61,700 nucleotides of DNA from a virus. The stretch covers positions 1-61,700 of IMG/VR virus record IMGVR_UViG_3300042890_003048; one strand, 5' to 3'. A model generated the notes under the pieces. That model was given only the letters and a program-made list of their open reading frames with translations, was not told where the DNA came from and made no database searches. The translations under genes and the position numbers were made by a program. Every line of letters starts with the position of its first letter. Position 1 is the first letter of the stretch. Below are positions 1-61,700 of the stretch, piece after piece.

Positions 1-1542
1 ACGCCGTTGTATGAAATGATTCGACGGTTTTCACATAACTATGTTCGAGAATTTATTGAGTCGTCACCAAGTAAAGAACTTTTGGTTAGCGAAGACTTGG
101 CGCAAAACGTATTGCAGCGTCAATTTAATAACGGTTCTAACATGTATTTTTCGTATGCATTTTTAGATGCGGAACGTACTCGAGGTATTCCCGCAGATAA
201 AAATGCTATAGATGAAGTACAAGATATACAGTATGATTTTTTACAAATCATTCATGAAACACTTTCTGGCAGTCCATATGCTGTGAAAGCTTACTCTGGC
301 ACACCAAAGACACTAGATAACACAATGGAGAAATTGTGGCAAGACAGTAGTCAGGCTGAGTGGATTATTAAGTGTCATCATAGCGGTTGTAACTATTGGA
401 ATGTACCTTCGCTATCTCATGATTTATTAAAGATGTTAGGACCATGGCACGAAGAAATTAGTGAAAAGATTCCCGGAGTTGTTTGTGCCAAATGCCGTAA
501 GCACTTAAACCCTCGGTCAGGTCGGTGGGTACATGCGTATCCAGAAAGACGTTGGTCGTTTTCTGGCTATCACATTCCACAGATTATTTTGCCTATGCAT
601 TACGCCAACCCTGAAAAATGGGACATTTTGATTGGCAAATCACAAGGCCGGGCAAATACGACATTTACTACGTTCTTGAATGAAGTGTGCGGAGAAAGTT
701 ACGACGAAGGTTCTAAACTGTTGTCGGAAACAGATCTTAAAGCTGCTGCTGTATTACCGTGGCCGAACGACTGGCGGAAAGCTGCGGATCAGATCGGTGG
801 ATACGTTCGACGCGTATTAGCTGTTGATTGGGGTGGCGGTGGCGGCGCGCTTAAGGCAACTGGTGACAGCGGTAAAAGCCGCACCAGTTTCACGTCGTTA
901 GCTGTATTGGGTTATCGTGCTGATGGCATAATTGATGTTCTGTGGGGCATGCGTTCACTTAAAACCCACGATTATTATTACGAATCACAGTTGGTTGTAG
1001 AAACTCTTAATCGGTTTCGTTGTTCTCATCTTGTGCATGATTATGGCGGCGCTGGAGCCATCCGTGAAACGTTTGTGCATCAAGCTGGTTGGCCTGCTGA
1101 GAATATTGTGCCGATTGCCTATCACACAACAGCCAAGCACAACATTATGACGTTTCATCCCGCCACTGAGTCACATCCACGCCACTGGTATTCCGTAGAC
1201 AAATCACGTGCGTTGGTGTTGACGTCGCAATGTATCAAGTTTGGATTAATTCGATTTTTCCAATACGATTTTAAATCAGCAGACGATGCTGGTTTAATTC
1301 GAGATTTCTTGGCGTTGCTAGAAGAAAAAATTGATGGTCGCGGAACAACAGATCGATACGTGATTGTGCGGCATCCTAATTTACCTGACGATTTTGCACA
1401 AGCCGTTAACATCGGTTCTTGTGCGTTGTGGCATATCGCAAAACGCTGGCCAGATTTGTCCGTTACTATGAAATTTCAAATCCCTATGGATCTGGAAGAA
1501 TTAGCCAAACCCCGTCGCGTCGTCGATTGGGAGGAGATCTGA
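1..1542 (+). CDS. terL: Terminase large subunit (5' end outside window)
   Basis: This is the ATP-driven packaging motor and headful nuclease of a tailed phage. The frame is open to the first base, so the N-terminal Walker A part lies outside the window and 513 residues are visible. Seen in order: a Walker B-like segment AIDEVQDI, the coupling motif YSGTPKT, a Cys/His zinc-ribbon-like insert (CHHSGC then CAKC), and an RNase H-like nuclease with acidic residues in LAVDWGG, VHDYGGAG and PDDFAQAVN. Terminases with a Cys-rich insert between ATPase and nuclease are known in GpA-like and large-phage families. Its 3' end overlaps the convergent primase-like gene by 42 bp. It is one of only two rightward genes here. 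Confidence 0.88.
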   Translation, partial: TPLYEMIRRFSHNYVREFIESSPSKELLVSEDLAQNVLQRQFNNGSNMYFSYAFLDAERTRGIPADKNAIDEVQDIQYDFLQIIHETLSGSPYAVKAYSGTPKTLDNTMEKLWQDSSQAEWIIKCHHSGCNYWNVPSLSHDLLKMLGPWHEEISEKIPGVVCAKCRKHLNPRSGRWVHAYPERRWSFSGYHIPQIILPMHYANPEKWDILIGKSQGRANTTFTTFLNEVCGESYDEGSKLLSETDLKAAAVLPWPNDWRKAADQIGGYVRRVLAVDWGGGGGALKATGDSGKSRTSFTSLAVLGYRADGIIDVLWGMRSLKTHDYYYESQLVVETLNRFRCSHLVHDYGGAGAIRETFVHQAGWPAENIVPIAYHTTAKHNIMTFHPATESHPRHWYSVDKSRALVLTSQCIKFGLIRFFQYDFKSADDAGLIRDFLALLEEKIDGRGTTDRYVIVRHPNLPDDFAQAVNIGSCALWHIAKRWPDLSVTMKFQIPMDLEELAKPRRVVDWEEI

Positions 1543-3195
1543 TTCAACGTCGTCTTCAACGTCACCCGGGTATTGATAAATTTTAGGTTCTTGGAAAAGT
1601 CGTGATATGCGGCGAAGCGACATGTCCCCCGAATTAATCTTGGGTAAGCCAAGTCCGGCATCAATACACGTTGTAATAATTTTTTGCTGAAATTGGTTTT
1701 CGTCGGCTAGTTCTGTTTTAGAGAAAGTAACTGGCAACGCTTCGCCTTTAAACCACAACACACTTTCTGCCACGTGATCAATTCCACGCTGACAGATTGA
1801 TTTAAGTCTGACAGAAAAATTAGTCATTTGCAGAAAATCTGTAGGCGCAAGTCTTATAAACCAACCGTCTTTGTTTTCAACAACAAGCCATGCTTTATTT
1901 TTGTCAAACAATCGCACGCACTTTACGCCATCAATAACAGTGTGCTCTTGTGCCCAGTCTTTGTACTCGTTTGCAATTTCATCAACATCTATATTGGCTA
2001 GTAATAAAGCGTTGAAGAATTCTTTGACTTTGTTTGAGGGTGCAGCCGTTAACCATTTTCGCAACGCATCACGCCAAGGCAAAGCACGTCGAATAATGTA
2101 ACGCATCAGATCTTCGGGTTTTTTGGTTTTAATCATTTCAGCAAACGCAGCATCAGTCATGTCCAACAACGCTAGCATGCCACCACTGGAGTAAGCGGCT
2201 TGTATGACAGACGGTGTTGGCGCGCAGCCGACAATGACAATATTTTTTTGTTTAACCGCTGACCACGACACCGTTTGCGTATTTTGATGCGGTTCAAAAA
2301 ACCACGATACGATAGGCAAAGGCGTGGTAGACATTAGCGCGTGTCGAGATTGAATACGCAGCGCAATCAACGGATCTTCTAGCGCTATCGCATAATCTCC
2401 GCATGTAGTTTGTCCAAGGATGCTAGCGGACAATCCCCACAAGCCTGCATCGTTTGGTCTGGCTTTGCTATTGAACGTGTTGTCACTGGTACGGCATCGC
2501 GTGTAAAGCCTTTGCAATTTACCGTGCCTATTTCCAACGCACAGCATGCCTTGAATAAGTCCGGGTGCTAGTTCGTATGGCAGCACCAAAACGTCTCCCC
2601 ATCCACCCGGAAAACGCACAGGCAACGTAATGATGCGATCGTATAAATGCTTTTTGCGAGATGTACCTACGTAATGCTTGTAAGGGCTACCTAATGCCTT
2701 TTCTAATTCCTTGTTATGGTTTGCAGCAATGTATCGTTCTAATTTAGGAACGAACGATTCCCATTTACGTTGCGACAAATTAAATGTGTTTAGTATTGCG
2801 TTAACAGCCATGGGTGGTTTGCGAAAGTAAGATTCACAAGCTGCCCACGCGTCCGTCGCTTTGTGTCGAGCTGCAATAAATTGTTCTTGGTAGCGCCGAA
2901 TTGATTCTACCGGTAGACTTATCATAGAGGGGACGGCGCGTTTACCAAGTTCGACGAATGTGGCGTCAATAGTCATATTCCAACATGCGGCAAGTAACTC
3001 AACAAAGTCGCCATTATGTTTACAAGCTTTACAATGCTGCCAACCCACGTTATTTGTGGTATCCTGATAGGCAACCATGCTTTTGACTGCATGACAGAGC
3101 GGACAATCAACTGTGACCGGCAAAGCGTCAGCTTTGTCAAGATTTAGGAAACCGGCAACAACGTTCCAGTTGAGTTCGATATTAGGAGGGAGCAC
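1501..3195 (-). CDS. Primase-like protein with zinc ribbon
   Basis: The N-terminus has a zinc ribbon of the primase CHC2 style: CPLC near residue 31 and HCKACKHNGDF about 22 residues later. A later segment, IALEDPLIALRIQ, resembles the TOPRIM glutamate motif, but I see no clear DxD pair, so the catalytic site may be degenerate. It is probably a DNA primase relative or a DNA-binding replication protein of 564 residues. I chose GTG at 3195, which has GAGG six bases upstream. A longer frame from GTG 3219 would run into the rightward gene at 3199. The gene lies antiparallel between two rightward genes and overlaps the terminase 3' end by 42 bp, an unusual place for a replication gene. Confidence 0.5.
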   Translation of the reverse strand: MLPPNIELNWNVVAGFLNLDKADALPVTVDCPLCHAVKSMVAYQDTTNNVGWQHCKACKHNGDFVELLAACWNMTIDATFVELGKRAVPSMISLPVESIRRYQEQFIAARHKATDAWAACESYFRKPPMAVNAILNTFNLSQRKWESFVPKLERYIAANHNKELEKALGSPYKHYVGTSRKKHLYDRIITLPVRFPGGWGDVLVLPYELAPGLIQGMLCVGNRHGKLQRLYTRCRTSDNTFNSKARPNDAGLWGLSASILGQTTCGDYAIALEDPLIALRIQSRHALMSTTPLPIVSWFFEPHQNTQTVSWSAVKQKNIVIVGCAPTPSVIQAAYSSGGMLALLDMTDAAFAEMIKTKKPEDLMRYIIRRALPWRDALRKWLTAAPSNKVKEFFNALLLANIDVDEIANEYKDWAQEHTVIDGVKCVRLFDKNKAWLVVENKDGWFIRLAPTDFLQMTNFSVRLKSICQRGIDHVAESVLWFKGEALPVTFSKTELADENQFQQKIITTCIDAGLGLPKINSGDMSLRRISRLFQEPKIYQYPGDVEDDVESDLLPIDDATGFG

Positions 3196-3198
3196 GCT

Positions 3199-4365
3199 AT
3201 GCCTCGTAATGTAGACCACATCGCTGACAACAACGGCGTTGAATTATACCGTCTGTCGTTGACGCATACTTTGCCAGAATTTGTCAAGAAGGCAAGTCCT
3301 GAAAGTATTTATGACGTCAAAGGCGTTGCGTCTAGCAATTATGCCGATGTGATTAGTCATCAGTTTCCGTGTCACACACCGCAATGCACGTGGTTGAGCG
3401 CAGCTTTTTTCTTTGATAAGAAAGCTGAGTTTTCTGAAAAAGATCAGAAACGCATAGAGTCTCGACTTGAAAAGTTTGCAGCACATTGGGGTATCCGTTC
3501 GGAATACAGTGCTGTTAAGTCTCGTAGTAATCAATTAGAAAAGACAGCTACTGACGTATTGCCTGATTCCAGTTATGCGTGGGTATGGGTTGATGATTCT
3601 GGATCAAAAGATCGCAGGTTGCCGTTGCGCAATGCTTTAGAAGTCAAGACAGCCGCAGATTGGTTGCATCAGTATCGTGACAATTTCACATACGCTGATC
3701 GCAATCGCATGGCTGTTAAGATTCTTGAGAAGGTAGCACAGTTTGGCGCTGCCGTTAGTGACAAACTTGAGTTTCTGGAAAAGCAAGCTGGCCACGGCGT
3801 ATGCAATCCAAAAGAAGTGCATGCATTGTTGCAGGACCGCATTAAGTTGGCAAACAATGACGAGCACCGCAACATTTTGCAAGCGCTGGCTGACAGCGTG
3901 CTTAATACGCCTAAGATGGTTCTGACCAGTAATCAATTGGTGAAGTTGGCCACAGTCATCGACACAACGGACCGTGCGCTTAATTTGACTAAGGGTTACG
4001 GTTCTATTCTCCAGCGCCCAGAAGATGTAATTTTTAGCGCTACGTTTACTAAGACAGCTTCTGAATTACATGAGCATGTATCGACAACGTCTGGCCGCAT
4101 GTACAACAAACAAGACTTTGGTAAGGTTGCACTGGATGACCTTAAGTCTTTGTTTGGTGAAGATTTTGCTGACCGTGTGCGAAGTGGATTGGACGTGGAC
4201 GCGGAAAAGCTGGCGGAAGAGATCTCAACTCTTCCGCGTCCTGACGCCGAAATGTTTGACTCCCTAATGTCAGAAGTAGGAGTCAAACCCGCAGTTGTTA
4301 AGACAGCAGGTGTTCACATGAACAAAGCTGCTGCGGCTTATTATGCTAATTTACTGACGCACTAA
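3199..4365 (+). CDS. Unknown 388-aa protein, possible head/scaffold protein
   Basis: I do not recognise this protein. It starts at ATG 3199 behind a strong AGGAGGG at 3184-3190. It is soluble, charged and largely helical in appearance, with no membrane segment. The tripeptide Lys-Thr-Ala (or Lys-Lys-Ala) recurs five times: VKKAS, EKTAT, VKTAA, TKTAS and VKTAG, spread from near the N-terminus to near the C-terminus. They could be processing sites for a prohead protease or just composition. Its position downstream of the terminase on the same strand suggests a head-related role, for example scaffold or internal head protein, but that is only context. The last 20 bp overlap the convergent gene at 4346. 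Confidence 0.6.
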   Translation: MPRNVDHIADNNGVELYRLSLTHTLPEFVKKASPESIYDVKGVASSNYADVISHQFPCHTPQCTWLSAAFFFDKKAEFSEKDQKRIESRLEKFAAHWGIRSEYSAVKSRSNQLEKTATDVLPDSSYAWVWVDDSGSKDRRLPLRNALEVKTAADWLHQYRDNFTYADRNRMAVKILEKVAQFGAAVSDKLEFLEKQAGHGVCNPKEVHALLQDRIKLANNDEHRNILQALADSVLNTPKMVLTSNQLVKLATVIDTTDRALNLTKGYGSILQRPEDVIFSATFTKTASELHEHVSTTSGRMYNKQDFGKVALDDLKSLFGEDFADRVRSGLDVDAEKLAEEISTLPRPDAEMFDSLMSEVGVKPAVVKTAGVHMNKAAAAYYANLLTH

Positions 4366-4612
4366 GCCGTTCTAGAAACCTTGAACGATTTTGATCGCGC
4401 TCTTCTGCGGATCCCGGCGGTGGCAACTTAAACAAGCGTGCAACTTGAATCATCACAAGCACGTAATTACCTTCGTCTTGTTCTAGCCATTTTGTGGCAT
4501 TACGACTTGGATAAATGCTTATTTTGTTTGCGCCGTCTATTGTTGTCAAAACGGCTTTGAATTTAAGGCCGTTAAACTTAAACCACTTTTCGTGCTTGAT
4601 ACGTTCTTGCAT
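4346..4612 (-). CDS. Hypothetical small protein (88 aa)
   Basis: No family recognised. The protein is basic and aromatic at the N-terminus (KHEKWFKFNGLKFKAVL) and ends in a charged helix. ATG 4612 follows GGAGG by seven bases, and its A is shared with the TAA stop of the preceding gene (TAATG), so translation is probably coupled. It is the last gene of the leftward accessory operon and converges with the 388-aa gene over 20 bp, with no terminator visible between them. Confidence 0.6.
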   Translation of the reverse strand: MQERIKHEKWFKFNGLKFKAVLTTIDGANKISIYPSRNATKWLEQDEGNYVLVMIQVARLFKLPPPGSAEERDQNRSRFLERLSASVN

Positions 4613-4896
4613 TATGTTGCCTCCAGTACGTAATTAGTCACTAGCCAATCAACCTCAGCTTTTACCGCAGCATGATACGAATCAAACACGACGGGCAGAC
4701 AGAAGTAATGTTCTGTTCTGCCCGTAATCTTAAACAACGGCTCAAAGTCTACCGAAAATTTACCGGCGCAATCGCCGGTTTCAATTACTTCTACTCTGGA
4801 TGCACGGGCAGGCATCTCATGCCTGTGGCGATATGTTGTCGCCTGATCCACTACCTGCCGGATTGATCCGTCCGGGAGGTATCTCTTGACTGTCAT
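4612..4896 (-). CDS. Hypothetical small protein (94 aa)
   Basis: I set the start at ATG 4896, which has GGAGG six bases upstream; the longer frame to 5034 has no better signal and would add a sequence with coding in another frame. The protein begins MTVKRYLPDGSIRQ and contains a basic central part and a C-terminus rich in aromatic residues. No family recognised. It overlaps the upstream Cys-rich gene by 80 bp in another frame, a large overlap. Its stop is coupled to the next start. Confidence 0.55.
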   Translation of the reverse strand: MTVKRYLPDGSIRQVVDQATTYRHRHEMPARASRVEVIETGDCAGKFSVDFEPLFKITGRTEHYFCLPVVFDSYHAAVKAEVDWLVTNYVLEAT

Positions 4897-5065
4897 CGCT
4901 GCCCTCCAATCCTTCCCATGTTTCTGTCGGCCATTCTTGGTCCACGGTGTACCGCCATTGCATTTCTTGATCGAAACATTTGCGGCAAATAACCATGGTC
5001 CACGTAGGCGTGAATTGCAGTTTGCGTCTTTCACCAGCGTTATTACAACTGTTACACGTCTTCAT
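4817..5065 (-). CDS. Small zinc-finger-like protein (82 aa)
   Basis: The protein opens with CNSCNNAG and has a second pair CRKC about 27 residues later, a four-cysteine arrangement typical of small zinc ribbons that bind nucleic acid or protein. The tail is acidic and then Gly/Ser-rich. ATG 5065 follows GGAGG by eight bases; a longer frame to 5155 would overlap the previous gene fully and lacks a better site. The function is unknown. Such small Cys4 proteins are common in early or accessory regions of phages. It overlaps both neighbours (14 bp and 80 bp). Confidence 0.55.
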   Translation of the reverse strand: MKTCNSCNNAGERRKLQFTPTWTMVICRKCFDQEMQWRYTVDQEWPTETWEGLEGSDDSQEIPPGRINPAGSGSGDNISPQA

Positions 5066-5297
5066 TTTCCTTCCTCCGCCACACAATTGCACTGGGCGTT
5101 TCGCGGATCGTCCATTCATGCCCGGGGCCAATTTCCAACATCGTAATGTGCGCAATGCTTTCTAGCTCAGTCCGATACTCACTAGGATCGGCGTGCTTTA
5201 CCATATCTTTTGCTTTTTCAAGTGCTTCGTAACGGTTGTCTGCGAGCACGTCTAATACGTGCGTTTGAATTGCCGTAATCTTAACTTGATATTTCAT
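5052..5297 (-). CDS. Hypothetical small protein (81 aa)
   Basis: No family recognised. It begins MKYQVKITAIQTHVLDVLAD, followed by a helix (RYEALEKAKDMV) and an acidic stretch. The beta-strand then helix pattern, with regularly spaced aromatic residues, resembles small single-domain alpha/beta phage proteins whose role is unknown. The start overlaps the stop of the preceding gene by four bases (ATGA type), consistent with translational coupling within the leftward operon 4346-6165. Confidence 0.6.
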   Translation of the reverse strand: MKYQVKITAIQTHVLDVLADNRYEALEKAKDMVKHADPSEYRTELESIAHITMLEIGPGHEWTIRETPSAIVWRRKENEDV

Positions 5298-5479
5298 CCT
5301 AACTGCTCCTTTGCTGCTTCCGCCATTTGCACAAGCTGATCTAATGCGTCTTCAAATTTATCGTCGTTGCTACCCGCCAACTCGACCGCTTTGTCCAGTG
5401 CTAGTGGGTATTGCTCGCTTAGCGCGGTAAGTACTTCCGCACAAAGTATCAATGCTGCTGCTTCTGGTCGTGAATACAT
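5294..5479 (-). CDS. Hypothetical small acidic protein (61 aa)
   Basis: A short, acidic, helical protein (LSEQYPLALDKAVELAG) with no recognised domain. ATG 5479 is preceded by AGGGAGA, and directly upstream of that lies the palindrome ATAAGTACTTAT at 5492-5503, which itself overlaps the stop codon of the previous gene. This arrangement suggests local control of this gene, but the mechanism is not visible. Confidence 0.6.
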   Translation of the reverse strand: MYSRPEAAALILCAEVLTALSEQYPLALDKAVELAGSNDDKFEDALDQLVQMAEAAKEQLG

Positions 5480-5491
5480 GTCCGTCTCCCT

Positions 5492-5503
5492 ATAAGTACT
5501 TAT
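5492..5503. promoter_or_regulatory. Palindrome ATAAGTACTTAT at a gene start
   Basis: A perfect 12-bp palindrome sits between the stop of the 66-aa gene and the ribosome-binding site of the 61-aa gene. The same core occurs at 5928-5939, 17833-17842 and 57308-57317. It could be an operator, a promoter part or an RNA processing site. Confidence 0.4.
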
Positions 5504-5700
5504 TTACTGTAATTTGCCTTAATGTAGTCCATCAGCAACGTCTCAACCCAGTGGACTTCTTCTAATGCTTCTATGACCGACGACGTCCAATCCACGTTTT
5601 GGACTGCGTTGGTGTCGGTCGCTAATTTTTTTAATTCCTTTTCTGTAAATGCCGTTTCGGCGACTTGCTTTAAGTCAATCTCTACAAATTGCTCGCTCAT
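5500..5700 (-). CDS. Hypothetical small acidic protein (66 aa)
   Basis: A short protein beginning MSEQFVEIDLKQVAETAF with predicted amphipathic helices and a net negative charge; no family recognised. ATG 5700 overlaps the TAA of the preceding gene (TAATG), with GGAGG upstream inside that gene. The stop codon is embedded in the ATAAGTACTTAT palindrome. Confidence 0.58.
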   Translation of the reverse strand: MSEQFVEIDLKQVAETAFTEKELKKLATDTNAVQNVDWTSSVIEALEEVHWVETLLMDYIKANYSK

Positions 5701-5915
5701 TAGCGTCCTCCGTCAGCAATACAAATTATGATTGTTGAATGAACGCTAAAGTCGGCGCACGCTAACTTATCGCCTACTTTTGCGTTTTTTACCCACGCTT
5801 GGACAGTTACCTTCGAGACGCCGTCGTTGCCGCCAAAGTGTTTTAAGACATGAGATGTATTTACCGTTGCAACGGCGTCTCGTCCAGACATGTCTTTCAA
5901 CAAAAACATCTTCAC
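5700..5915 (-). CDS. Hypothetical small protein (71 aa)
   Basis: The start is GTG 5915 with AGGAG six bases upstream; ATG 5909 is possible but too far from that site. The protein is compact and beta-rich in appearance (DKLACADFSVHSTIIICIADGG), with no recognised domain. The palindrome ATAAGTACTTAT lies directly upstream of its ribosome-binding site, the same layout as before the 61-aa gene. Confidence 0.58.
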   Translation of the reverse strand: MKMFLLKDMSGRDAVATVNTSHVLKHFGGNDGVSKVTVQAWVKNAKVGDKLACADFSVHSTIIICIADGGR

Positions 5916-5927
5916 GGTGATCTCCTT

Positions 5928-5939
5928 ATAAGTACTTAT
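5928..5939. promoter_or_regulatory. Palindrome ATAAGTACTTAT at a gene start
   Basis: Second perfect copy of the 12-bp palindrome, immediately upstream of the AAGGAGA ribosome-binding site for the 71-aa gene and in the non-coding gap after the 73-aa gene. Its position relative to the gene start matches the copy at 5492-5503. Confidence 0.4.
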
Positions 5940-5943
5940 GTGT

Positions 5944-6165
5944 TTAGTTCTTAGCTCGCCATCTATCGAGTAATCGCTGTGCGCGTTCTGTCAACGCTGC
6001 GTGTCTGACCGCAGGCAATCTGCTGTTTTCCCACGCTCCTAGTTCTTCTTCTGACGCTTCTTTGTATCGATCACTGTCGTGGATAGTTACGTACCCATCT
6101 ACGGCATCTACGTTAGCAGGAGCGAATGATCCAAAATTGCTAATGTGGTAAGTCCTTGTTTTCAT
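5944..6165 (-). CDS. Hypothetical small protein (73 aa)
   Basis: No family recognised. The N-terminal half is beta-like (KTRTYHISNFGSFAPA), and the C-terminal half is a basic helix ending RAQRLLDRWRAKN, which could bind nucleic acid. ATG 6165 has AGGCAGG upstream. It is the first gene after the strong hairpin at 6183-6207 and the non-coding region 6208-6423, so its expression probably depends on what that region does. Confidence 0.55.
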   Translation of the reverse strand: MKTRTYHISNFGSFAPANVDAVDGYVTIHDSDRYKEASEEELGAWENSRLPAVRHAALTERAQRLLDRWRAKN

Positions 6166-6182
6166 ATGCCTGCCTACGAAAA

Positions 6183-6207
6183 GGCCCGGGGTAGTGTGCC
6201 CCGGGCC
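6183..6207 (-). terminator. Intrinsic terminator-type hairpin
   Basis: The stem GGCCCGGGG pairs perfectly with CCCCGGGCC (9 bp, 7-nt loop), and on the minus strand it is followed by TTTT. It lies only 17 bp in front of the 73-aa gene, so it either ends the transcript from the right or acts as a leader hairpin/attenuator for the small-gene operon. Confidence 0.6.
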
Positions 6208-6255
6208 GTGTAACTCTCACACCAGAGTTTATTTAAACGCAAATAAGAAACGGTT

Positions 6256-6378
6256 GTTGTCAGAGCATCAAGACCGGTTCCTGTCTCGATTGTGTTGGTA
6301 TGTCTGTCTAGCCGTTAGGATTGCCAGCGTTAAACAACAGACATCGTAGTGACGTTATGACTCGTCCGCTCTGACAGC
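6256..6378. ncRNA. Possible multi-stem structured RNA element
   Basis: This non-coding stretch folds on paper into a closed multi-branch structure. The outer stem pairs 6256-6266 with 6368-6378 (11 bp, one G-U). Inside are an 8-bp perfect stem (6300-6307 with 6337-6344) and two 4-bp stems with 8-nt loops (6271-6286 and 6351-6366). A further 5-bp hairpin, 6377-6402, would compete with the base of the outer stem. It does not fit a tRNA: there is no T-loop consensus and no CCA end. It could be a regulatory RNA, a riboswitch-like leader or an origin structure. The strand is not determined. The rest of the gap (6208-6423) shows nothing else I can name. Confidence 0.3.
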
Positions 6379-6423
6379 GGGTAGAATAAAACAAGACCCC
6401 GCCCAACCAGTACGCAAAGTGTA

Positions 6424-6564
6424 TCAGAATTCGTTACGTTCGTCTATTAGGCGATCAATCGATTCGTCGTATAAGGCTTCGTCTTCTCGTTCCAATTCGT
6501 CCATTTCATCTTCCGAATACTCAAGATAGTCATCAGGTGGATCAATCGGCTGCTCAGGTCCCAT
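6424..6564 (-). CDS. Very small acidic protein (46 aa)
   Basis: Short gene of 46 codons starting at ATG 6564, with GGAGG six bases upstream. The product is extremely acidic (for example EYSEDEMDELEREDEALY) and probably one helix. It begins inside the last 11 bp of the 84-aa gene, as typical of a coupled operon. Very acidic small phage proteins include DNA mimics and host-protein inhibitors, but there is no evidence for that here beyond charge. Confidence 0.55.
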   Translation of the reverse strand: MGPEQPIDPPDDYLEYSEDEMDELEREDEALYDESIDRLIDERNEF

Positions 6565-6808
6565 GGCATTCCTCCCATCGAGCAATTGTGGTTAAGTTAA
6601 TAGGCCGGCGTTTGACGACACCGGCCTTTGGTGGTATTGCGCAGTATTGGTGCTTAAATACCTTGAGCTGTAATTCCGTTAACAACCGTTGCGCGTCGTT
6701 CAGATACTCTTCAATTAACACGGGGCCAAAGTAATCGTCATCTCCGTGAAACAAATCGATTACTTTGTCTACGCACCTCCGGATCTCTTGCAGTTCTTCG
6801 GAAGTCAT
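6554..6808 (-). CDS. Hypothetical protein (84 aa)
   Basis: The protein starts with a helical segment (TSEELQEIRRCVDKVIDLF), then an acidic loop (HGDDDYFGP), a second helix and a basic C-terminus. No family recognised. ATG 6808 follows GGGGGTG. It lies directly downstream of the 425-aa gene (10 bp gap) and overlaps the 46-aa gene by 11 bp, so it belongs to the same transcript. Confidence 0.58.
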   Translation of the reverse strand: MTSEELQEIRRCVDKVIDLFHGDDDYFGPVLIEEYLNDAQRLLTELQLKVFKHQYCAIPPKAGVVKRRPINLTTIARWEECHGT

Positions 6809-6818
6809 ATCACCCCCA

Positions 6819-8096
6819 TTAGTCTTTTTCCCACAACTTGATGGCGTCCAGATTTACGGCACGCCTTACCTTCTTCACGTCGTCGGCCTGTTCCAACAAT
6901 GTTTCCACGCTGCTGGTCAATGCCGTAGCCAACGATTTGCGGAAACTACGACTGCTCTTGATCTCGTGAGCAATCTCTTCGCTCCGCCCACCAACACGAC
7001 TAAACTGTGCCCGGATTTGATCTAAAGCCGCATCCATTTGAACGCCCTGAGCGCCCAACATGGATCGGATGTGACCGAAGCCATTCAGCTTTTCCATAAT
7101 GTGCTGGATGGTGCTTGTGGTGATACGCTTGCGCTCTTCCGTTTCGACAGGACAGAACCGTGTCTTGAACGTTTCTGTGGGCATCGTCAAGACTTCGGTG
7201 ACCTTCTTGTCGCCATCTACGGCGTATTTCAATTCGACCGTAATGTTGTCGCCGGTAACAGTTTGGCGTACTACTTCCGCGTTCATGAATCTAACAACTT
7301 CAGTATCCATCTCGTGAGGATGGACGCGTGTGCGCTGCACCAACTGATTGGCCAGCGTCTCAAAGGCTGTTTGTAACTCCGACGTGATGTAGTCGGTTGC
7401 CGTTTGGATCGTTCTATCGATTTCCGAAGCGACACGGGAGCACTCCCGTTGGTAGATGGCAGCCGGCAATCGCACAGACGGTTTGTACGCCGTGTACACA
7501 GGATCGCTCACCGTGATGACCTGTCGCAGACTATCCGGGTAGTCGCGTAGATTGAACTGATCTCCAAGACGTTGACGGTCAAGATCAAGAATCGAATCCC
7601 ACGCCGTACCATCTGCGTCGGTGTATGGCGCATTGAGGTGTGCGGTTACACGATCTGCTGCTGAATATAATTGATCTCGACGCAGAAAGAAACCGCGCTC
7701 GAACTCTTCCATGTCTTCAACGCGGATCAGTCTGACACCGCCTTCAATCGTAGTGTCGTTAGCAGCATTAGCCTTTACGATTGTGAAAGCATCTCGCCAC
7801 GCATGCAAGTTTCGTCTACACGTATTCAACTCACTCAGCAACGGATGTCCTGACGTCAGCAATTTCTTGCTCACACCGAAACCTTTGCTTTCCCCGGACA
7901 CTACCGAGACCATCTGGAATTTAGTTTTGGCATCGACCTGCTTTGACTGAGAGAACCAAGAACAGGCGTACGTAACTTCCTGACAGTTCAAAGCAATATT
8001 AGTAATCGTCGCCGCATGTTCGTTTGGACTAATCGTTGGCTTGGTCTCATCGAAGTTGAAATTCATTTGCTCGGATCCTGTTGTGATAGTGCTCAT
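6819..8096 (-). CDS. Unknown 425-aa protein, possible AAA partner (DUF3150-like?)
   Basis: A soluble helical protein without visible catalytic motifs. It has an N-terminal segment rich in Thr, a central region of long helices (SEIDRTIQTATDYITSEL) and a C-terminal helical part ending KLWEKD. The size, helical make-up and closeness to an AAA ATPase recall DUF3150 proteins of phages, which often accompany MoxR/CobS-type ATPases; that match is a guess from memory. ATG 8096 has GGAG ten bases upstream and is preferred over the longer frame from 8117, which would overlap the preceding stop. Confidence 0.45.
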   Translation of the reverse strand: MSTITTGSEQMNFNFDETKPTISPNEHAATITNIALNCQEVTYACSWFSQSKQVDAKTKFQMVSVVSGESKGFGVSKKLLTSGHPLLSELNTCRRNLHAWRDAFTIVKANAANDTTIEGGVRLIRVEDMEEFERGFFLRRDQLYSAADRVTAHLNAPYTDADGTAWDSILDLDRQRLGDQFNLRDYPDSLRQVITVSDPVYTAYKPSVRLPAAIYQRECSRVASEIDRTIQTATDYITSELQTAFETLANQLVQRTRVHPHEMDTEVVRFMNAEVVRQTVTGDNITVELKYAVDGDKKVTEVLTMPTETFKTRFCPVETEERKRITTSTIQHIMEKLNGFGHIRSMLGAQGVQMDAALDQIRAQFSRVGGRSEEIAHEIKSSRSFRKSLATALTSSVETLLEQADDVKKVRRAVNLDAIKLWEKD

Positions 8097-8113
8097 ACGT
8101 TTCTTTCTCCAGT

Positions 8114-8380
8114 TCAAACTTCTTCGGTAACAAACGACACTGCCTGATCAAGAGCTGCGCGCGCTTGGTCTGTGGCTTCGTTATCATCTTCTTTGTACAT
8201 AGCCCACATGACTTTGAGGGCTTCCAGTAGATCGGGTGCTGCTGCAATTAATCGAGCATTGTCAAAAGCTTCTAAAGGGTGAGCGACAATGTGGGCTACC
8301 GCGTCCCCTTCTGGATCCTTTACTGGACCAACTGCTAGTACGAATCCGTCCTTGAAATCCCAAGGTCCGGGCGTGTGCAT
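8114..8380 (-). CDS. Small conserved phage protein (MHTPGPW type)
   Basis: It begins MHTPGPWDF and carries NARLIAAAPDLLEALK. This combination, a short N-terminal HTPGPW box followed by ARLIAAAPDLLEAL, occurs in very many small proteins of phages and bacterial genomic islands, all of unknown function. The family hallmark is clear here; a biochemical role is not known. ATG 8380 has GAGG five bases upstream. It sits between the GT61-type gene and the 425-aa gene. Confidence 0.75.
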   Translation of the reverse strand: MHTPGPWDFKDGFVLAVGPVKDPEGDAVAHIVAHPLEAFDNARLIAAAPDLLEALKVMWAMYKEDDNEATDQARAALDQAVSFVTEEV

Positions 8381-8387
8381 GCATACC

Positions 8388-9437
8388 TCACTTAAGTAAT
8401 TCAGTAATTGCTTTTACGACATTTGCTTTTGACACTTCAAACAATACTGCGGGGTCTGTAGCTATTTTTCCAATTTTTGGGTTAATCCCATAAACACTTT
8501 TGCGTCGAACGTTAGCAAAATCACAGATGCAATTAAAAAAATGTTCTGATTTGTTTTTGTGCGTCAAATGCACAAATTTAGTTTCTGGAGAACAAAACGC
8601 CAAATGACTTAACGCTGCGCCGTGAACACCAACAATAACCTTTGCTTCTCGAAATGCTTTAGCGTTTTCTATCAAATTATGATCTTCCGTACACCACAAC
8701 TCAAAGCCATGCCTTCTTTTAAGAAAGGCCGCTAAATCAACTTGATTGGCGCAACGTTGAGTTAAGTTGTAATTTTTCAACCTCCCTACGAATAAGCGGC
8801 GGCGGGGTGGCTTTGTTTCCCAATGCTCGTTGGCGTACTTTTGCCACAACGCAACTGCTAGGCGTCTATTCACTACTCGCGCATCGTCTTTACCAACATC
8901 TAGTACAGAAAAGTAAGATAATTTTTTAGCATGCAAACGGTTAGTCGTACCGTATGTTGTGCTACCGTCTGGCAACACAGCAAACTTTGGATCCACGGTA
9001 TAAGTACTTAAAGAGTTTCTAGGTAACCAGTTTTCTACAACTGCCCTAAGCCCTTTAAAAGCATCTAGGTTGTTTTCACACACTATTAGATCGTGTGTCT
9101 TATCTTCAAACGCTCCCCATGCGCGAGGAATGCCGTCAATCAACGTATGGTAAAAATTACAATACGTGGGTATGTAGTAACCGGCATCAATTACTACAGG
9201 ATTTTCTGTTTTTATTAAATGAGCATACCGTAAGACTTTATCGTATTTTTCGTAACTCAAGTTTTGAAAATGCGTCCACAAATGGCGCGGTGATATTTCC
9301 GAGTTGCATTGCAATACCACATGTCGAGATGAATCCATTACCACATCATGTAACGTGCGTAAACCGAACGTGTATGGCTTTAAGATGTGGTCGTACATGG
9401 GGCACCATACAATGGGTGAAAGATTTAAGTCTTTCAC
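8388..9437 (-). CDS. GT61-type glycosyltransferase (DUF563)
   Basis: Predicted sugar transferase of family GT61, which in bacteria works on capsule or surface glycans. Diagnostic segments are NFYHTLIDGIPR (about residues 94-105), RRRLFVGR (212-219) and IVGVHGAALSHLAF (268-281), the last being the classic GT61 HGA block. The length of 349 is normal for the family. There is no signal peptide or membrane segment, so it acts in the cytoplasm. The start is unsure: GTG 9437 has no visible ribosome-binding site and lies in the arm of a 16-bp perfect inverted repeat, and ATG 9398 is the next option. The DNA is more AT-rich than the adjacent ATPase gene, which hints at separate acquisition. Targets could be virion proteins, phage DNA bases or host surface. 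Confidence 0.75.
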   Translation of the reverse strand: MKDLNLSPIVWCPMYDHILKPYTFGLRTLHDVVMDSSRHVVLQCNSEISPRHLWTHFQNLSYEKYDKVLRYAHLIKTENPVVIDAGYYIPTYCNFYHTLIDGIPRAWGAFEDKTHDLIVCENNLDAFKGLRAVVENWLPRNSLSTYTVDPKFAVLPDGSTTYGTTNRLHAKKLSYFSVLDVGKDDARVVNRRLAVALWQKYANEHWETKPPRRRLFVGRLKNYNLTQRCANQVDLAAFLKRRHGFELWCTEDHNLIENAKAFREAKVIVGVHGAALSHLAFCSPETKFVHLTHKNKSEHFFNCICDFANVRRKSVYGINPKIGKIATDPAVLFEVSKANVVKAITELLK

Positions 9438-9445
9438 CCATTGTA
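9408..9445. repeat. 16-bp perfect inverted repeat
   Basis: Arms 9408-9423 and 9430-9445 are exact reverse complements around a 6-nt centre (TTTAAG). The repeat spans the start of the GT61-type gene and lies 11 bp after the stop of the AAA ATPase gene. Neither strand has a T-run after it, so it is not a typical terminator. It may control translation of the glycosyltransferase. Confidence 0.7.
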
Positions 9446-9455
9446 CGAAATTTAA

Positions 9456-11228
9456 TTATTCACCACGAAGACGACGACGCCCTGTAATAGGCGGTGTCGT
9501 GGTTTCTGTTGTCGCTGTGGCAGCTACCTTGAACAGCTTGCCAGTTGAGGCATCCAAGGCGCATTCCGAGGCCCACTTATCTAACTTGGTAATCTGTTTT
9601 GCCGCAGATACAGCAACAGGACGAATCCGTTGCTGCGTCTCGGACAAAGGCTCGGCCAACCTGCACGCTAGACGACAGGCAGAACGGATCTCGGCAGGAG
9701 TCCATCCCTCGTCGTTCACGATGTAGCCTTGCACAGCACGACCTAGAACATCATCAAGCGCCGTGATTTGTGCAATGTATCCGTCACGTCCAGCTTTATC
9801 TTTAACCAACAACGACATTGCAATCCTTTGAGCAAAAGCCCCAATATCTTTTCGTTTGGCTTTGTACTCCTCGATGATTCCGTCCACATCTGCTTCAAAC
9901 TTGCGGGCGTTTGGCACTCCGGCGATCGTCGCAGGGAAGAAGCGCTTGAGGTAAATGTTCCATACCTCAGCCCGTTGCTTATCGTCAGGAAGTCGCACAT
10001 AGAAAATAGCATCGACACGTTCGGCACGAGTAAACGCCTCGTGCATGTTGCTGATGTCATTCTCGGTGAACACCCAGAAGATTGACTCTTTGATGTCATT
10101 CATCTGGGTCAAGAACGTACCCAACATGCGGCTGCCGACACCGCCGTCACGGTCACCACCTGCGGCTGGCATGACCTTGGACACCTCGTCGATAATCACC
10201 ACACACGGGGACATGGCTTTGCAGACCTGAAAGAACTTACGAGTGTTCTTCTCGGTCTCGCCCACCAAACCACCCATCAAGTTGCCGGGATTAGCTAGCA
10301 ACGTAGGAATGCCAAACTCATTACCCGTTGTCTGAGCAATGAGCGATTTACCAGTGCCGGGAGGACCAACCAGCACAATACCCTTAGCTCGGGCATCCTT
10401 GTCAATAGCGTCCATCGGGTTAGGCGCCAACAACTTGCGCAGGAAACCCTTGACGCCTTCATTACCGCCAACGTCTGCATACTTGAGACGCGTGTCCAGC
10501 AACTCGACCAATCCATCTTGGTTTAGGATCTTGGCCTTGTATTGCCAGACGCTCTCAGGAGGCACTTCCTTGTGCTCCACGTAAGCCGCAGCGAAGACTC
10601 CTTCGGCCTGTAGCCGTGTCATGCCCAACGCAGCTTTGATGGCCTTGGTGACCCTCTCCGGATCAACTGTGGTCAACACCCCTACAGTGTTGTCGTAGAT
10701 CTCCTTCAATTCGGCTTCGTCAGGAAGCTGGTGATTAACGGCATGGAATAAAGGAGCCACCTCTTCAGGGAGTTTGGTCCCCGGAGGACTAACAACGACA
10801 ACGGCTTTTTGGAACTCCTTACCGATTGGGCAGAAGTTCTGAATGGCGGCAGACAAGCGATGGCGCTCGGCAGCTAAAGACAAGTGACCGTTCTTCAACA
10901 CTAGAATTGACGGCAGAAGAGGCTGTTCTGCGCCCTCCTCTGTGCTGGTGTTGAACTTATCGTACAGGGGTCCGTCTTTAACCATCCCGTTGATCAGGTC
11001 CACAGGCGACTCTGGCCCGCCACGATTGAGCATCACCGCAGCAGCGTCATCGCCTTCAGTCTTTTTGCCGTGGAGGCCTTTGTGGGCGTCCCAGATCATA
11101 AGATTCCACTGTCGCTTACGACAAACATTGGTAATCGCAGCAATTGCGTCCTCGATCTCGTCTGTATGGACAAAGATTGCAGGCTGACAAGCATAAATAG
11201 CAGTCTTGAATTCGTTGGTCAGGCTCAT
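9456..11228 (-). CDS. Ycf46-like AAA+ ATPase
   Basis: AAA+ ATPase of 590 residues with a Ycf46-style N-terminal domain (about 1-250), including the block LMIWDAHKGLHG. The ATPase core shows Walker A GPPGTGKS (about 288-295), Walker B VVIIDE (343-348), a GGLVGETE pore-like loop and an arginine-finger region FTRAERVD (about 399-406). Ycf46-type ATPases are found in cyanobacteria, plastids and phages; their substrate is not established. The two genes upstream resemble DUF2997 and DUF1257, families I recall as companions of such ATPases, which supports a three-part system. ATG 11228 follows GGAG by six bases; a longer frame would run into the terminator hairpin. The C-terminus is Thr-rich then basic. 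Confidence 0.78.
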   Translation of the reverse strand: MSLTNEFKTAIYACQPAIFVHTDEIEDAIAAITNVCRKRQWNLMIWDAHKGLHGKKTEGDDAAAVMLNRGGPESPVDLINGMVKDGPLYDKFNTSTEEGAEQPLLPSILVLKNGHLSLAAERHRLSAAIQNFCPIGKEFQKAVVVVSPPGTKLPEEVAPLFHAVNHQLPDEAELKEIYDNTVGVLTTVDPERVTKAIKAALGMTRLQAEGVFAAAYVEHKEVPPESVWQYKAKILNQDGLVELLDTRLKYADVGGNEGVKGFLRKLLAPNPMDAIDKDARAKGIVLVGPPGTGKSLIAQTTGNEFGIPTLLANPGNLMGGLVGETEKNTRKFFQVCKAMSPCVVIIDEVSKVMPAAGGDRDGGVGSRMLGTFLTQMNDIKESIFWVFTENDISNMHEAFTRAERVDAIFYVRLPDDKQRAEVWNIYLKRFFPATIAGVPNARKFEADVDGIIEEYKAKRKDIGAFAQRIAMSLLVKDKAGRDGYIAQITALDDVLGRAVQGYIVNDEGWTPAEIRSACRLACRLAEPLSETQQRIRPVAVSAAKQITKLDKWASECALDASTGKLFKVAATATTETTTPPITGRRRLRGE

Positions 11229-11246
11229 GCTTTTCTCCAAAAGAAA

Positions 11247-11270
11247 GGGTCCCTGCAAAAACAGGGACCC
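11247..11270 (-). terminator. Intrinsic terminator in front of the AAA gene
   Basis: GGGTCCCTG pairs perfectly with CAGGGACCC around a 6-nt loop, and on the minus strand it is followed by TTTCTTTT. The ribosome-binding site of the AAA gene starts right after. It separates the DUF2997/DUF1257-like genes from the ATPase, so the ATPase is read only by read-through or from a local promoter. Confidence 0.75.
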
Positions 11271-11301
11271 GTGACGTGTAACTAATTCCTACTAATCGAA
11301 C

Positions 11302-11499
11302 TTATATCTGCTGCTGATTCTCTGCGCGCTTCTCGAGGAAGCTGGGCTCGATGGCTTCTGCCGTGTCGTGGCCGTCAAGTGCACCTTGGCGCCGCAGGTA
11401 CGGGGCCATGGCTTTGCGACAAAGATTGCCGCCGAAGCCTTGCGCTTCTTTACTGATCGATCCGTCCGCTCCGTACTTCGTAACGATGACTGGTTCCAC
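11302..11499 (-). CDS. DUF2997-like small protein (65 aa)
   Basis: A 65-residue protein with the pattern expected for DUF2997: an N-terminal strand VIVTKYGADGSI, then EAQGFGGNLCRKAM, where a Gly-rich turn precedes a single Cys, then a helix. Family members are small, of unknown function, and occur with DUF1257 and AAA ATPases. GTG 11499 is the start, with AAGGAG five bases upstream. It is followed by the terminator at 11247-11270. The assignment is by pattern only. Confidence 0.6.
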   Translation of the reverse strand: MEPVIVTKYGADGSISKEAQGFGGNLCRKAMAPYLRRQGALDGHDTAEAIEPSFLEKRAENQQQI

Positions 11500-11508
11500 G
11501 GTTTCTCC

Positions 11509-12009
11509 TTACACGCTGAGGCGTGCTTCGTTGGGTTTGGTATGCGACACGTAACTGCCGTCTGGTTGCCGAATAAATTCAATTTGATCGCCTAGTTGCT
11601 GTGCCGCAATAGCATCGGACGCCATGCGGTAGTGCATCTGCAATAGCGGCGCAATTGTCTTTTCGTCACGACCGTCTTTGCTCTGACTAAACACTGGATG
11701 ACCAATCACATCGTGCAAGCCAAACCCGTTTTTCCACTCATCGTACTTAATCAAGTACGACCCTGCGTTTTCCGGGTCGGGCACGATGCCAACCTCGTAC
11801 GGATCAAGCCCGTGTTTTTCTTTGATAAGCCGGGCTTGTTCTGCTGAACAAGACAATACCATGACCGCATCACTGCAATCGTGGTGCGCCCGATACGTGG
11901 CGCGGTCATGCACTTCCATCCCCATTAGTTTTGCTGCCATTCTTACGGCATTCAAGTCCGTGATTAGTGGACGACCTTTGATGCTCTTCCCAGTAACCAT
12001 AAAAGACAT
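11509..12009 (-). CDS. DUF1257 (Ycf35)-like protein
   Basis: A 166-residue protein resembling DUF1257/Ycf35 in layout: an early helix ITDLNAVRMAAKLMGM, a hydrophobic strand AVMVLSC, and a later segment EVGIVPDPENAGSYLIKYD that matches the family's 'YDIGF...G.Y.lv.D' block. The function of the family is unknown; members neighbour Ycf46-type ATPases and DUF2997 proteins, as here. ATG 12009 follows AAGGAG by six bases, and the DUF2997-like gene starts 10 bp beyond its stop. Confidence 0.6.
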   Translation of the reverse strand: MSFMVTGKSIKGRPLITDLNAVRMAAKLMGMEVHDRATYRAHHDCSDAVMVLSCSAEQARLIKEKHGLDPYEVGIVPDPENAGSYLIKYDEWKNGFGLHDVIGHPVFSQSKDGRDEKTIAPLLQMHYRMASDAIAAQQLGDQIEFIRQPDGSYVSHTKPNEARLSV

Positions 12010-12026
12010 ATTGATCTCCTTAAAAA

Positions 12027-12419
12027 TTAAACGAGGTTTGTAATCTCTGCGGCTTTTGCCGTTATGCGCGCAAAAGTTTTTGGATACTTTGTTGTAAAGA
12101 ATAATGTTGCTTCTTCTTCACTGGGTTCCCACCCCAAATAACTTTTGCATGAACTGATTACGTGCCGGATACAGCGGGACAAATCGTCACCCCAGCCTTC
12201 AAAAGGGGGCATCATTACAATCAGTTTTGCGGAACTGGTGTGCACCTCCCAGTCCGTGTTCGACCATTTGCCGTTCTTTTCAAATTTTACGGCTTTGAAG
12301 ACCGCTAGTTTGGCCGCTGTGCTTTCCGCCGTGTTGTAAATGCGGCCGTCGTGAAGAACGGCCCACATGCAAGCGCGATCTCGGTTCCCTTGTTTGTCAT
12401 TAAACTTGTACACTGGCAT
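12027..12419 (-). CDS. Hypothetical protein (130 aa)
   Basis: No family recognised. The protein opens MPVYKFNDKQGNRDRACMW, is basic in its middle (KAVKFEKNGKWSNTDWEV) and contains the block EGWGDDLSRCIRHVISSC followed by a helix. There is no signal peptide or membrane segment. ATG 12419 has an excellent GGAGG seven bases upstream. It is transcribed ahead of the DUF1257-like gene with a 17-bp gap, so it may belong to the AAA cassette. Confidence 0.6.
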   Translation of the reverse strand: MPVYKFNDKQGNRDRACMWAVLHDGRIYNTAESTAAKLAVFKAVKFEKNGKWSNTDWEVHTSSAKLIVMMPPFEGWGDDLSRCIRHVISSCKSYLGWEPSEEEATLFFTTKYPKTFARITAKAAEITNLV

Positions 12420-12473
12420 AACTTCCTCCAGCCTTGATTAGGCAATGTTTATTCGTTGTGACGGGGTTAAAAT

Positions 12474-12704
12474 TCAGTCAGTTTCGTTAAAGAAATTTGC
12501 GACATCATCATCAGTATCAGGATCAATGTCGGGACGGGTGTTACTAATAATCTCTTGTTCAAATTCTTCTATAAGCTCTGCAACTGTATCGTGGCGTACT
12601 GATAATTTTTCAACTAAGAAACTCATGACCTTACGCGTATCCCAACCCATAGCGACCATTGCGGCGGATAAGACTTCGCTTAGCGTATTGTCAGTGATAG
12701 TCAC
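12474..12704 (-). CDS. Hypothetical acidic protein (76 aa)
   Basis: A small acidic helical protein: MVAMGWDTRKVMSFLVEKL, then EELIEEFEQEI-like helices and a very acidic tail (DIDPDTDDDV). No family recognised. The start overlaps the stop of the 241-aa gene by four bases (ATGA), so translation is coupled. A 54-bp gap follows before the 130-aa gene; I see no signal in it beyond the next ribosome-binding site. Confidence 0.58.
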   Translation of the reverse strand: MTITDNTLSEVLSAAMVAMGWDTRKVMSFLVEKLSVRHDTVAELIEEFEQEIISNTRPDIDPDTDDDVANFFNETD

Positions 12705-13426
12705 GAGGTTACTCCCTTACGTAGAAGCTGTTGTAACTTTTTAACAATTTCGTCGGTTGAACCTTGCTTTAATTTAAGCGCAGATAATTGTTCCATTAGT
12801 TCGTACAGACAAAGACGCAATGTAGTTTCTACCGCGTCTTTTTTTCCTGTCTGCACGTCGTTAACAGCTGCAAACATTTCCGGGTCATCTGTAAAATCGT
12901 ATGACACGGTTTTGGCGTAATCTTTGACGGCAAGTCGCAATACATCTGGAGCCTGCACAAAACCTTGCTCGTCCAGTATGAATGCGATGTATCTGCGAAT
13001 CTCAAGACAAAACAACTCATCGTCTTCGTCGGGTGGACTTAACAACAAAGCTTCCGTAATTGCCCACGCACATTCCATGGCGTCGGCAGGATCAAATTCA
13101 TCGGGCTGGAAATCATCAAAGGCTAACACGTTGGCTAACTGCACAAACCTTGAAGCATTCTTAAAAAATAGATCTGTCGTTACTACCGTAATTGCAGCAA
13201 GCAATCTATCGTAATTTGCTTTTGGCAGTTTAAGAGCAAAGTCGCTTTCAATTTCTAATCGAATCGTTTCTGGATGCCACGTCAGCAGTTCTGGACCGTA
13301 GTGATCAAGCCCCATGACAAGCAAAGTTGTGGCAAACGTTTCAGGATCTGTCCAAAGTTTTTTCCACGTACTAAGTGTTTGTTGTGGAACTGTCAGGGTC
13401 GATCCCATGAGTATGCTGTCGTTCAT
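12701..13426 (-). CDS. Unknown helical protein (241 aa)
   Basis: An acidic, mostly helical protein (FDDFQPDEFDPADAMECAW; EALLLSPPDEDDELFCLEI) with no recognised domain, signal peptide or membrane segment. ATG 13426 has GGAG seven bases upstream and lies 56 bp inside the end of the previous gene. The next gene is coupled through ATGA. Position between small virion-type genes and the AAA cassette gives no clear clue to its role. Confidence 0.6.
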   Translation of the reverse strand: MNDSILMGSTLTVPQQTLSTWKKLWTDPETFATTLLVMGLDHYGPELLTWHPETIRLEIESDFALKLPKANYDRLLAAITVVTTDLFFKNASRFVQLANVLAFDDFQPDEFDPADAMECAWAITEALLLSPPDEDDELFCLEIRRYIAFILDEQGFVQAPDVLRLAVKDYAKTVSYDFTDDPEMFAAVNDVQTGKKDAVETTLRLCLYELMEQLSALKLKQGSTDEIVKKLQQLLRKGVTS

Positions 13427-13880
13427 TCTCTTGCTCCATCGCCAGAATGTATTCTTTCTTGCGATTGAATAGTTCTGTCACATTGCAAACGACAAGCGTC
13501 ACAGGCGTTCGCGGTAATTCTTCTAATTTATCACCACTGGAAACTTCTAAGAACTTTTCTTCACCTGTCCAGCCAACGTATTTACCGTCACAAACCGTCA
13601 AACCAAATGTTGTCATTGCGGCTTTAGTTTCGTCTTTCCAAACATTTAAACATTTTACCAGTTGCTCTCTGTAAGTGCTTATAATTATTTCCTGATCTGC
13701 ATCTGAAAACAGACCAAGATGAATAAGCCACTCCAGCAAATAAATTAAAATTTGCGTTTTGTCGTCAAGCCCTTGTTTTAACTGGTCTTGCGTCAAATGC
13801 AAAAAACGGCGGCAAAATTGCTCAAACCTTGGATGGGTTAGAGTTTTTGCCGCCGTTAATACAGTTTTAGTTGGTGTCAT
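13371..13880 (-). CDS. Unknown protein (169 aa)
   Basis: No family recognised. It starts with Thr/Lys-rich and then helical sequence (HPRFEQFCRRFLHLTQDQL), followed by a beta-like part (MTTFGLTVCDGKYVGWTG) and a charged tail. The stop of the 105-aa gene and this ATG overlap (TGATG). The end overlaps the next gene by 56 bp. The three genes 12474-13880 form a tightly packed unit that resembles itself in being helical and acidic; a shared role is possible but unproven. Confidence 0.58.
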   Translation of the reverse strand: MTPTKTVLTAAKTLTHPRFEQFCRRFLHLTQDQLKQGLDDKTQILIYLLEWLIHLGLFSDADQEIIISTYREQLVKCLNVWKDETKAAMTTFGLTVCDGKYVGWTGEEKFLEVSSGDKLEELPRTPVTLVVCNVTELFNRKKEYILAMEQENERQHTHGIDPDSSTTNT

Positions 13881-14197
13881 CAGAATTTACGTGTTACCGG
13901 TACGTCGATGCGATAACGACTTGGCTGCCTGTCAGGATGAGTTGGTGGCAGTTCTGTATTGTTCATGTCAAGCACTATGCCCTGTGCGTTGACAGGATAT
14001 GGCCCAATAACGTTGCCGTTAATATGTGTAAGCCCCATATGCGCTACGGAGGCAAGCGCAAAGTGCTTAGCCTCGTTACCTGACAACTCTTCCATAGCTT
14101 CTGCAAACTTTCCAATGCCATGATCACTCTCGACCACTACCGTACCACGCGACATGTCTGGGGTGTAGGACGTAGCGTTTTCAATAATCTTAAACAC
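13880..14197 (-). CDS. Unknown protein (105 aa)
   Basis: The protein begins with an inferred GTG at 14197 (GGAG five bases upstream) and shows GTVVVESDHGIGKFAEAMEE and a later DMNNTELPPTHPDRQPSRY segment. It looks like a small soluble alpha/beta domain of unknown function. It is the first gene downstream of the 75-nt hairpin at 14254-14328, which lies in its leader region, so that element probably affects its expression. Confidence 0.55.
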   Translation of the reverse strand: MFKIIENATSYTPDMSRGTVVVESDHGIGKFAEAMEELSGNEAKHFALASVAHMGLTHINGNVIGPYPVNAQGIVLDMNNTELPPTHPDRQPSRYRIDVPVTRKF

Positions 14198-14253
14198 AAT
14201 TACTCCAATACATAAGAAAAAGGTTGGACTTGTCGCACCGAAAATATGATAAG

Positions 14254-14328
14254 TTCCCCAGATAAATTGTCAAGCACGGTACTGCGTTTGAGCGCAATAC
14301 CGGGCTTGAAATCAATTTATCTGGGGAA
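14254..14328. repeat. 75-nt imperfect hairpin (about 31 bp of pairing)
   Basis: Arms pair as follows: 14254-14269 with 14313-14328 (16 bp perfect), 14270-14275 with 14304-14309 (6 bp), 14277-14281 with 14298-14302 (5 bp), and 14283-14286 with 14293-14296 (4 bp). There are two mismatches and a 3-nt bulge, and the loop is TTTGAG. It fills most of the gap between the 105-aa and 116-aa genes. No strong T-run follows on the minus strand, though ATATTTTC is near. It could be a terminator, an RNase III site, a regulatory RNA or a small mobile remnant. Confidence 0.65.
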
Positions 14329-14335
14329 ACTCATT

Positions 14336-14686
14336 TTATTGTCTGCGGCGGTATAGAGCGCCACGCAAGTGTAGCGTGGTGCCCAGAGCGATGATCTCAA
14401 GCAAGTGGACTAATTGTCCACAGCCTTGTTGCACTAGGCCATAGCCTAGTGCATAGATGATTAGCATCGTAAACCAAATCCCAAATCCGCTGACTGGGAC
14501 TTGTTCTACATCCGGCCCAAAATTTACGTTTATCGGGGCCGGGGTGTAGTTATACACCACCGACGGAGTTGTCGGTGGTGTTGCGACGATAATATCGTCA
14601 TGAACTGGTGGCTTCTGTGCCACCGCTTTTGTCGGCTCCTCGATTAGATCGAGGAAGTTGAAACTCCTGCGAGGCACAATCGCCAT
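14336..14686 (-). CDS. Small membrane protein (116 aa)
   Basis: The N-terminal 65 residues are soluble and rich in Pro and Thr. One clear membrane segment follows at about residues 68-86 (FGIWFTMLIIYALGYGLV), with a second, weaker hydrophobic stretch (LLEIIALGTTLHL) and a short basic C-terminus. Holins and other phage lysis proteins can look like this, but the gene is far from the peptidase at 34198 and the long soluble N-terminus is unlike typical holins. ATG 14686 has AGGAGG five bases upstream. Confidence 0.6.
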   Translation of the reverse strand: MAIVPRRSFNFLDLIEEPTKAVAQKPPVHDDIIVATPPTTPSVVYNYTPAPINVNFGPDVEQVPVSGFGIWFTMLIIYALGYGLVQQGCGQLVHLLEIIALGTTLHLRGALYRRRQ

Positions 14687-14763
14687 AGGTCCTCCTTGCT
14701 CATCTCGTTATAAATAAACGGGATGCAAAGAATATGACGCGTTTTTGCCTTGGATTTAGGCTG

Positions 14764-15063
14764 TTAAAATACCAGCGTAAGGATTTTACCGTCGCCAGAA
14801 CGGTATGTAATTCTTAACTCTTTCGTGTTGAGCATTTCCTTAAGTTTACGTTTACGCTCACTGTCCAATCCTGCCACAGATTTTTTAGCTGCTGCAAAAA
14901 CATTCGCTGTTTTATTTCGGTTGCATCCACCGCAACCACCACGAGGAACGGCTCTTAATTGCTGCAAGAATGGAAACTCTTGTACAAACGCATCATTAGC
15001 AGCCATAGAGGCTAAAGTGCTGTCTTCTATAACAACCATTTTTTTGCGGTTATCTGTAGACAT
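14764..15063 (-). CDS. Small protein with Gly-Cys motif (99 aa)
   Basis: I place the start at ATG 15063 (GAGG six bases upstream). The protein has an N-terminal helix, then the striking RGGCGGCNRN motif, then a Lys/Arg-rich helix (SERKRKLKEML) and a C-terminal strand pair that ends RSGDGKILTLVF. No named family comes to mind. The two cysteines could bind metal or form an interchain bond. Following genes carry similar paired cysteines (for example PCSGC in the 119-aa protein), suggesting related small virion or assembly proteins. Confidence 0.55.
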   Translation of the reverse strand: MSTDNRKKMVVIEDSTLASMAANDAFVQEFPFLQQLRAVPRGGCGGCNRNKTANVFAAAKKSVAGLDSERKRKLKEMLNTKELRITYRSGDGKILTLVF

Positions 15064-15071
15064 ACCACACC

Positions 15072-15527
15072 TCACGAGTTAGAGAATGAATCTGATAGGG
15101 ACTGTGACGGATTTGGTGCCGACGCATCACCTACAGTAACTTCTTCCACCAAAGACAATACATCTAATTTTTTACTGGCCGTGATTAGCGCTTGAGTCAT
15201 TGCTACGATTCGTGTCCATGCGTCATTCGCTAACGTGATAGAGGGAAAATCAAGTTCAAGCATATTACTGCGGAAAAACGGATATGTTGAGTTTTCGTCA
15301 GGTTCATCAACGGGATAAACTTCCATGTCGTAGGGGCTGGCAATGGTTTGAAACATATCTGACGTTTCACCAGTATGCGGATTAAGCGGTGACCTTAAAA
15401 AGACAAAGATGTTGGCGTCAATGTTGGTTGCGTCGGTTACAACAATTCTTAGACGCACAGCAGCATTTTGCTTGTACTGCACTTCTTGTGATTGATACCG
15501 TTGCAGTTTCAGGCTTTTGTCGGACAT
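15072..15527 (-). CDS. Putative virion protein (151 aa)
   Basis: A beta-rich protein (AAVRLRIVVTDATNI; NIFVFLRSPLNP) followed by an acidic region and a Ser-rich C-terminus (SQSLSDSFSNS). Such strand patterns fit small structural proteins, but I know no family. ATG 15527 follows AGGAG. It is packed between two small genes in the stretch 14764-15896 downstream of the two-domain glycosyltransferase. Confidence 0.5.
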   Translation of the reverse strand: MSDKSLKLQRYQSQEVQYKQNAAVRLRIVVTDATNIDANIFVFLRSPLNPHTGETSDMFQTIASPYDMEVYPVDEPDENSTYPFFRSNMLELDFPSITLANDAWTRIVAMTQALITASKKLDVLSLVEEVTVGDASAPNPSQSLSDSFSNS

Positions 15528-15536
15528 GAGCTACTC

Positions 15537-15896
15537 CTAGAAACGCAACACGCGCGAATTGTTTTCGGCATCTTTATAATACAACACCACCTCACGAATT
15601 TCCTGTTTGAGTCTTGCGCAGAAATATTGCTTTAACGGTTGAAGCACATCGGGATCTACGCGGTAAACAGCATGTAACTGTTTACCTAAAGCGTTAACAG
15701 ATTTATCCAATGCTTGTCGAATTGTTGTGCAACCGCTACAAGGATCTTCTTCCTGTCCCATGGCAATACGCAAAGCTCGGGCGTGACTTTCTTTACAAGG
15801 CTCCACTAAAGGCTCAAAACCGGGTGGCAGAGTTTTATAAAAATTGTCGTCACCAAACATTTGATAAAAGTGCGTCGTGTTTAATACAAGTTGCAT
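15537..15896 (-). CDS. Hypothetical protein with PCSGC motif (119 aa)
   Basis: The middle contains EEDPCSGCTTIRQALDKSV, a Cys-x-x-Cys pair at a helix start, and the C-terminal half is a helix-rich segment with REVVLYYKDAENNSRVLRF. No family recognised. The start at 15896 overlaps the stop of the two-domain glycosyltransferase gene (TAATG), so the two are translated together, which may mean it helps that enzyme or only shares its timing. Confidence 0.55.
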   Translation of the reverse strand: MQLVLNTTHFYQMFGDDNFYKTLPPGFEPLVEPCKESHARALRIAMGQEEDPCSGCTTIRQALDKSVNALGKQLHAVYRVDPDVLQPLKQYFCARLKQEIREVVLYYKDAENNSRVLRF

Positions 15897-17821
15897 TATT
15901 TACGCCCCCACGGAAAAGTTTCAGAAAAACCGCGACGTCCGCCTTTATCTTTGGGCGGGCACCAGACGTATTTCTTTCCTGCATTGAAGTCTTTGATTTT
16001 ACCACCAAGCTGATGTACTTGCGCACCTATGGTAATATCTCCGCCGTTGTGATTAAGCCTAACGTCGGGAATGTTAGCTTGCTTCATAGTTTCAGTTGCC
16101 AGTGCCCAAAAATAACCCACGGCAAAATCTACACAAGAACCGTTAGATGCCAGCATTTGTTTATTCGACAGCCTCAAGTGTACGTTTCTAAACCAGTCGC
16201 TTTGGCGGAACCATAAGTCAGGTCTGTGTCCGCCGATAGCCATGGCGCTTAGATCGTGATACATCTTGGTACCGTACAACCGACAACCTTCTCGATGATT
16301 CAAGTTAATTGTTTCGGCTAGACGCGCTGCCCACATGGAATCAATAATTTTCGTGTCGTCATCAAACCAAACAAGATATGGCGTAGTGACAGGACAACTT
16401 GGATCGTGGAACATTTCACGCATGACTGGATACTTTTTGGCATTGTCTTCGTGATGGTAGATTTTTGTAACGACGGGTCCAAGCGACGCCACAAAATCGT
16501 ACGTAGCTCGAGATACGGCATTTAAACCGACACGTAGATCTATGCGTTTGCGGGGCAACGTTTTGAGAATGCCTTCAATGCAGGTTTTAGCTAACTCGGT
16601 GTGATCGCCGTAGCAGAGAACAAAGATTGTAAACTTGCCACCGATGTAAGGATTGTCCATAACTCCAAACAGATCAAATTCGGTTTCCTGTGATAGGTCA
16701 TGTTTTTCAGGAGGAGGGGGCGCAGTCTTAACAGTCACCGCGGTTGTCACGGGTTTTAGGATATCCAACGTAGTGGCTGTTTGACTGACATTTTTAACAG
16801 GAAGAACATTTTCTAGTGAATATTTACGGGATGGCTGCGAAATAGGAGGTAGAGTCCCGTCTTCGTAATATTCCATGACTTTCTCCACCACATGATCTAC
16901 AGTGATACGGTTTAAGCATTCAGGCACCGGTTGTTCGTCGGTACGTACAGGATGCAGACATAACTGTAATTTTGCTTTGCTGTTTGTTAAATCCATTTGA
17001 TCAATAGGCACGGTTCGTTTTTTCCAGCACCCCGACGTTTTACAACAATCCATTTGACCTATCGTGTGCAAAAACTTATGCGGCACTTTAACGGGAGCGC
17101 ATGTGTCGGGGAATTGGCCGTGGTTGGAATAACCTTCCCACCACCATTCTTCGCGTCCTCCCGCCAACACAACGCATGGCTTGTCGAACACGGCGGCGAT
17201 ATGCATAAACGATGTGATGCCGCAGATGACACCTTCAGCGTGGTAGATCAATCTAAACAAGTCAGCAATGTCATCCGTAGATCCAACCATGTATTTCACG
17301 TTGTTAAGCACAGGATGGACGTTGCGCGTAAAGGCTGCTCCTGCTTGTACGCAATTAATGCCATACTTGAGTAACGTATCTACAACGCCTTGAAATCTGG
17401 AAGGCAACCACCATTTGGCTGTCATATCTACTTTGCCACCACCAACGACAACCCAGTATCTGCCCGCAACTAATTTTTCTTCTTTGTTGGGACCGAGAAA
17501 AATTTCGCCTTTTGGATGCAGCACAGGAACGTCAATACCTGTGCGTTGTTTCCATTTCTTGTGGAAGAATGATACGAAATGCTGTTTGACGCCTGATACC
17601 GATTCTCGAATGCCGTCGTCGTATTCCATTTGAATGACAGGAGCATTTAACTTGGGATCTAAAGGGTAGACGTAAGGAAAGTACCGCCAGTAAGACGAAT
17701 AACTTCCTGCCATAGAAATGCGGTATTTACCGGGATACGTCAGATTCAAATCTCTAACAACCGCTGACAAGGCCACGGTGTCACCCAAGGCCCAACGATT
17801 ATGAATGACGTAAGGTTGCAT
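15896..17821 (-). CDS. Two-domain glycosyltransferase (GT9-like + GT2-like)
   Basis: The N-terminal half (about 1-330) looks like a GT9/heptosyltransferase fold: an early ALGDTVALSAVVRDL block, a central VVGGGK strand-loop, and the acceptor/donor region HAEGVICGITSFMHIAA followed by KPCVVLAGGREEWWW. A Pro-rich linker (about 330-390, APPPPEK) leads to a GT2-like half with FTIFVLCYGDH and the metal-binding acidic triplet in LVWFDDDT (about 483-490), plus a late HNGGDITIGAQVHQLGG. At 641 residues it is a fusion of two transferases. It sits amid tail-fibre genes, so glycosylating fibres or host glycans is plausible. The ribosome-binding site is weak, and the TAAGTACTTA palindrome is 12 bp upstream. 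Confidence 0.75.
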   Translation of the reverse strand: MQPYVIHNRWALGDTVALSAVVRDLNLTYPGKYRISMAGSYSSYWRYFPYVYPLDPKLNAPVIQMEYDDGIRESVSGVKQHFVSFFHKKWKQRTGIDVPVLHPKGEIFLGPNKEEKLVAGRYWVVVGGGKVDMTAKWWLPSRFQGVVDTLLKYGINCVQAGAAFTRNVHPVLNNVKYMVGSTDDIADLFRLIYHAEGVICGITSFMHIAAVFDKPCVVLAGGREEWWWEGYSNHGQFPDTCAPVKVPHKFLHTIGQMDCCKTSGCWKKRTVPIDQMDLTNSKAKLQLCLHPVRTDEQPVPECLNRITVDHVVEKVMEYYEDGTLPPISQPSRKYSLENVLPVKNVSQTATTLDILKPVTTAVTVKTAPPPPEKHDLSQETEFDLFGVMDNPYIGGKFTIFVLCYGDHTELAKTCIEGILKTLPRKRIDLRVGLNAVSRATYDFVASLGPVVTKIYHHEDNAKKYPVMREMFHDPSCPVTTPYLVWFDDDTKIIDSMWAARLAETINLNHREGCRLYGTKMYHDLSAMAIGGHRPDLWFRQSDWFRNVHLRLSNKQMLASNGSCVDFAVGYFWALATETMKQANIPDVRLNHNGGDITIGAQVHQLGGKIKDFNAGKKYVWCPPKDKGGRRGFSETFPWGRK

Positions 17822-17831
17822 GGGGAACTCT

Positions 17832-17843
17832 GTAAGTACTTAT
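17832..17843. promoter_or_regulatory. Palindrome TAAGTACTTA upstream of glycosyltransferase
   Basis: The core TAAGTACTTA at 17833-17842 lies 12 bp before the start of the two-domain glycosyltransferase gene. This start has no good ribosome-binding site, so the element may matter for its expression. It is the same palindrome as at 5492, 5928 and 57308, with one outer base different. Confidence 0.4.
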
Positions 17844-17875
17844 GCCAACTAGACACGTTTAAATGTACACGAGGT

Positions 17876-19402
17876 CTAGCGTGGTTGTTCTTTTTTAACG
17901 TAGTCGTCGCATTTCCAGCAATTCATTTCAACTGTATTACCTGCAACTCTACATTTACCGTGAATTGCACACGCTCTCAAGATTGCACCTCCGCCACCGC
18001 ATCCACACGAGGCTTGAGTTTCCAACGCTTCACCAAGATGGACGCAGGGACTTACTTGAACCAGATGCATTTTTTCTATCATAGCCCTTGCCGCTGTTCG
18101 TTCTTTTGTAGCAGGAGGGGACTCTGATTTGATTGGTACTACTCTTGGCGATCCGCGATCTGTTGGTATAGGTACGCAGTCCGCCAAGATTCCGCTGGGA
18201 AATTCTAGGCCATATACAACGACTTTGGGCGCGCCGGGAACCGTTGGAAAACTTGCTTTGCGCACATAATGCCCAGTATCAGCTAATATTGTCAAATCAA
18301 TATCATAAGATTCCGCAACTGTCCATGTATTGCCTACGCCTCCAACTCTAATGGAAAGACAAGGTTCTCCTTTGTTTACAGATTTCAACACCACTTCGTA
18401 TCCAGCGGCAATACCATACTGAATTTGTTGTCTGTCACCGTTAACAGGGTCTTCGCCGCATCCGCAGTTTAGCAAGTCAATTGCATTTTCGCGCGGCGGG
18501 TCTAGCTTTGCTGCGGCGACAGGTGCTATTGTTCTAGAGTTGGTACCACTAAAACACCGAAGGTCGTTTGGTTTGTTTGTGCCCATTTGCGTCCATTGCG
18601 CCGGCCAAGCTCCCGGCGTCATAGGTTCGACTAATACGGCCATACACGAGTATGTTCGGTATCCAGTGTCTAACGAACAATCTGCTTTTGCTCCCTTGTT
18701 AGACGTCCCGTCACATCCAAGTTTAAACGGCATAAGTACTACACTCATACTGACCGAACGTATTTCCGTTTCGCAGTATGCGCCATTTGTAGTAACTGGA
18801 ATTAAAGCTGGATTGGTCATAATCCAGTTGATATTGCGCGCCAACGGATCTGACCCCTCAGGCAAGTATCGAACTAAGTTTTGTGACCATGTGGTACAGG
18901 TAACATAAACGTTTGATCCATCTTGAGGCGGCGGACTAAATTCGCTATTTGGCACAAGGCGTTCCATCGTTACGGATACATTGACGCTGGCATCTAATTC
19001 AACAGTCATGACGGCCTGAAACCTAAATGACATACCGAATGGCGGCGGTCCGGGAATTAATTGCACTGAATAGAATGTTTGTCCTTGCCAAATACCTTCC
19101 GGGGACGGGTTGCCGGGAATGCAGGCAAGAGGCAAAGCAAGCTGGCCGGGAATATATAAAGACGGATATAATCCGGCAGCGGGGCAATCAGGGTCGTCAG
19201 AATAAAAACTCATCATTAACACGCCCATTTGCATTGGCCATCCGATAGCCGTGCAAGCAAGCGAGCAGTCAAATGTAACTGGAGTACTGTATGCAGGTGC
19301 CGCTGCGCAAATGTCCCTAGCGACTAAAACCCGTTTGTCTGGAAATCGTACATCTTGACCGTTAAGGATAAACGTGCCCTTACTCGCAGGCATACTCGAC
19401 AT
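17876..19402 (-). CDS. Virion-associated protein with Cys-rich C-terminal tail
   Basis: A 508-residue protein, mostly beta-rich and Pro/Gly-rich, likely part of the tail or its fibres. The last 75 residues hold an ordered Cys/His set: SPCVHLGEAL, then SCGCGGGG, then ACAIHGKCR and NCWKCDDYV. I know this CxHLG-CGG-CxIHGxC-CxxCxDY tail from proteins of planctomycetes and their phages, where it probably binds metal; that is the main host clue with the lipoprotein at 35141. ATG 19402 has AGGTG six bases upstream; an earlier GTG is too close to that site. It ends just upstream of the two-domain glycosyltransferase gene. Confidence 0.6.
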   Translation of the reverse strand: MSSMPASKGTFILNGQDVRFPDKRVLVARDICAAAPAYSTPVTFDCSLACTAIGWPMQMGVLMMSFYSDDPDCPAAGLYPSLYIPGQLALPLACIPGNPSPEGIWQGQTFYSVQLIPGPPPFGMSFRFQAVMTVELDASVNVSVTMERLVPNSEFSPPPQDGSNVYVTCTTWSQNLVRYLPEGSDPLARNINWIMTNPALIPVTTNGAYCETEIRSVSMSVVLMPFKLGCDGTSNKGAKADCSLDTGYRTYSCMAVLVEPMTPGAWPAQWTQMGTNKPNDLRCFSGTNSRTIAPVAAAKLDPPRENAIDLLNCGCGEDPVNGDRQQIQYGIAAGYEVVLKSVNKGEPCLSIRVGGVGNTWTVAESYDIDLTILADTGHYVRKASFPTVPGAPKVVVYGLEFPSGILADCVPIPTDRGSPRVVPIKSESPPATKERTAARAMIEKMHLVQVSPCVHLGEALETQASCGCGGGGAILRACAIHGKCRVAGNTVEMNCWKCDDYVKKEQPR

Positions 19403-19403
19403 T

Positions 19404-20489
19404 TTATGCACCTACAACAAATTTAAGCGCAGACAAAGCAATGTACTGCACCTTACTGGTAAGATGCGTGGGATTGTTGGCGTTGTCAAGTAGCTGAAAC
19501 GTCACTGGAATCATTAGTGACGACGCAGGACCAACAGCGGCGTTAAAAAACAAATACGGATCAAACGGTGAATTAACAATTCCTTCTTCCGTACGTGTGT
19601 AAGTCCAATAGCGCAAGCGGGAGATGCGGGGAGATTTGAAAGTACCGGCAGTGGTTGGATTTGCTGTTAAGTAAATCCATACTTCAAAGTTTAACAGTTG
19701 TTTGTAGGGGCTGAGTGGTTTAAGCGGAGGAGGCGCCTTGTCTACAACGTCATCTGGAGGATTTCGCGGATTTTTAACTGCCGCCAGATTCCAAAACACC
19801 ATAAACGCAAGTCCGTCAAACGTACCTAACGATGATCCGGACGAATCATATGCAGTTATAGGCGTGCAAAATGGCATCCAATTTTGGTGTATTGTTGTTG
19901 CGCTCGTCCTGTCAACTGCATTAACCGGATCCGTGCTTTTGCGGGCATCTTCCCAGTAACTTGTCCCGTTCATCGGTTCTGTCACGTTTCGGTTGCTATA
20001 GCACCAACCTCCCGGCATTAAATTCCCCAACCAGTCTTGTCCCCACGTGTCATCCGACGCATCTACCCAATCAACATTGTTTAAATTTTGAAAAGGATTT
20101 GTGACCTGATTGCGCTTTGTCAGGCGAATGTACGTTGATGGAGATTTAAATCTTGGCCCGTAAAACTTTACTGTGTACGCAGGTATAGTGGGGTACGGAG
20201 TGATGGTAAACGGATCCCACGTTGATATATCAGCCAAGTCAAATTTTAACGACGATAAAATTGAGACGCCGTTTTCTGACCCATAAGAAATTGCGTCCAT
20301 AGTCTCTGCGGCTGTGGAATATGGAGGAATCATAACGTTGTCGCAATACCCAGACTGATTGTCAACGGGCTCCGTTATTTGACGACTTTGAATAAGTACA
20401 TGCATTGAGACGGACGGCATTGCACTGCCGGCGAGCACTTTTACAAAACAATCTGCCGGAGTTATTGCATTGGCAATGAATCCTTTCAA
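19404..20489 (-). CDS. Tail-associated protein (361 aa)
   Basis: A beta-rich, aromatic protein (YKQLLNFEVWIYLTANPTT; RISRLRYWTYTRTEEG) with no signal peptide or membrane segment. It contains a Pro-rich linker (KAPPPLKPLSPY). Position among fibre genes and composition suggest a tail or baseplate-peripheral protein. The start is TTG 20489, with GGAG seven bases upstream, overlapping the previous TGA. The family is not recognised. Confidence 0.55.
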   Translation of the reverse strand: MKGFIANAITPADCFVKVLAGSAMPSVSMHVLIQSRQITEPVDNQSGYCDNVMIPPYSTAAETMDAISYGSENGVSILSSLKFDLADISTWDPFTITPYPTIPAYTVKFYGPRFKSPSTYIRLTKRNQVTNPFQNLNNVDWVDASDDTWGQDWLGNLMPGGWCYSNRNVTEPMNGTSYWEDARKSTDPVNAVDRTSATTIHQNWMPFCTPITAYDSSGSSLGTFDGLAFMVFWNLAAVKNPRNPPDDVVDKAPPPLKPLSPYKQLLNFEVWIYLTANPTTAGTFKSPRISRLRYWTYTRTEEGIVNSPFDPYLFFNAAVGPASSLMIPVTFQLLDNANNPTHLTSKVQYIALSALKFVVGA

Positions 20490-20941
20490 AATGCTACTCC
20501 GTTAATTACAACAGTTTTTTCGGTTGGTCCGAAACCAACTTTACCCGCCAACATGACGTTATAGTTTCCGCCAACAAACGAACAACCATTACCAGTTGGA
20601 TTTGGATTAAAACTAGGACCAATGTTTAAACCAAAACCACTGCCAATAACAGTTCCCGTCGGGTCCGTGCAAAGCGACAATTGTACGGTCACATAAAATG
20701 GTAAGTCTTCAGAATAATAAAGATAAATTTTGCCACAATTGCTTTGGCGTGACAAAGTAAACGCAGTTGGCGTTGTTGGCAGACCAGAGCAATAGAAAGA
20801 CGGAGTTGCTGAACAAAACCAAGTTCCAGATACGGCAACAGGCGAACTTTTCCAGCCGCAGCACGGCCAAGGTTTAGGCAACGCTGTTTCACCCTGCGAA
20901 TTAGGAGAGTTGTAACACGTAAACGGCACTATAGTTGGCAT
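20486..20941 (-). CDS. Small Cys-rich tail protein (151 aa)
   Basis: This protein is rich in Cys, Pro, Ser and Gly (KPWPCCGWKSSP; WFCSATPSFYCSG), with strand-like hydrophobic stretches and a C-terminus ending EKTVVINGVAF. Eight or more cysteines in 151 residues is unusual for a cytoplasmic protein and suggests disulphide-stabilised or metal-bound structure in the virion. ATG 20941 follows GGGTG. No family recognised. Confidence 0.55.
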   Translation of the reverse strand: MPTIVPFTCYNSPNSQGETALPKPWPCCGWKSSPVAVSGTWFCSATPSFYCSGLPTTPTAFTLSRQSNCGKIYLYYSEDLPFYVTVQLSLCTDPTGTVIGSGFGLNIGPSFNPNPTGNGCSFVGGNYNVMLAGKVGFGPTEKTVVINGVAF

Positions 20942-20944
20942 GAA

Positions 20945-23818
20945 TCACCCATACGTCACGTAAAGAATGTTTCCAACGCATTGCACACTGGTTACGGGAC
21001 CGGAGCTAGAGCCAGAGCCAGAACCGGCTTGTACTGAATACAAATAAGCATAAGTATCAAGACCTGTGTATGACAAACTAAGGCTACCTGTAGTTATAAG
21101 TCCGCGAAAACGCCCTAAATAATTTTGTTCTGCTAGCGTAGCGTTATTAATTTCTTTTATTTTAATAACATGTTGGTCTTCAAATAAACCTGTAATTTCG
21201 TTGTACCATAAAAGATAACCTTCGTAATTACCGTCAGCATCTTGTTCACTGCTAGACACTCTTATATGCACGTCGTCTGCGCTAGTTCTCACTAAATATA
21301 ATAATTGACCATTAGCGTCGTTTCCGCCTAAATTGCTAAGGTATATTTGTTGTAAAAGCGGTGCATTGTCAACGTCAAATACGCGTACTTCAATTTGACT
21401 TTTAGTAAATGCGTTAGTTATAGGATTAAAGTTTAAAAGTTTGCCGGGAAAGTGTCCGTATACGTCTGGAATTATACTTGTAACTTCTATTAGAACTCCG
21501 CCTGTACCGCCGTTTGGAGTTACGCCGTAAAGTGGAGAACCACCACCGCCACCGCCGGGGCCACCGCCGCCGGTAGATCCAATTAAAACACCAACGTATG
21601 TTTGTACTGAAAGAGAACCACCACCAGAACCGCCAATTAATTGTATTTCTATGTATGTCAAATCAACGTAAGTATTAGACGCTAAATCATAAGCAATGAT
21701 ATATCCCGGATAATTACCGTTAATTGTCAGCGTAGTACTAGAAACTCTAACCATGTAAACAATGGAACTGGGTTCTGGCAACGACAGTTCTAAACCAACT
21801 TTAAACTCAAAAATGCACTTTGTTGTGTTGTTAACAGAAAGATATATTTTACCGGCAGGCGTTTCTTCCGAACTTGTGCGCGTAATTTCAACGTCAGTAC
21901 CGTCTTCTGACAATGACGTCAGCGCAGGACAACAAGTCACAATGTCCAAATCAGCTTTAAACTCATATGAGCAATCTTCGGTATTTTCTACTGTTAAATA
22001 AATGGTGCCCGTGGTTAGCTCACCGTCAACACCGCGCTCTACATAAACGTCTATACCGTCGTCGTTAAGTGACGTCATTTCGGCGCAGGGTAAATCTAAT
22101 TCAAGATCCGCCGCAAATTCAAACGTACAGTCTTCGGTATTTTCAACAGTTAGATAAATAGTACCGGTAGGCGCCGTATCCCCAACTGCGGGCGATCCAT
22201 TGCGTGTAAGAGTAACGCTTGTACCAGCGTCGGACAACGATAGGCATGCGGGACAACTAAACGTAAAATCTAAAGCCACATCAAAGTCGTAACTACAGTT
22301 ATCTGAAGGCTCTGCTGTCAGGTAAATAGTGCCCGTTGGTAATTTACCTGCAACACCCGGTGAAACTTGAATTGCAGCGCCCGCAGGTGCTGCAACCGTC
22401 ATAGTCGGGCAAGGTAATGCCAAGTCTAAGTTTACGTCGAAATCAAAGCTACAATTTTCTGCGGTATTAACTGTAAGTGTTATTTTTCCAGACGGTTCTG
22501 TACCGTCACGCGAGATCACAATCGGTACGCCGTCAGTAGCCAATGACTTAATAGCAGGACAACTAAATGTAAGGTCACCTTCGACGTTAAACTCAAAACT
22601 ACAATTTTCAGTATTAGTTACGGTTAGATACAGCGTAGCTTCAGGTAAAGCTCCCGGTATTCCTTGCGTCACGGTTACGGGCGTACCTGATTCAGATAAA
22701 GATGTTAACGCTGGGCAACTAAACGTTAAATCAAAATCTACATTAAACTCAAAGTTACAGTTTTCAGTGTTAATTAAACTTAGATAAATGTAACCTTCAG
22801 GTAATGCACCTAAAACGCCTTGTGTCACAACGATGCTGTTGCCTTCTTCTGCTTTAGACTCAAGTGCCGGGCAACTAAAAGTTAGATCAAAATTAACGTC
22901 AAATTCAAATGCACAATTTTCGGTGTTGTTAATTGTCAGCGTTATGGTGGCTTCTGGTAAATCACCTGCCGTACCTTGCGTGATTACAGCGGCGGTACCT
23001 TCCGCTGAGTTAGACGTAAGCGCAGGACAACTAAAAGTTAAGTCAAAATCAACGTCAAAATCAAACGCGCAATCGGTTGTATTATTAACAGTTAAGTAAA
23101 TCTTACCTTCCGGAGGTGCGCCGTTAATACCTTGATATACAGAAATATCTCTGCCTAATTCAGCGTCAGACGTCAAACTGGGACAACTAAACGTAAAATC
23201 TATATTGACGTCAAATTCAAACGCACAATCTTCGGTATTGGTGACAGTTAAGTAAATTTTACCTTCAGGCTGGGATCCATCAGGACCTTGTAAAAAGGTA
23301 ATCGCTGTGCCGTTTTCAGCATTTGAGGTCAGAGCAGGACAACTAAATGTAAAGTCAAAATCTACGTCAAAATCAAACGCGCAAGACAAATCATCTTTAA
23401 CAACAGTTAGATAAATCTTGCCGTCAGGTAATGCGCCGGGTGTGCCGCCTGTGACCGTAATTGCCTGACCATCTGTAGCCAAAGATGTCATGTCAGGGCA
23501 TACGACATCAGGAATTTCAACGGTAATCTTAAAATCAAATTCGCAGCATGTTCCTTTTGTGACAGTAAACAACAACGCCGGTTCAGTTATTTTACTATCG
23601 TCTTCGCGATACCCTATGAAAATGCTAGATTCGGTTACAAGCAAATCAGGGCACGGAAACTCTCTAGGTAACTCAACAATAGGAACAAGTTGGCATTCGG
23701 TAATAGCATCAGGCGGTGGAGGTACCGTGGCATTTGTTAAAAGTCCGCCGGGCGAAATACGCGTAACGGCATCGATGTCGCATTTGTCTGGATCAAAAAT
23801 TAATTCGTCATCCGCCAT
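20945..23818 (-). CDS. Repeat-containing tail fibre protein (957 aa)
   Basis: Residues 107-681 are eleven tandem repeats of about 52 residues. Each begins with Cys-Pro, has a Gly-rich middle ending in GKIYLTV or similar, then a Cys and an FEFDV strand. This is a beta-sandwich-like stalk. The N-terminal 100 residues are a distinct cap with Pro-rich and Cys residues. The C-terminal 275 residues include two Ser/Gly-rich blocks, a repeated 'VRVSS' strand motif and a Gly-rich GGGGPGGGGGG segment typical of fibre hinges. A host-binding fibre or spike is the likely role. I chose ATG 23818 (AGGTG five bases upstream) over a longer frame that would overlap the previous gene. Confidence 0.72.
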   Translation of the reverse strand: MADDELIFDPDKCDIDAVTRISPGGLLTNATVPPPPDAITECQLVPIVELPREFPCPDLLVTESSIFIGYREDDSKITEPALLFTVTKGTCCEFDFKITVEIPDVVCPDMTSLATDGQAITVTGGTPGALPDGKIYLTVVKDDLSCAFDFDVDFDFTFSCPALTSNAENGTAITFLQGPDGSQPEGKIYLTVTNTEDCAFEFDVNIDFTFSCPSLTSDAELGRDISVYQGINGAPPEGKIYLTVNNTTDCAFDFDVDFDLTFSCPALTSNSAEGTAAVITQGTAGDLPEATITLTINNTENCAFEFDVNFDLTFSCPALESKAEEGNSIVVTQGVLGALPEGYIYLSLINTENCNFEFNVDFDLTFSCPALTSLSESGTPVTVTQGIPGALPEATLYLTVTNTENCSFEFNVEGDLTFSCPAIKSLATDGVPIVISRDGTEPSGKITLTVNTAENCSFDFDVNLDLALPCPTMTVAAPAGAAIQVSPGVAGKLPTGTIYLTAEPSDNCSYDFDVALDFTFSCPACLSLSDAGTSVTLTRNGSPAVGDTAPTGTIYLTVENTEDCTFEFAADLELDLPCAEMTSLNDDGIDVYVERGVDGELTTGTIYLTVENTEDCSYEFKADLDIVTCCPALTSLSEDGTDVEITRTSSEETPAGKIYLSVNNTTKCIFEFKVGLELSLPEPSSIVYMVRVSSTTLTINGNYPGYIIAYDLASNTYVDLTYIEIQLIGGSGGGSLSVQTYVGVLIGSTGGGGPGGGGGGSPLYGVTPNGGTGGVLIEVTSIIPDVYGHFPGKLLNFNPITNAFTKSQIEVRVFDVDNAPLLQQIYLSNLGGNDANGQLLYLVRTSADDVHIRVSSSEQDADGNYEGYLLWYNEITGLFEDQHVIKIKEINNATLAEQNYLGRFRGLITTGSLSLSYTGLDTYAYLYSVQAGSGSGSSSGPVTSVQCVGNILYVTYG
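21776..23500 (-). repeat. Eleven coding tandem repeats (about 156 bp each)
   Basis: Eleven in-frame units of 50-56 codons within the fibre gene. Unit features are CPALTS or a variant, a variable loop, (G/A)-(K/T/Y)-I-Y-L-T, a conserved Cys, then F-[ED]-F. Neighbouring units are the most alike in units 2-6 and diverge towards both ends, as expected for growth by recombination. Confidence 0.8.
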
Positions 23819-23831
23819 GGTGTCACCTATA

Positions 23832-24818
23832 TCATGCTGGCGAAAGTGATTCAGGGATGACAACAGCGACACCCGCAAGATTAATGTCAATAATTAATTT
23901 ATTTTCTTCAGGAACGGATTCAATTTGAACACCGTTACTGCCCTGTATTGTAAAATTACTTTTACTGACGCCGTTGATTGTTTGAATGGTTTCGCCGCAG
24001 GCCGGGCCACCTGAAAGCAAACCACTAATTCCTGCTAGTGGTACCTCTGTGTCAAACAAAGGAATTTCCTCACAAGGTTGTCCTTCCCCCGCATTTACTT
24101 TTGCCGCAAACGTAATAGAACCATCTCGAATATTTTGCTTAATATCTGCGTTGTATCCGGGCTGAAACAACACAAGGTCACGTAAAAATACCGAATCGAT
24201 AAAAATAATGTTTGTTGGAAAAGGCCACACTAATTCGGGACAGTAGTCTGGATTTTCGTACCGTGTTCTGTCGTTGTTCGCTACATTAATAGACGTTACG
24301 GCAGATTTGTATGAACTACGCGTAAGCGCTGGCTCTAAAACACAATCTGCAAGCGTACCGGTTAAAGTTGTATTGCTGGCTACAAACGCAGTCAATTCAT
24401 CTAAAGGACCTGTAACAAGAAATCCTGTCCAAAGCGATTGAAATGTAGACTCGATAAGTGCATCGACTTCTGACCCTGACAAACTTAAACCATCAAGTCC
24501 GCTGTCGGTAAATTCTGTCAAATAGGCATCAGATGTTGTTGTTCGCGTGAATGTCAGCGTGGCATACGCCAAGGCAGGGCAAGTTGAAGCAAACTCAAAG
24601 AAAAATGCATTTCCCACACGGCGTAATTGTTTTAAATACACCACGTGAAGCTTGTGATCAAAATCTACATTAGGTCCAAATGTAAAACCACAATCAACAA
24701 TTGCTGAGTTTGGTAAATTGATAAGCGTAGTCGCCCCTGATATTGGTCTACCGACAGTACCCGTAAGAAACGGGTACGCCCTGTTGCGATTATCGTCAAA
24801 AAATCCAGCTCTGGCCAC
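23832..24818 (-). CDS. YPF-family tail protein (328 aa)
   Basis: It begins with a short box FFDDNRNRAYPFL shared with the four following-in-transcript relatives at 24847-29744. The C-terminal end has IQTINGVSKSNFTIQGS and IESVPEENKLIIDI, matching the 'TINGV' block of the 319-aa protein. These look like beta-rich proteins that attach to the baseplate or a fibre. The inferred start is GTG 24818 with AGGA six bases upstream. The function is not known; paralogy is seen directly. Confidence 0.6.
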   Translation of the reverse strand: MARAGFFDDNRNRAYPFLTGTVGRPISGATTLINLPNSAIVDCGFTFGPNVDFDHKLHVVYLKQLRRVGNAFFFEFASTCPALAYATLTFTRTTTSDAYLTEFTDSGLDGLSLSGSEVDALIESTFQSLWTGFLVTGPLDELTAFVASNTTLTGTLADCVLEPALTRSSYKSAVTSINVANNDRTRYENPDYCPELVWPFPTNIIFIDSVFLRDLVLFQPGYNADIKQNIRDGSITFAAKVNAGEGQPCEEIPLFDTEVPLAGISGLLSGGPACGETIQTINGVSKSNFTIQGSNGVQIESVPEENKLIIDINLAGVAVVIPESLSPA

Positions 24819-24846
24819 GGTGCATCCTATAAGTGTTTACGCGCTG

Positions 24847-25653
24847 TTACGACCCTACCACGCTAATTTTAAGTCCAGTTTCTGTATTAGTTATTCTTAG
24901 TATTGTATCAGTTGCCGCTGCATTGTTGACGCCAATGGTGATGTTACCGTCAAGAGAAGCACAGTCAAATGTCATGTTGTCAGAAATGAAACGCATTGTT
25001 TTTATAGGATTGACTGTAGTAAACAATGATTGCGGATTACAAAGCCTGCGGCGGTATAAAGGATCACCTACGATATCTACACGAATCACTGTGCACGGAA
25101 TTCCGCCCCCACAAATAGTATTCTGAGTTATAAGTTGTTTGCGCAGTACAACGCCGTCATCGCCGACAAGCCATACGTCGCCCGCAAGAAATGTACCATC
25201 ATCTAGTAAAATTCCTCTAACACCGTGTTCGGGTACTGGCACACATACCGTGGCAGCAAACTCTGTACTGTTGCGTTCAAATATGTGGGTGCCAACGCCT
25301 AAAGCTTGAAACACACCTAGTCGATATTCTGCGGAAACAAGGACACCTGCGGGACGGTCATAAACATCACGTAAAATAAGTGTGACAGGCGGACTTAAAA
25401 TAGAAAAAGTTGTGGAACAAAGTTCAGTCGTACCTTCATTACCGACATAAATTGTTACTGTGGCGTGTGTAACGATTACTTTAGACAAGTACAATCCAAC
25501 GGTACCGCCAATTGGATACAAGTTGGCGTCAAGGAATGTTCCTTCAAGCAAAATTTTACCCGCACGACTGGTTAGTGTTGCCTTTTCGGAAAAAGGGTAC
25601 TTCGTCGTTTCATTTTGTTTACGCCATTCGGGAAATAGAATGCGCTCAGGCAT
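24847..25653 (-). CDS. YPF-family tail protein (268 aa)
   Basis: The N-terminal box EWRKQNETTKYPFSEKATL matches the shared N-x-x-Y-P-F motif of the family, followed by beta-rich sequence and a closing region with YRRRLCNPQSLFTTV and ITIGVNNAAATDTI. Its C-terminal half resembles the other members in having a short strand-rich end. ATG 25653 has GGAGG six bases upstream. It overlaps the 551-aa gene by 8 bp, so the five genes are one unit. Confidence 0.58.
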   Translation of the reverse strand: MPERILFPEWRKQNETTKYPFSEKATLTSRAGKILLEGTFLDANLYPIGGTVGLYLSKVIVTHATVTIYVGNEGTTELCSTTFSILSPPVTLILRDVYDRPAGVLVSAEYRLGVFQALGVGTHIFERNSTEFAATVCVPVPEHGVRGILLDDGTFLAGDVWLVGDDGVVLRKQLITQNTICGGGIPCTVIRVDIVGDPLYRRRLCNPQSLFTTVNPIKTMRFISDNMTFDCASLDGNITIGVNNAAATDTILRITNTETGLKISVVGS

Positions 25654-27301
25654 TTACTTCCTCCAGATAGAAGTAGCCGAACTCAGAAACCGATTTATCT
25701 GCGTAGAAACCGATGCGACCAGTGCTAGGACGGTAATTGGTAACGACAATAGGACCAAATTCTGCAAAAACAGTTGGAATTGTTAAACCAGTAACCTGTA
25801 CTGAAATTTTAGTTTCTGTCGTTGCGGTTCCGGGCAAAACTGTGGCCGAAATGCGATACCAGTCGTCTAAACGAATGCCCGGAACAAATACAGAAGCAAC
25901 GGCGCTTGATAGTTGCACTCCGTCAAAATAATGGAGCCGCAACGTTTGAGTATCGTAACTTAAAATAGCAACGTAATATTCGTAGCGCCCGGCTATTGTC
26001 GTATGCGGGCGGTAATTTAGCACTAAACCCGTATTATGCTTACTTCCGACAGTACCCGGACGCATGCGTGTATGTACTGATACGCGTCGGAATACAGTTT
26101 GTACGTCAAAGCCTTGCCACAATGTGATATTACGTAACGCCTGTGATTCAGACGTCAGTGCATACTGAGGTACAAAATTGTCGCTGAAAGACGCAGACAG
26201 CGATTGACTCATCCATGTTGGCCGAGTGTTGTCACCAGTCGTCAAGGTAATAAGCCAACGACCAGACGTTGGAATTGGTACAAACATATCCCCAGACATG
26301 TCGCCAAAACCTTCGTAGTACGGTAAAGATCCAACGATAACCACACTTTCAGACGGTGGCGGTGCAACGGGAGGTTCCACGGGAGGTTCGGGTGGAATGA
26401 CGTTGGTTTCTGCGTACTGGCTGGGTAGCAACCCCGCACTGGATGGTAATTGCGGAGGTAAGCACGCATCAAACAAACCAACCGGTGTATCAATAAGAAC
26501 GCCGCATTCGCCGTCAATTTTGGCGGTAAGTGCAAAACCTTTAATTTGAACAGTGAGTACACCGTCGCAATCAGGACCAACCGCATTTATAAACTCAATA
26601 GGCGGTTTTGTGCACGTATTACTGTCCGGACGTTTGCCGCAAGGTCCTGTAAATTGTTGAAAAACGCTTTGCAGTGCTGCTGTTGTTGTATCCTGACGTG
26701 TTGTCTCTATTGCGGTGTCGATTAAACGTACAACTGCTACTTTACGTAATATACCATCGATTTCGCGATCTTCTCCCACAATCTCAAGTGGTTCTGTTGC
26801 CTGTAAGCGCACAACGCCTTCTAGCGGCGTTGCTGCATCTAATGTTCGCATTCCTGTGACGGCAAGAGGTGCATAACTGCGTGCTGCACGTGCGGTTAAA
26901 AAACTTTGTTGTGGCGTGGAAAATCTTGCGCGATAATTAGTTTTAGACGAAACACCACTTCCAAATGTAATCCAGCCACTTACACCGTCTGCTTGAGGAT
27001 CTAAAGGATATTGCCGTCCCTCTACGACAGGACGTGCTTCCGAAATAACCGCCAAAGGTTTTAGCGTTGCTGTACCTAGCGTGGTGCTTACCAGAAAAGT
27101 AATAGATACAAATGTATCTGTAACTGTGATTGAACTTATAAATGCGTAGCGCCCTAATTGATTAGACCACCGTAAATGTAAATCTGTAATAATATTATTT
27201 TGTAACCGTAGCCCGTCGTCATCTACACCTGTGGCAGTTTCATCAACGGGATAAGCAATACCCTCGTTTAACGAATACCAGTGTTGGTTGCGAATCGCCA
27301 T
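25646..27301 (-). CDS. YPF-family tail protein with C-terminal beta domain (551 aa)
   Basis: The N-terminus has SLNEGIAYPVDETATG, the family box with Val in place of Phe. Beyond it are strand-rich segments, a Pro-rich hinge (PPEPPVEPPVAPPPSE) near the middle, and a C-terminal half with the look of a concanavalin/laminin-G sandwich: SLPYYEGFGDMSG, WQGFDVQTVFRRVSV, DDWYRISATVLPG. Such lectin-like domains bind glycans, so a receptor-binding role is plausible. ATG 27301 shares its A with the previous stop. Confidence 0.6.
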   Translation of the reverse strand: MAIRNQHWYSLNEGIAYPVDETATGVDDDGLRLQNNIITDLHLRWSNQLGRYAFISSITVTDTFVSITFLVSTTLGTATLKPLAVISEARPVVEGRQYPLDPQADGVSGWITFGSGVSSKTNYRARFSTPQQSFLTARAARSYAPLAVTGMRTLDAATPLEGVVRLQATEPLEIVGEDREIDGILRKVAVVRLIDTAIETTRQDTTTAALQSVFQQFTGPCGKRPDSNTCTKPPIEFINAVGPDCDGVLTVQIKGFALTAKIDGECGVLIDTPVGLFDACLPPQLPSSAGLLPSQYAETNVIPPEPPVEPPVAPPPSESVVIVGSLPYYEGFGDMSGDMFVPIPTSGRWLITLTTGDNTRPTWMSQSLSASFSDNFVPQYALTSESQALRNITLWQGFDVQTVFRRVSVHTRMRPGTVGSKHNTGLVLNYRPHTTIAGRYEYYVAILSYDTQTLRLHYFDGVQLSSAVASVFVPGIRLDDWYRISATVLPGTATTETKISVQVTGLTIPTVFAEFGPIVVTNYRPSTGRIGFYADKSVSEFGYFYLEEVNA

Positions 27302-28773
27302 TAACTACACCCACATCCAAATGGTTCTTTAACGGGATTAGCCGGTACCAGTTTAAATTCTAACGCACGTGTTGTTGCGGTAGATATTCCTTCGGCAGCC
27401 CACAAAGCCGACAATGCCGCAGGGACTTCAACTATTTCACCCACACACGTATCAGGCGAGTACGCGGTATCCTCGAAATGAACACTAACGTACACACCAT
27501 AACTGTCGGAATTAGAACAAGTTGCGCACAAACGTAATCGCGCTAAGATTGTATCTTGAGCTTTTACTAATTCTGGTTGATATGAAAATATAGGCCATGT
27601 TTCTGCGGGTAAAAGTTCTTCTTCGTTTGCAGTGCCAAATTGCGCAAACGACCGTAAAATTGTTGCTGTGGCTGGTACGGCAGTAGGTACTCCGCCAACG
27701 TACCTAAAAAAAGTAAAACGCATTTCAGGCTGTATGACGCAACATTCTGAATAATTGCAGTAAGTTGCACCGACAAAAAACCGACATTCTGGTTCAGCTG
27801 TAAATATTACTTGTAACGACCGTTTTCCTCGACAATCAGCGGCGGCATCCCAACGCGCAACGTTACTTACAAACTGATCTCGGACTGTTTCGGCGGTTGT
27901 TGCTATCGTTGCGTAACGATCCCACAACACTTTCAAACCTCGATACGTTCTCACAAAATAATTACAAGCTTGACAAGGCTGACAATCGTTAAAAACTCTA
28001 AAACTATGCCGCGTCGTATCAGAGGCAAACACGCCCACAGGTACGTCGTCACCGTAATCTACAGTGGCTCGGCGTTGACCGCGATAACACGCATCCCATT
28101 GCATGTTGAAATTACCAAACTCATCTGGACCAATTTGATTAATGGTACGTACCGGTTGTGCATCAGGATCGCAGCCTGTAATTCTTCCTAAACCGGCACC
28201 GGGTACGCCATCAATAAGAAAACGTGTTTTAAATCGGCCACCGTCGTCGTTAGTTACGTCTTGCGGTTCCAGTACAACGTTATATCCCGCATATAACGCA
28301 AGAGCTCCGCCTTGGGCATCTAACCCCACGCGCACGGTCTCAAGTCGTTTTGGTACTTTGTTGTAAGTGCGTGGATCTAAAGGTTCTTCTGCGATTATCC
28401 ATGTTCCTAACGATAAAGTTTGAAAACACGGTTTATGTAAAACTAGACGCAACACCCCGGTATCGTTTAGCATTTCGCAGATAAGACGATCTGTACCCCA
28501 TGCCTGCCCAGCTCCCAGTGTTCCGGAAAATACAATTGCATTGTCCTTGTCTCTAATATTTACAGTGCCTGCGGGAACAGGAGATACGGCTGTCAAATAC
28601 ATGCGGATGTAAAACGGCGCATTTATGTAGCATGTGTCGTCTGCGTACGACAGATAGACATCAAGTAATGCCCAACCTAATTCAGATTGCTGTACAAAAG
28701 GATAATCTGATCCGTTACCGGGAGCTTGGTTAATACCAATACGCGTAAGTGTTGCGCAGGCGGGAACAGACAC
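27301..28773 (-). CDS. YPF-family tail protein (490 aa)
   Basis: The GTG 28773 start has AAGGAG seven bases upstream; a longer TTG start at 28797 is too close to that site. The family box is GNGSDYPFVQQS. The protein is Cys-rich in its second half (ECRFFVGATYCNYSECCV; DCQPCQACNYFV), and it carries a 'VRTINQIGPDEFGNFNMQW' block related to the TINGV block of its neighbours. The C-terminus ends with FGCGCS. It is probably a structural protein at the baseplate periphery. Confidence 0.58.
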   Translation of the reverse strand: MSVPACATLTRIGINQAPGNGSDYPFVQQSELGWALLDVYLSYADDTCYINAPFYIRMYLTAVSPVPAGTVNIRDKDNAIVFSGTLGAGQAWGTDRLICEMLNDTGVLRLVLHKPCFQTLSLGTWIIAEEPLDPRTYNKVPKRLETVRVGLDAQGGALALYAGYNVVLEPQDVTNDDGGRFKTRFLIDGVPGAGLGRITGCDPDAQPVRTINQIGPDEFGNFNMQWDACYRGQRRATVDYGDDVPVGVFASDTTRHSFRVFNDCQPCQACNYFVRTYRGLKVLWDRYATIATTAETVRDQFVSNVARWDAAADCRGKRSLQVIFTAEPECRFFVGATYCNYSECCVIQPEMRFTFFRYVGGVPTAVPATATILRSFAQFGTANEEELLPAETWPIFSYQPELVKAQDTILARLRLCATCSNSDSYGVYVSVHFEDTAYSPDTCVGEIVEVPAALSALWAAEGISTATTRALEFKLVPANPVKEPFGCGCS

Positions 28774-28784
28774 AGGCAATCTCC

Positions 28785-29744
28785 TTAGGTAGCGCAACTC
28801 CTGTCATTCAAACGCGAACCCAATACCACCATGTCCATGGTTTGAACAGAGATTTGCAAACGTGACAGAAAACCTTCAATATTAGTGGCTTGCTGCGCCA
28901 ATCGTTCTAAATCTTGCGTGATTCGTTCTAGTTCCGTTGCTCCGCAACACGGGCTTGCGCACGTATCGACAAATTTAACACCATTAGTAATTGGTTCGAT
29001 TTGTAAACAATCTGTACCCGCAAAACTAAAACCACCTGCCGTTGTTGCAGGCACGCCGTTAATTGTTTTAATGGGTGTAGTCAACGCAGCGTCGCCATAA
29101 CACGTGCAATCTTCTACAGAACCTTCGCCCTGAATAAAATTAATACGAATTCTTGCCAGATCCCCATCAACTACTACAGGCACAAGCTGACAGTTATTTC
29201 CGGCAACTAATTCAACGTCACCGTAAAATTTACCGGATGCTTGCGAGCCATTAATTAACGTAATAGAACTGACGCCTGTAATAATTGGTCTAATTGCATC
29301 CGGATCTAGCTGGCCTGCGGTAAACGCAAAAAACCAACTACCTGAAGGTTGCAAATCTATTCCCGTCAGTTTGCCAATAACAATCTTTCCCGCAGTGTCA
29401 GAAAAAGTACCGACACCGCCCAAAGAAAACACGACGTTTTTAGCACCGGTTGCAAACGATTGCCGTGGAATTAATGCCGTAGCTGCGTCAACAGGATCGC
29501 CGGAAACTGGCGCATAGCCAACGATTACGGCATACCCAATGGAATAAGCATCTATACGTTTAATAAAGAACCGACCGCTAGTTACGTTTAATCCAGCATG
29601 AATGGGTAAGTCTAATTCGACAATAAAATCTTCTGGAATTGTAAAACTGCCAGACGTATCTGTACCAGTAGCAGTATCTGCCAACGGATAATTTCGTTGA
29701 CTGTTGTGATTTAAAAACTCTAAATTCCAATTGCCGACAGGCAT
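28785..29744 (-). CDS. YPF-family tail protein (319 aa)
   Basis: The N-terminus reads LEFLNHNSQRNYPLADT, the clearest form of the family box, followed by FIVELDLPIHAGLN. The centre has 'TPIKTINGVPATTAGGFSF' and 'LQIEPITNGVKFVD', the block shared with the 328-aa member. A closing coiled-coil-like helix (ERITQDLERLAQQAT) may drive trimerisation. ATG 29744 has AGGAG seven bases upstream. Confidence 0.6.
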   Translation of the reverse strand: MPVGNWNLEFLNHNSQRNYPLADTATGTDTSGSFTIPEDFIVELDLPIHAGLNVTSGRFFIKRIDAYSIGYAVIVGYAPVSGDPVDAATALIPRQSFATGAKNVVFSLGGVGTFSDTAGKIVIGKLTGIDLQPSGSWFFAFTAGQLDPDAIRPIITGVSSITLINGSQASGKFYGDVELVAGNNCQLVPVVVDGDLARIRINFIQGEGSVEDCTCYGDAALTTPIKTINGVPATTAGGFSFAGTDCLQIEPITNGVKFVDTCASPCCGATELERITQDLERLAQQATNIEGFLSRLQISVQTMDMVVLGSRLNDRSCAT

Positions 29745-29762
29745 GAGTATTCTCCTGTCTTG

Positions 29763-31550
29763 TTACGATGCAGACAAAATTCCAGTCATTTGCAAAATAC
29801 CAACTTCTCCGGCGTAAGCATCTCCGCCGCGTTGAACTGTAAACAACAGGGTGTCGCCGTCTGCAACAGCAAAACTTGTGCTTGTAACGTCAATATATTT
29901 ATTACTTGCGCCTAATGCAGCTGTCGTAGCAATAGTGACAGGAAATTCACTGGCGGCTAAAGGAAGTGCTATTGACGCTCCTGTTGCCGGCTTTGGCAAT
30001 CGTCGCGCCGTGACCGTAAGACTCGGTAAATTTCCAACGGCACGACCAAGAATACGCAACTTAAGAGAAATAACAGGTGAAACAAAACCAGTTGAGCTCG
30101 GAACATGCAATTTACACCTAATAGACGTTTCACTTGCGGCAGGAAAACCAAGATAAGTTACGTCTTCGTAAAACTGTTCTTCCACGCCGTCTAAACGTAT
30201 TAATTGGACTTCAATTTCCCGCGATTCAGTCGGAACCACGGAGATCTCCACAGGACCCTGATAAAGCCAAGGACTGCTGGCACTGCCAACTACTAAACGG
30301 CGACGAGATGGACTAGATAACGATACCGAAGAACTTAAAGTGTACAGACCTTCACAAACAGGTCCTTGCGTAAATGAATTGCCTGTAATTTCTTTAAGAA
30401 CCTGATATCCTGTAGCACCTGTTGTCGCTAAAAAATTAAGATCCAAGTCAATATTTAACGCACCTAAAGACCCTGCGGTTCCGTCTGTGCAGGTGATGAC
30501 AAGGCGCGGATCTAAAGACTTAAGGCTAGTAACTACAGTAGCATCGGTAGAAAATGACGGTTTAGTAAACCAAATGCGCATAGCCATTTGAGTGCGGCGT
30601 GGGCATTCGGCATCAGGTGGATCCGACAAACTTATAGAAAAGCCCGGAGAGTTATATGCAGTGGGCCACGGTACATCATTGTAACAGTCTGACATCCACC
30701 AAATACCGTTACGATCTACAATACAAGCACCTGTTTCGCCCATCGGTACGCCAGTGAATCCCGTGGTGCCGCGATCAAACTCTAAATAAGCTTCAGACGC
30801 CGGGAGCGGAGGCCAAATATTTTTAAGTGAGAGATGCGCCGCAAGGTTATACCCAAACATGGCACCGGCAGGAGCCGTACCATTAAAGCTGGCATGTCCT
30901 GCGGGTAACCAACCGGGCAACGTAGCATCTGGTACTGAAATACTATGTTGAGCGTTTAGCGCAGGCTCCGTGTAAGTACCAGCGGGCTGACATACCAAAT
31001 CAAACTTATAATGCACATGCCTGTCGATGAAATCTGCAAACTGCGGCAACACCAGCACGTTACCGTTACCATCCGCACGCAATACGGGAATGGTTACGGG
31101 TGTCCGCGTATTCACGAGCTTGCCGGGAGTTGACCCCGATAAATAATACAATCCTGCGGTTACGGTACCCGTGACGGCTTCACTCAAGTTCAAAGCCGAA
31201 TAACCTGATACGAGAATGTCGGCAGAAGTGGCTGACAGTTTTTGAAGAACGACACCCCACACTTGTGCTGATTCTGCCGCAACGACATACCCATTGACGG
31301 TACCGCTTGCAACAGCGGACAATGCTTGCTCAAAGACCTGACTTACTGATGAGAAGTAAACAGGCTGTCCAACTTTAACAGAAGAAGCTACAGCTGTCTT
31401 GCGGATGACAATTGTTGAACCAACGCCAGACGCTCCTAAAACTTCCCATATGTAATTAATATTTTGCTGAAGCTGTGCAGTGGGCCGGTTAGTTACACCA
31501 GCCGAAACGGGTTCACCGTCGCGCACGAAATTGATGTATTCGTTTAACAC
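29763..31550 (-). CDS. Tail fibre/baseplate protein (595 aa)
   Basis: I set the start at GTG 31550, with AAGGAGA eight bases upstream, giving an N-terminus LNEYINFVRDGEPVSAGVTN followed by PTAQLQQNINYIWEV; a longer frame would overlap the previous gene. That opening resembles fibre or baseplate attachment domains seen in large-phage tail proteins. The rest is beta-rich with Ala/Ser/Thr/Gly segments, as in fibre shafts, with domains from about residue 170 on. No enzymatic motif is visible. Confidence 0.55.
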   Translation of the reverse strand: MLNEYINFVRDGEPVSAGVTNRPTAQLQQNINYIWEVLGASGVGSTIVIRKTAVASSVKVGQPVYFSSVSQVFEQALSAVASGTVNGYVVAAESAQVWGVVLQKLSATSADILVSGYSALNLSEAVTGTVTAGLYYLSGSTPGKLVNTRTPVTIPVLRADGNGNVLVLPQFADFIDRHVHYKFDLVCQPAGTYTEPALNAQHSISVPDATLPGWLPAGHASFNGTAPAGAMFGYNLAAHLSLKNIWPPLPASEAYLEFDRGTTGFTGVPMGETGACIVDRNGIWWMSDCYNDVPWPTAYNSPGFSISLSDPPDAECPRRTQMAMRIWFTKPSFSTDATVVTSLKSLDPRLVITCTDGTAGSLGALNIDLDLNFLATTGATGYQVLKEITGNSFTQGPVCEGLYTLSSSVSLSSPSRRRLVVGSASSPWLYQGPVEISVVPTESREIEVQLIRLDGVEEQFYEDVTYLGFPAASETSIRCKLHVPSSTGFVSPVISLKLRILGRAVGNLPSLTVTARRLPKPATGASIALPLAASEFPVTIATTAALGASNKYIDVTSTSFAVADGDTLLFTVQRGGDAYAGEVGILQMTGILSAS

Positions 31551-31563
31551 GCTGGTGTTCTCC

Positions 31564-32154
31564 TTAGCGCAACTGAAGCTTCCATTCCAAACCAATTTGG
31601 CTGGAAACAAGCTTTAGTTGTTGCAAGCTGGTTGACAGATAGAACCGGCTAAATACCAAGTCTCTCGTAGCATCAGCTTCGTCCACGATGGCAACGAGTG
31701 CAGCCCCAAAAACTTTACTGTTACTGGCGTCCGAGAACGGCCGTCCGTGTACACCGACAACACCTGTGGTTTGCGCAAAGAATACAGGCTGATTTCCTTT
31801 AGGATACGCAACCTCATCGGTGCTGATGACTTGCGCCGACACCAGTGGTATGCGCAGGTAATCTCGGTTAGGAGTACTAATCAGCCCGTTATAGTAATCG
31901 ATACCGGCCGAAGATTCTCTGCCGTAACTGGGTACAACTACTGTATTTCCTGCGGAAGCCACATTCTCGTATTCGATGTACATACCCGAAATGCGATATT
32001 GTTTTTCACCTGTCGTCAGCAATTGGGCAGCGATTGCTGCCCATTCGTATAAAACGGTATTAGGTTGCCACGACGTAATAGGCGTGATTTTATTTGGCTC
32101 TACGTTGTGGAGCCGTACCATGCCAGTAGGAGGTTGGATCTTGTCAGTGGTCAT
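31564..32154 (-). CDS. Tail structural protein (196 aa)
   Basis: A single-domain beta-rich protein (GEKQYRISGMYIEYENVA; VVVPSYGRESSAGIDYY). It resembles small fibre or baseplate adaptors encoded next to fibre genes, though I cannot name a family. ATG 32154 overlaps the previous TGA region by four bases, and the fibre gene follows 13 bp after its stop. Expressed with the 505-aa protein. Confidence 0.5.
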   Translation of the reverse strand: MTTDKIQPPTGMVRLHNVEPNKITPITSWQPNTVLYEWAAIAAQLLTTGEKQYRISGMYIEYENVASAGNTVVVPSYGRESSAGIDYYNGLISTPNRDYLRIPLVSAQVISTDEVAYPKGNQPVFFAQTTGVVGVHGRPFSDASNSKVFGAALVAIVDEADATRDLVFSRFYLSTSLQQLKLVSSQIGLEWKLQLR

Positions 32155-33668
32155 TCGCAGCGTCCTTGAATTAGTCGAATCGTGACATCTTGATCATCCA
32201 CCAAAGTAGCGGCATCTATTATTTCTTCAACACTATTCCCAAAATAAACCAATACGTTTTCTTCAGCGAGCCCCGCATCTGTCGAACTAATACCGTCCAT
32301 CGTAATCTGGTCAGTTTCGGCATCCAACGCAATAAGCACCATTACGCCAATGTGCGGTGGTACGATACGTCGCAACGCGTAAGTAAGGTTTAATCTTAAC
32401 GCATTTGAGCCAAATTTCGACGGTCTAAGTACAAGCAGTATAAAGTTGTTGCGCAAAATGTTTCTAGTCAGGAACAACAGTGGATTAATTGTTGCTGGAA
32501 GTGCTAATGGCCCGGGTTGTCCTGTTTTAACGGTGCGATTGTCTAATAGCATTGCCAAGGTTGCCCCTGCGGCTACACCTCGGTCATGCGTGTCTTGCCA
32601 AAACTTTTCAACGTCACCGGGATTACCTTGCACAGGGAATTCAAACGCTGTGTATCCGTCGTCTTTGGTGTACACATTAGTTGCGTATGTTTTATTTTCA
32701 AACACAATGTCTTGATAAATACCAGACACCATAAAGTTTTTCCCGATAGCTAACGCTTTAACGCTATCAGGCAATTCTCCACGATTAAAACCATAAATTT
32801 GCAACGTATTTGTTAAAGACTGTCCTTGTTTTAACTGATCGCCTATTGTGACAAGTAACGTGGCTCCAAGCGCATACCCGTACACATTTTTATCCGTTAC
32901 CACCCAGCTTTTATTCTGAAAATCAAAAATCTGTGTCACAATTTCATCGTTAGTTTTGACTAACGGTACGTCGGCGAAAGCTTCTAGCAGGTGGTCCAAA
33001 GTACGAGCGGACGTACCCTCAATCATAGAATCGTAATTAGCATTTATAAAATCACGGTACGTGTGCGACGATTTCTGTTCTTGCGAAATGACATACCCAA
33101 ACTGATAGAAAAGATCACGCTCGTCCCATTCGCTACCAAAGACCCACAACGTAAATTTACCGTCTTCTGTAATGATGTTTGCGTCGGATGCAGGATCCTC
33201 CAAGAAAAGGATTACTCCATCTTGCACTACGTAATCTGATCCGTTAATTGCCGTATAGCTGGCTGCTGATAATCGGTTACTCAGCACAGGCACTACAGTT
33301 AATTTAGCGGGCAGTGGATACGTTGTGTATTGCAAGGCCTGTGTTTGCCCGTACGTTGCACCTTGTCCGTAAGTATTAGTGCCGACATCATAACGTGTAC
33401 GGTTAAGAATTGTTTGATTGCGTTGTGCAGTGTCAAACGTCAAAAGATGCCATTCTAATTTGCGTAAAGGTTTAAGTTTTAAACGACTAACAGATGCCAA
33501 CAACTCATCAAAATTTTGTGTAATTTGTTTATCGCGGGCAGCGCGAGCAACAAATAATGATTTGACTTGCTCGGATTGTGCAAACAAGTCTGCCCAAAAA
33601 TTACCGACAGTATTTAACAATACGGATGAGTCGTCTAAGTCATCTTTCGGATAAATCGGCAGTGACAT
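32151..33668 (-). CDS. Putative baseplate/tail protein (505 aa)
   Basis: The N-terminal 60 residues are helical (FWADLFAQSEQVKSLFVA), then a strand-rich body, a segment with an extended linker (TLQIYGFNRGELPDSV), and an acidic C-terminus. Its place between the J-like baseplate cluster and the fibres suggests a baseplate wedge or a fibre connector. I do not recognise the family. ATG 33668 has AGGAAG upstream and sits immediately behind the terminator hairpin at 33687-33711. Confidence 0.45.
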   Translation of the reverse strand: MSLPIYPKDDLDDSSVLLNTVGNFWADLFAQSEQVKSLFVARAARDKQITQNFDELLASVSRLKLKPLRKLEWHLLTFDTAQRNQTILNRTRYDVGTNTYGQGATYGQTQALQYTTYPLPAKLTVVPVLSNRLSAASYTAINGSDYVVQDGVILFLEDPASDANIITEDGKFTLWVFGSEWDERDLFYQFGYVISQEQKSSHTYRDFINANYDSMIEGTSARTLDHLLEAFADVPLVKTNDEIVTQIFDFQNKSWVVTDKNVYGYALGATLLVTIGDQLKQGQSLTNTLQIYGFNRGELPDSVKALAIGKNFMVSGIYQDIVFENKTYATNVYTKDDGYTAFEFPVQGNPGDVEKFWQDTHDRGVAAGATLAMLLDNRTVKTGQPGPLALPATINPLLFLTRNILRNNFILLVLRPSKFGSNALRLNLTYALRRIVPPHIGVMVLIALDAETDQITMDGISSTDAGLAEENVLVYFGNSVEEIIDAATLVDDQDVTIRLIQGRCE

Positions 33669-33686
33669 GATGACTTCCTGAAAAGA

Positions 33687-33711
33687 AACGGGCGGCTTTG
33701 GGCCGCCCGTT
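33687..33711 (-). terminator. Intrinsic terminator before the 505-aa gene
   Basis: The 10-bp perfect stem AACGGGCGGC pairs with GCCGCCCGTT around a 5-nt loop, followed on the minus strand by TTTCTTTT and at once by the ribosome-binding site of the next gene. It ends the transcript carrying the lipoprotein, peptidase and 149-aa genes. Confidence 0.8.
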
Positions 33712-33737
33712 AGAACAGCGTTATTTCATCTTATCAT

Positions 33738-34187
33738 TCAATTGACAGGCGCACCAATCACATCAGCTTCTCTTGGAACCAAATGTTCCCAGATTAGGGA
33801 GCGAGCAAACACGTCAGCTTCCGCTTTAATGTTGGTTGGATCAAGCGCTCCAATCACATCAGCTTGTGTTGGAACCAAACGTTCCCAGATCAAATCAAGC
33901 AACGCACCGGTGATAAAGGTGCTCAATGAATCTACCAACGCAAGCAACGTTGAGTCGCTAAGCTGGTCTCGGAGAAGATTAATAATTTGCTGTACAACAA
34001 ACCTGAGCTGATCCGGTGCTGCGTATGCCAATTCTTCTGAGCGAAACTTAGCTGCCAACTGCGGGACCACTCTGTTGTCCACAATAGTTTTCAACAGCTT
34101 GAGTACTAAGCGTGCAGGAAAGGGCAAGAACTCACTTGCCGCTGAAAAAATGACATCAACAATGCTTTGAAGCTTAGCAGTATCCAC
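33738..34187 (-). CDS. Small helical protein with internal repeat (149 aa)
   Basis: The start is GTG 34187 with AAGGAG six bases upstream; the longer frame to 34277 overlaps the peptidase gene. The body is helical and amphipathic (VVQQIINLLRDQL). The C-terminal third repeats itself: LIWERLVPTQADVIGA and LIWEHLVPREADVIGA, with a degenerate third unit (KAEADVFA) between. The repeat is also clear in DNA, 33754-33794 and 33850-33890. The neighbouring peptidase and lipoprotein suggest a lysis or entry cassette, but this protein has no membrane segment. Confidence 0.55.
   Translation of the reverse strand: MDTAKLQSIVDVIFSAASEFLPFPARLVLKLLKTIVDNRVVPQLAAKFRSEELAYAAPDQLRFVVQQIINLLRDQLSDSTLLALVDSLSTFITGALLDLIWERLVPTQADVIGALDPTNIKAEADVFARSLIWEHLVPREADVIGAPVN
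33754..33890. repeat. Two 41-bp direct repeats, 96 bp apart
   Basis: 33754-33794 and 33850-33890 differ at only a few positions and both start CCAATCACATCAGCTT and end CCCAGAT. The 96-bp spacing is a multiple of three, so they encode the repeated peptide in the 149-aa protein. Confidence 0.75.
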
Positions 34188-34197
34188 AAGAAACTCC

Positions 34198-35130
34198 TTA
34201 CTTGGTGTTATTCCACAATTTAAACAAAGAAGCATCAACATCCTGTGACTTAGGTTGATAGTATTGGCAGAAGGCAAAAACTTCGCCGGATGAAATCATT
34301 CCTTCCAGTGCCTTGCGGGTAATACGCAGACAACCAGCAGGCAATTGGGTTTTATCATGAAAGTCATAGAGCTTGCCATGCACGTTACCCCATGAATTAA
34401 GAATAATTGCATAGGGTTCCGACCAATCGTCATCGATGTCAAGAATGCACATCTGATGTCCCCATTTACCTGACTGTTTGTGGAAACCACTGGAGTCAGG
34501 CAGCATGGAGAAACCATAGTTACTGGCGACTGTCATGCCGTAACCATTAACACTGTAGGTCACGGCGTCTTCCCATGATTTGATCTCAACGGCAGATCTA
34601 ATCAGGAAGTTCTTGCCAACGTCCAGCATCCCGGCAGGCGGACCGGACTTACCCCATGCACGCGAAATGGATCCAGAGTATGCCGGTACTTTGTCTTCGC
34701 CAAAGTAAATAGTCCCGTATGCCATTACGGCTGCGGCCATCCAGCTACCGTAAGAACCGTCACCGTTACCAGCTTTGCCTTTACCAACCTGCACGCGGGA
34801 TGTGCCGTAGTAATAAGGCGGGAACGGGTCTTTCCAAATCTCGCTTTCATTACGGACGACGATATCTACGCAACCTGTAACTGCGGCGGCATTGCGAGCT
34901 CCCCAAGCCACGCAGTCACCCACCTCTTGAGGAATGTTTTTAATGTCCTTGTCACCCAAAGCCTTACGCACAGCTTTGTAATTGGATGATTTACGCGCGC
35001 GACCGGGCTCAAGTATTAACCGATTTTGTATAAAGTTATAGGTACTTCTAATTCCAGCAAATTCTTCTGCTGCACCCTCCTCCGGCCATCCCCTTGTTGT
35101 ACCGTCGATATATTCGTCGATGATTGACAT
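34198..35130 (-). CDS. Papain-like (C1-type) cysteine peptidase
   Basis: A 310-residue protein with the papain signature in order: IPQEVGDCVAWGARNA (Gln about residue 68, catalytic Cys about 73), HQMCILDI (His about 225) and IILNSWGN (Asn about 245), the NSWG block being diagnostic. No signal peptide or membrane segment is visible, so it is cytoplasmic or packaged in the virion. It may cleave a host wall protein or envelope protein during entry or lysis; planctomycete envelopes are protein-rich, which would suit that. ATG 35130 has AAGGAG six bases upstream. It is in one unit with the lipoprotein and the 149-aa protein. Confidence 0.75.
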   Translation of the reverse strand: MSIIDEYIDGTTRGWPEEGAAEEFAGIRSTYNFIQNRLILEPGRARKSSNYKAVRKALGDKDIKNIPQEVGDCVAWGARNAAAVTGCVDIVVRNESEIWKDPFPPYYYGTSRVQVGKGKAGNGDGSYGSWMAAAVMAYGTIYFGEDKVPAYSGSISRAWGKSGPPAGMLDVGKNFLIRSAVEIKSWEDAVTYSVNGYGMTVASNYGFSMLPDSSGFHKQSGKWGHQMCILDIDDDWSEPYAIILNSWGNVHGKLYDFHDKTQLPAGCLRITRKALEGMISSGEVFAFCQYYQPKSQDVDASLFKLWNNTK

Positions 35131-35140
35131 GATACTCTCC

Positions 35141-35863
35141 TTATTTAGCAGCCAGTGCCGCAAAGCCGCTGCTAAGTTCTAAGAATGCTACACGAAAATC
35201 TTCAGGCTTCACCAGTTTCTTGTCCCGGTTTAGTTTAAGCAATTCGTCTTGCAAAGCTACCGCACTTTTTTCCCATTTAGCTTTGTCTGCTGTCAGATTG
35301 GACAGTGTTGCGTCGTTTTGTTCGGTTACTGTTTGCAGAATCTTTGCGACTTGCGTCAAAGTACCTGCACCAATTTGAGAAGCCGTTACCCTAAAGTTTT
35401 CAGAAAAAGCCGCAGCTATTTCTTTACGGCTGGCAGAAGCCGCAACACTGCCGTCTACACTTTTGTAAATAAACGTACCAAGGCCGTACGTCTCGTCATC
35501 AATCTTTGGCGTAGGCACAGGAACTGGCATTGGTGGTACGGGAATGGGAGCAGGTGGGACAGGTTCAGGATTACCATCGCCAACAACAATAGTGACGATG
35601 ACAGGCAAACTTGGCTTGTCGGCAAGTGCGGTATAGGCCAGTAATCGATATTTTCCGGGTTTTACCGCAGTGACAACAGTTGCTGTAGTGTCATTAAGCA
35701 GTGCGGCAGGAAATACTGACAGTCCGTTGTCGAGTGGAAAATACTGCACAATCTTGCCATCAGTTTTAGTAGGGCGGACAGCAATAAATTGGCCGGGAGC
35801 CCCTGTAAACGTAGCGGGCATTTCAATGTTTTGGCCACAAAGAGCCAGTATGAGCACGAGCAT
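35141..35863 (-). CDS. Planctomycete-type Pro-rich lipoprotein-like protein
   Basis: The short hydrophobic N-terminus MLVLILALCGQN could be a lipoprotein signal cut before Cys, though the -1 residue is Leu, which is not ideal. Next come an Ig-like domain with the block TAVKPGKYRLLAYTALAD, a Pro-rich linker (PVPPAPIPVPPMPVPVPTP), and a helical C-terminal domain. The Ig-like block with 'PGKYRLLAYTA' followed by a Pro-rich linker is a composition I associate with planctomycete proteins. It is likely exported and might bridge membranes, a spanin-like role. ATG 35863 has AGGGAG six bases upstream. It pairs with the peptidase gene that follows. Confidence 0.6.
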   Translation of the reverse strand: MLVLILALCGQNIEMPATFTGAPGQFIAVRPTKTDGKIVQYFPLDNGLSVFPAALLNDTTATVVTAVKPGKYRLLAYTALADKPSLPVIVTIVVGDGNPEPVPPAPIPVPPMPVPVPTPKIDDETYGLGTFIYKSVDGSVAASASRKEIAAAFSENFRVTASQIGAGTLTQVAKILQTVTEQNDATLSNLTADKAKWEKSAVALQDELLKLNRDKKLVKPEDFRVAFLELSSGFAALAAK

Positions 35864-35914
35864 TAAATACTCCCTATACAAAAGAATCTAATCTGTTGTG
35901 CAACATTATTACAC

Positions 35915-35935
35915 AAAAAACAAGGCCTTTTGTTG
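35915..35935 (-). terminator. Weak intrinsic terminator candidate
   Basis: On the minus strand AACAA-AAGGCC-TTGTT is followed by a T-run. The stem is short and AT-rich. It lies between the J-like baseplate gene and the lipoprotein gene, and a TGTTG/CAACA palindrome (35894-35905) is close by. The rest of this 80-bp gap shows no clear promoter. Confidence 0.35.
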
Positions 35936-35944
35936 ATTCCTCAC

Positions 35945-37594
35945 TTAACCTTCAGGAATTGCTGTTTCAATTGTGACAAATACGTCTTCCGTACGACAGA
36001 AAAATTGTGTTGTGCGGTATGTCACTAAACTTTCGGGTGCATCGGGAATTTGAATAAACTCTGAATTCCGCAAGTACTTATTGGATCCGTCGGGGTAACG
36101 GATGCGCCCAAAAATATCAATTGCGCCAACGCTGCTGTTCGTAGGCAAGAAACCGTGTACGACGTCTTGAATCTTGGAAGCGTAAATGCGCCCAACAAAA
36201 CCTATGGCATTAATTGCGCTTGAAACGGCTAATTGAATGTCGGCTACGTCAGGTGCTGTTTCGTTGGATTGCTTGTAAACTGTGAAACTTATTTGTACGA
36301 AGCATGGCACAGGAGCTTTAATCAAACAGTCAGCCCCGTGATGCCTAATGTCTCGGGAATTAACCGTGTTCTGTACTTCCATAATCAGAGGCATGTATTG
36401 AATGTCGGCATCGTATTCCAATGTAGCTCCGGCGCTGTACGTCATGGCATCTTGCGTGGTGTCAGCAAATTTAATAACAGCTGTCTGATACCGAGAATAT
36501 GCAGCTTCGGTTGCGGAAGTAATGTCAGGCACAAAATCATCTGTACCAAGATCGTATCCACGTGTGTCTGATACCAACAACAATGTACCAGCGATCACTG
36601 CGGCATTCTTAGGCCGTATTGCGCGCACCTCGTAAAATCCGGGTGCTGCGTCTCGGGAAATAGAAAATTGCCAAATAGGCTGGCCAGAAATTGTATTTTC
36701 ACTTAAACGAACAGCGGTTATTGTTTTTTGCACTGTAACAGGCAAATACTCGCTACGAACATACCAGTCTGCGCGTCCACCCAATGCAACAGGGAAAATA
36801 GAATGTTTGTCCCTAAACATTTCGGCGTCACCGCAGCCAATGATTGATGTACCAATGATCCGACTGTAGGCATCAATGTTTCTTAAGAAAGCTGCCATAG
36901 TCACGCGGTTGGACAATGTTTTAGCTGCAATACCTTCTTGCAATCGTTTTAAAACAGCTGTGTTAGTTTCAGCGGTTGTACCTGCTGAAAAATCCGTGAC
37001 TGCGTAAGAAGTCACATAGGCGGGCGGAGGATTGACCGGAACAACCAGTGTGTTTTTTTCAATGTTGTATTCGGCGCCTGTGGCAAGTGCCTCAACTTCC
37101 AACGTAAACATATACCGCCCATCGGCTGTTGGCGTAATCAACCGATCTGTTGCAGTATTAACTTGTGCTGCTTCAGCTTTAGCAGAATAAACTTGCGTAG
37201 TGCGGTACCGTAAACCTTGAGCTTGAAAAAATGTATTGCGCCCGAGCGTCACTGTGATGTTGTTGCTCAGGATGATAGCAACACTGCCTGTAGCTGCGGT
37301 ACCGGCTTTGCGTTCCAGCCGAAAATTGGATAACACATCGTCAACCAAATCAGTGTCAGCCAGATCAGGATCTTGCTCCAGTGCCAATAAACTACGTGCT
37401 CGCCGATAGTCATTAATGAGTGTATCGAGACGGGTCGCCAACAATGCGTGATAGTAGACAAGTAATTCGTAAAAGACGCCACGACTAACATCAAGCGTAG
37501 GATTATCTTCTGCTATTCGTTGGCTAACTTCGTCGATGGACGCTGCAACCAATTCGGCAGACAATGCATCAAGCGCTTGTGGGGTAACTGCCAT
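35945..37594 (-). CDS. Baseplate J-like protein
   Basis: A baseplate wedge protein of the P2 gpJ / T4 gp6 family, 549 residues. Typical parts are the N-terminal helical segment VSRGVFYELLVYYHALLATR, an early strand region (FFQAQGLRYRTTQVY), the central VKRL-type block 'NTAVLKRLQEGI' and 'SNRVTMAAFLRNI', and a strand-rich C-terminal domain (CLIKAPVPCFVQISF). J proteins tie the wedge ring together around the hub. It follows the gp25-like gene directly, the usual order in contractile systems. ATG 37594 has GGAG six bases upstream. Confidence 0.78.
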   Translation of the reverse strand: MAVTPQALDALSAELVAASIDEVSQRIAEDNPTLDVSRGVFYELLVYYHALLATRLDTLINDYRRARSLLALEQDPDLADTDLVDDVLSNFRLERKAGTAATGSVAIILSNNITVTLGRNTFFQAQGLRYRTTQVYSAKAEAAQVNTATDRLITPTADGRYMFTLEVEALATGAEYNIEKNTLVVPVNPPPAYVTSYAVTDFSAGTTAETNTAVLKRLQEGIAAKTLSNRVTMAAFLRNIDAYSRIIGTSIIGCGDAEMFRDKHSIFPVALGGRADWYVRSEYLPVTVQKTITAVRLSENTISGQPIWQFSISRDAAPGFYEVRAIRPKNAAVIAGTLLLVSDTRGYDLGTDDFVPDITSATEAAYSRYQTAVIKFADTTQDAMTYSAGATLEYDADIQYMPLIMEVQNTVNSRDIRHHGADCLIKAPVPCFVQISFTVYKQSNETAPDVADIQLAVSSAINAIGFVGRIYASKIQDVVHGFLPTNSSVGAIDIFGRIRYPDGSNKYLRNSEFIQIPDAPESLVTYRTTQFFCRTEDVFVTIETAIPEG

Positions 37595-37605
37595 GGTTCA
37601 CTCCG

Positions 37606-38082
37606 TTAACGAACACTGACACCGATGGGCGTGATGAACGTGTAGTTTGACCCCGCTAAAGAAGTCAAAGTCATTGTTAAGTTGACTTTACCATCACCCA
37701 AAGTCACAGCATCTAATGTAACATCATCAAGAATTTCGTCGTTAGGATCTGTTGTTTTAACTTCTGATGTCATTTGTCTGCGCGCAAGATCCTTAGATGT
37801 TGTGAAGGATGAACGCACGTCTGCAACCGTACGCCAGTACCCTCTTTCGGCGTCAACCATGAATGTGGTGCCGCGATTTGGATCGTACCGCAAGCTTCCT
37901 GACTTTAACAAAAAGATTAAAAGAAAACGTTGCATCAGTTTATGAACGCCTGTGCAAATCTGCCCAGCGTCTTTTGCCGTAAATAAAGCTTGTTCTAATT
38001 CTTGCGAAGATCCTACAGCTTTTGTTTGCCGTAACACACAATAATCGTTTAAACGGCCTACGTAATCGGCAACAGTACTCAT
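37606..38082 (-). CDS. gp25/W-like baseplate wedge protein
   Basis: A 158-residue protein with the block LLKSGSLRYDPNRGTTF and the following VADVRSSFTTSKDLARR, a layout found in gp25/W-type wedge proteins where a Gly and an Asn/Pro-rich turn precede a strand. The last third is beta-rich (VTLGDGKVNLTMTLTSLAG). It should form the inner wedge ring with the J-like protein encoded next. ATG 38082 has AAGGTG seven bases upstream. The family call rests on motif and gene order. Confidence 0.6.
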   Translation of the reverse strand: MSTVADYVGRLNDYCVLRQTKAVGSSQELEQALFTAKDAGQICTGVHKLMQRFLLIFLLKSGSLRYDPNRGTTFMVDAERGYWRTVADVRSSFTTSKDLARRQMTSEVKTTDPNDEILDDVTLDAVTLGDGKVNLTMTLTSLAGSNYTFITPIGVSVR

Positions 38083-38084
38083 GA

Positions 38085-38579
38085 TTAAGCACCTTTAACT
38101 TGACGACTTTGTTTTAGAAGCCCGCGCAGATATTCAACGTTGTTTTGCGTGAATGGACCTGTGTCAGAGCCGTGCGCTTTTTTACGTCCAATTACATGAC
38201 ATGTGGCGCGTATTCTGCGCATCGTATGCCGCATACGTAACGCACGCTCCATCACGCTTAGTGTTTCTGCCATAGTTGTGGCGGCAATAATATCGCCAAC
38301 AGTTCCCGGCGGTGCTTGCTTTGTTGCCGGAGAAAGTACTTCGGAAAACTCGTCAAATATGTCTTGCCGTGAAAACGGTTCTGACATATTTTCTAATTCC
38401 GCAACACCAAGTGCGCCATTCCAATCTCCCGGACGAAACCATACGTGTCCCCGTCCTTGAGATAAATTTGATACTGCGTCTTCCGCATGCGTTATAAAAT
38501 CACGAAAACGACCTTCGTAATTTGCGTCCATGTTGACTTTGCTGCGTGGACGAAATTCTTGCGAAGATTGCGCTGCCAT
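38085..38579 (-). CDS. Unknown protein in baseplate operon (164 aa)
   Basis: A basic, Arg-rich protein (MERALRMRHTMRRIRATC) with no recognised domain or membrane segment. The start is ATG 38579, whose first bases overlap the stop of the sigma-like gene (TGATG), with GGAGG six bases upstream inside that gene. It may be a baseplate accessory protein or a nucleic-acid binding partner of the sigma-like factor. Confidence 0.5.
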   Translation of the reverse strand: MAAQSSQEFRPRSKVNMDANYEGRFRDFITHAEDAVSNLSQGRGHVWFRPGDWNGALGVAELENMSEPFSRQDIFDEFSEVLSPATKQAPPGTVGDIIAATTMAETLSVMERALRMRHTMRRIRATCHVIGRKKAHGSDTGPFTQNNVEYLRGLLKQSRQVKGA

Positions 38580-39322
38580 CACCCGCCTCCAAACGGCGAC
38601 AATTCGCCACCTTGATCCAAAAATGCTTGAATGCGCGCCTTACCTTGACTAATAGCTCCGGGGGAACGCTTTAATTTATTAGCAAGCTCCATGTTGCTTA
38701 AAAGACGTTTTCCGTTTAAACCCAACGTATGTTCCATAATCTGTTGATGGTATGGATCAAGATCATCGTATACAAATCGAGTCCACGCAGAATGTTGTTG
38801 TTTTTGCCAAGGATTGCTTGCTGCGCCTTCATAACCAGACGTGCCGGTTTCAGGGTCTACAATTTGTCCTTCAGATACCGGCGCATAGAACTTACGAACG
38901 CTGTGCATGCGTTTTGACGACAAACCCGTTTTATCAGATAATTCACTATCTGTGGGTGATCGTCCAAGTTCGTGTTCTAAATCTTTCTCGGCCTGCGAAA
39001 GAAAATAGCTATCCTGCATTACACGTTCAGGCGTTTTTAATACGCTGGTCTGTTGGCGATTAATTCGTTTAAGGCCTTGCAATTGTCCGTACACATACGC
39101 ACTGAGGCGCCCACGATTTGGAGCATAGCCGTGCATGGTGTCCAGCACGAGTTTGCGCGCACGACTTTCAATCAATGGGTTGCTTTCGCCAACGTGTGTT
39201 TTAATTGCGCCAGCAATAGTAGGTTTTAACGCTTTAAGTAAACCAGCGTTGCTTTCTTGTCCGGGCGTAGTTTTCCACACCCGATATGGCTCAGCAAATT
39301 CAGGTTCAATGTCCTGTGCCAT
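38579..39322 (-). CDS. Sigma-70-like transcription factor
   Basis: A 247-residue RNA polymerase sigma relative. Region 3 is best conserved: AEKDLEHELGRSPTDSELS followed by DKTGLSSKRMHSVRK (about 111-144), and a region 4-like helix-turn-helix: DLDPYHQQIMEHTLGLNG followed by RLLSNMELANKLKRSPGAI (about 187-224). Region 2 (about 45-85) is degenerate but has the ASAYVYGQLQG-like core helix. There is no separate anti-sigma gene. It lies between baseplate hub and gp25-like genes, so it is made with the late operon, and may direct polymerase to late promoters or be packed in the virion. Confidence 0.68.
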   Translation of the reverse strand: MAQDIEPEFAEPYRVWKTTPGQESNAGLLKALKPTIAGAIKTHVGESNPLIESRARKLVLDTMHGYAPNRGRLSAYVYGQLQGLKRINRQQTSVLKTPERVMQDSYFLSQAEKDLEHELGRSPTDSELSDKTGLSSKRMHSVRKFYAPVSEGQIVDPETGTSGYEGAASNPWQKQQHSAWTRFVYDDLDPYHQQIMEHTLGLNGKRLLSNMELANKLKRSPGAISQGKARIQAFLDQGGELSPFGGG

Positions 39323-39328
39323 AAATGA

Positions 39329-41041
39329 TTACCTGTAAAACATGAAATTTAATGGCGCACCGTGTAATCCGCCGCCGTGAATGCTTGAAGCTGAAAACAG
39401 CGTCGGTCCTTCTATATTATAGTCGGCGAGGGCAGGTCGCCCTAATCGCGCTTGTCTTGCGGGGCTGGCGTATTCCCAACCAGTACGCATGTTTGACAAT
39501 ACAAAAGATGTGCCTGCCGCAGGTGATTCCGCATTGATGTAAAAAGAAACCCGCGAAACTTGACCAATCGTATCAAAGGCTAATGAGTCACGAGTGTCGC
39601 GGATCTGTACGCCGCCAAAGCGTTCTGAGCCGCTGCTAACGCGCACAATTGACCCCGGAGCGATATCGAACCGCAACCGACCTGATATGTGTTGCTGCCT
39701 ACCACGTAACGCATTTTTACTAAAAATTTCTTTGGCCCAACGATCAAAAATAGTCACGGTAGCACTAACGCCCGTTTCCTGACCCAACAACAATGGATTT
39801 TCAGCCGTAGTGATCAGTTCTAGCCACGGCGGACCACTTACAGTTAAGATAACACCCTCTGGATCAGCTGCTAGCGATCCGTAACAACCAGAAACAGTTA
39901 GATTGTCTGAACTCATGACATTTGTAACGGATCCCGACGCAGGCATAACAATAACACCGGACAATAAACGCTCCAGTGCTCCGGAAGAAACTTCTGAGTC
40001 GTATTCCGTGGCATAAATTGTTTTATACGCCTGACTATTTGCCGCCGTATACAACGGTACGTCAGCAATCACTAATGCGCGGTCAATCATAGGTACGACA
40101 GCCATACCAAAAGCCGGGCACAACTGCGTTACAAGTTTTGTCCAAAACGATGATTCTGCATAGCTGCGCAACGTTTCATTGTTGAGAAATTGCATAATGG
40201 CATCGACTATTTCAACGTCAGTACCCGCATCAAATCCTAGAGGACTGCCGAACCTGTAGTTAGCGTATGCGGGACCTGCACTAACTTGTCCGATTGTGGC
40301 TGGATCTTCAAGTCCAGACCAATCAGGGCCTTCTATACGGCTCAATGCCCGTAATGCGCGTGTATTATTTCTCACCATGACGTTTTGCAAACAAGTCAAA
40401 TCAGCCGCTTCAACAGGAAAATGCTGTTGTTGTGCAAAACTACTAAAAATTGTTTTAATAACACCCCACATGTCGTGATAAATTTGAACATCCAGTAATC
40501 CGGGTAACATTAAAGTATTAGCGACAGAATCGCTCGTATACGCACCAACGTCTTGAAACGAACCCATTACAGCTGCAACTGTCATGTCCGCAGGATTGTT
40601 TACATGCGCATTGCCTGAAAGTGCTGAAGACGCTGCCAGATCATGCAACCAATGAATCAACGTTATTTCTATTTGATACTTATTAAAATGTTTGGTCCGA
40701 CGCACAGCAGTTATGTAACCATCAAACAAAAGAATAGGTGTTTTCCACGGTTTACCTGTTGTCTCATTCCCGACAGGAGCAAAATAAACTCTTGCTGCTT
40801 GCATTTTGCCCCAAACAAAAACGTCGTGAATTGGAGCATACCGTGTGGCATTGCTTGATTGCACGTCGCGCCCAACGCCAACAGTGCACGTAGCTGCGGG
40901 AATTTCGTTCATGGCGAAATCAGCACTAAATGCTGTCAATGGAAACACTTTGTTGTTTACTGCCAAATGCAACGAGCGAGGACCTAGTCGAGTAAAATCC
41001 GAATACGAATAACTGACACCAGCTTGTGTCGGAATGATCAT
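39329..41041 (-). CDS. Putative baseplate hub protein (570 aa)
   Basis: The N-terminal part has a beta domain (SFSADFAMNEIPAATCTV-like strands and a VFVWGKMQAARVYFA block) followed by a long strand-helix body, resembling gpD/gp27-type hub proteins. It lies between the sigma-like gene and the 262-aa protein, downstream of the tape measure, where the hub usually is. I chose ATG 41041 with AGGAG seven bases upstream; the longer frame lacks a good site. The exact family is not certain. Confidence 0.5.
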   Translation of the reverse strand: MIIPTQAGVSYSYSDFTRLGPRSLHLAVNNKVFPLTAFSADFAMNEIPAATCTVGVGRDVQSSNATRYAPIHDVFVWGKMQAARVYFAPVGNETTGKPWKTPILLFDGYITAVRRTKHFNKYQIEITLIHWLHDLAASSALSGNAHVNNPADMTVAAVMGSFQDVGAYTSDSVANTLMLPGLLDVQIYHDMWGVIKTIFSSFAQQQHFPVEAADLTCLQNVMVRNNTRALRALSRIEGPDWSGLEDPATIGQVSAGPAYANYRFGSPLGFDAGTDVEIVDAIMQFLNNETLRSYAESSFWTKLVTQLCPAFGMAVVPMIDRALVIADVPLYTAANSQAYKTIYATEYDSEVSSGALERLLSGVIVMPASGSVTNVMSSDNLTVSGCYGSLAADPEGVILTVSGPPWLELITTAENPLLLGQETGVSATVTIFDRWAKEIFSKNALRGRQQHISGRLRFDIAPGSIVRVSSGSERFGGVQIRDTRDSLAFDTIGQVSRVSFYINAESPAAGTSFVLSNMRTGWEYASPARQARLGRPALADYNIEGPTLFSASSIHGGGLHGAPLNFMFYR

Positions 41042-41826
41042 GTGGACACTCCTACGCGTAATTGCTCTGTCCGATACGCCAATGCCAAAGCTACAGCAGC
41101 ACACTTTAACGGCAAATCAGGCACATCAAAGAAAATATTCCGAAAAGTTTGAAAAGGTTGTTCGTCTGTAATGCCAAAAAGCGCAAGTAAAGTCGGTTCT
41201 CCGGCTACGCTGATGTTAGCTATAATTTGTCCTAATGTGATTTTAGGTTTATTAACAAATTCGACTAGCCATGATTGTGCGACATCAGGCGCCGTCAGTG
41301 AAAAGTAATAACCACTTTTACCAAGTTGCCGTTGTTCGTTAGCAGCTAATCCCGGTAAAGCTTGAAACTCATTGCGTGATCCTGTCAGATAAATGTCAGC
41401 AGCGCCGTTGTCTGTAATTGTGTAACTATAAGCCATGATTCCATTTGCGTCGTCAGATTCTGGGCTACCGTGAATATTCATACCTGCCGTTGTTGGTCCG
41501 CTTATTCGTTGCGGACGAGGATAATACAGCTCTAAGTTAAAAAAATCAGATCCGCTGGCGTCGTAGGTATGTCTTGAATCTAAAGCGGTTGCGAATTCGG
41601 CCAATGAGCTATTTAATACGCAGCTAAGAAGTTGGCGTGTTCGGTAATTCAACGTTTCAGGATCTGGCTGTCCTCCAAACAACAGACGTCGGATGTTTTG
41701 CAAACTTGATGGTAATGTCACGCTCTTATATCCGGGCGTTTGTGGAAGATCGCCTAAACGGCCAGTAACTGCTGAAGTTACGGTGTTGTTAATCAAAAGT
41801 GTCCATATGTGATTAAGCATGATCAT
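41038..41826 (-). CDS. Putative baseplate/hub-associated protein (262 aa)
   Basis: A protein with mixed strands and helices and no membrane segment (NHIWTLLINNTVTSAVTGRL; PLKCAAVALALAYRTEQL). The start ATG 41826 overlaps the stop of the 157-aa gene (ATGA type). Its place between the tape measure and hub genes and its tight coupling suggest a tail-tip or hub component. No family recognised. Confidence 0.45.
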   Translation of the reverse strand: MIMLNHIWTLLINNTVTSAVTGRLGDLPQTPGYKSVTLPSSLQNIRRLLFGGQPDPETLNYRTRQLLSCVLNSSLAEFATALDSRHTYDASGSDFFNLELYYPRPQRISGPTTAGMNIHGSPESDDANGIMAYSYTITDNGAADIYLTGSRNEFQALPGLAANEQRQLGKSGYYFSLTAPDVAQSWLVEFVNKPKITLGQIIANISVAGEPTLLALFGITDEQPFQTFRNIFFDVPDLPLKCAAVALALAYRTEQLRVGVST

Positions 41827-42296
41827 CCCGGCATAGTGGCTAGAGTAAGATTCCATTGCACCAGTTTGGTTGCCGGATCAACGACATCCATACTGAGGCC
41901 CAAAAGAAATGCCTGAAATGTTGTGTTGTAGATCGTGACAAACAAGGGAGTTACTTTAGTACTGGCCTTGTTGGCAATGTACCAGTTAAAAACATTTGCT
42001 CCAGAATGCACAGACGGGCCTCGTTCACATGTCTGAGCAAATGCCAATCCTGACAACGTAATTTGGCCAATCCTATCCCCAAAAGAATAAATGTATACAC
42101 GATTGCCAACAGTGTGCAGAAACTGTGCATTAACTTGATGGCTTACAGTGATGCGCGTTAGTATTACGGCAGAACGTTGATAACTTAAGTCTGTAAGGCT
42201 TTGATTGTTAATAGCAATCATGCGAATGTCACAATACGACGTTGGCTGCCGTACTTGCACGACACGGCCCGGACAATTAGCAAATAATGTCGGCAT
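41823..42296 (-). CDS. Small tail-tip protein (157 aa)
   Basis: A beta-rich protein with segments YIYSFGDRIGQITLSGLAF and NVFNWYIANKASTKV, encoded right after the tape measure gene. Small proteins at this position in contractile phages include the distal tail protein and LysM or hub caps; this one has no LysM motif. Strand patterns resemble tail-tube-like folds. ATG 42296; the next start is coupled through ATGA. Confidence 0.45.
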   Translation of the reverse strand: MPTLFANCPGRVVQVRQPTSYCDIRMIAINNQSLTDLSYQRSAVILTRITVSHQVNAQFLHTVGNRVYIYSFGDRIGQITLSGLAFAQTCERGPSVHSGANVFNWYIANKASTKVTPLFVTIYNTTFQAFLLGLSMDVVDPATKLVQWNLTLATMPG

Positions 42297-42310
42297 GACT
42301 GGTAACCTCT

Positions 42311-45300
42311 TTAAGCGTCCATTGCGCCGCGACCATTGTTTATTTGCAGGTTTTTACCTTGCAGTTGATTACCAACGATTTCAAACTTACCGGACAATTC
42401 ACCTTTAACGACCAATTCTTTTTTAGGATCTGCGGCTTTTGCATCAGGCCTTTGTTTGGCTTGTTCCAAACTCTTCAAGAAGTCTTCTTCTTTTGCACCT
42501 TTTTTAACCACGCGATTCATGGTTTTAATGTCATCAATTGCTCGAACACCAAATTCTTTCGTAAAGTCCGCCATGTCGCCTTTTTTCATACCTTCGTCAT
42601 ACGCTTTTTGTATTTCGTCCAAGTTCTTTTTCTTATCTTTTCCAACAGTTTGCAATCGTTCTTTTGCGCCAATAAATCCAATAAGTTCTTGTTTGACGTT
42701 GGCACCGTTTTCACCTCCCAGCAACTCATCTAATTTTTTGCGTCCGTCTGCACTTAATTCAGGCATAGCCAAACCTTTAAAGCGATCGGCTACTTCAGAA
42801 TTTTTTAAACCTTGTAATTTTTCCGCCTCTGCGGCTTTTTCTAATTCAGGTCTGCGTTTGTCGTACAAACGCCGCAGTTCCGCAGGATCCATGCCTAGAA
42901 CCTTGGCGCGCGCTTCTATGCTTTTGTCTAACTTAATTTTTTGTTCTTTAGACAATTTGTCGTTGCCCGTTTCTTTAATAAGGGCAACGTCTTTTTCGTC
43001 AAACTTTTCTAGTTTTTCAGTATCAGCATATTCTGTTTGAAATTTATTCTTAGCCCCCGCATCTAACCCTGCGATTTGTTTGTTGATTTCTTCAAGAGTT
43101 GTTCCTTTTACGTCAACACCAGCGGCTTTAAGCGCCGCAGTTTTCATACGGATTTCTTTGGCGTCTTTCCCTACGTTTGCGCCACGCATGCCTTTCAATA
43201 CGGCGTCACGTTGTTTATTTAAATTGGCCATTTCTTGCTGCGCTTCCACAGCCGCTTGCGATTTCTTGGGATCGCTTATAACGTCTTCGGTAAAGATACC
43301 CGCACGGAATTTAGCCATATCGCCGCCGCTAAAGTCTGCGGCAAGATTGGTCATTTTTTGCTGAATTCCTTCAAGTTCAGCTGCGGTATCTAGCGCGCCC
43401 TTGCCCATTTTCAAAACAGCCAACGGTTCACGCAATTTATCAATCATGTTTCTAAGGTTGGCCTTATCCTCATCTTCTAATTTTTTCATGTGCGCGCCAG
43501 CATCCGTCTTACGGAACTCATCGAATTTTTCACTTTTTTCTTTTTGACGTTGTTTTAGAATGTTTGTACGCGCCTGTTCAGGATCGCGCACATTATTCTT
43601 TGTCATTTCTTTGTTAATTTCTGCGTCAGATACGCGGAATTCGTTATACGTCATAAGCGCAATCATTGATTCTTGCTTCGATGCAAGCGTATCTGGAACT
43701 ACATCAATAGCTCTACGGTGGCCGAGGTGCTCCTCAATGTCTGCTTCAGTAATGCCTAAGGCTGCGGCTCTTTTTTGCATCATAAGAAAATCGCTTGCTT
43801 CTTTACGGGTACTGCCTTTTGCTGCGTCAGTTTTCAATAAGGCATCAATTTCAGCTTCTGTAATCGGTTCTTTAACCATGCGGGCGCGTTCGTCACTAAT
43901 TCCTTTGCGCGCAGCTGCGTCTGAAACTTTAAATTTACCTGCTGCTATATCATCTATTTGTTTAGTTGCTGTTGCTTTTTGCTCTGGTGTTGCTTTAGGA
44001 TCCATCAGTACCGCACTAGCTTGTTTTTTTACATTTGCAGTAATATCTGTTTTATATTTTTCAATTTCATCCGCAGTAATGTTCTGATTAACGCCAAACA
44101 TGCCACCCATAGTTACGCTAAGCGTACTGCTACGTTTAGATGCTTCTGTTGCGGCATCCATGTCTGCATTGGTAATTCCTGTTGTTGAAACAGCTCCTAC
44201 GGCAGCGGCGCCTTTCTGAAGTTTATCTACAGCACCTTTAAGCGCCGTTTGTTTGACGTCAATTTCCTTTTGCAAATCTTTGTATTCTTTTGTGTTGGGT
44301 TTGAACTTCATTTGTTTTTTAGCTAAATCTTCAATTTCTTGCTGAACTTTGCCCATTTCTTCTACTGGTGCCCCAAGCTTTTCTCTAATTGTGGCAATGT
44401 CTATGCCACCAAGTGCCGCGCCAATAATTTTCATGCCAGCGTCAGGATCACCTTCTTTTGTATTTTTAACTGCGTCCACAATACTGCGTAGCATCGAATC
44501 ACCCGTTACACCTGACATCGTAGAACGGGCAACATCCTGTATTTTTTCGTATTGTTGTCGTGACCGCGTTTCTGCCAAAACACGTGGATCTGTAGTTGTC
44601 AGTACGTTCTGCAACTTGGCGTTCATGCCCTTCATTGTCGTCTTGTCCATGTTGCCAATAACGGACGTGGCCAACATGCGAAGAGCAGCTTGACGTTGTT
44701 CTGGATTTTTAGGTAAAGCGTTTCGGACATTAGCGGGTAATTGCTCTTCAATAATACGCGCCATATTCTTTTCAAAGTCAGGCATTTGGTTGTAATCGTC
44801 AGGCGTTAACTCACGCATTTTAGCAACGACATTGGTTGCAAGTCCCGACAGTTGCGTTCCGGAAATACCATAAGGGCGCAATCCGGCACCAAGAGAAGCT
44901 ACAGCTGAACGTGTTAGCGTACGGCCTACTTCTGCTGGTTGTGCTGTCTCACGTACGTAGGCTGCCAACTCAGGGTTACGGTCTAATGCTTCACGTGCTT
45001 GTGGTTTCTGCGTAAGCATGTTCGCAATTGTACTTTTGGACAATCCTGCGTTAACACCAATTTGTTCAACCTGCTGATTAGTAAGTTTTGTCAAATCAAC
45101 TTTTCGGCCGCCGATCGTAGCAAATGTCTCGTTGTTCTGGATTGCTTCCAGTACGCCCCCCAAGTCGGTACCAGCTACCTTACCGTCCATAGCATCACGC
45201 ATACGCGCCAAAGTACCAAATCGTGTGCCCAGATTGGAAGCAATGCCTTGTGTCGTCAATTTGCGACCAAACTGTGTCATTTGAGCTTCTGTCATGCCAC

Positions 45301-46561
45301 CAAACACAGGCGTGGCAAAGGCACCTGAAGAGCGCAGTGTTGCGTTAAATGCCAAAGCGTGTTGCGTTGCTGTCATGGCAAACGGAGATTCAATTCCCAA
45401 CTGACGGCCGTGCACTGCGGCGTCTTGCTGAATCAACATAGCGGTATCTGCGCTGATGCCTGCGCTTTTGGCAAGATAATATGTTTGTCGGACCGTCTTA
45501 GCGAGACGGCCTGCGTCAACTTGTCCCATTGAACCCATAGACATAGCGTCTAACGCCCGCATCAATTCGGGTATAGGTGCGTTGGGTTTACCCGCGTCAC
45601 CAAAAATATCGCGCATCGCCGTAATAGCTTCAAGATGCGATTTCAATGACCGCTTTACTTTGTTTGTATCTAATTTCTCCATAAATCCAGCATCTTGTGT
45701 TGCAGCCTGTGTTAATTTGCTTAAATCGTCTGAACGCATGCCGCTGAGATCAACTTGACCGTCTCTGCCTTTACGTATATTTTGCACGCCCGCCCTTCTA
45801 GCTAAAGCTACAGCATCATCGGCAGACATGTTCTTTGTTAAATCCGCCGCAGAAATTGACGGACGGAATGCTGACCCTGCAATCATGCCACGCGTTGATA
45901 ATTCACCGTAAAGAGAACCAAGCTGTCCTGCGGAAATGCCTTTCATTTGTCCGATCTTTTCGTCTGAATAAAAATCCTCCATGATATTTTCGTTTAAATT
46001 CTTAAGCGATCGATTACTCATGCCCATTTGACCGGTAGTTGGATCCAGTCTATAGCGCCCAGCCGATGCCATGCGCTGCTGCATAATCATTGCAGAACCA
46101 CGCCGACCATGAAGTTGGTCAATCACATCCCCGAACATAGGGGCAAGGAAGGGCGAAGCAGAAACGGCTAAATCCGAAAGATGCCCGGCGGCTGTTTTCA
46201 TCTCTGGCGTAAATGGTTGTCCTGTCAGCGCCGCCATACCGCGCATAGTACCCATGAACGAAGATCTATCTTGCCTAGCTGCTTGCGCCTGCGATTCCTG
46301 TAAACGTCTATAGAATTCCTGAGACTGAAGCCTGTCGTACATGTTTTGACCGTGCCCGACACCAATTCCAGCCATTCCAGCTTTTGACATAATCGAATTG
46401 AATTGAGAACCCAACGCCATTTCAAACATTAATCGCGTCTCAGGGCCACCGGGAAGAGGTAACCCTGACATGGATGATGAAAACTGTGGCGCTAAATTGG
46501 AAGCCAGCGGCGCATAACTTGCTCCCATGCCGAGAATATTAGTTATGCTTTGTGGGTCCAT
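42311..46561 (-). CDS. Tape measure protein
   Basis: At 1416 residues this is the longest tail-core gene in the window and sits just after the chaperone pair, the usual place. The N-terminal third is Gly/Ala/Met-rich with hydrophobic helices (MGASYAPLASNLAPQFS); the C-terminal two thirds are Lys/Glu/Asp-rich coiled-coil-like helices (AKKQMKFKPNTKEYKD-like). At about 1.5 angstrom per residue this would specify a tail near 210 nm (inference). No peptidase or lysozyme motif was noticed. ATG 46561 has GAGG upstream and overlaps the previous stop. It fits no other large family. Confidence 0.72.
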   Translation of the reverse strand: MDPQSITNILGMGASYAPLASNLAPQFSSSMSGLPLPGGPETRLMFEMALGSQFNSIMSKAGMAGIGVGHGQNMYDRLQSQEFYRRLQESQAQAARQDRSSFMGTMRGMAALTGQPFTPEMKTAAGHLSDLAVSASPFLAPMFGDVIDQLHGRRGSAMIMQQRMASAGRYRLDPTTGQMGMSNRSLKNLNENIMEDFYSDEKIGQMKGISAGQLGSLYGELSTRGMIAGSAFRPSISAADLTKNMSADDAVALARRAGVQNIRKGRDGQVDLSGMRSDDLSKLTQAATQDAGFMEKLDTNKVKRSLKSHLEAITAMRDIFGDAGKPNAPIPELMRALDAMSMGSMGQVDAGRLAKTVRQTYYLAKSAGISADTAMLIQQDAAVHGRQLGIESPFAMTATQHALAFNATLRSSGAFATPVFGGMTEAQMTQFGRKLTTQGIASNLGTRFGTLARMRDAMDGKVAGTDLGGVLEAIQNNETFATIGGRKVDLTKLTNQQVEQIGVNAGLSKSTIANMLTQKPQAREALDRNPELAAYVRETAQPAEVGRTLTRSAVASLGAGLRPYGISGTQLSGLATNVVAKMRELTPDDYNQMPDFEKNMARIIEEQLPANVRNALPKNPEQRQAALRMLATSVIGNMDKTTMKGMNAKLQNVLTTTDPRVLAETRSRQQYEKIQDVARSTMSGVTGDSMLRSIVDAVKNTKEGDPDAGMKIIGAALGGIDIATIREKLGAPVEEMGKVQQEIEDLAKKQMKFKPNTKEYKDLQKEIDVKQTALKGAVDKLQKGAAAVGAVSTTGITNADMDAATEASKRSSTLSVTMGGMFGVNQNITADEIEKYKTDITANVKKQASAVLMDPKATPEQKATATKQIDDIAAGKFKVSDAAARKGISDERARMVKEPITEAEIDALLKTDAAKGSTRKEASDFLMMQKRAAALGITEADIEEHLGHRRAIDVVPDTLASKQESMIALMTYNEFRVSDAEINKEMTKNNVRDPEQARTNILKQRQKEKSEKFDEFRKTDAGAHMKKLEDEDKANLRNMIDKLREPLAVLKMGKGALDTAAELEGIQQKMTNLAADFSGGDMAKFRAGIFTEDVISDPKKSQAAVEAQQEMANLNKQRDAVLKGMRGANVGKDAKEIRMKTAALKAAGVDVKGTTLEEINKQIAGLDAGAKNKFQTEYADTEKLEKFDEKDVALIKETGNDKLSKEQKIKLDKSIEARAKVLGMDPAELRRLYDKRRPELEKAAEAEKLQGLKNSEVADRFKGLAMPELSADGRKKLDELLGGENGANVKQELIGFIGAKERLQTVGKDKKKNLDEIQKAYDEGMKKGDMADFTKEFGVRAIDDIKTMNRVVKKGAKEEDFLKSLEQAKQRPDAKAADPKKELVVKGELSGKFEIVGNQLQGKNLQINNGRGAMDA

Positions 46562-47070
46562 TACGTCTTACCTCGGGGTCTTGGAATTTTCTGAGTAAGT
46601 CTTTGTTCCAATTCCTGTACCTGTTGTGCCGCATCAACTCCTGCTTGTTTGGTTTGCATCAACTCCTCTCGTTGCTTATCCGCAGCAGCCTTGTACTTAG
46701 CGACAACGGCAGGATCGTTAGGGTCTCCAAACTCTTGCGTAAACGCTTCTACGAGCGTTTGCTTAGTAACAGCTGCACTGTCCTTGGTTTGCCAAGGGCG
46801 CATAATACTTATCATATCCTGAAACAGGTCTCTGGCCTGCGTCTGCACCGACTTGAACGAATCCTTTTCCAGACTGCTGTTAGATATAAGTGCGCACTGG
46901 TGATTGTGTAACACTTTCAACAAATCAAGTTCGTCCAACGATGCCATGGCTTGCACCAAAGGCATTGTTCTTGCCCACCACGAAGAATCATTAATTTGAC
47001 AAGTTTCCGGCTTTATAATGCCGCGCAGAAACGCCCGAGTAATCAGGACGGCGTTTCTGTCTGTTTCCAA
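46561..47070 (-). CDS. Tail assembly chaperone extension (gpT-like, made by -1 frameshift)
   Basis: A 169-residue frame with a helical body (SLDELDLLKVLHNHQ) and coiled-coil-like, Gln/Glu-rich end. Its first codon is TTG within the previous gene and has no convincing ribosome-binding site. That is what a programmed -1 frameshift product looks like: the codons continue directly from the slippery heptamer AAATTTT at 47070-47076 in the 326-aa frame. By analogy with G/GT of lambda-type phages, the long fusion coats the tape measure. Its stop overlaps the tape measure start. Confidence 0.62.
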   Translation of the reverse strand: METDRNAVLITRAFLRGIIKPETCQINDSSWWARTMPLVQAMASLDELDLLKVLHNHQCALISNSSLEKDSFKSVQTQARDLFQDMISIMRPWQTKDSAAVTKQTLVEAFTQEFGDPNDPAVVAKYKAAADKQREELMQTKQAGVDAAQQVQELEQRLTQKIPRPRGKT

Positions 47071-48023
47071 AAATTTGCGTTGTCTACCATCGCCTCCAAC
47101 TGCGTAACCATGCGGTTAAAATCACGGCACGTCGAGGCAACTACGCGGTGAAGAGATTCTGTTTGAAAAATCTCAGCCGTCATATATTCTTCGACGATAC
47201 CTAACCCACGATCGTCAGGTGCAAGGGTTTCTGGTAACTCCCAAAACGTTGTAGCCGTCTTGTTAGTCTTGGGAGTAAAACCTTCAGGAAACTCAAACGA
47301 AAAACCATTAGTGTTCTTGGTCTTAATTTCAACGAGCTGTAAGTAAAAACGATACCTGTTAACAACTTCGTACAGATCTCCTTGAAATTTAATCTTGCCT
47401 TCGTTGACGTCATACACAATTTGCTCGTAACACGTATCAATTTCTTTGGGGCGCAATGACCGGAACGTAACAAACAATTCCCCGTTAAATAAACTGTACC
47501 GTTTAACAAAAGGTTTATTTGCCAACATAGCCGTGATGAACTTGAGCTTATCGTCATACGTTGGCTCAGGGCCATTTCTTAGGGTCAAATCCCACGCACA
47601 ACGCGGGCAAACAGTAATTGGTGTATCAATTCCTGTTTCGTTGCTGTCTGGTCCTAATACATTAAGCGGTGTAGGTTCAGGTATTGGAGATGTAGGCGCA
47701 GGTTGAGGCGTATCGTTCTCAATGGTTATATTTGTATTTGCACCTAAATTACTAAGTGATTTTCTAATTTCAGCCATTTTCTCTGGCGTCAAATCTGCGA
47801 CGGCAATTGGTTCAGGTGGTATAAATTTACCAGCATTGGGCGTAGGTGTTTGTGCCATACGTGTTTTTTCTTCTGCCATAATTTCGGCAATATTTCCGGT
47901 TATCTCGTCGGTTTGCGTAGATACAATTGTTTCAGTTGGAACAGCCGCAGGTGGCAAATTCTTACCGCCCGTAACACGCGCCAACAATTCTTGTTGCCGG
48001 TTCAAGTTAATCGACTTACCCAT
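47043..48023 (-). CDS. Tail assembly chaperone (gpG-like)
   Basis: A 326-residue protein with a Pro-rich, Thr-rich N-terminal third, a CPRC pair, and a conserved-looking C-terminal half with KRYSLFNGELFVTFRSL and a series of strands and helices. Position between the spike and tape measure, and the overlap plus slippery site with the following frame, identify it as the short form of the tail chaperone pair. It is longer than most chaperones of this type. ATG 48023 has GAGG five bases upstream. Frame ends 28 bp inside the next frame. Confidence 0.6.
   Translation of the reverse strand: MGKSINLNRQQELLARVTGGKNLPPAAVPTETIVSTQTDEITGNIAEIMAEEKTRMAQTPTPNAGKFIPPEPIAVADLTPEKMAEIRKSLSNLGANTNITIENDTPQPAPTSPIPEPTPLNVLGPDSNETGIDTPITVCPRCAWDLTLRNGPEPTYDDKLKFITAMLANKPFVKRYSLFNGELFVTFRSLRPKEIDTCYEQIVYDVNEGKIKFQGDLYEVVNRYRFYLQLVEIKTKNTNGFSFEFPEGFTPKTNKTATTFWELPETLAPDDRGLGIVEEYMTAEIFQTESLHRVVASTCRDFNRMVTQLEAMVDNANFWKQTETPS
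47070..47076 (-). promoter_or_regulatory. -1 programmed frameshift slippery site AAATTTT
   Basis: On the minus strand the zero frame reads GCA AAT TTT TGG, so the heptamer is A AAT TTT, the canonical X XXY YYZ form. A -1 slip places the ribosome on TTG GAA ACA, exactly the first codons of the chaperone extension frame. The zero frame ends 27 bases further on at TGA 47043-47045. Confidence 0.7.
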
Positions 48024-48030
48024 ATAAACC

Positions 48031-50826
48031 TCACCCTATTTGAAGAAAACCTTCTTCCATTGTTACGTTCTGTATATTACCCAATTCAGGCTCGTCGTAA
48101 ACCCCCGACGCCCGAGATGCTGCATTTCCTGTCGCCGGGTCTAACAAGCCTCCACCTATGGCTATCATAAAATTTTGTTCCTCTTTCCACGCCTTACGCC
48201 CGGGCCACGGATACAAGTCTACACCTTGATATGACACAGGATTTTCAATCCAGCTTTCACCGCCAGTACCAAGACCCAACGATACAAATTTTTCCCAACG
48301 ACGCTGATCCCACAATATGTTTGCTGTTTTATACTGATTTTGGTCTTCAGTATCTCGATAACTAAATTGCATATTTTTAATTGTGGTGTCGTTGCCAAGT
48401 TGCCTGTCTTGATAATACGATTGCACAAAATACGCGTTGTGCATTGTTTCACCAGCATCTCTAAATGCAGCTACGGCATCTGCTTGAGATTTAGTAACGT
48501 CATCCAAAGCGCCAGATAGCGTGTCTGGAACTTTTCCAACCATACCGGCCTTAGACTGGGCAAAAGTTTTAAGCGTTGCAATGCTGCCTTTAGCGTATAC
48601 GCCGCCAGTTGTAAAAATGCTTCTGTTGTCTCCGTAATTAATAATGTTGCCTCCAACTAATAGGTTCGCTGGAAGAATTGCGCTGGTTGTGTTGAAACTG
48701 TAAGCAAAATTAACGGTGCTGTCTTCGTTGGAAGGACCCATGAAGAAATCAACGCTTTTAGTGCAGAACACTGTTACACTACTACCGTAGAAATTAATTT
48801 GACCGCGTCCTTTGTCAGCGTCCAAATTGATTTGTTTATCGGCAGCCGAACGCAAATACACGTCTCCGCCGTATGCAGCAACTACGCTGTCAGGAGCTTT
48901 AAATACAATTCCATTTGAAACAACGTCTTGGCCAATGTTGTTTTCATATTCTTGCAGCGAACCCATTCCTTTGCACTCAACAAGTACGCCGCCTTGCCCG
49001 CCATTACCCGCCAACATATGCAAATTTCGTTGAGCTTTGATACGCACGTCGTTATCTGATGCGGAAATATCCACAGAAGTTTTAGCTCTCAACACAATCT
49101 GGTTACCCATAAGGACTATGTTTCTTCCGGGTACCAGTTCAATATCTCCAGCACATTCCAATCGAATTTTTCCACCAACCATTTTAATCGCTGAGCCAAA
49201 ACCGTCGGCTAAAACAACACCGCCATCTTCAAGAAAACACAAGAAAGACGTTGTTTGATAGTATAAGACCTCAGCGTAACGATGATCGATTCGCATAGAG
49301 CGTGGGGACACCGGTGACATGGTGTTAGCCCCACCCAATTCTGCAAAATTCAAATTATCTTGCACTTGTGTAAACGTAGCGCCTTCCGATTCTTCCCGTA
49401 CTCGATAATCGTTCTTGTGGTAATGGAATGGATGCACGCGTTTCCAATTAACTGCATAAGCGATTAATTCATCTACGCCCATAACCCGACGAATGCTTGG
49501 ATTGTCATCAGGTACACGTACGTCGCCGACACGATGTTGTGTTGCGTTACCAAAGTAACCTGAATACCGATAGTTATCCGCTTTAGAATCGTCGCCAGTA
49601 CCGTCAGCTGCATCTTTGCGCTGCTCCGCAATTGGCATGTTAACACGCCGACCTATCATGACGGATTTGGCGCTAAATAAATGGTACGATCCGTCTAATC
49701 CAATCCATTCCTCAAACACGCCCTCAGGTGAACGTGCAGAAAGTGTATTTTTTCCGTCAAAAAGTGGTACGGCAACTTCACGCACATGTCCCTGTCCTAG
49801 ATATCCGCCGTATTCGCGGTAACGGTAGAATGGGCGGGAATCAGCCGTGTCTTCTGCGGCACGTGACTCCGTCGTCTCGGGTTTACCGCTTACGTCATAT
49901 GGCGCATACGGCCACGCCCCTTTGTCAGGATCATCTTGCCGTTTAAACGCATCAGCATTATTTAAACCGTCAGTGTAGTCACTACCAATTTGCGTATCAG
50001 GACGTGACAATCCCAGCGCTTCCCACGGATACGTGGCTACGCCCGCAACAAAAGTAGATTCGCCTTCATCGTTACCTGTATCAAGTTCGTAGGTTGCGGA
50101 TTCTACCAATAACTGCTGTCCTGCGATACGTAAGTGGCTATCAATCAACGAGCCCCAAATACCGCACATTTCGTTAACACGTAATTGGAACATGTAGTCA
50201 TCAAGCGAAAATAACAAACCTGTAGCGGTACTAAACACCTTTTCTTGCGACGTTAGGTCTCGAGGACGGCCTGCTGAAAAATCAAGCGCACTGGCGGCGT
50301 TTAAAAGACGTTGCACGGGATACGAATGCACTTGCTCTTGAAACATGCCCGACATTCCGCCTTGACTGATAAAGTCGGAATAATTTTTACCTTGAGTTAA
50401 ATCTTCTAACTTTTTGACGGGATACACCGAAGGAATAGAACCAATAATATAACCAAATGGTGAATTTCGAGGCGTATATACCAAAACCGTTGAGCCAGCA
50501 GGATACACCGTTGCATCACGTACACCAAACGGCATAAAACTAGCCGTACTGAGCGAACAACAACGCATCACACCGCGACTATCGTTTAATTGAACGCGAT
50601 GCCACCCCAGATAAGGAATAGTGTGCGCAACAACACCGATAATGAGAGATTGACTGCCAAGTACATTGTGTTGTGTCTGCAAAACTCGATTAACGTCTCG
50701 CGCGTTAGCGTGAGGACTAATAAACATAGCCTCTAAGTTACGAAGCGCAGAGTCTAGTTGAGGTACGCTGGAATTGCTGTTATTCCCGAAAATATTGTCA
50801 GTCGCACCAAGATGCGAGTCATTCAT
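48031..50826 (-). CDS. Baseplate spike protein (gp5/gpV/VgrG-like)
   Basis: A 931-residue protein. It has an OB-fold-like stretch near residues 60-130 (IGVVAHTIPYLGWHRVQL), a long middle part rich in Tyr, Asp and Gly, and a C-terminal strand-rich helix with the typical spike repeat pattern: GDIELVPGRNIVLMGNQIVL then SVDISASDNDVRIKAQ, which is the beta-prism signature of gp5-C/VgrG tips. The end has a further strand region and an acidic tail. It should form the trimeric spike under the tube. ATG 50826 has only a weak ribosome-binding site. Confidence 0.72.
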   Translation of the reverse strand: MNDSHLGATDNIFGNNSNSSVPQLDSALRNLEAMFISPHANARDVNRVLQTQHNVLGSQSLIIGVVAHTIPYLGWHRVQLNDSRGVMRCCSLSTASFMPFGVRDATVYPAGSTVLVYTPRNSPFGYIIGSIPSVYPVKKLEDLTQGKNYSDFISQGGMSGMFQEQVHSYPVQRLLNAASALDFSAGRPRDLTSQEKVFSTATGLLFSLDDYMFQLRVNEMCGIWGSLIDSHLRIAGQQLLVESATYELDTGNDEGESTFVAGVATYPWEALGLSRPDTQIGSDYTDGLNNADAFKRQDDPDKGAWPYAPYDVSGKPETTESRAAEDTADSRPFYRYREYGGYLGQGHVREVAVPLFDGKNTLSARSPEGVFEEWIGLDGSYHLFSAKSVMIGRRVNMPIAEQRKDAADGTGDDSKADNYRYSGYFGNATQHRVGDVRVPDDNPSIRRVMGVDELIAYAVNWKRVHPFHYHKNDYRVREESEGATFTQVQDNLNFAELGGANTMSPVSPRSMRIDHRYAEVLYYQTTSFLCFLEDGGVVLADGFGSAIKMVGGKIRLECAGDIELVPGRNIVLMGNQIVLRAKTSVDISASDNDVRIKAQRNLHMLAGNGGQGGVLVECKGMGSLQEYENNIGQDVVSNGIVFKAPDSVVAAYGGDVYLRSAADKQINLDADKGRGQINFYGSSVTVFCTKSVDFFMGPSNEDSTVNFAYSFNTTSAILPANLLVGGNIINYGDNRSIFTTGGVYAKGSIATLKTFAQSKAGMVGKVPDTLSGALDDVTKSQADAVAAFRDAGETMHNAYFVQSYYQDRQLGNDTTIKNMQFSYRDTEDQNQYKTANILWDQRRWEKFVSLGLGTGGESWIENPVSYQGVDLYPWPGRKAWKEEQNFMIAIGGGLLDPATGNAASRASGVYDEPELGNIQNVTMEEGFLQIG

Positions 50827-50856
50827 GCAACACCGTATAAATCAGGATAAAGGAAA

Positions 50857-50882
50857 ACCCCGTGGTAATAATACCACGGGGT
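50857..50882 (-). terminator. Intrinsic terminator after the tail tube gene
   Basis: ACCCCGTGGTA pairs with TACCACGGGGT (11 bp perfect, 4-nt loop), followed on the minus strand by TTTTCCTTT. It lies between the tail tube stop and the spike start, which suits high expression of sheath and tube relative to spike. Confidence 0.85.
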
Positions 50883-50908
50883 GCATGATAAGTAACAAAC
50901 TTTTAAAC

Positions 50909-51385
50909 TTAGTCGCCGGTGTAAGACAGGTCGGCAAACTCAAGTACTGAGTTTTCGTTGATAATCAAGTTCTGCGCCTGCACGCTCATACCGATTGAAC
51001 TGATGACGCATGAATTGAGAAGTACCGAAAACACGCCACTTGAAACTGCGCCTGCGGCGGGACATTGCGCCGAACCAACATTGAGTGCCAGTTGTTTTGG
51101 CGAGCAAGCATCGCCGTACGCAGCGTAAAAATTGCGTACGGAAAAGTTAAAACCAACGATGTGTGCAACGTTGACGTTGCCCTGTGGCTTGCCTTCAACG
51201 TAATAAACGTTTGCAGCATTACCGGCAACACCCAGTTCGTACACCTTCGTAATTGGACGCTGATATTGCAAAGTCAAGCTCTGCATCATCAGCCCACTGA
51301 GTCCGCCGGCTGCGGTGATGATGCCCTTATCGGCACGAAAACCACCCGCATACTGTTGAACTTCGCGATTAAAAATATTGGCCAT
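50909..51385 (-). CDS. Tail tube protein
   Basis: A 158-residue tail tube subunit. It carries the block SLTLQYQRPITKVYELGV and YYVEGKPQGNVNVAHIVG, features of tube proteins in large contractile phages where the ring fold resembles Hcp. It immediately follows the sheath gene, as usual. Strong ribosome-binding site GGGAGG. Conserved as the end-to-end stacked inner tube; no further domain. Confidence 0.78.
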   Translation of the reverse strand: MANIFNREVQQYAGGFRADKGIITAAGGLSGLMMQSLTLQYQRPITKVYELGVAGNAANVYYVEGKPQGNVNVAHIVGFNFSVRNFYAAYGDACSPKQLALNVGSAQCPAAGAVSSGVFSVLLNSCVISSIGMSVQAQNLIINENSVLEFADLSYTGD

Positions 51386-51413
51386 GTCAAACCTCCCGCC
51401 GCGGTAATTCGGA

Positions 51414-54236
51414 TCAAACGATCAGACGTACGGCAATGTTATTGAGGGCATACGGAACCGAAATATTGACCGTGACGTTCAACTTGTCCTTAAGCAAGCT
51501 GTCTTGTACAACGGCGAGATCCGCGTACGCAATCAGCACAGGACCCGTAGTTGAGGTATTTACGGTGAATGTATCCAGCGATTCACGCAGCGCCAGAGAT
51601 ACACGGTTAATAATATTTTGGTTGATGTTGTAAATGCCGATGAATGGATCAAGCACATCGCGCACAGCGTAACTGACAAAGTCTACATTTCGCGTAACCG
51701 ATTCTTCACGCTGATTGATATCAGTGTATGTACCGGTTGTGAGTGCGTGCCGTGCAAAAATCTGGCCGTTGTTACCATTCTGCGTCACGATGAATACGCC
51801 GGAAGCTGCCAACGTATCTAATTGCGCACGGTTAAACTTTGCCGTGGTGCGCGCAGCCCGAGAGTAACCAACGATTTCAACGCGAGTCATTGGCTGCTGT
51901 GGAAGCAAGCCAGCAGACAAACCGGCCAAGGACGCTGCAAGGAAATAACCTTCCATGACAGTGCCGCTGGATTCGATCGTGTCAGGCCATACTGCGCGAA
52001 TGCGGCGGGAACCCCAACTGCCGGCATCCAAAGCAATTTCAGCCGCTTCAGCTGTCGCACTGAGCGAACGCCAGATTTCAATCTTAGCCGCAGAATTAAT
52101 CGGAGCGGCTGGCCCCGATACAAGCCGTAACTGATCTTCTGACACAACCTCAGCAATTATGTATTCCGAGTAAGTGGTGCCACCAAAACCATCACCTACA
52201 TAAGCGGCGCGCACAATGTCACCCACGCGCACACCATTAGTGACAAAATCACCGTTTGCGTTGGTGTTATTAACGATGGTGAACTGTGAACCGGAGGTGT
52301 CAGGATCGTCAACAATCGTAGCCAAGCATGTTTCGCCATCAGAAGTGGTAGCTGTGACATGGTTGACTACGGTCGAGCCGGCTGATACTACAGGAATTTC
52401 TGGAACACCTGCAAGGTTTACCCACAAGACGCGCCACAAACCGCGTTCAGGCGACGACAGAGCAGTTACATGTGCGGCATAAAGATCCAATACCGTACGA
52501 TTGCGGGTCAGCGGCACAAGATTGTAAACATCGTCACGACCAAGCAGTGCTTCCAGCACATCGGCCCACGCTGTAGCATCGTCCGGATTACTAACAGCCG
52601 TGTACCCAACGGCGGTACCATTGCTGTTTTCAAGCGCCTTGAACACGCCCCACTTAAGTGGATTGTCTGGGTCAAGCACGCCGGAAATTGCATCATCAAT
52701 TTCACCAACGTTGCTGATAAAATTTACTTCGTTGGTAAGAGTCTGCACCCAAGCCCGGTATTCAACGTGCACAGCACCGTAGCCCTTGGATGATTCAGAA
52801 ACAACATCCAAAGCCAATTGAACACCTGAGTTTGTCCAAGTTGAATCGTACGCAACCATACCGGAGTACACGCTAAGTTCTGTTTCACTGGTATCCCAGT
52901 TAAGCAGTGGTGCAAATCCGGTGCGGTTCTTGGTGACGTTCAGCACTGGCTTGCGAATGTACAAAGTGACTTCAACTTGAGCACCGGCCGTAATGCCTGT
53001 GTCAAGGCTGTGCCCAAGTTCAATCGTCCGGTAATTGCCAGATGACGTACCTGTGCATTCAATATAATACTTGTCGCCTTTGCGTAAGCCGGCGCCCGTA
53101 AGTGTAATGGTGACACCAACAGTGCCAACAGCTACAGCTGTAGCAGACGCAGAAACCGTAGTAGGACCAGAAACGTCTGCGCCATTGCTGGTTGAAACAG
53201 AAATTTGTGGCTTTGTTGCGGAGGAGAACAAACCGCCCCGAGTTACTTCAACAACGTATGTGGTGTCTACGGCTGAATCGTACGTGCCACCAGAAGCTGA
53301 AGTTGCTGGTGCAAAATTGTCAGTTACGTTGATGCGCCAACGCTGACCGATGATCAAATCATCGGCAGAAACGTCGTCGGCAGTAGCTGATGCAGAACAG
53401 CCGCCGGTAGCAGAATTGAAGAATTCAACAGTCAGGCCGCGCGTACCGATAGTGGTAGCTTGAAAAGCTGCTGCCGGTACAACTTCAGCAACATCATCAT
53501 TGCCTGAACCGGAAAGGATACGCAACGTAGCTGTCGTCAGATCCCCGTTAACAGAACCGCCGGTGACAATAATATCGTATGTTTCGTTAATGTCGCCGCT
53601 AGGAAGACCGTCGTAAGCTGTTACGTTGGCGAGCGGATACACGCAGTTATCGGCGCCGGCAAGCTTAACAACCGTAGCTGCGGCCGATTGCGTAGTACCG
53701 TTATTCGTATCTGCGGACGAGGCGCCAACAACAGCGGCAACAACGTCTGGAATTAAATTTTTAACGTATGTCCACAATGTCACAGATACGCCGCTTGACA
53801 ATCCGCGCACTTTAACAACATCACCCGCAGCAACGTCACGATCATAAAAATCGGCTGAGCGCGGGTATGCGGTGCCGTTGGCTTTAAATGCCTTGGTTGC
53901 TGAGCGGATACGATTGCTGTAACCACTAACTTTTGTGATTACTGAACCAGTTGACAATCCGTCTTCATAATATTTGAGCAGCGCGTCTTTGATGTAGACC
54001 TTAACGTAACCTTCGTCTACTATGGCGCCAGCGGGGAGAGTAGGCCATGCATAGTTGTTGTCAAGAACGGTATCGTAGTAGCCCAAAAGGCCCTTAGACC
54101 GTTCATTTTCTTCCGCATAACGCAATAGATATGCGTGCGGGCCGGAGATATGGGCGTTCAATGGATTACCATTGGCAACCACAGCCGCCTGAAAATCTTG
54201 AAAAACTTGAACTTGCGGAAGAACGTACGTAGCCAT
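51414..54236 (-). CDS. Tail sheath protein
   Basis: A 940-residue contractile sheath protein, longer than the 400-700 residues common for such proteins. The N-terminus has LPQVQVFQDFQ and the core ALRESLDTFTVNTSTTGPV with VVQDSLLKDKLNVTVNISV at the end, matching the sheath C-terminal domain. The extra length comes from strand-rich, Ala/Val/Thr-rich insertions (for example VSASATAVAVGTVGVTITL), probably Ig-like outer protrusions. The start is ATG 54236 with GGAGG eight bases upstream. Confidence 0.8.
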   Translation of the reverse strand: MATYVLPQVQVFQDFQAAVVANGNPLNAHISGPHAYLLRYAEENERSKGLLGYYDTVLDNNYAWPTLPAGAIVDEGYVKVYIKDALLKYYEDGLSTGSVITKVSGYSNRIRSATKAFKANGTAYPRSADFYDRDVAAGDVVKVRGLSSGVSVTLWTYVKNLIPDVVAAVVGASSADTNNGTTQSAAATVVKLAGADNCVYPLANVTAYDGLPSGDINETYDIIVTGGSVNGDLTTATLRILSGSGNDDVAEVVPAAAFQATTIGTRGLTVEFFNSATGGCSASATADDVSADDLIIGQRWRINVTDNFAPATSASGGTYDSAVDTTYVVEVTRGGLFSSATKPQISVSTSNGADVSGPTTVSASATAVAVGTVGVTITLTGAGLRKGDKYYIECTGTSSGNYRTIELGHSLDTGITAGAQVEVTLYIRKPVLNVTKNRTGFAPLLNWDTSETELSVYSGMVAYDSTWTNSGVQLALDVVSESSKGYGAVHVEYRAWVQTLTNEVNFISNVGEIDDAISGVLDPDNPLKWGVFKALENSNGTAVGYTAVSNPDDATAWADVLEALLGRDDVYNLVPLTRNRTVLDLYAAHVTALSSPERGLWRVLWVNLAGVPEIPVVSAGSTVVNHVTATTSDGETCLATIVDDPDTSGSQFTIVNNTNANGDFVTNGVRVGDIVRAAYVGDGFGGTTYSEYIIAEVVSEDQLRLVSGPAAPINSAAKIEIWRSLSATAEAAEIALDAGSWGSRRIRAVWPDTIESSGTVMEGYFLAASLAGLSAGLLPQQPMTRVEIVGYSRAARTTAKFNRAQLDTLAASGVFIVTQNGNNGQIFARHALTTGTYTDINQREESVTRNVDFVSYAVRDVLDPFIGIYNINQNIINRVSLALRESLDTFTVNTSTTGPVLIAYADLAVVQDSLLKDKLNVTVNISVPYALNNIAVRLIV

Positions 54237-54282
54237 TTTCTGTACCTCCAAGCCTGTATTCGTTATACAACCAAGGCAAAAC

Positions 54283-54996
54283 CTAAGTCAAATTTACGCC
54301 GTCCAACAACGTACTAAGTTTAATACCTTGCAGACGCAACGCTTCCTGCCGAATCTTCCATGCTTCCTGATACGCCCAGCCGATAGTCACAGGAATCACA
54401 AATGATTCTTTAGCTTCCTCGATTTCGGCAATCGGTCCAACGTCTGTGACAACTAATCTAAATAAATTCAACGTATCCATTAGAACGGGCGCAAACTGTG
54501 TAATCTCGCGCTGCACTTCGGTGGCTAAAATTTCAGCACTTGCGCCAGATGCATGAATGCAAAATAACGTATGTGATCCCGCCCACCAAGTTGCATAACA
54601 ACTATTACCGGAATCGTCTACACCTGCTTGATCGCCAACCAACATACGTGTATTTGAATACTGGTTGCGTTTAATCAAAATAGCGGGACGCTTCTCGGCA
54701 AGATCACCACGCCAACGGTGAATGCTCTCTATCAATATACCCGTTGTTAAATCTTCCTTCCAAATGTAACGACGCAAATCGTGCTGTTCTATATTTTCTG
54801 CCTGAAAATGCCGTGTTAATAAATCTCTAAAAAATCCTGTCAACATGATGGGCTGCAAACCCATTTGACACAACGAATTAATTTGCAAACCGTCTGTCGC
54901 ACGAGAGCTACGGCCTTTAGCCTGTTCGTTACTACCGAAGCCCGTACCCTGACTGAGAGAATCCGGCGGGCACCAATTGTCCGGTGTCTGAGTCAC
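54283..54996 (-). CDS. Putative tail terminator/neck protein (237 aa)
   Basis: The body has FFRDLLTRHFQAENIE, a W-E-D and 'LTTGILIESIHRW' segment, RPAILIKRNQY, 'CYATWWAGSHTLFCIHAS', and a C-terminal helix-strand region ending VTIGWAYQEAWKIRQ. This looks like neck or tail-completion proteins (gp15-like terminator) that cap the tube and sheath before head joining. GTG 54996 has AGGGA seven bases upstream. It is directly upstream of the sheath gene, where the tail terminator is often found. Family assigned by pattern only. Confidence 0.5.
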   Translation of the reverse strand: MTQTPDNWCPPDSLSQGTGFGSNEQAKGRSSRATDGLQINSLCQMGLQPIMLTGFFRDLLTRHFQAENIEQHDLRRYIWKEDLTTGILIESIHRWRGDLAEKRPAILIKRNQYSNTRMLVGDQAGVDDSGNSCYATWWAGSHTLFCIHASGASAEILATEVQREITQFAPVLMDTLNLFRLVVTDVGPIAEIEEAKESFVIPVTIGWAYQEAWKIRQEALRLQGIKLSTLLDGVNLT

Positions 54997-55147
54997 GTGT
55001 CGTTCCCTTTCCTAAAAGACGTTCCATCAAACGTTCATTATCAGGTTCAAACTTTTTCATTTGCATTGTCTCTAAACCAAATCTTACAGCATCACCCGTT
55101 TTTTGGGATGCGTTTGCTGCTTTAGTATTATTTGCGGAACTTGCCAT
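54932..55147 (-). CDS. Hypothetical small protein in neck cluster (71 aa)
   Basis: A short protein with a Ser/Ala-rich N-terminus and a basic helix (ERLMERLLGKGTT); no domain recognised. It overlaps the start of the terminator-like gene by 65 bp in another frame, which is large but each start has a usable site. It could be a neck cofactor. Confidence 0.42.
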   Translation of the reverse strand: MASSANNTKAANASQKTGDAVRFGLETMQMKKFEPDNERLMERLLGKGTTRDSDTGQLVPAGFSQSGYGLR

Positions 55148-55153
55148 ATAACC

Positions 55154-56041
55154 TCACACACAATGAATGCTTTGAAAATCACGTGGGATTTCAATCGTAT
55201 AGACAGGACTGGTGTATGCAATTGGACGCATTTCTACTTGCGCTAACAACGGTACTCCACGAATCTCAGCAATGTTTTGCACCGAGTGAATGTAATACCT
55301 GTCGTCAGTCTTATCTGAAACCCAAATATCATCTTCCGACATCAAGTCTATTGCGATCATACGCGCCTGTACAATCACGTCGTTAATTGTACCTCTAGCT
55401 TGCCCAGCATCTAATTCAATGTGCCGACGTGCTGGACTGAGTTCCGCCCAAATGCAACTCATTGGATAAAAATAGCCGCAGCGAAAACCTGTACCGTAAC
55501 AGGTTGGACAATATGCATCTCGTGGTTCGTTGGTTTGTAAATCTGTGCACACAGGACATCGTTGCCCCGTCCACCGGCGTTTAAGCAGATAACCTTCTTG
55601 ACCGCCCGGACCCACACGGAAAGCCAAACGATTTTGTCGGATAATCTCTCGTGCGTGCCTCCAACCACGTCTATCCAGTACACCCAGTCCAAAAACAGGC
55701 GCAGAGTAATACGTACCCAATGGCGTTGTTAATTTTACCCTGTAGTGCGTGTATTGAGTTTTACCCCACACACGTTGTTCTGGATCGATGGCGCAATACT
55801 GGTTTTCAACAGGAAGACCTACATTTTCCCAAGCATCAGTATCGGCGCCAGAAATTGAAGCTACTTGCAATTGAAATACTAACGGACCCGGATCAATAAA
55901 CGTTTGTAGCAATTCCCACATGATCTTGGAACCGCCACGGATAACATGACTGACGATAACGCGATCAAATACCGCAGGACATGACGTACTGCACGGTTGA
56001 CACGAATTACGATCATCACTTTGTGTGGCATCCCAGTACAT
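55154..56041 (-). CDS. Neck protein with zinc-ribbon motif (295 aa)
   Basis: The central part reads EGYLLKRRWTGQRCPVC, then a linker, then CPTCYGTGFRCGY, a four-Cys zinc-ribbon-like knuckle within a strand-rich protein. It is preceded by a WDATQSDDRNSCQPCS N-terminus also rich in Cys. Proteins of this form with CYGTGF occur among structural genes of large phages in my memory; I take it as a neck/head-to-tail joining protein, but the role is inferred from location. ATG 56041 has GGAGG five bases upstream. Confidence 0.55.
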   Translation of the reverse strand: MYWDATQSDDRNSCQPCSTSCPAVFDRVIVSHVIRGGSKIMWELLQTFIDPGPLVFQLQVASISGADTDAWENVGLPVENQYCAIDPEQRVWGKTQYTHYRVKLTTPLGTYYSAPVFGLGVLDRRGWRHAREIIRQNRLAFRVGPGGQEGYLLKRRWTGQRCPVCTDLQTNEPRDAYCPTCYGTGFRCGYFYPMSCIWAELSPARRHIELDAGQARGTINDVIVQARMIAIDLMSEDDIWVSDKTDDRYYIHSVQNIAEIRGVPLLAQVEMRPIAYTSPVYTIEIPRDFQSIHCV

Positions 56042-56066
56042 GGTGACCTCCATTCAATAAGTGTTT

Positions 56067-57260
56067 TTACCAACCGTATCGAATGGTGTACGAAGATTCC
56101 TGAATTCCATAAATTAGTTTAGTGTTAATTTCAACTTTCTTGGTCTGACACCATACAGCATATTCTTGCAATAAACGTTGACCTTCTGCCATGTATTCGC
56201 GTTCTTTGTTTTTATCGTCAATAGCAACACCACCCGCCTGATGCGCTAATCGATTTCGGCGATAATGGTTGGCAGACATTACGTGTAAATGCCCTGCAAT
56301 AGCTCTGAGCCAAGGTTCACGGTAAGGAAAACTGCGTGTCGTGTGATAGGCGGAACTGATAGGGGGAGACATTAAATTCCAGTCTTCTACAGGCTTAGTC
56401 ATGGCGTGCAGAATCTGGTCATCAGAAAATTCCACGTCATCCAGTAATATGTTTTCGCTGGCAGACGAATCCATAATCTGTTGTCTGATTTCCTTGATGG
56501 TGGGAGGGCCAAAATCCGCAAAAAGGGTTTCGTTATCTGACGGAAACAAAGACCTCTCTACCAATACGAAAGAATCATCGACGCCAAGAAGTTTGTCTTT
56601 ACTAGAAAAAACACCCCACGAAATACGATACAACCCCGAGTTCTCAACAAGAGCAGCAGGAAGAACGGCCTGCAAAACACCATTAACGGGATCAGGCGAA
56701 GTTACAGTCAGTTCCCAGTTTGGATTAACAGTGTCAGATGGACCGCTCGCCATCGCTTCTTTGGCCCTGAGTTTGCCGTAGCCTGTGGGACTGGCACTAA
56801 GACTTGCCGAATCAGCAATTACAACAATCTCAGGAAAAATTGAACTTAAATTCATAGGGTTGCCTTTACGGTCCCTGAATATGTGTTCGAGTGTTGCTGT
56901 CATACCTTGGGGCACGATAAATGCCTTAGATCTGGTGGCTATTTTGCAGTCATCAAGTTCAGGAATACCCGCCGTGATGATGGTGCTAAGTTCGCTGACG
57001 TCAAATGTGCCTTCGGAAATAATCTGAGTAGCAGCATTACCCTTCCACTGGTAATAGTGCGTGCCGGGTTGAGTCGTCACAAAATCGTACAGGTATTCAC
57101 CAAAAGCCTTACGCGTAATGGTGCCGGGATAATTGGCGTTCTCAAAAGATGTATCAGGCTGCTTAATTGCCAAGATCACTGTGGTGGGGTCTACGGCAAC
57201 ACCCAAAGCGTTCCTGAAAACCACAAGCAGCCTGACTGTATTTCCAACCATGTAATTCAT
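56067..57260 (-). CDS. Neck/head-completion protein with Ig-like N-terminus (397 aa)
   Basis: Residues 1-95 form an Ig-like domain (VRLLVVFRNALGVAVDPTTV; YDFVTTQPGTHYYQWKG) duplicated as the separate 94-aa protein encoded upstream. The middle is strand-rich (residues 100-250), and the C-terminal 150 residues are helical, with DFGPPTIKEIRQQIMDSS and ILHAMTKPVEDWN, a pattern seen in head-completion/connector proteins. It may bridge capsid and tail. ATG 57260 has AGGGAG six bases upstream. Confidence 0.5.
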   Translation of the reverse strand: MNYMVGNTVRLLVVFRNALGVAVDPTTVILAIKQPDTSFENANYPGTITRKAFGEYLYDFVTTQPGTHYYQWKGNAATQIISEGTFDVSELSTIITAGIPELDDCKIATRSKAFIVPQGMTATLEHIFRDRKGNPMNLSSIFPEIVVIADSASLSASPTGYGKLRAKEAMASGPSDTVNPNWELTVTSPDPVNGVLQAVLPAALVENSGLYRISWGVFSSKDKLLGVDDSFVLVERSLFPSDNETLFADFGPPTIKEIRQQIMDSSASENILLDDVEFSDDQILHAMTKPVEDWNLMSPPISSAYHTTRSFPYREPWLRAIAGHLHVMSANHYRRNRLAHQAGGVAIDDKNKEREYMAEGQRLLQEYAVWCQTKKVEINTKLIYGIQESSYTIRYGW

Positions 57261-57307
57261 AGAACGCTCCCTTTGTAGTTACCTAATCCTATCACGGTTG
57301 AATTCTT

Positions 57308-57317
57308 TAAGTACTTA
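57308..57317. promoter_or_regulatory. Palindrome TAAGTACTTA upstream of neck gene
   Basis: Overlaps the stop of the 94-aa Ig-like gene and lies 48 bp upstream of the 397-aa gene's start. The same palindrome lies close to three other gene starts in this window. Here the distance would fit a promoter -10 region. Confidence 0.4.
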
Positions 57318-57599
57318 TACAAAAGCCGACTCTGCGACTTTGAACGAACCCTCTACAGCACCTTGCGCCGTTCCAGTTCCTTCCCAGCGGTATCTATGCG
57401 TACCTGCCGTCGTGGAAAGAAAATCGTATTGGAACTTACCTGTAGCTGTTTGAGTAATGTCCCCGGGATACGTCCATTCAATTACAGTACTGTCAGGCAA
57501 TTTAATCCTCAGTGTTAAACCCGTAGGATCAATAAACGCGCCTGACGTTGTTTGAAACGTCACCAACAACCTAATCAAATCGCCGATCGTGTAATTCAT
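57315..57599 (-). CDS. Ig-like protein (94 aa), paralogue of next gene's N-terminus
   Basis: One Ig-like domain with IRLLVTFQTTSGAFIDPTG, then KLPDSTVIEWTYPGDI, and FQYDFLSTTAGTHRYRWEG. It aligns along its full length with residues 1-95 of the 397-aa protein, so one arose by duplication. Small Ig-like proteins decorate phage virions. ATG 57599 has AGGTG four bases upstream. A weak hairpin (57620-57626 with 57640-57646) is upstream of it. Confidence 0.6.
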   Translation of the reverse strand: MNYTIGDLIRLLVTFQTTSGAFIDPTGLTLRIKLPDSTVIEWTYPGDITQTATGKFQYDFLSTTAGTHRYRWEGTGTAQGAVEGSFKVAESAFV

Positions 57600-57656
57600 G
57601 CCACACCTATTAGTTACTGGCGATTAACCTTCTTCATGATAATCGCTAAGGCTGGT

Positions 57657-60600
57657 TTATAGGCCAACAACAGTGGACGACTGCGACGTACCACTTGGAT
57701 TGCCTTTTATAGTGGTCGATGTTGTCTTAGTCGTCGTTGTTTGTTGAGAACTGGATTGCGTGTATTTGTTTGTAATGTTTTCCAACGCAGTAGTGGTTGG
57801 AGCTAATGTGTCAACCGCCGTAGTAGCTGTAACGCCGTCAACCGCAGACAAATACGCATTACTAAAAGCTAGACCATCCAGTGACACGACAATAACAGGA
57901 TTTAGCGTACCAAAAGCAAAAACAGCTTTTAAAAACGCAGCGGAATTACCTGTAAGTACAATCTGTCGAGGTGCCGCAGAAATTCGGCTTAATCTGCGGG
58001 TACTTGCGTCGAACTGTACAAGAACATAAGAAGCATTACCGCCAAGGAGCTTAGATGCCTTGCGCACAGAAGCTTCGGAACTTGTTAGAGCATAGGGCGA
58101 AGGTGGCACTGTCAAACGTCGTGTAAGAGGCGTCGAAACAGATGAACCTATGATCGTATAAGTACTTACTGAAAGTGCCAGATACCGTGCGGCTCTAAGG
58201 CCTGCATCTCGAGGCGTTGAGGCATAAGTCGTTGACGTTGCTGACAATTGCCGAGTTGCACGCAGCGCAGCATCGTTGGCAGTTGCGGTAAAGACAGTGG
58301 TAGCCGTCGCAAAACCATAACCCCGTCTCAGTTCTGAAGAGACAGGCGTTACTTCAAACGTAACAGTGGTAGCTGCAAGTTTTCGAGTGGCTTTAATTGC
58401 TGCTGAAATTGGCGTCAGGTTAAAAGCAACTTGTGTCGCTGTAAGTTTGCGCGTTATGGCCGCACTAATGTCAGTGCCGGTTAAAGTAATAGCACTTGTA
58501 TCAGCCACAACTTTTCGGGCGACTTTAAGGGTGGCCGCAACAGTTGTAACCGCAAAAGTTCTAAGTGTGGCCGTAACCAAAAAGCTACGTAGTAATTGAG
58601 CAGTAATGCCAGTTGAACTAAACGCTGCTACGGATGCTACTAATTTACGCGCAGACGTAAGGCCAGCGGAATTGTAGGTTCCGGTGTACGTTGCGGTCGT
58701 TGCAGGCAAATACCGGGTTGTGGATAAACCTGAAGTTGTAGCGGTAACAACGAAAGATTGAGTTGCTGCAATAACGCGCGAATTCTTTTGTAATGCCGCT
58801 GCAATGGCTGTGTACGTAAATGTCTGAGTGGTCGCCGTGACTTGATACGTGCGTAAAAATGTTGCGGATACGCCTGTTAATGTGAATGCGTTTGTTGTTG
58901 CGGCTAGGCTGTGATTAAACAGTACCGATGCGTTTATTCCTGTTAGCGTAAATGCTTCTGCTGTCGGATACAGTTGTGCTGTGCGGCGTAAATTGGCAGA
59001 AATACCTGTAAATGTAAAGTTAGTTGTGGTTGGCGTAATTATGTACGCATTGGCGCTTGTTATTAAAAATCCAACGTCGGGATGCCCAAGCGTAAAATTA
59101 ACTACGGCGGGGGCTATGACACTGCCGCGTAATAAGTTACTGGCATTACCGATAATTGCATAAGTACTTACGTCAGCTGTAAGTTTACGTGCCGCTTTAG
59201 GTGTTGCAGCTATTCCAGTTAAAGCAAATGAGCTTGCTGCGGCTGTCAGTGTGTAATTGTTTAACGTAGCAAGTGTTTGAGTTAGTGTAGTGGTTTGACC
59301 GGTTTCGGAATAGGCACCAGTTGTGGTGGTGAGAGTGTGCGCTATACCAGCTGTTGTTTTAGTTAAAGTTGCAGCAATACCTGTTAATGCAAACGACACT
59401 GCGGTTGCGGACATGGAATAAGCTAAAGGATCTTCCCTAAACTCAATAACGTCTGCATTGCTGGCGGCCAAAGACGGCGCACTGTACGCTGCACCAAATC
59501 CAGTAACGTCTGACCACGCATATGCCGATGCGTAGGGACTACTGTTGCTTCCGATGACTACGGCTCCGGAGCGCGCCGTAATACCAAAACCGTAAGATGG
59601 CGGCAAACTCGCAGGATCCGTAAATTTACTACCAAACCCGGATGCCGCTGAGACGGGATACGCCAATATATAAGGTGAAGATATGTAACTTGCAAACAAC
59701 GTAGAATTTGCGTTTAGAGTTACTTTCTGTATTTGCCCCGATATTCCGAACGGCGGCAAAATTCTGTATCCAAACCCTGTAGCTGATGACCACGAATACG
59801 CAGTTAAATAAAACGGATTTATGTTTGAAGCCAAGACAATTAAATCAGAACGCATCGCAACAGCAGTAGCGCCATTGCTGGGTAAAGTGTTTGAAGGATC
59901 TGCGTATTTTGAGCCAAAGCCTGTAGCCGAAGACCACGGATACGCTACGATATACGGCGTATAGTTTGAACACGCAACAACAGTATCAGATTGTACTGCA
60001 ACGCCATTAAGCGCAAGTAATGTACTGGTGTTAGAATACTTAGTACCAAATCCAGAACTAGGTGAAAAAGCATAAGCAGACAAACCACTGCTGTTTGCAA
60101 GTATTGCGGCATCGGCAAGTAATTTAACTTCTCCACCAAAAGCAAAACTAGAAGAAGCTGGACTTGGATTTGCAAATTTTGTCCCAAAACCTGTGGCAAA
60201 CCACGGATACGCTGTTACATACGGAGTTACGGAGTGCGTGCATATTAATGCCGTAGCTTTAAACGAAATACTGCTTACGCTGGTAGTCGGTAACGTAGTA
60301 GGATCGGTAAATTTAACGCCAAAACCTGTAGACAACCAAGGATATGCAGCTAACGTCGGAGCGGCGCTGTTGGACCCAACAGCAACGGCGCTTCCCGTAG
60401 CCGATCTTATTGCAAATGTAGCTGCGTTACCTGTTGCCGTAAACGTAGCAACAGTAGCAGTCATTCTCGTCGGTGGTCGCAACGTTGCCGCAATGCCAGT
60501 CAACGCAAATGATCTTGTATCGGCGGTAAGCGTAAACGCTGTTGCGGTATTAGGCGAAAACCCTACACCGTTCATTTGGGTACCGCCGGCGCTCGCTGGA

Positions 60601-61526
60601 TTTGCGTATCTGGAGCCAAATCCCGTAGCGTTTGACCATGCGTACACGCTAACGACGCTAGAAGCTGACGCAACTATTTTGTCAGACAATAATTGCAAAC
60701 CGCCAAGACCCGTGGAAACCGCTGGCGCAGCTGTTACAGGGTTGCCGTATTTAGTACCAAGCCCAGCAGCAGATATTGGGTATACAGATAAATACGGTAC
60801 GGTAGCGTGATACACCGCTACCGTTGTTGCAGTCATGGAAACACGAACACCACGCCCTGTAGGCATCGTGCCTGCGTTACTGTAACGTGTACCCCATCCG
60901 ACACCGTCAACAAAAGGATATGCCGAAAAAAATGGCGACGTTGAGTGTGCAAGCGCCACTGCAAATGAATTTACAGCTGCACCATATCCTATGCCTAACG
61001 AATCAGGTGGTGCTGCGTATTGTGTACCTCTAGTACCCGGAAATCCTGCGAAATTATAGGGGTAAGCGACTGCGGCAGTACCATTACCCGGAAAAAAAGC
61101 CGTCGCATTAGATAGTGCCGCGCCTCGGCGTATTGAAGCAGCGCTACTACCTGAGCGCGTAACTGACGGATTAAAACCAAAAAAATTATATTCCGCTACA
61201 GAGTCCCACGGAGATGAATTAAGAGCAGCTGCAACCGCTGTACCGTCTGGAGACATCGCTACGGCATTAACGGCAACAGAAACATCAGATCCAGAAAAAA
61301 CAGATCCCCAACCAGAACCGGTATTAGGATACCCGTATACAAACGCACCAAAAGAGCCTGAAGAACTTCCCAGAATACATACTTCGGAATTTATTACTAA
61401 GTCTGTGTTCGATGACGGTATTGTTGACGGGTTTGCAAACCGCGTTCCAAAACCCGTAGAATTATCCCACGACCATCCGTAAATATACGGGCTTGAACCT
61501 TTAGCTACGGCAATGTATTGCGGCAT
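57657..61526 (-). CDS. Giant repeat protein: beta-propeller-like N-terminus, TGI repeats C-terminus (1289 aa)
   Basis: The N-terminal 650 or so residues repeat a unit with SSPYITAYPWS-like, TGFGTKYANPS-like and hydrophobic strand blocks, a beta-propeller or similar WD-type fold. The C-terminal half switches to a 25-30 residue unit of the form L-x-A-x-x-x-F-x-x-T-G-x-x-A-x-L, about twenty times. A Thr/Ser/Gln-rich tail (TSSTTIKGNPSG) ends the protein. This architecture is known to me from phage and metagenome tail proteins, likely fibre or adhesin. ATG 61526 has AGGGTG three bases upstream. It carries two in-coding TAAGTACTTA palindromes. Confidence 0.62.
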   Translation of the reverse strand: MPQYIAVAKGSSPYIYGWSWDNSTGFGTRFANPSTIPSSNTDLVINSEVCILGSSSGSFGAFVYGYPNTGSGWGSVFSGSDVSVAVNAVAMSPDGTAVAAALNSSPWDSVAEYNFFGFNPSVTRSGSSAASIRRGAALSNATAFFPGNGTAAVAYPYNFAGFPGTRGTQYAAPPDSLGIGYGAAVNSFAVALAHSTSPFFSAYPFVDGVGWGTRYSNAGTMPTGRGVRVSMTATTVAVYHATVPYLSVYPISAAGLGTKYGNPVTAAPAVSTGLGGLQLLSDKIVASASSVVSVYAWSNATGFGSRYANPASAGGTQMNGVGFSPNTATAFTLTADTRSFALTGIAATLRPPTRMTATVATFTATGNAATFAIRSATGSAVAVGSNSAAPTLAAYPWLSTGFGVKFTDPTTLPTTSVSSISFKATALICTHSVTPYVTAYPWFATGFGTKFANPSPASSSFAFGGEVKLLADAAILANSSGLSAYAFSPSSGFGTKYSNTSTLLALNGVAVQSDTVVACSNYTPYIVAYPWSSATGFGSKYADPSNTLPSNGATAVAMRSDLIVLASNINPFYLTAYSWSSATGFGYRILPPFGISGQIQKVTLNANSTLFASYISSPYILAYPVSAASGFGSKFTDPASLPPSYGFGITARSGAVVIGSNSSPYASAYAWSDVTGFGAAYSAPSLAASNADVIEFREDPLAYSMSATAVSFALTGIAATLTKTTAGIAHTLTTTTGAYSETGQTTTLTQTLATLNNYTLTAAASSFALTGIAATPKAARKLTADVSTYAIIGNASNLLRGSVIAPAVVNFTLGHPDVGFLITSANAYIITPTTTNFTFTGISANLRRTAQLYPTAEAFTLTGINASVLFNHSLAATTNAFTLTGVSATFLRTYQVTATTQTFTYTAIAAALQKNSRVIAATQSFVVTATTSGLSTTRYLPATTATYTGTYNSAGLTSARKLVASVAAFSSTGITAQLLRSFLVTATLRTFAVTTVAATLKVARKVVADTSAITLTGTDISAAITRKLTATQVAFNLTPISAAIKATRKLAATTVTFEVTPVSSELRRGYGFATATTVFTATANDAALRATRQLSATSTTYASTPRDAGLRAARYLALSVSTYTIIGSSVSTPLTRRLTVPPSPYALTSSEASVRKASKLLGGNASYVLVQFDASTRRLSRISAAPRQIVLTGNSAAFLKAVFAFGTLNPVIVVSLDGLAFSNAYLSAVDGVTATTAVDTLAPTTTALENITNKYTQSSSQQTTTTKTTSTTIKGNPSGTSQSSTVVGL

Positions 61527-61534
61527 GTGTCACC

Positions 61535-61700
61535 CTACGCCGGTTGTGACAATCTCGCCGCCTTGTTGTCTGTAATGATTTGACGAATCTTGACGATATC
61601 TGTGGCTTGGCTTACCAAAGACGCCAATATCATGTTTACTTTATTACGCTCAATTTTTTCTGAACGAATACGCATTTTCAATTCATCTCGAAACGAAAGA
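61535..61700 (-). CDS. Unknown protein, only its C-terminus in the window
   Basis: The frame is open to the right edge and ends at TAG 61537-61535. The 54 visible residues form a basic then hydrophobic helical stretch (EKIERNKVNMILASLV) and a C-terminus KAARLSQPA. No family can be named from so little. It lies 8 bp upstream of the giant repeat gene and is read with it. Translation is supported by the absence of stops over the full visible length in this one frame. Confidence 0.5.
   Translation of the reverse strand, partial: LSFRDELKMRIRSEKIERNKVNMILASLVSQATDIVKIRQIITDNKAARLSQPA

Follow-up and report, generated by a model that had tools for sequence, protein, structure and literature searches.

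A putative programmed −1 ribosomal frameshift joining two overlapping tail-gene frames in a lineage of uncultivated phages

The window (the whole 61,700-nt stretch of the viral record IMGVR_UViG_3300042890_003048 that was analysed) carries a run of putative tail genes on its minus strand. Two of the frames, referred to as ORF1 and ORF2 hereafter, overlap in the −1 relation. The features in and around this overlap are as follows.

42311–46561, minus strand: putative tape measure protein, 1416 aa, assigned by position and by variable length in relatives; its start overlaps the ORF2 stop
46561–47070, minus strand: ORF2, −1 frame extension of 169 aa, putative T-like domain, conserved across 13 lineages beginning at the slip site
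47026–47059, minus strand: hairpin with a perfect 10-bp stem (arms 47059–47050 and 47035–47026), a 14-nt loop that holds the ORF1 stop, and a 10-nt spacer
47043–48023, minus strand: ORF1, zero-frame product of 326 aa, putative G-like tail assembly chaperone, with CxxC at residues 139–142
47070–47076, minus strand: slip site A AAT TTT, in the ORF1 frame, with the stop nine codons on; read directly
47093–47097, minus strand: GGAGG, possible upstream Shine-Dalgarno-like stimulator (tentative), 16 nt before the heptamer
48031–50826, minus strand: putative tail spike/hub, 931 aa, a conserved neighbour with a weak DUF2345 match (E 0.0016, below the cutoff)
50909–51385, minus strand: putative tail tube, 158 aa, assigned because it follows the sheath; L073 and L074 carry homologues
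51414–54236, minus strand: putative tail sheath, 940 aa, with a weak Phage_sheath_1 match below the cutoff

The last codons of ORF1, read directly on the minus strand, are GCA AAT TTT TGG AAA CAG ACA GAA ACG CCG TCC TGA, and the stop occupies 47045–47043. A preliminary description of this DNA had pointed to A AAT TTT shortly before the stop of the 326-aa frame and to a −1 slip that continues into a 169-aa extension; both are found as described, the latter as the open reading frame 47070–46561. The ORF2 frame is free of stops from 47115 onward, and its own stop shares the TAATG at 46561 with the ATG of the 1416-aa gene. The predicted fusion has 487 aa (318 + 169). Among the 30 genes of the window, in-frame matches to XXXYYYZ occur 54 times in 14,333 codons, or about once per 265 codons, so that a chance heptamer in the ORF1/ORF2 overlap of about 24 codons has p ~0.09. 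The heptamer alone is a weak case and is not decisive; the decisive elements are the hairpin and the conservation in 12 further lineages.

The arms of the hairpin form the inverted repeat CAGAAACGCC / GGCGTTTCTG, with a folding energy of −16.3 kcal/mol, and the stem lies within the 5–10 nt past the heptamer where an RNA structure is usually expected. This hairpin was absent from the preliminary description. When Watson-Crick stems of at least 10 bp beginning 4–12 nt downstream of a position were counted, 19 of 45,511 other positions (~3 distinct places) had a comparable stem, that is, ~0.04% (about 4e-4). The z-score against dinucleotide shuffles is only −1.7 to −2.4, because the shuffles retain the composition that makes the stem; for this hairpin, the positional background test is informative and the shuffle z-score is not.

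We examined 13 lineages, namely the window and L074, L075, L076, L077, L078, L079, L080, L081, L082, L083, L084 and L086; L085 and L087 have the same slip site as L084 and were counted with it. These lineages are IMG/VR phage contigs, which were found by terminase alignment (40 loci, mostly distant) and then by spike alignments. Two of the terminase-alignment records carried divergent ORF1 homologues, and the spike alignments supplied more. The 12 further lineages show 22–36% identity to the window in ORF1 and 16–32% in ORF2. Three features are common to all 13 lineages. One is the gene order: the spike gene lies directly upstream of ORF1, and ORF1 is followed by ORF2 in the −1 frame and then by the tape-measure-like gene. 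Another is that the slip codon is aligned at F318 of ORF1. The last is the −1 extension itself, which together with the slip codon supports the earlier reading of a programmed −1 frameshift that yields a chaperone fusion. In the relatives whose locus shows it, the gene after ORF2 is long, and its length varies widely, from roughly 660 to 2020 aa, which fits a tape measure. Two near relatives, L001 and L002, share the window's exact sequence at and near the slip site, and they are therefore uninformative on its conservation. Contigs L014 and L016, closer relatives by terminase (TerL 79%), are short. As a separate observation, 39 differences separate the window from L001/L002 in ORF1 and ORF2, of which 38 fall within the first 645 nt of ORF1 (47379–48023, minus strand), the remainder being nearly identical; this mosaic suggests a recombination event.

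The slip-site sequences of the 13 lineages are as follows.

Window and L074: A AAT TTT TGG
L075, L079, L080, L082 and L086: G GAT TTT TGG
L083: G TCT TTT TGG, a non-canonical heptamer
L081: T TCT TTC TGG, a non-canonical heptamer
L084: G GAT TTT TTC, with T TTT TTC in frame
L076: C GAT TTT TTC, with T TTT TTC in frame
L077: T AAT TTT TTC, with T TTT TTC in frame
L078: G AGT TTT TTC, with T TTT TTC in frame

The check whether relatives conserve the heptamer came out favourably: the slip site stands at the same codon in 13 of 13 lineages, with variation in the letters of the heptamer. In the GC-rich L076, L079, L080, L082 and L084, TTT makes up 10–15% of the Phe codons and GAT 11–26% of the Asp codons, yet the site is GAT TTT. 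On each phage's own codon usage, the probability of the site codons is 0.01–0.03 in each of eight lineages, and the joint value over the 13 lineages is 10^-17.6, a figure that is too small because the lineages were treated as independent. An internal control is provided by other Phe codons of ORF1: the slip-site Phe is TTT in 12 of 13 lineages, the equally invariant F187 in 1 of 13, and F302 in 6 of 13. The slip site is, judging from these alignments, conserved at the nucleotide level beyond what the protein needs, which is codon-level selection.

Strong hairpins were found in only three of the 13 lineages (the window, L074 and L075). When local 50-nt windows were ranked by fold, the window fell in the lowest 2.5%, L074 below 0.3%, and L075 at 0.7%; in the remaining lineages the 50-nt fold is ordinary, the exception being a 70-nt fold in L086. 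A consensus RNA structure sought across nine lineages gave three pairs, without support, and no shared structure. The GGAGG has a counterpart in L074, 13 nt upstream of the heptamer; its part as a stimulator stays tentative, because the same bases encode a conserved L-E-A motif. It is conceivable, although doubtful, that selection acts on a core of U-UUU-U, present as U UUU UGG or as U UUU UUC and read by tRNA-Phe, and not on the classic double-slip heptamer. In L083 (G UCU UUU UGG) and L081 (U UCU UUC UGG), the P-site tRNA cannot re-pair normally, and most lineages lack a strong hairpin; on this doubtful reading, slippage may rest mainly on one tRNA and the next codon, or on other stimulators.

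In all likelihood, the arrangement in the window reflects programmed −1 ribosomal frameshifting at A AAT TTT. The slip site, the frames, the hairpin, the conservation of site and frame in 13 lineages, and the codon selection can be read from the DNA; the slippage itself, its efficiency and the chaperone role are inferred. The majority of ribosomes would halt at the TGA at 47045–47043 and release the 326-aa protein. In a minority, tRNA-Asn and tRNA-Phe would shift back by one base on A AAU UUU, a step favoured by the hairpin 10 nt past the heptamer, and these ribosomes would complete the 487-aa fusion (318 + 169 aa). By analogy with gpG/gpGT of phage lambda, the likeliest roles are binding along the tape measure protein for the short form and recruitment of tube subunits for the helical extension of the fusion.

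The identity of the pair was sought in sequence and structure. Neither ORF1 nor ORF2 gave a match that counts in Pfam, PHROG, NCBIfam or, by sequence, the PDB, and they are accordingly not placed in any Pfam, PHROG or NCBIfam family; no detectable homologue of the pair was found among 50,697 phage records. Searches of cultured phages with ORF1, the spike and the Baseplate_J protein (tblastn) also found nothing. Of the proteins compared in this way, only the sheath and the large terminase subunit (TerL) find distant relatives in cultured phages (Salmonella phage Arash and Vibrio phages D69, D148 and D181), and an ORF1 profile run against Arash and D69 gave no match. The AF2 model of ORF1 has a confident core at about residues 150–320. 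Foldseek found nothing for this model in the PDB; among viral models, the top match was a protein of Rhodococcus phage Finch, its tail assembly chaperone (prob 0.97, E 0.0086), a weak match with a TM of 0.27–0.29; a tail protein stood at rank 6 and a second tail assembly chaperone at rank 9. Since the TM-scores are low, the fold match is support and not proof.

The gene order was also said to fit the G/GT system, and it does: sheath, tube, spike, ORF1, ORF2 and the 1416-aa gene follow one another, so that the pair is located between the tube and tape measure candidates with a spike-like gene interposed. The sheath identity rests on homology, its C-terminal half resembling a structural protein of Salmonella phage Arash (26%, E 5e-18), while the tube and the tape measure are assigned by position; the tube candidate (158 aa) had no PDB match and the 1416-aa protein no family match. 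By analogy with gpG/gpGT, and on the basis of this gene order and the weak fold match, ORF1 and ORF2 are probably tail assembly chaperones. The alternative that the frameshift is real and the pair is something else, for example a minor baseplate or hub component made in two forms, draws on the lack of homology to any known chaperone family and on the spike-like gene between the tube and ORF1, an arrangement unlike that of lambda. We consider it unlikely, since a weakly conserved pair placed just before a tape-measure-like gene agrees with G/GT, and the viral fold matches at ranks 1 and 9 are tail assembly chaperones.

It is also necessary to consider whether ORF2 is a separate gene and no fusion is made. 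Its translation would then begin at a weak start, either TTG 47070 or ATG 46965, or ribosomes would reinitiate once ORF1 has ended. Starts are present in frame. The TTG at the slip site had been taken for the sole possible start, which is incorrect: ATG 46965, TTG 46959, GTG 46956 and ATG 46947 lie in frame downstream. Moreover, an ATG in L077 and a GTG in L078 overlap the ORF1 stop; these are the only two such lineages, and extra reinitiation is possible in them, while both also keep T TTT TTC. Several observations speak against a separate gene. The GGAGG nearest to the TTG is 22 nt away, beyond the normal initiation distance, and the TTG itself is a by-product of TTT TGG, L081 having CTG there. 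Counted from the slip site, the conserved residues of ORF2 are F1, R6, L10, A14, G18, D21, D29, W33, P93 and W94, and a product begun at one of the downstream starts would lack the first 35 residues, which are conserved. R6, residue 5 of a TTG-initiated frame, is encoded ahead of the ORF1 stop in the window; in L080, where the stop comes 17 codons past the slip codon, the conserved stretch FLESDRTAVFLVEAH also lies ahead of it. Conserved ORF2 residues upstream of the ORF1 stop need a fusion, and the codons under selection are the slip codons themselves. The AF2 model of ORF2 is all helical (mean pLDDT 81.7), with its first helix from residue 6. An independent ORF2 is thus very improbable, and from its conservation ORF2 is best read as the fusion part of a longer protein that lacks a proper independent start.

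A fusion could also arise by transcriptional slippage, given the run of T at the site, which is T5 for the window and T6 for the TTT TTC lineages. However, T5 is shorter than the runs usually required for it, and L081, where the site reads GATTCTTTCTGG and the longest run is three, has an unchanged frame relation; on the L081 evidence this explanation was rejected as barely credible. That an assembly or sequencing error divided one gene in two, as a homopolymer in a metagenome-derived contig might suggest, has a negligible probability and is refuted by the 12 further lineages, contigs of independent metagenomes with the identical frame relation at the same codon, and the two near relatives L001 and L002 are identical here as well.

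Several known systems allow a comparison. In phage lambda, the tape measure protein and the tube subunit are the partners bound by gpG and by gpGT, a minor −1 fusion; the G/GT arrangement is widespread in long-tailed phages despite low sequence similarity (PMC5009743); the lambda-type tail chaperone frameshift is described by Levin 1993 and Xu 2004, 2013, 2014, as cited in PMC5009743. The present locus resembles it in having a short product and a predicted minor −1 fusion, overlapping frames just before the tape measure gene candidate, a slip site shortly before the first frame ends, and a low between-phage similarity, which is the rule. It differs in the slip site of this group, in the longer ORF1 (191–457 aa, with the CxxC motif), in the spike-like gene between the tube and ORF1, and in the lack of detectable homology, although a G/GT system is not defined by homology to the known chaperone families. 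Pea enation mosaic virus RNA2 (a plant umbravirus) shifts frame at G_GAU_UUU_UGG (PMC5009743), and L075, L079, L080, L082 and L086 carry the identical ten bases GGATTTTTGG, unlike the window with its A AAT TTT. In the plant RNA virus, the site serves polymerase expression on a eukaryotic ribosome; the shared ten bases are convergence and not kinship, so that bacterial phages have converged on GGAUUUUUGG, which a plant RNA virus uses. The PRFect catalogue of actinobacteriophage tail assembly chaperones, as far as its account in PMC10885494 goes, holds pairs with a −1 shift, including motifs other than XXXYYYZ; the likeness of its motif twoonefour to GG-A-TTTT is, to the same extent, by name only and concerns different phages (PMC10885494). 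The present case is very probably a programmed −1 frameshift, with an uncommon slip site in an uncultivated lineage, and probably a further instance of the G/GT trick already known from phage lambda. It would add to the phages with a G/GT-type tail frameshift a lineage whose members are large, have sheathed tails and lack family-library entries for the pair, and the slip codon, together with a CxxC-bearing ORF1, provides a conserved handle for finding such genes and annotating them correctly.

Finally, some other genes of the window were recorded. A protein resembling sigma-70 region 3 is encoded inside the tail/baseplate cluster (38579–39322, minus strand; Sigma70_r3 E 2.8e-5, just below the cut-off), and the gene holds this place in relatives too (L074 12606–13364; L073 732–1667, minus strand); one guess is a late-gene sigma factor. 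The terminase large subunit gene lies at the window edge (1–1542, plus strand) and is probably truncated. Pfam matches on the minus strand are glycosyltransferase 9 (15896–17821), glycosyltransferase 61 (8388–9437), an AAA ATPase (9456–11258) and Baseplate_J (35945–37594).
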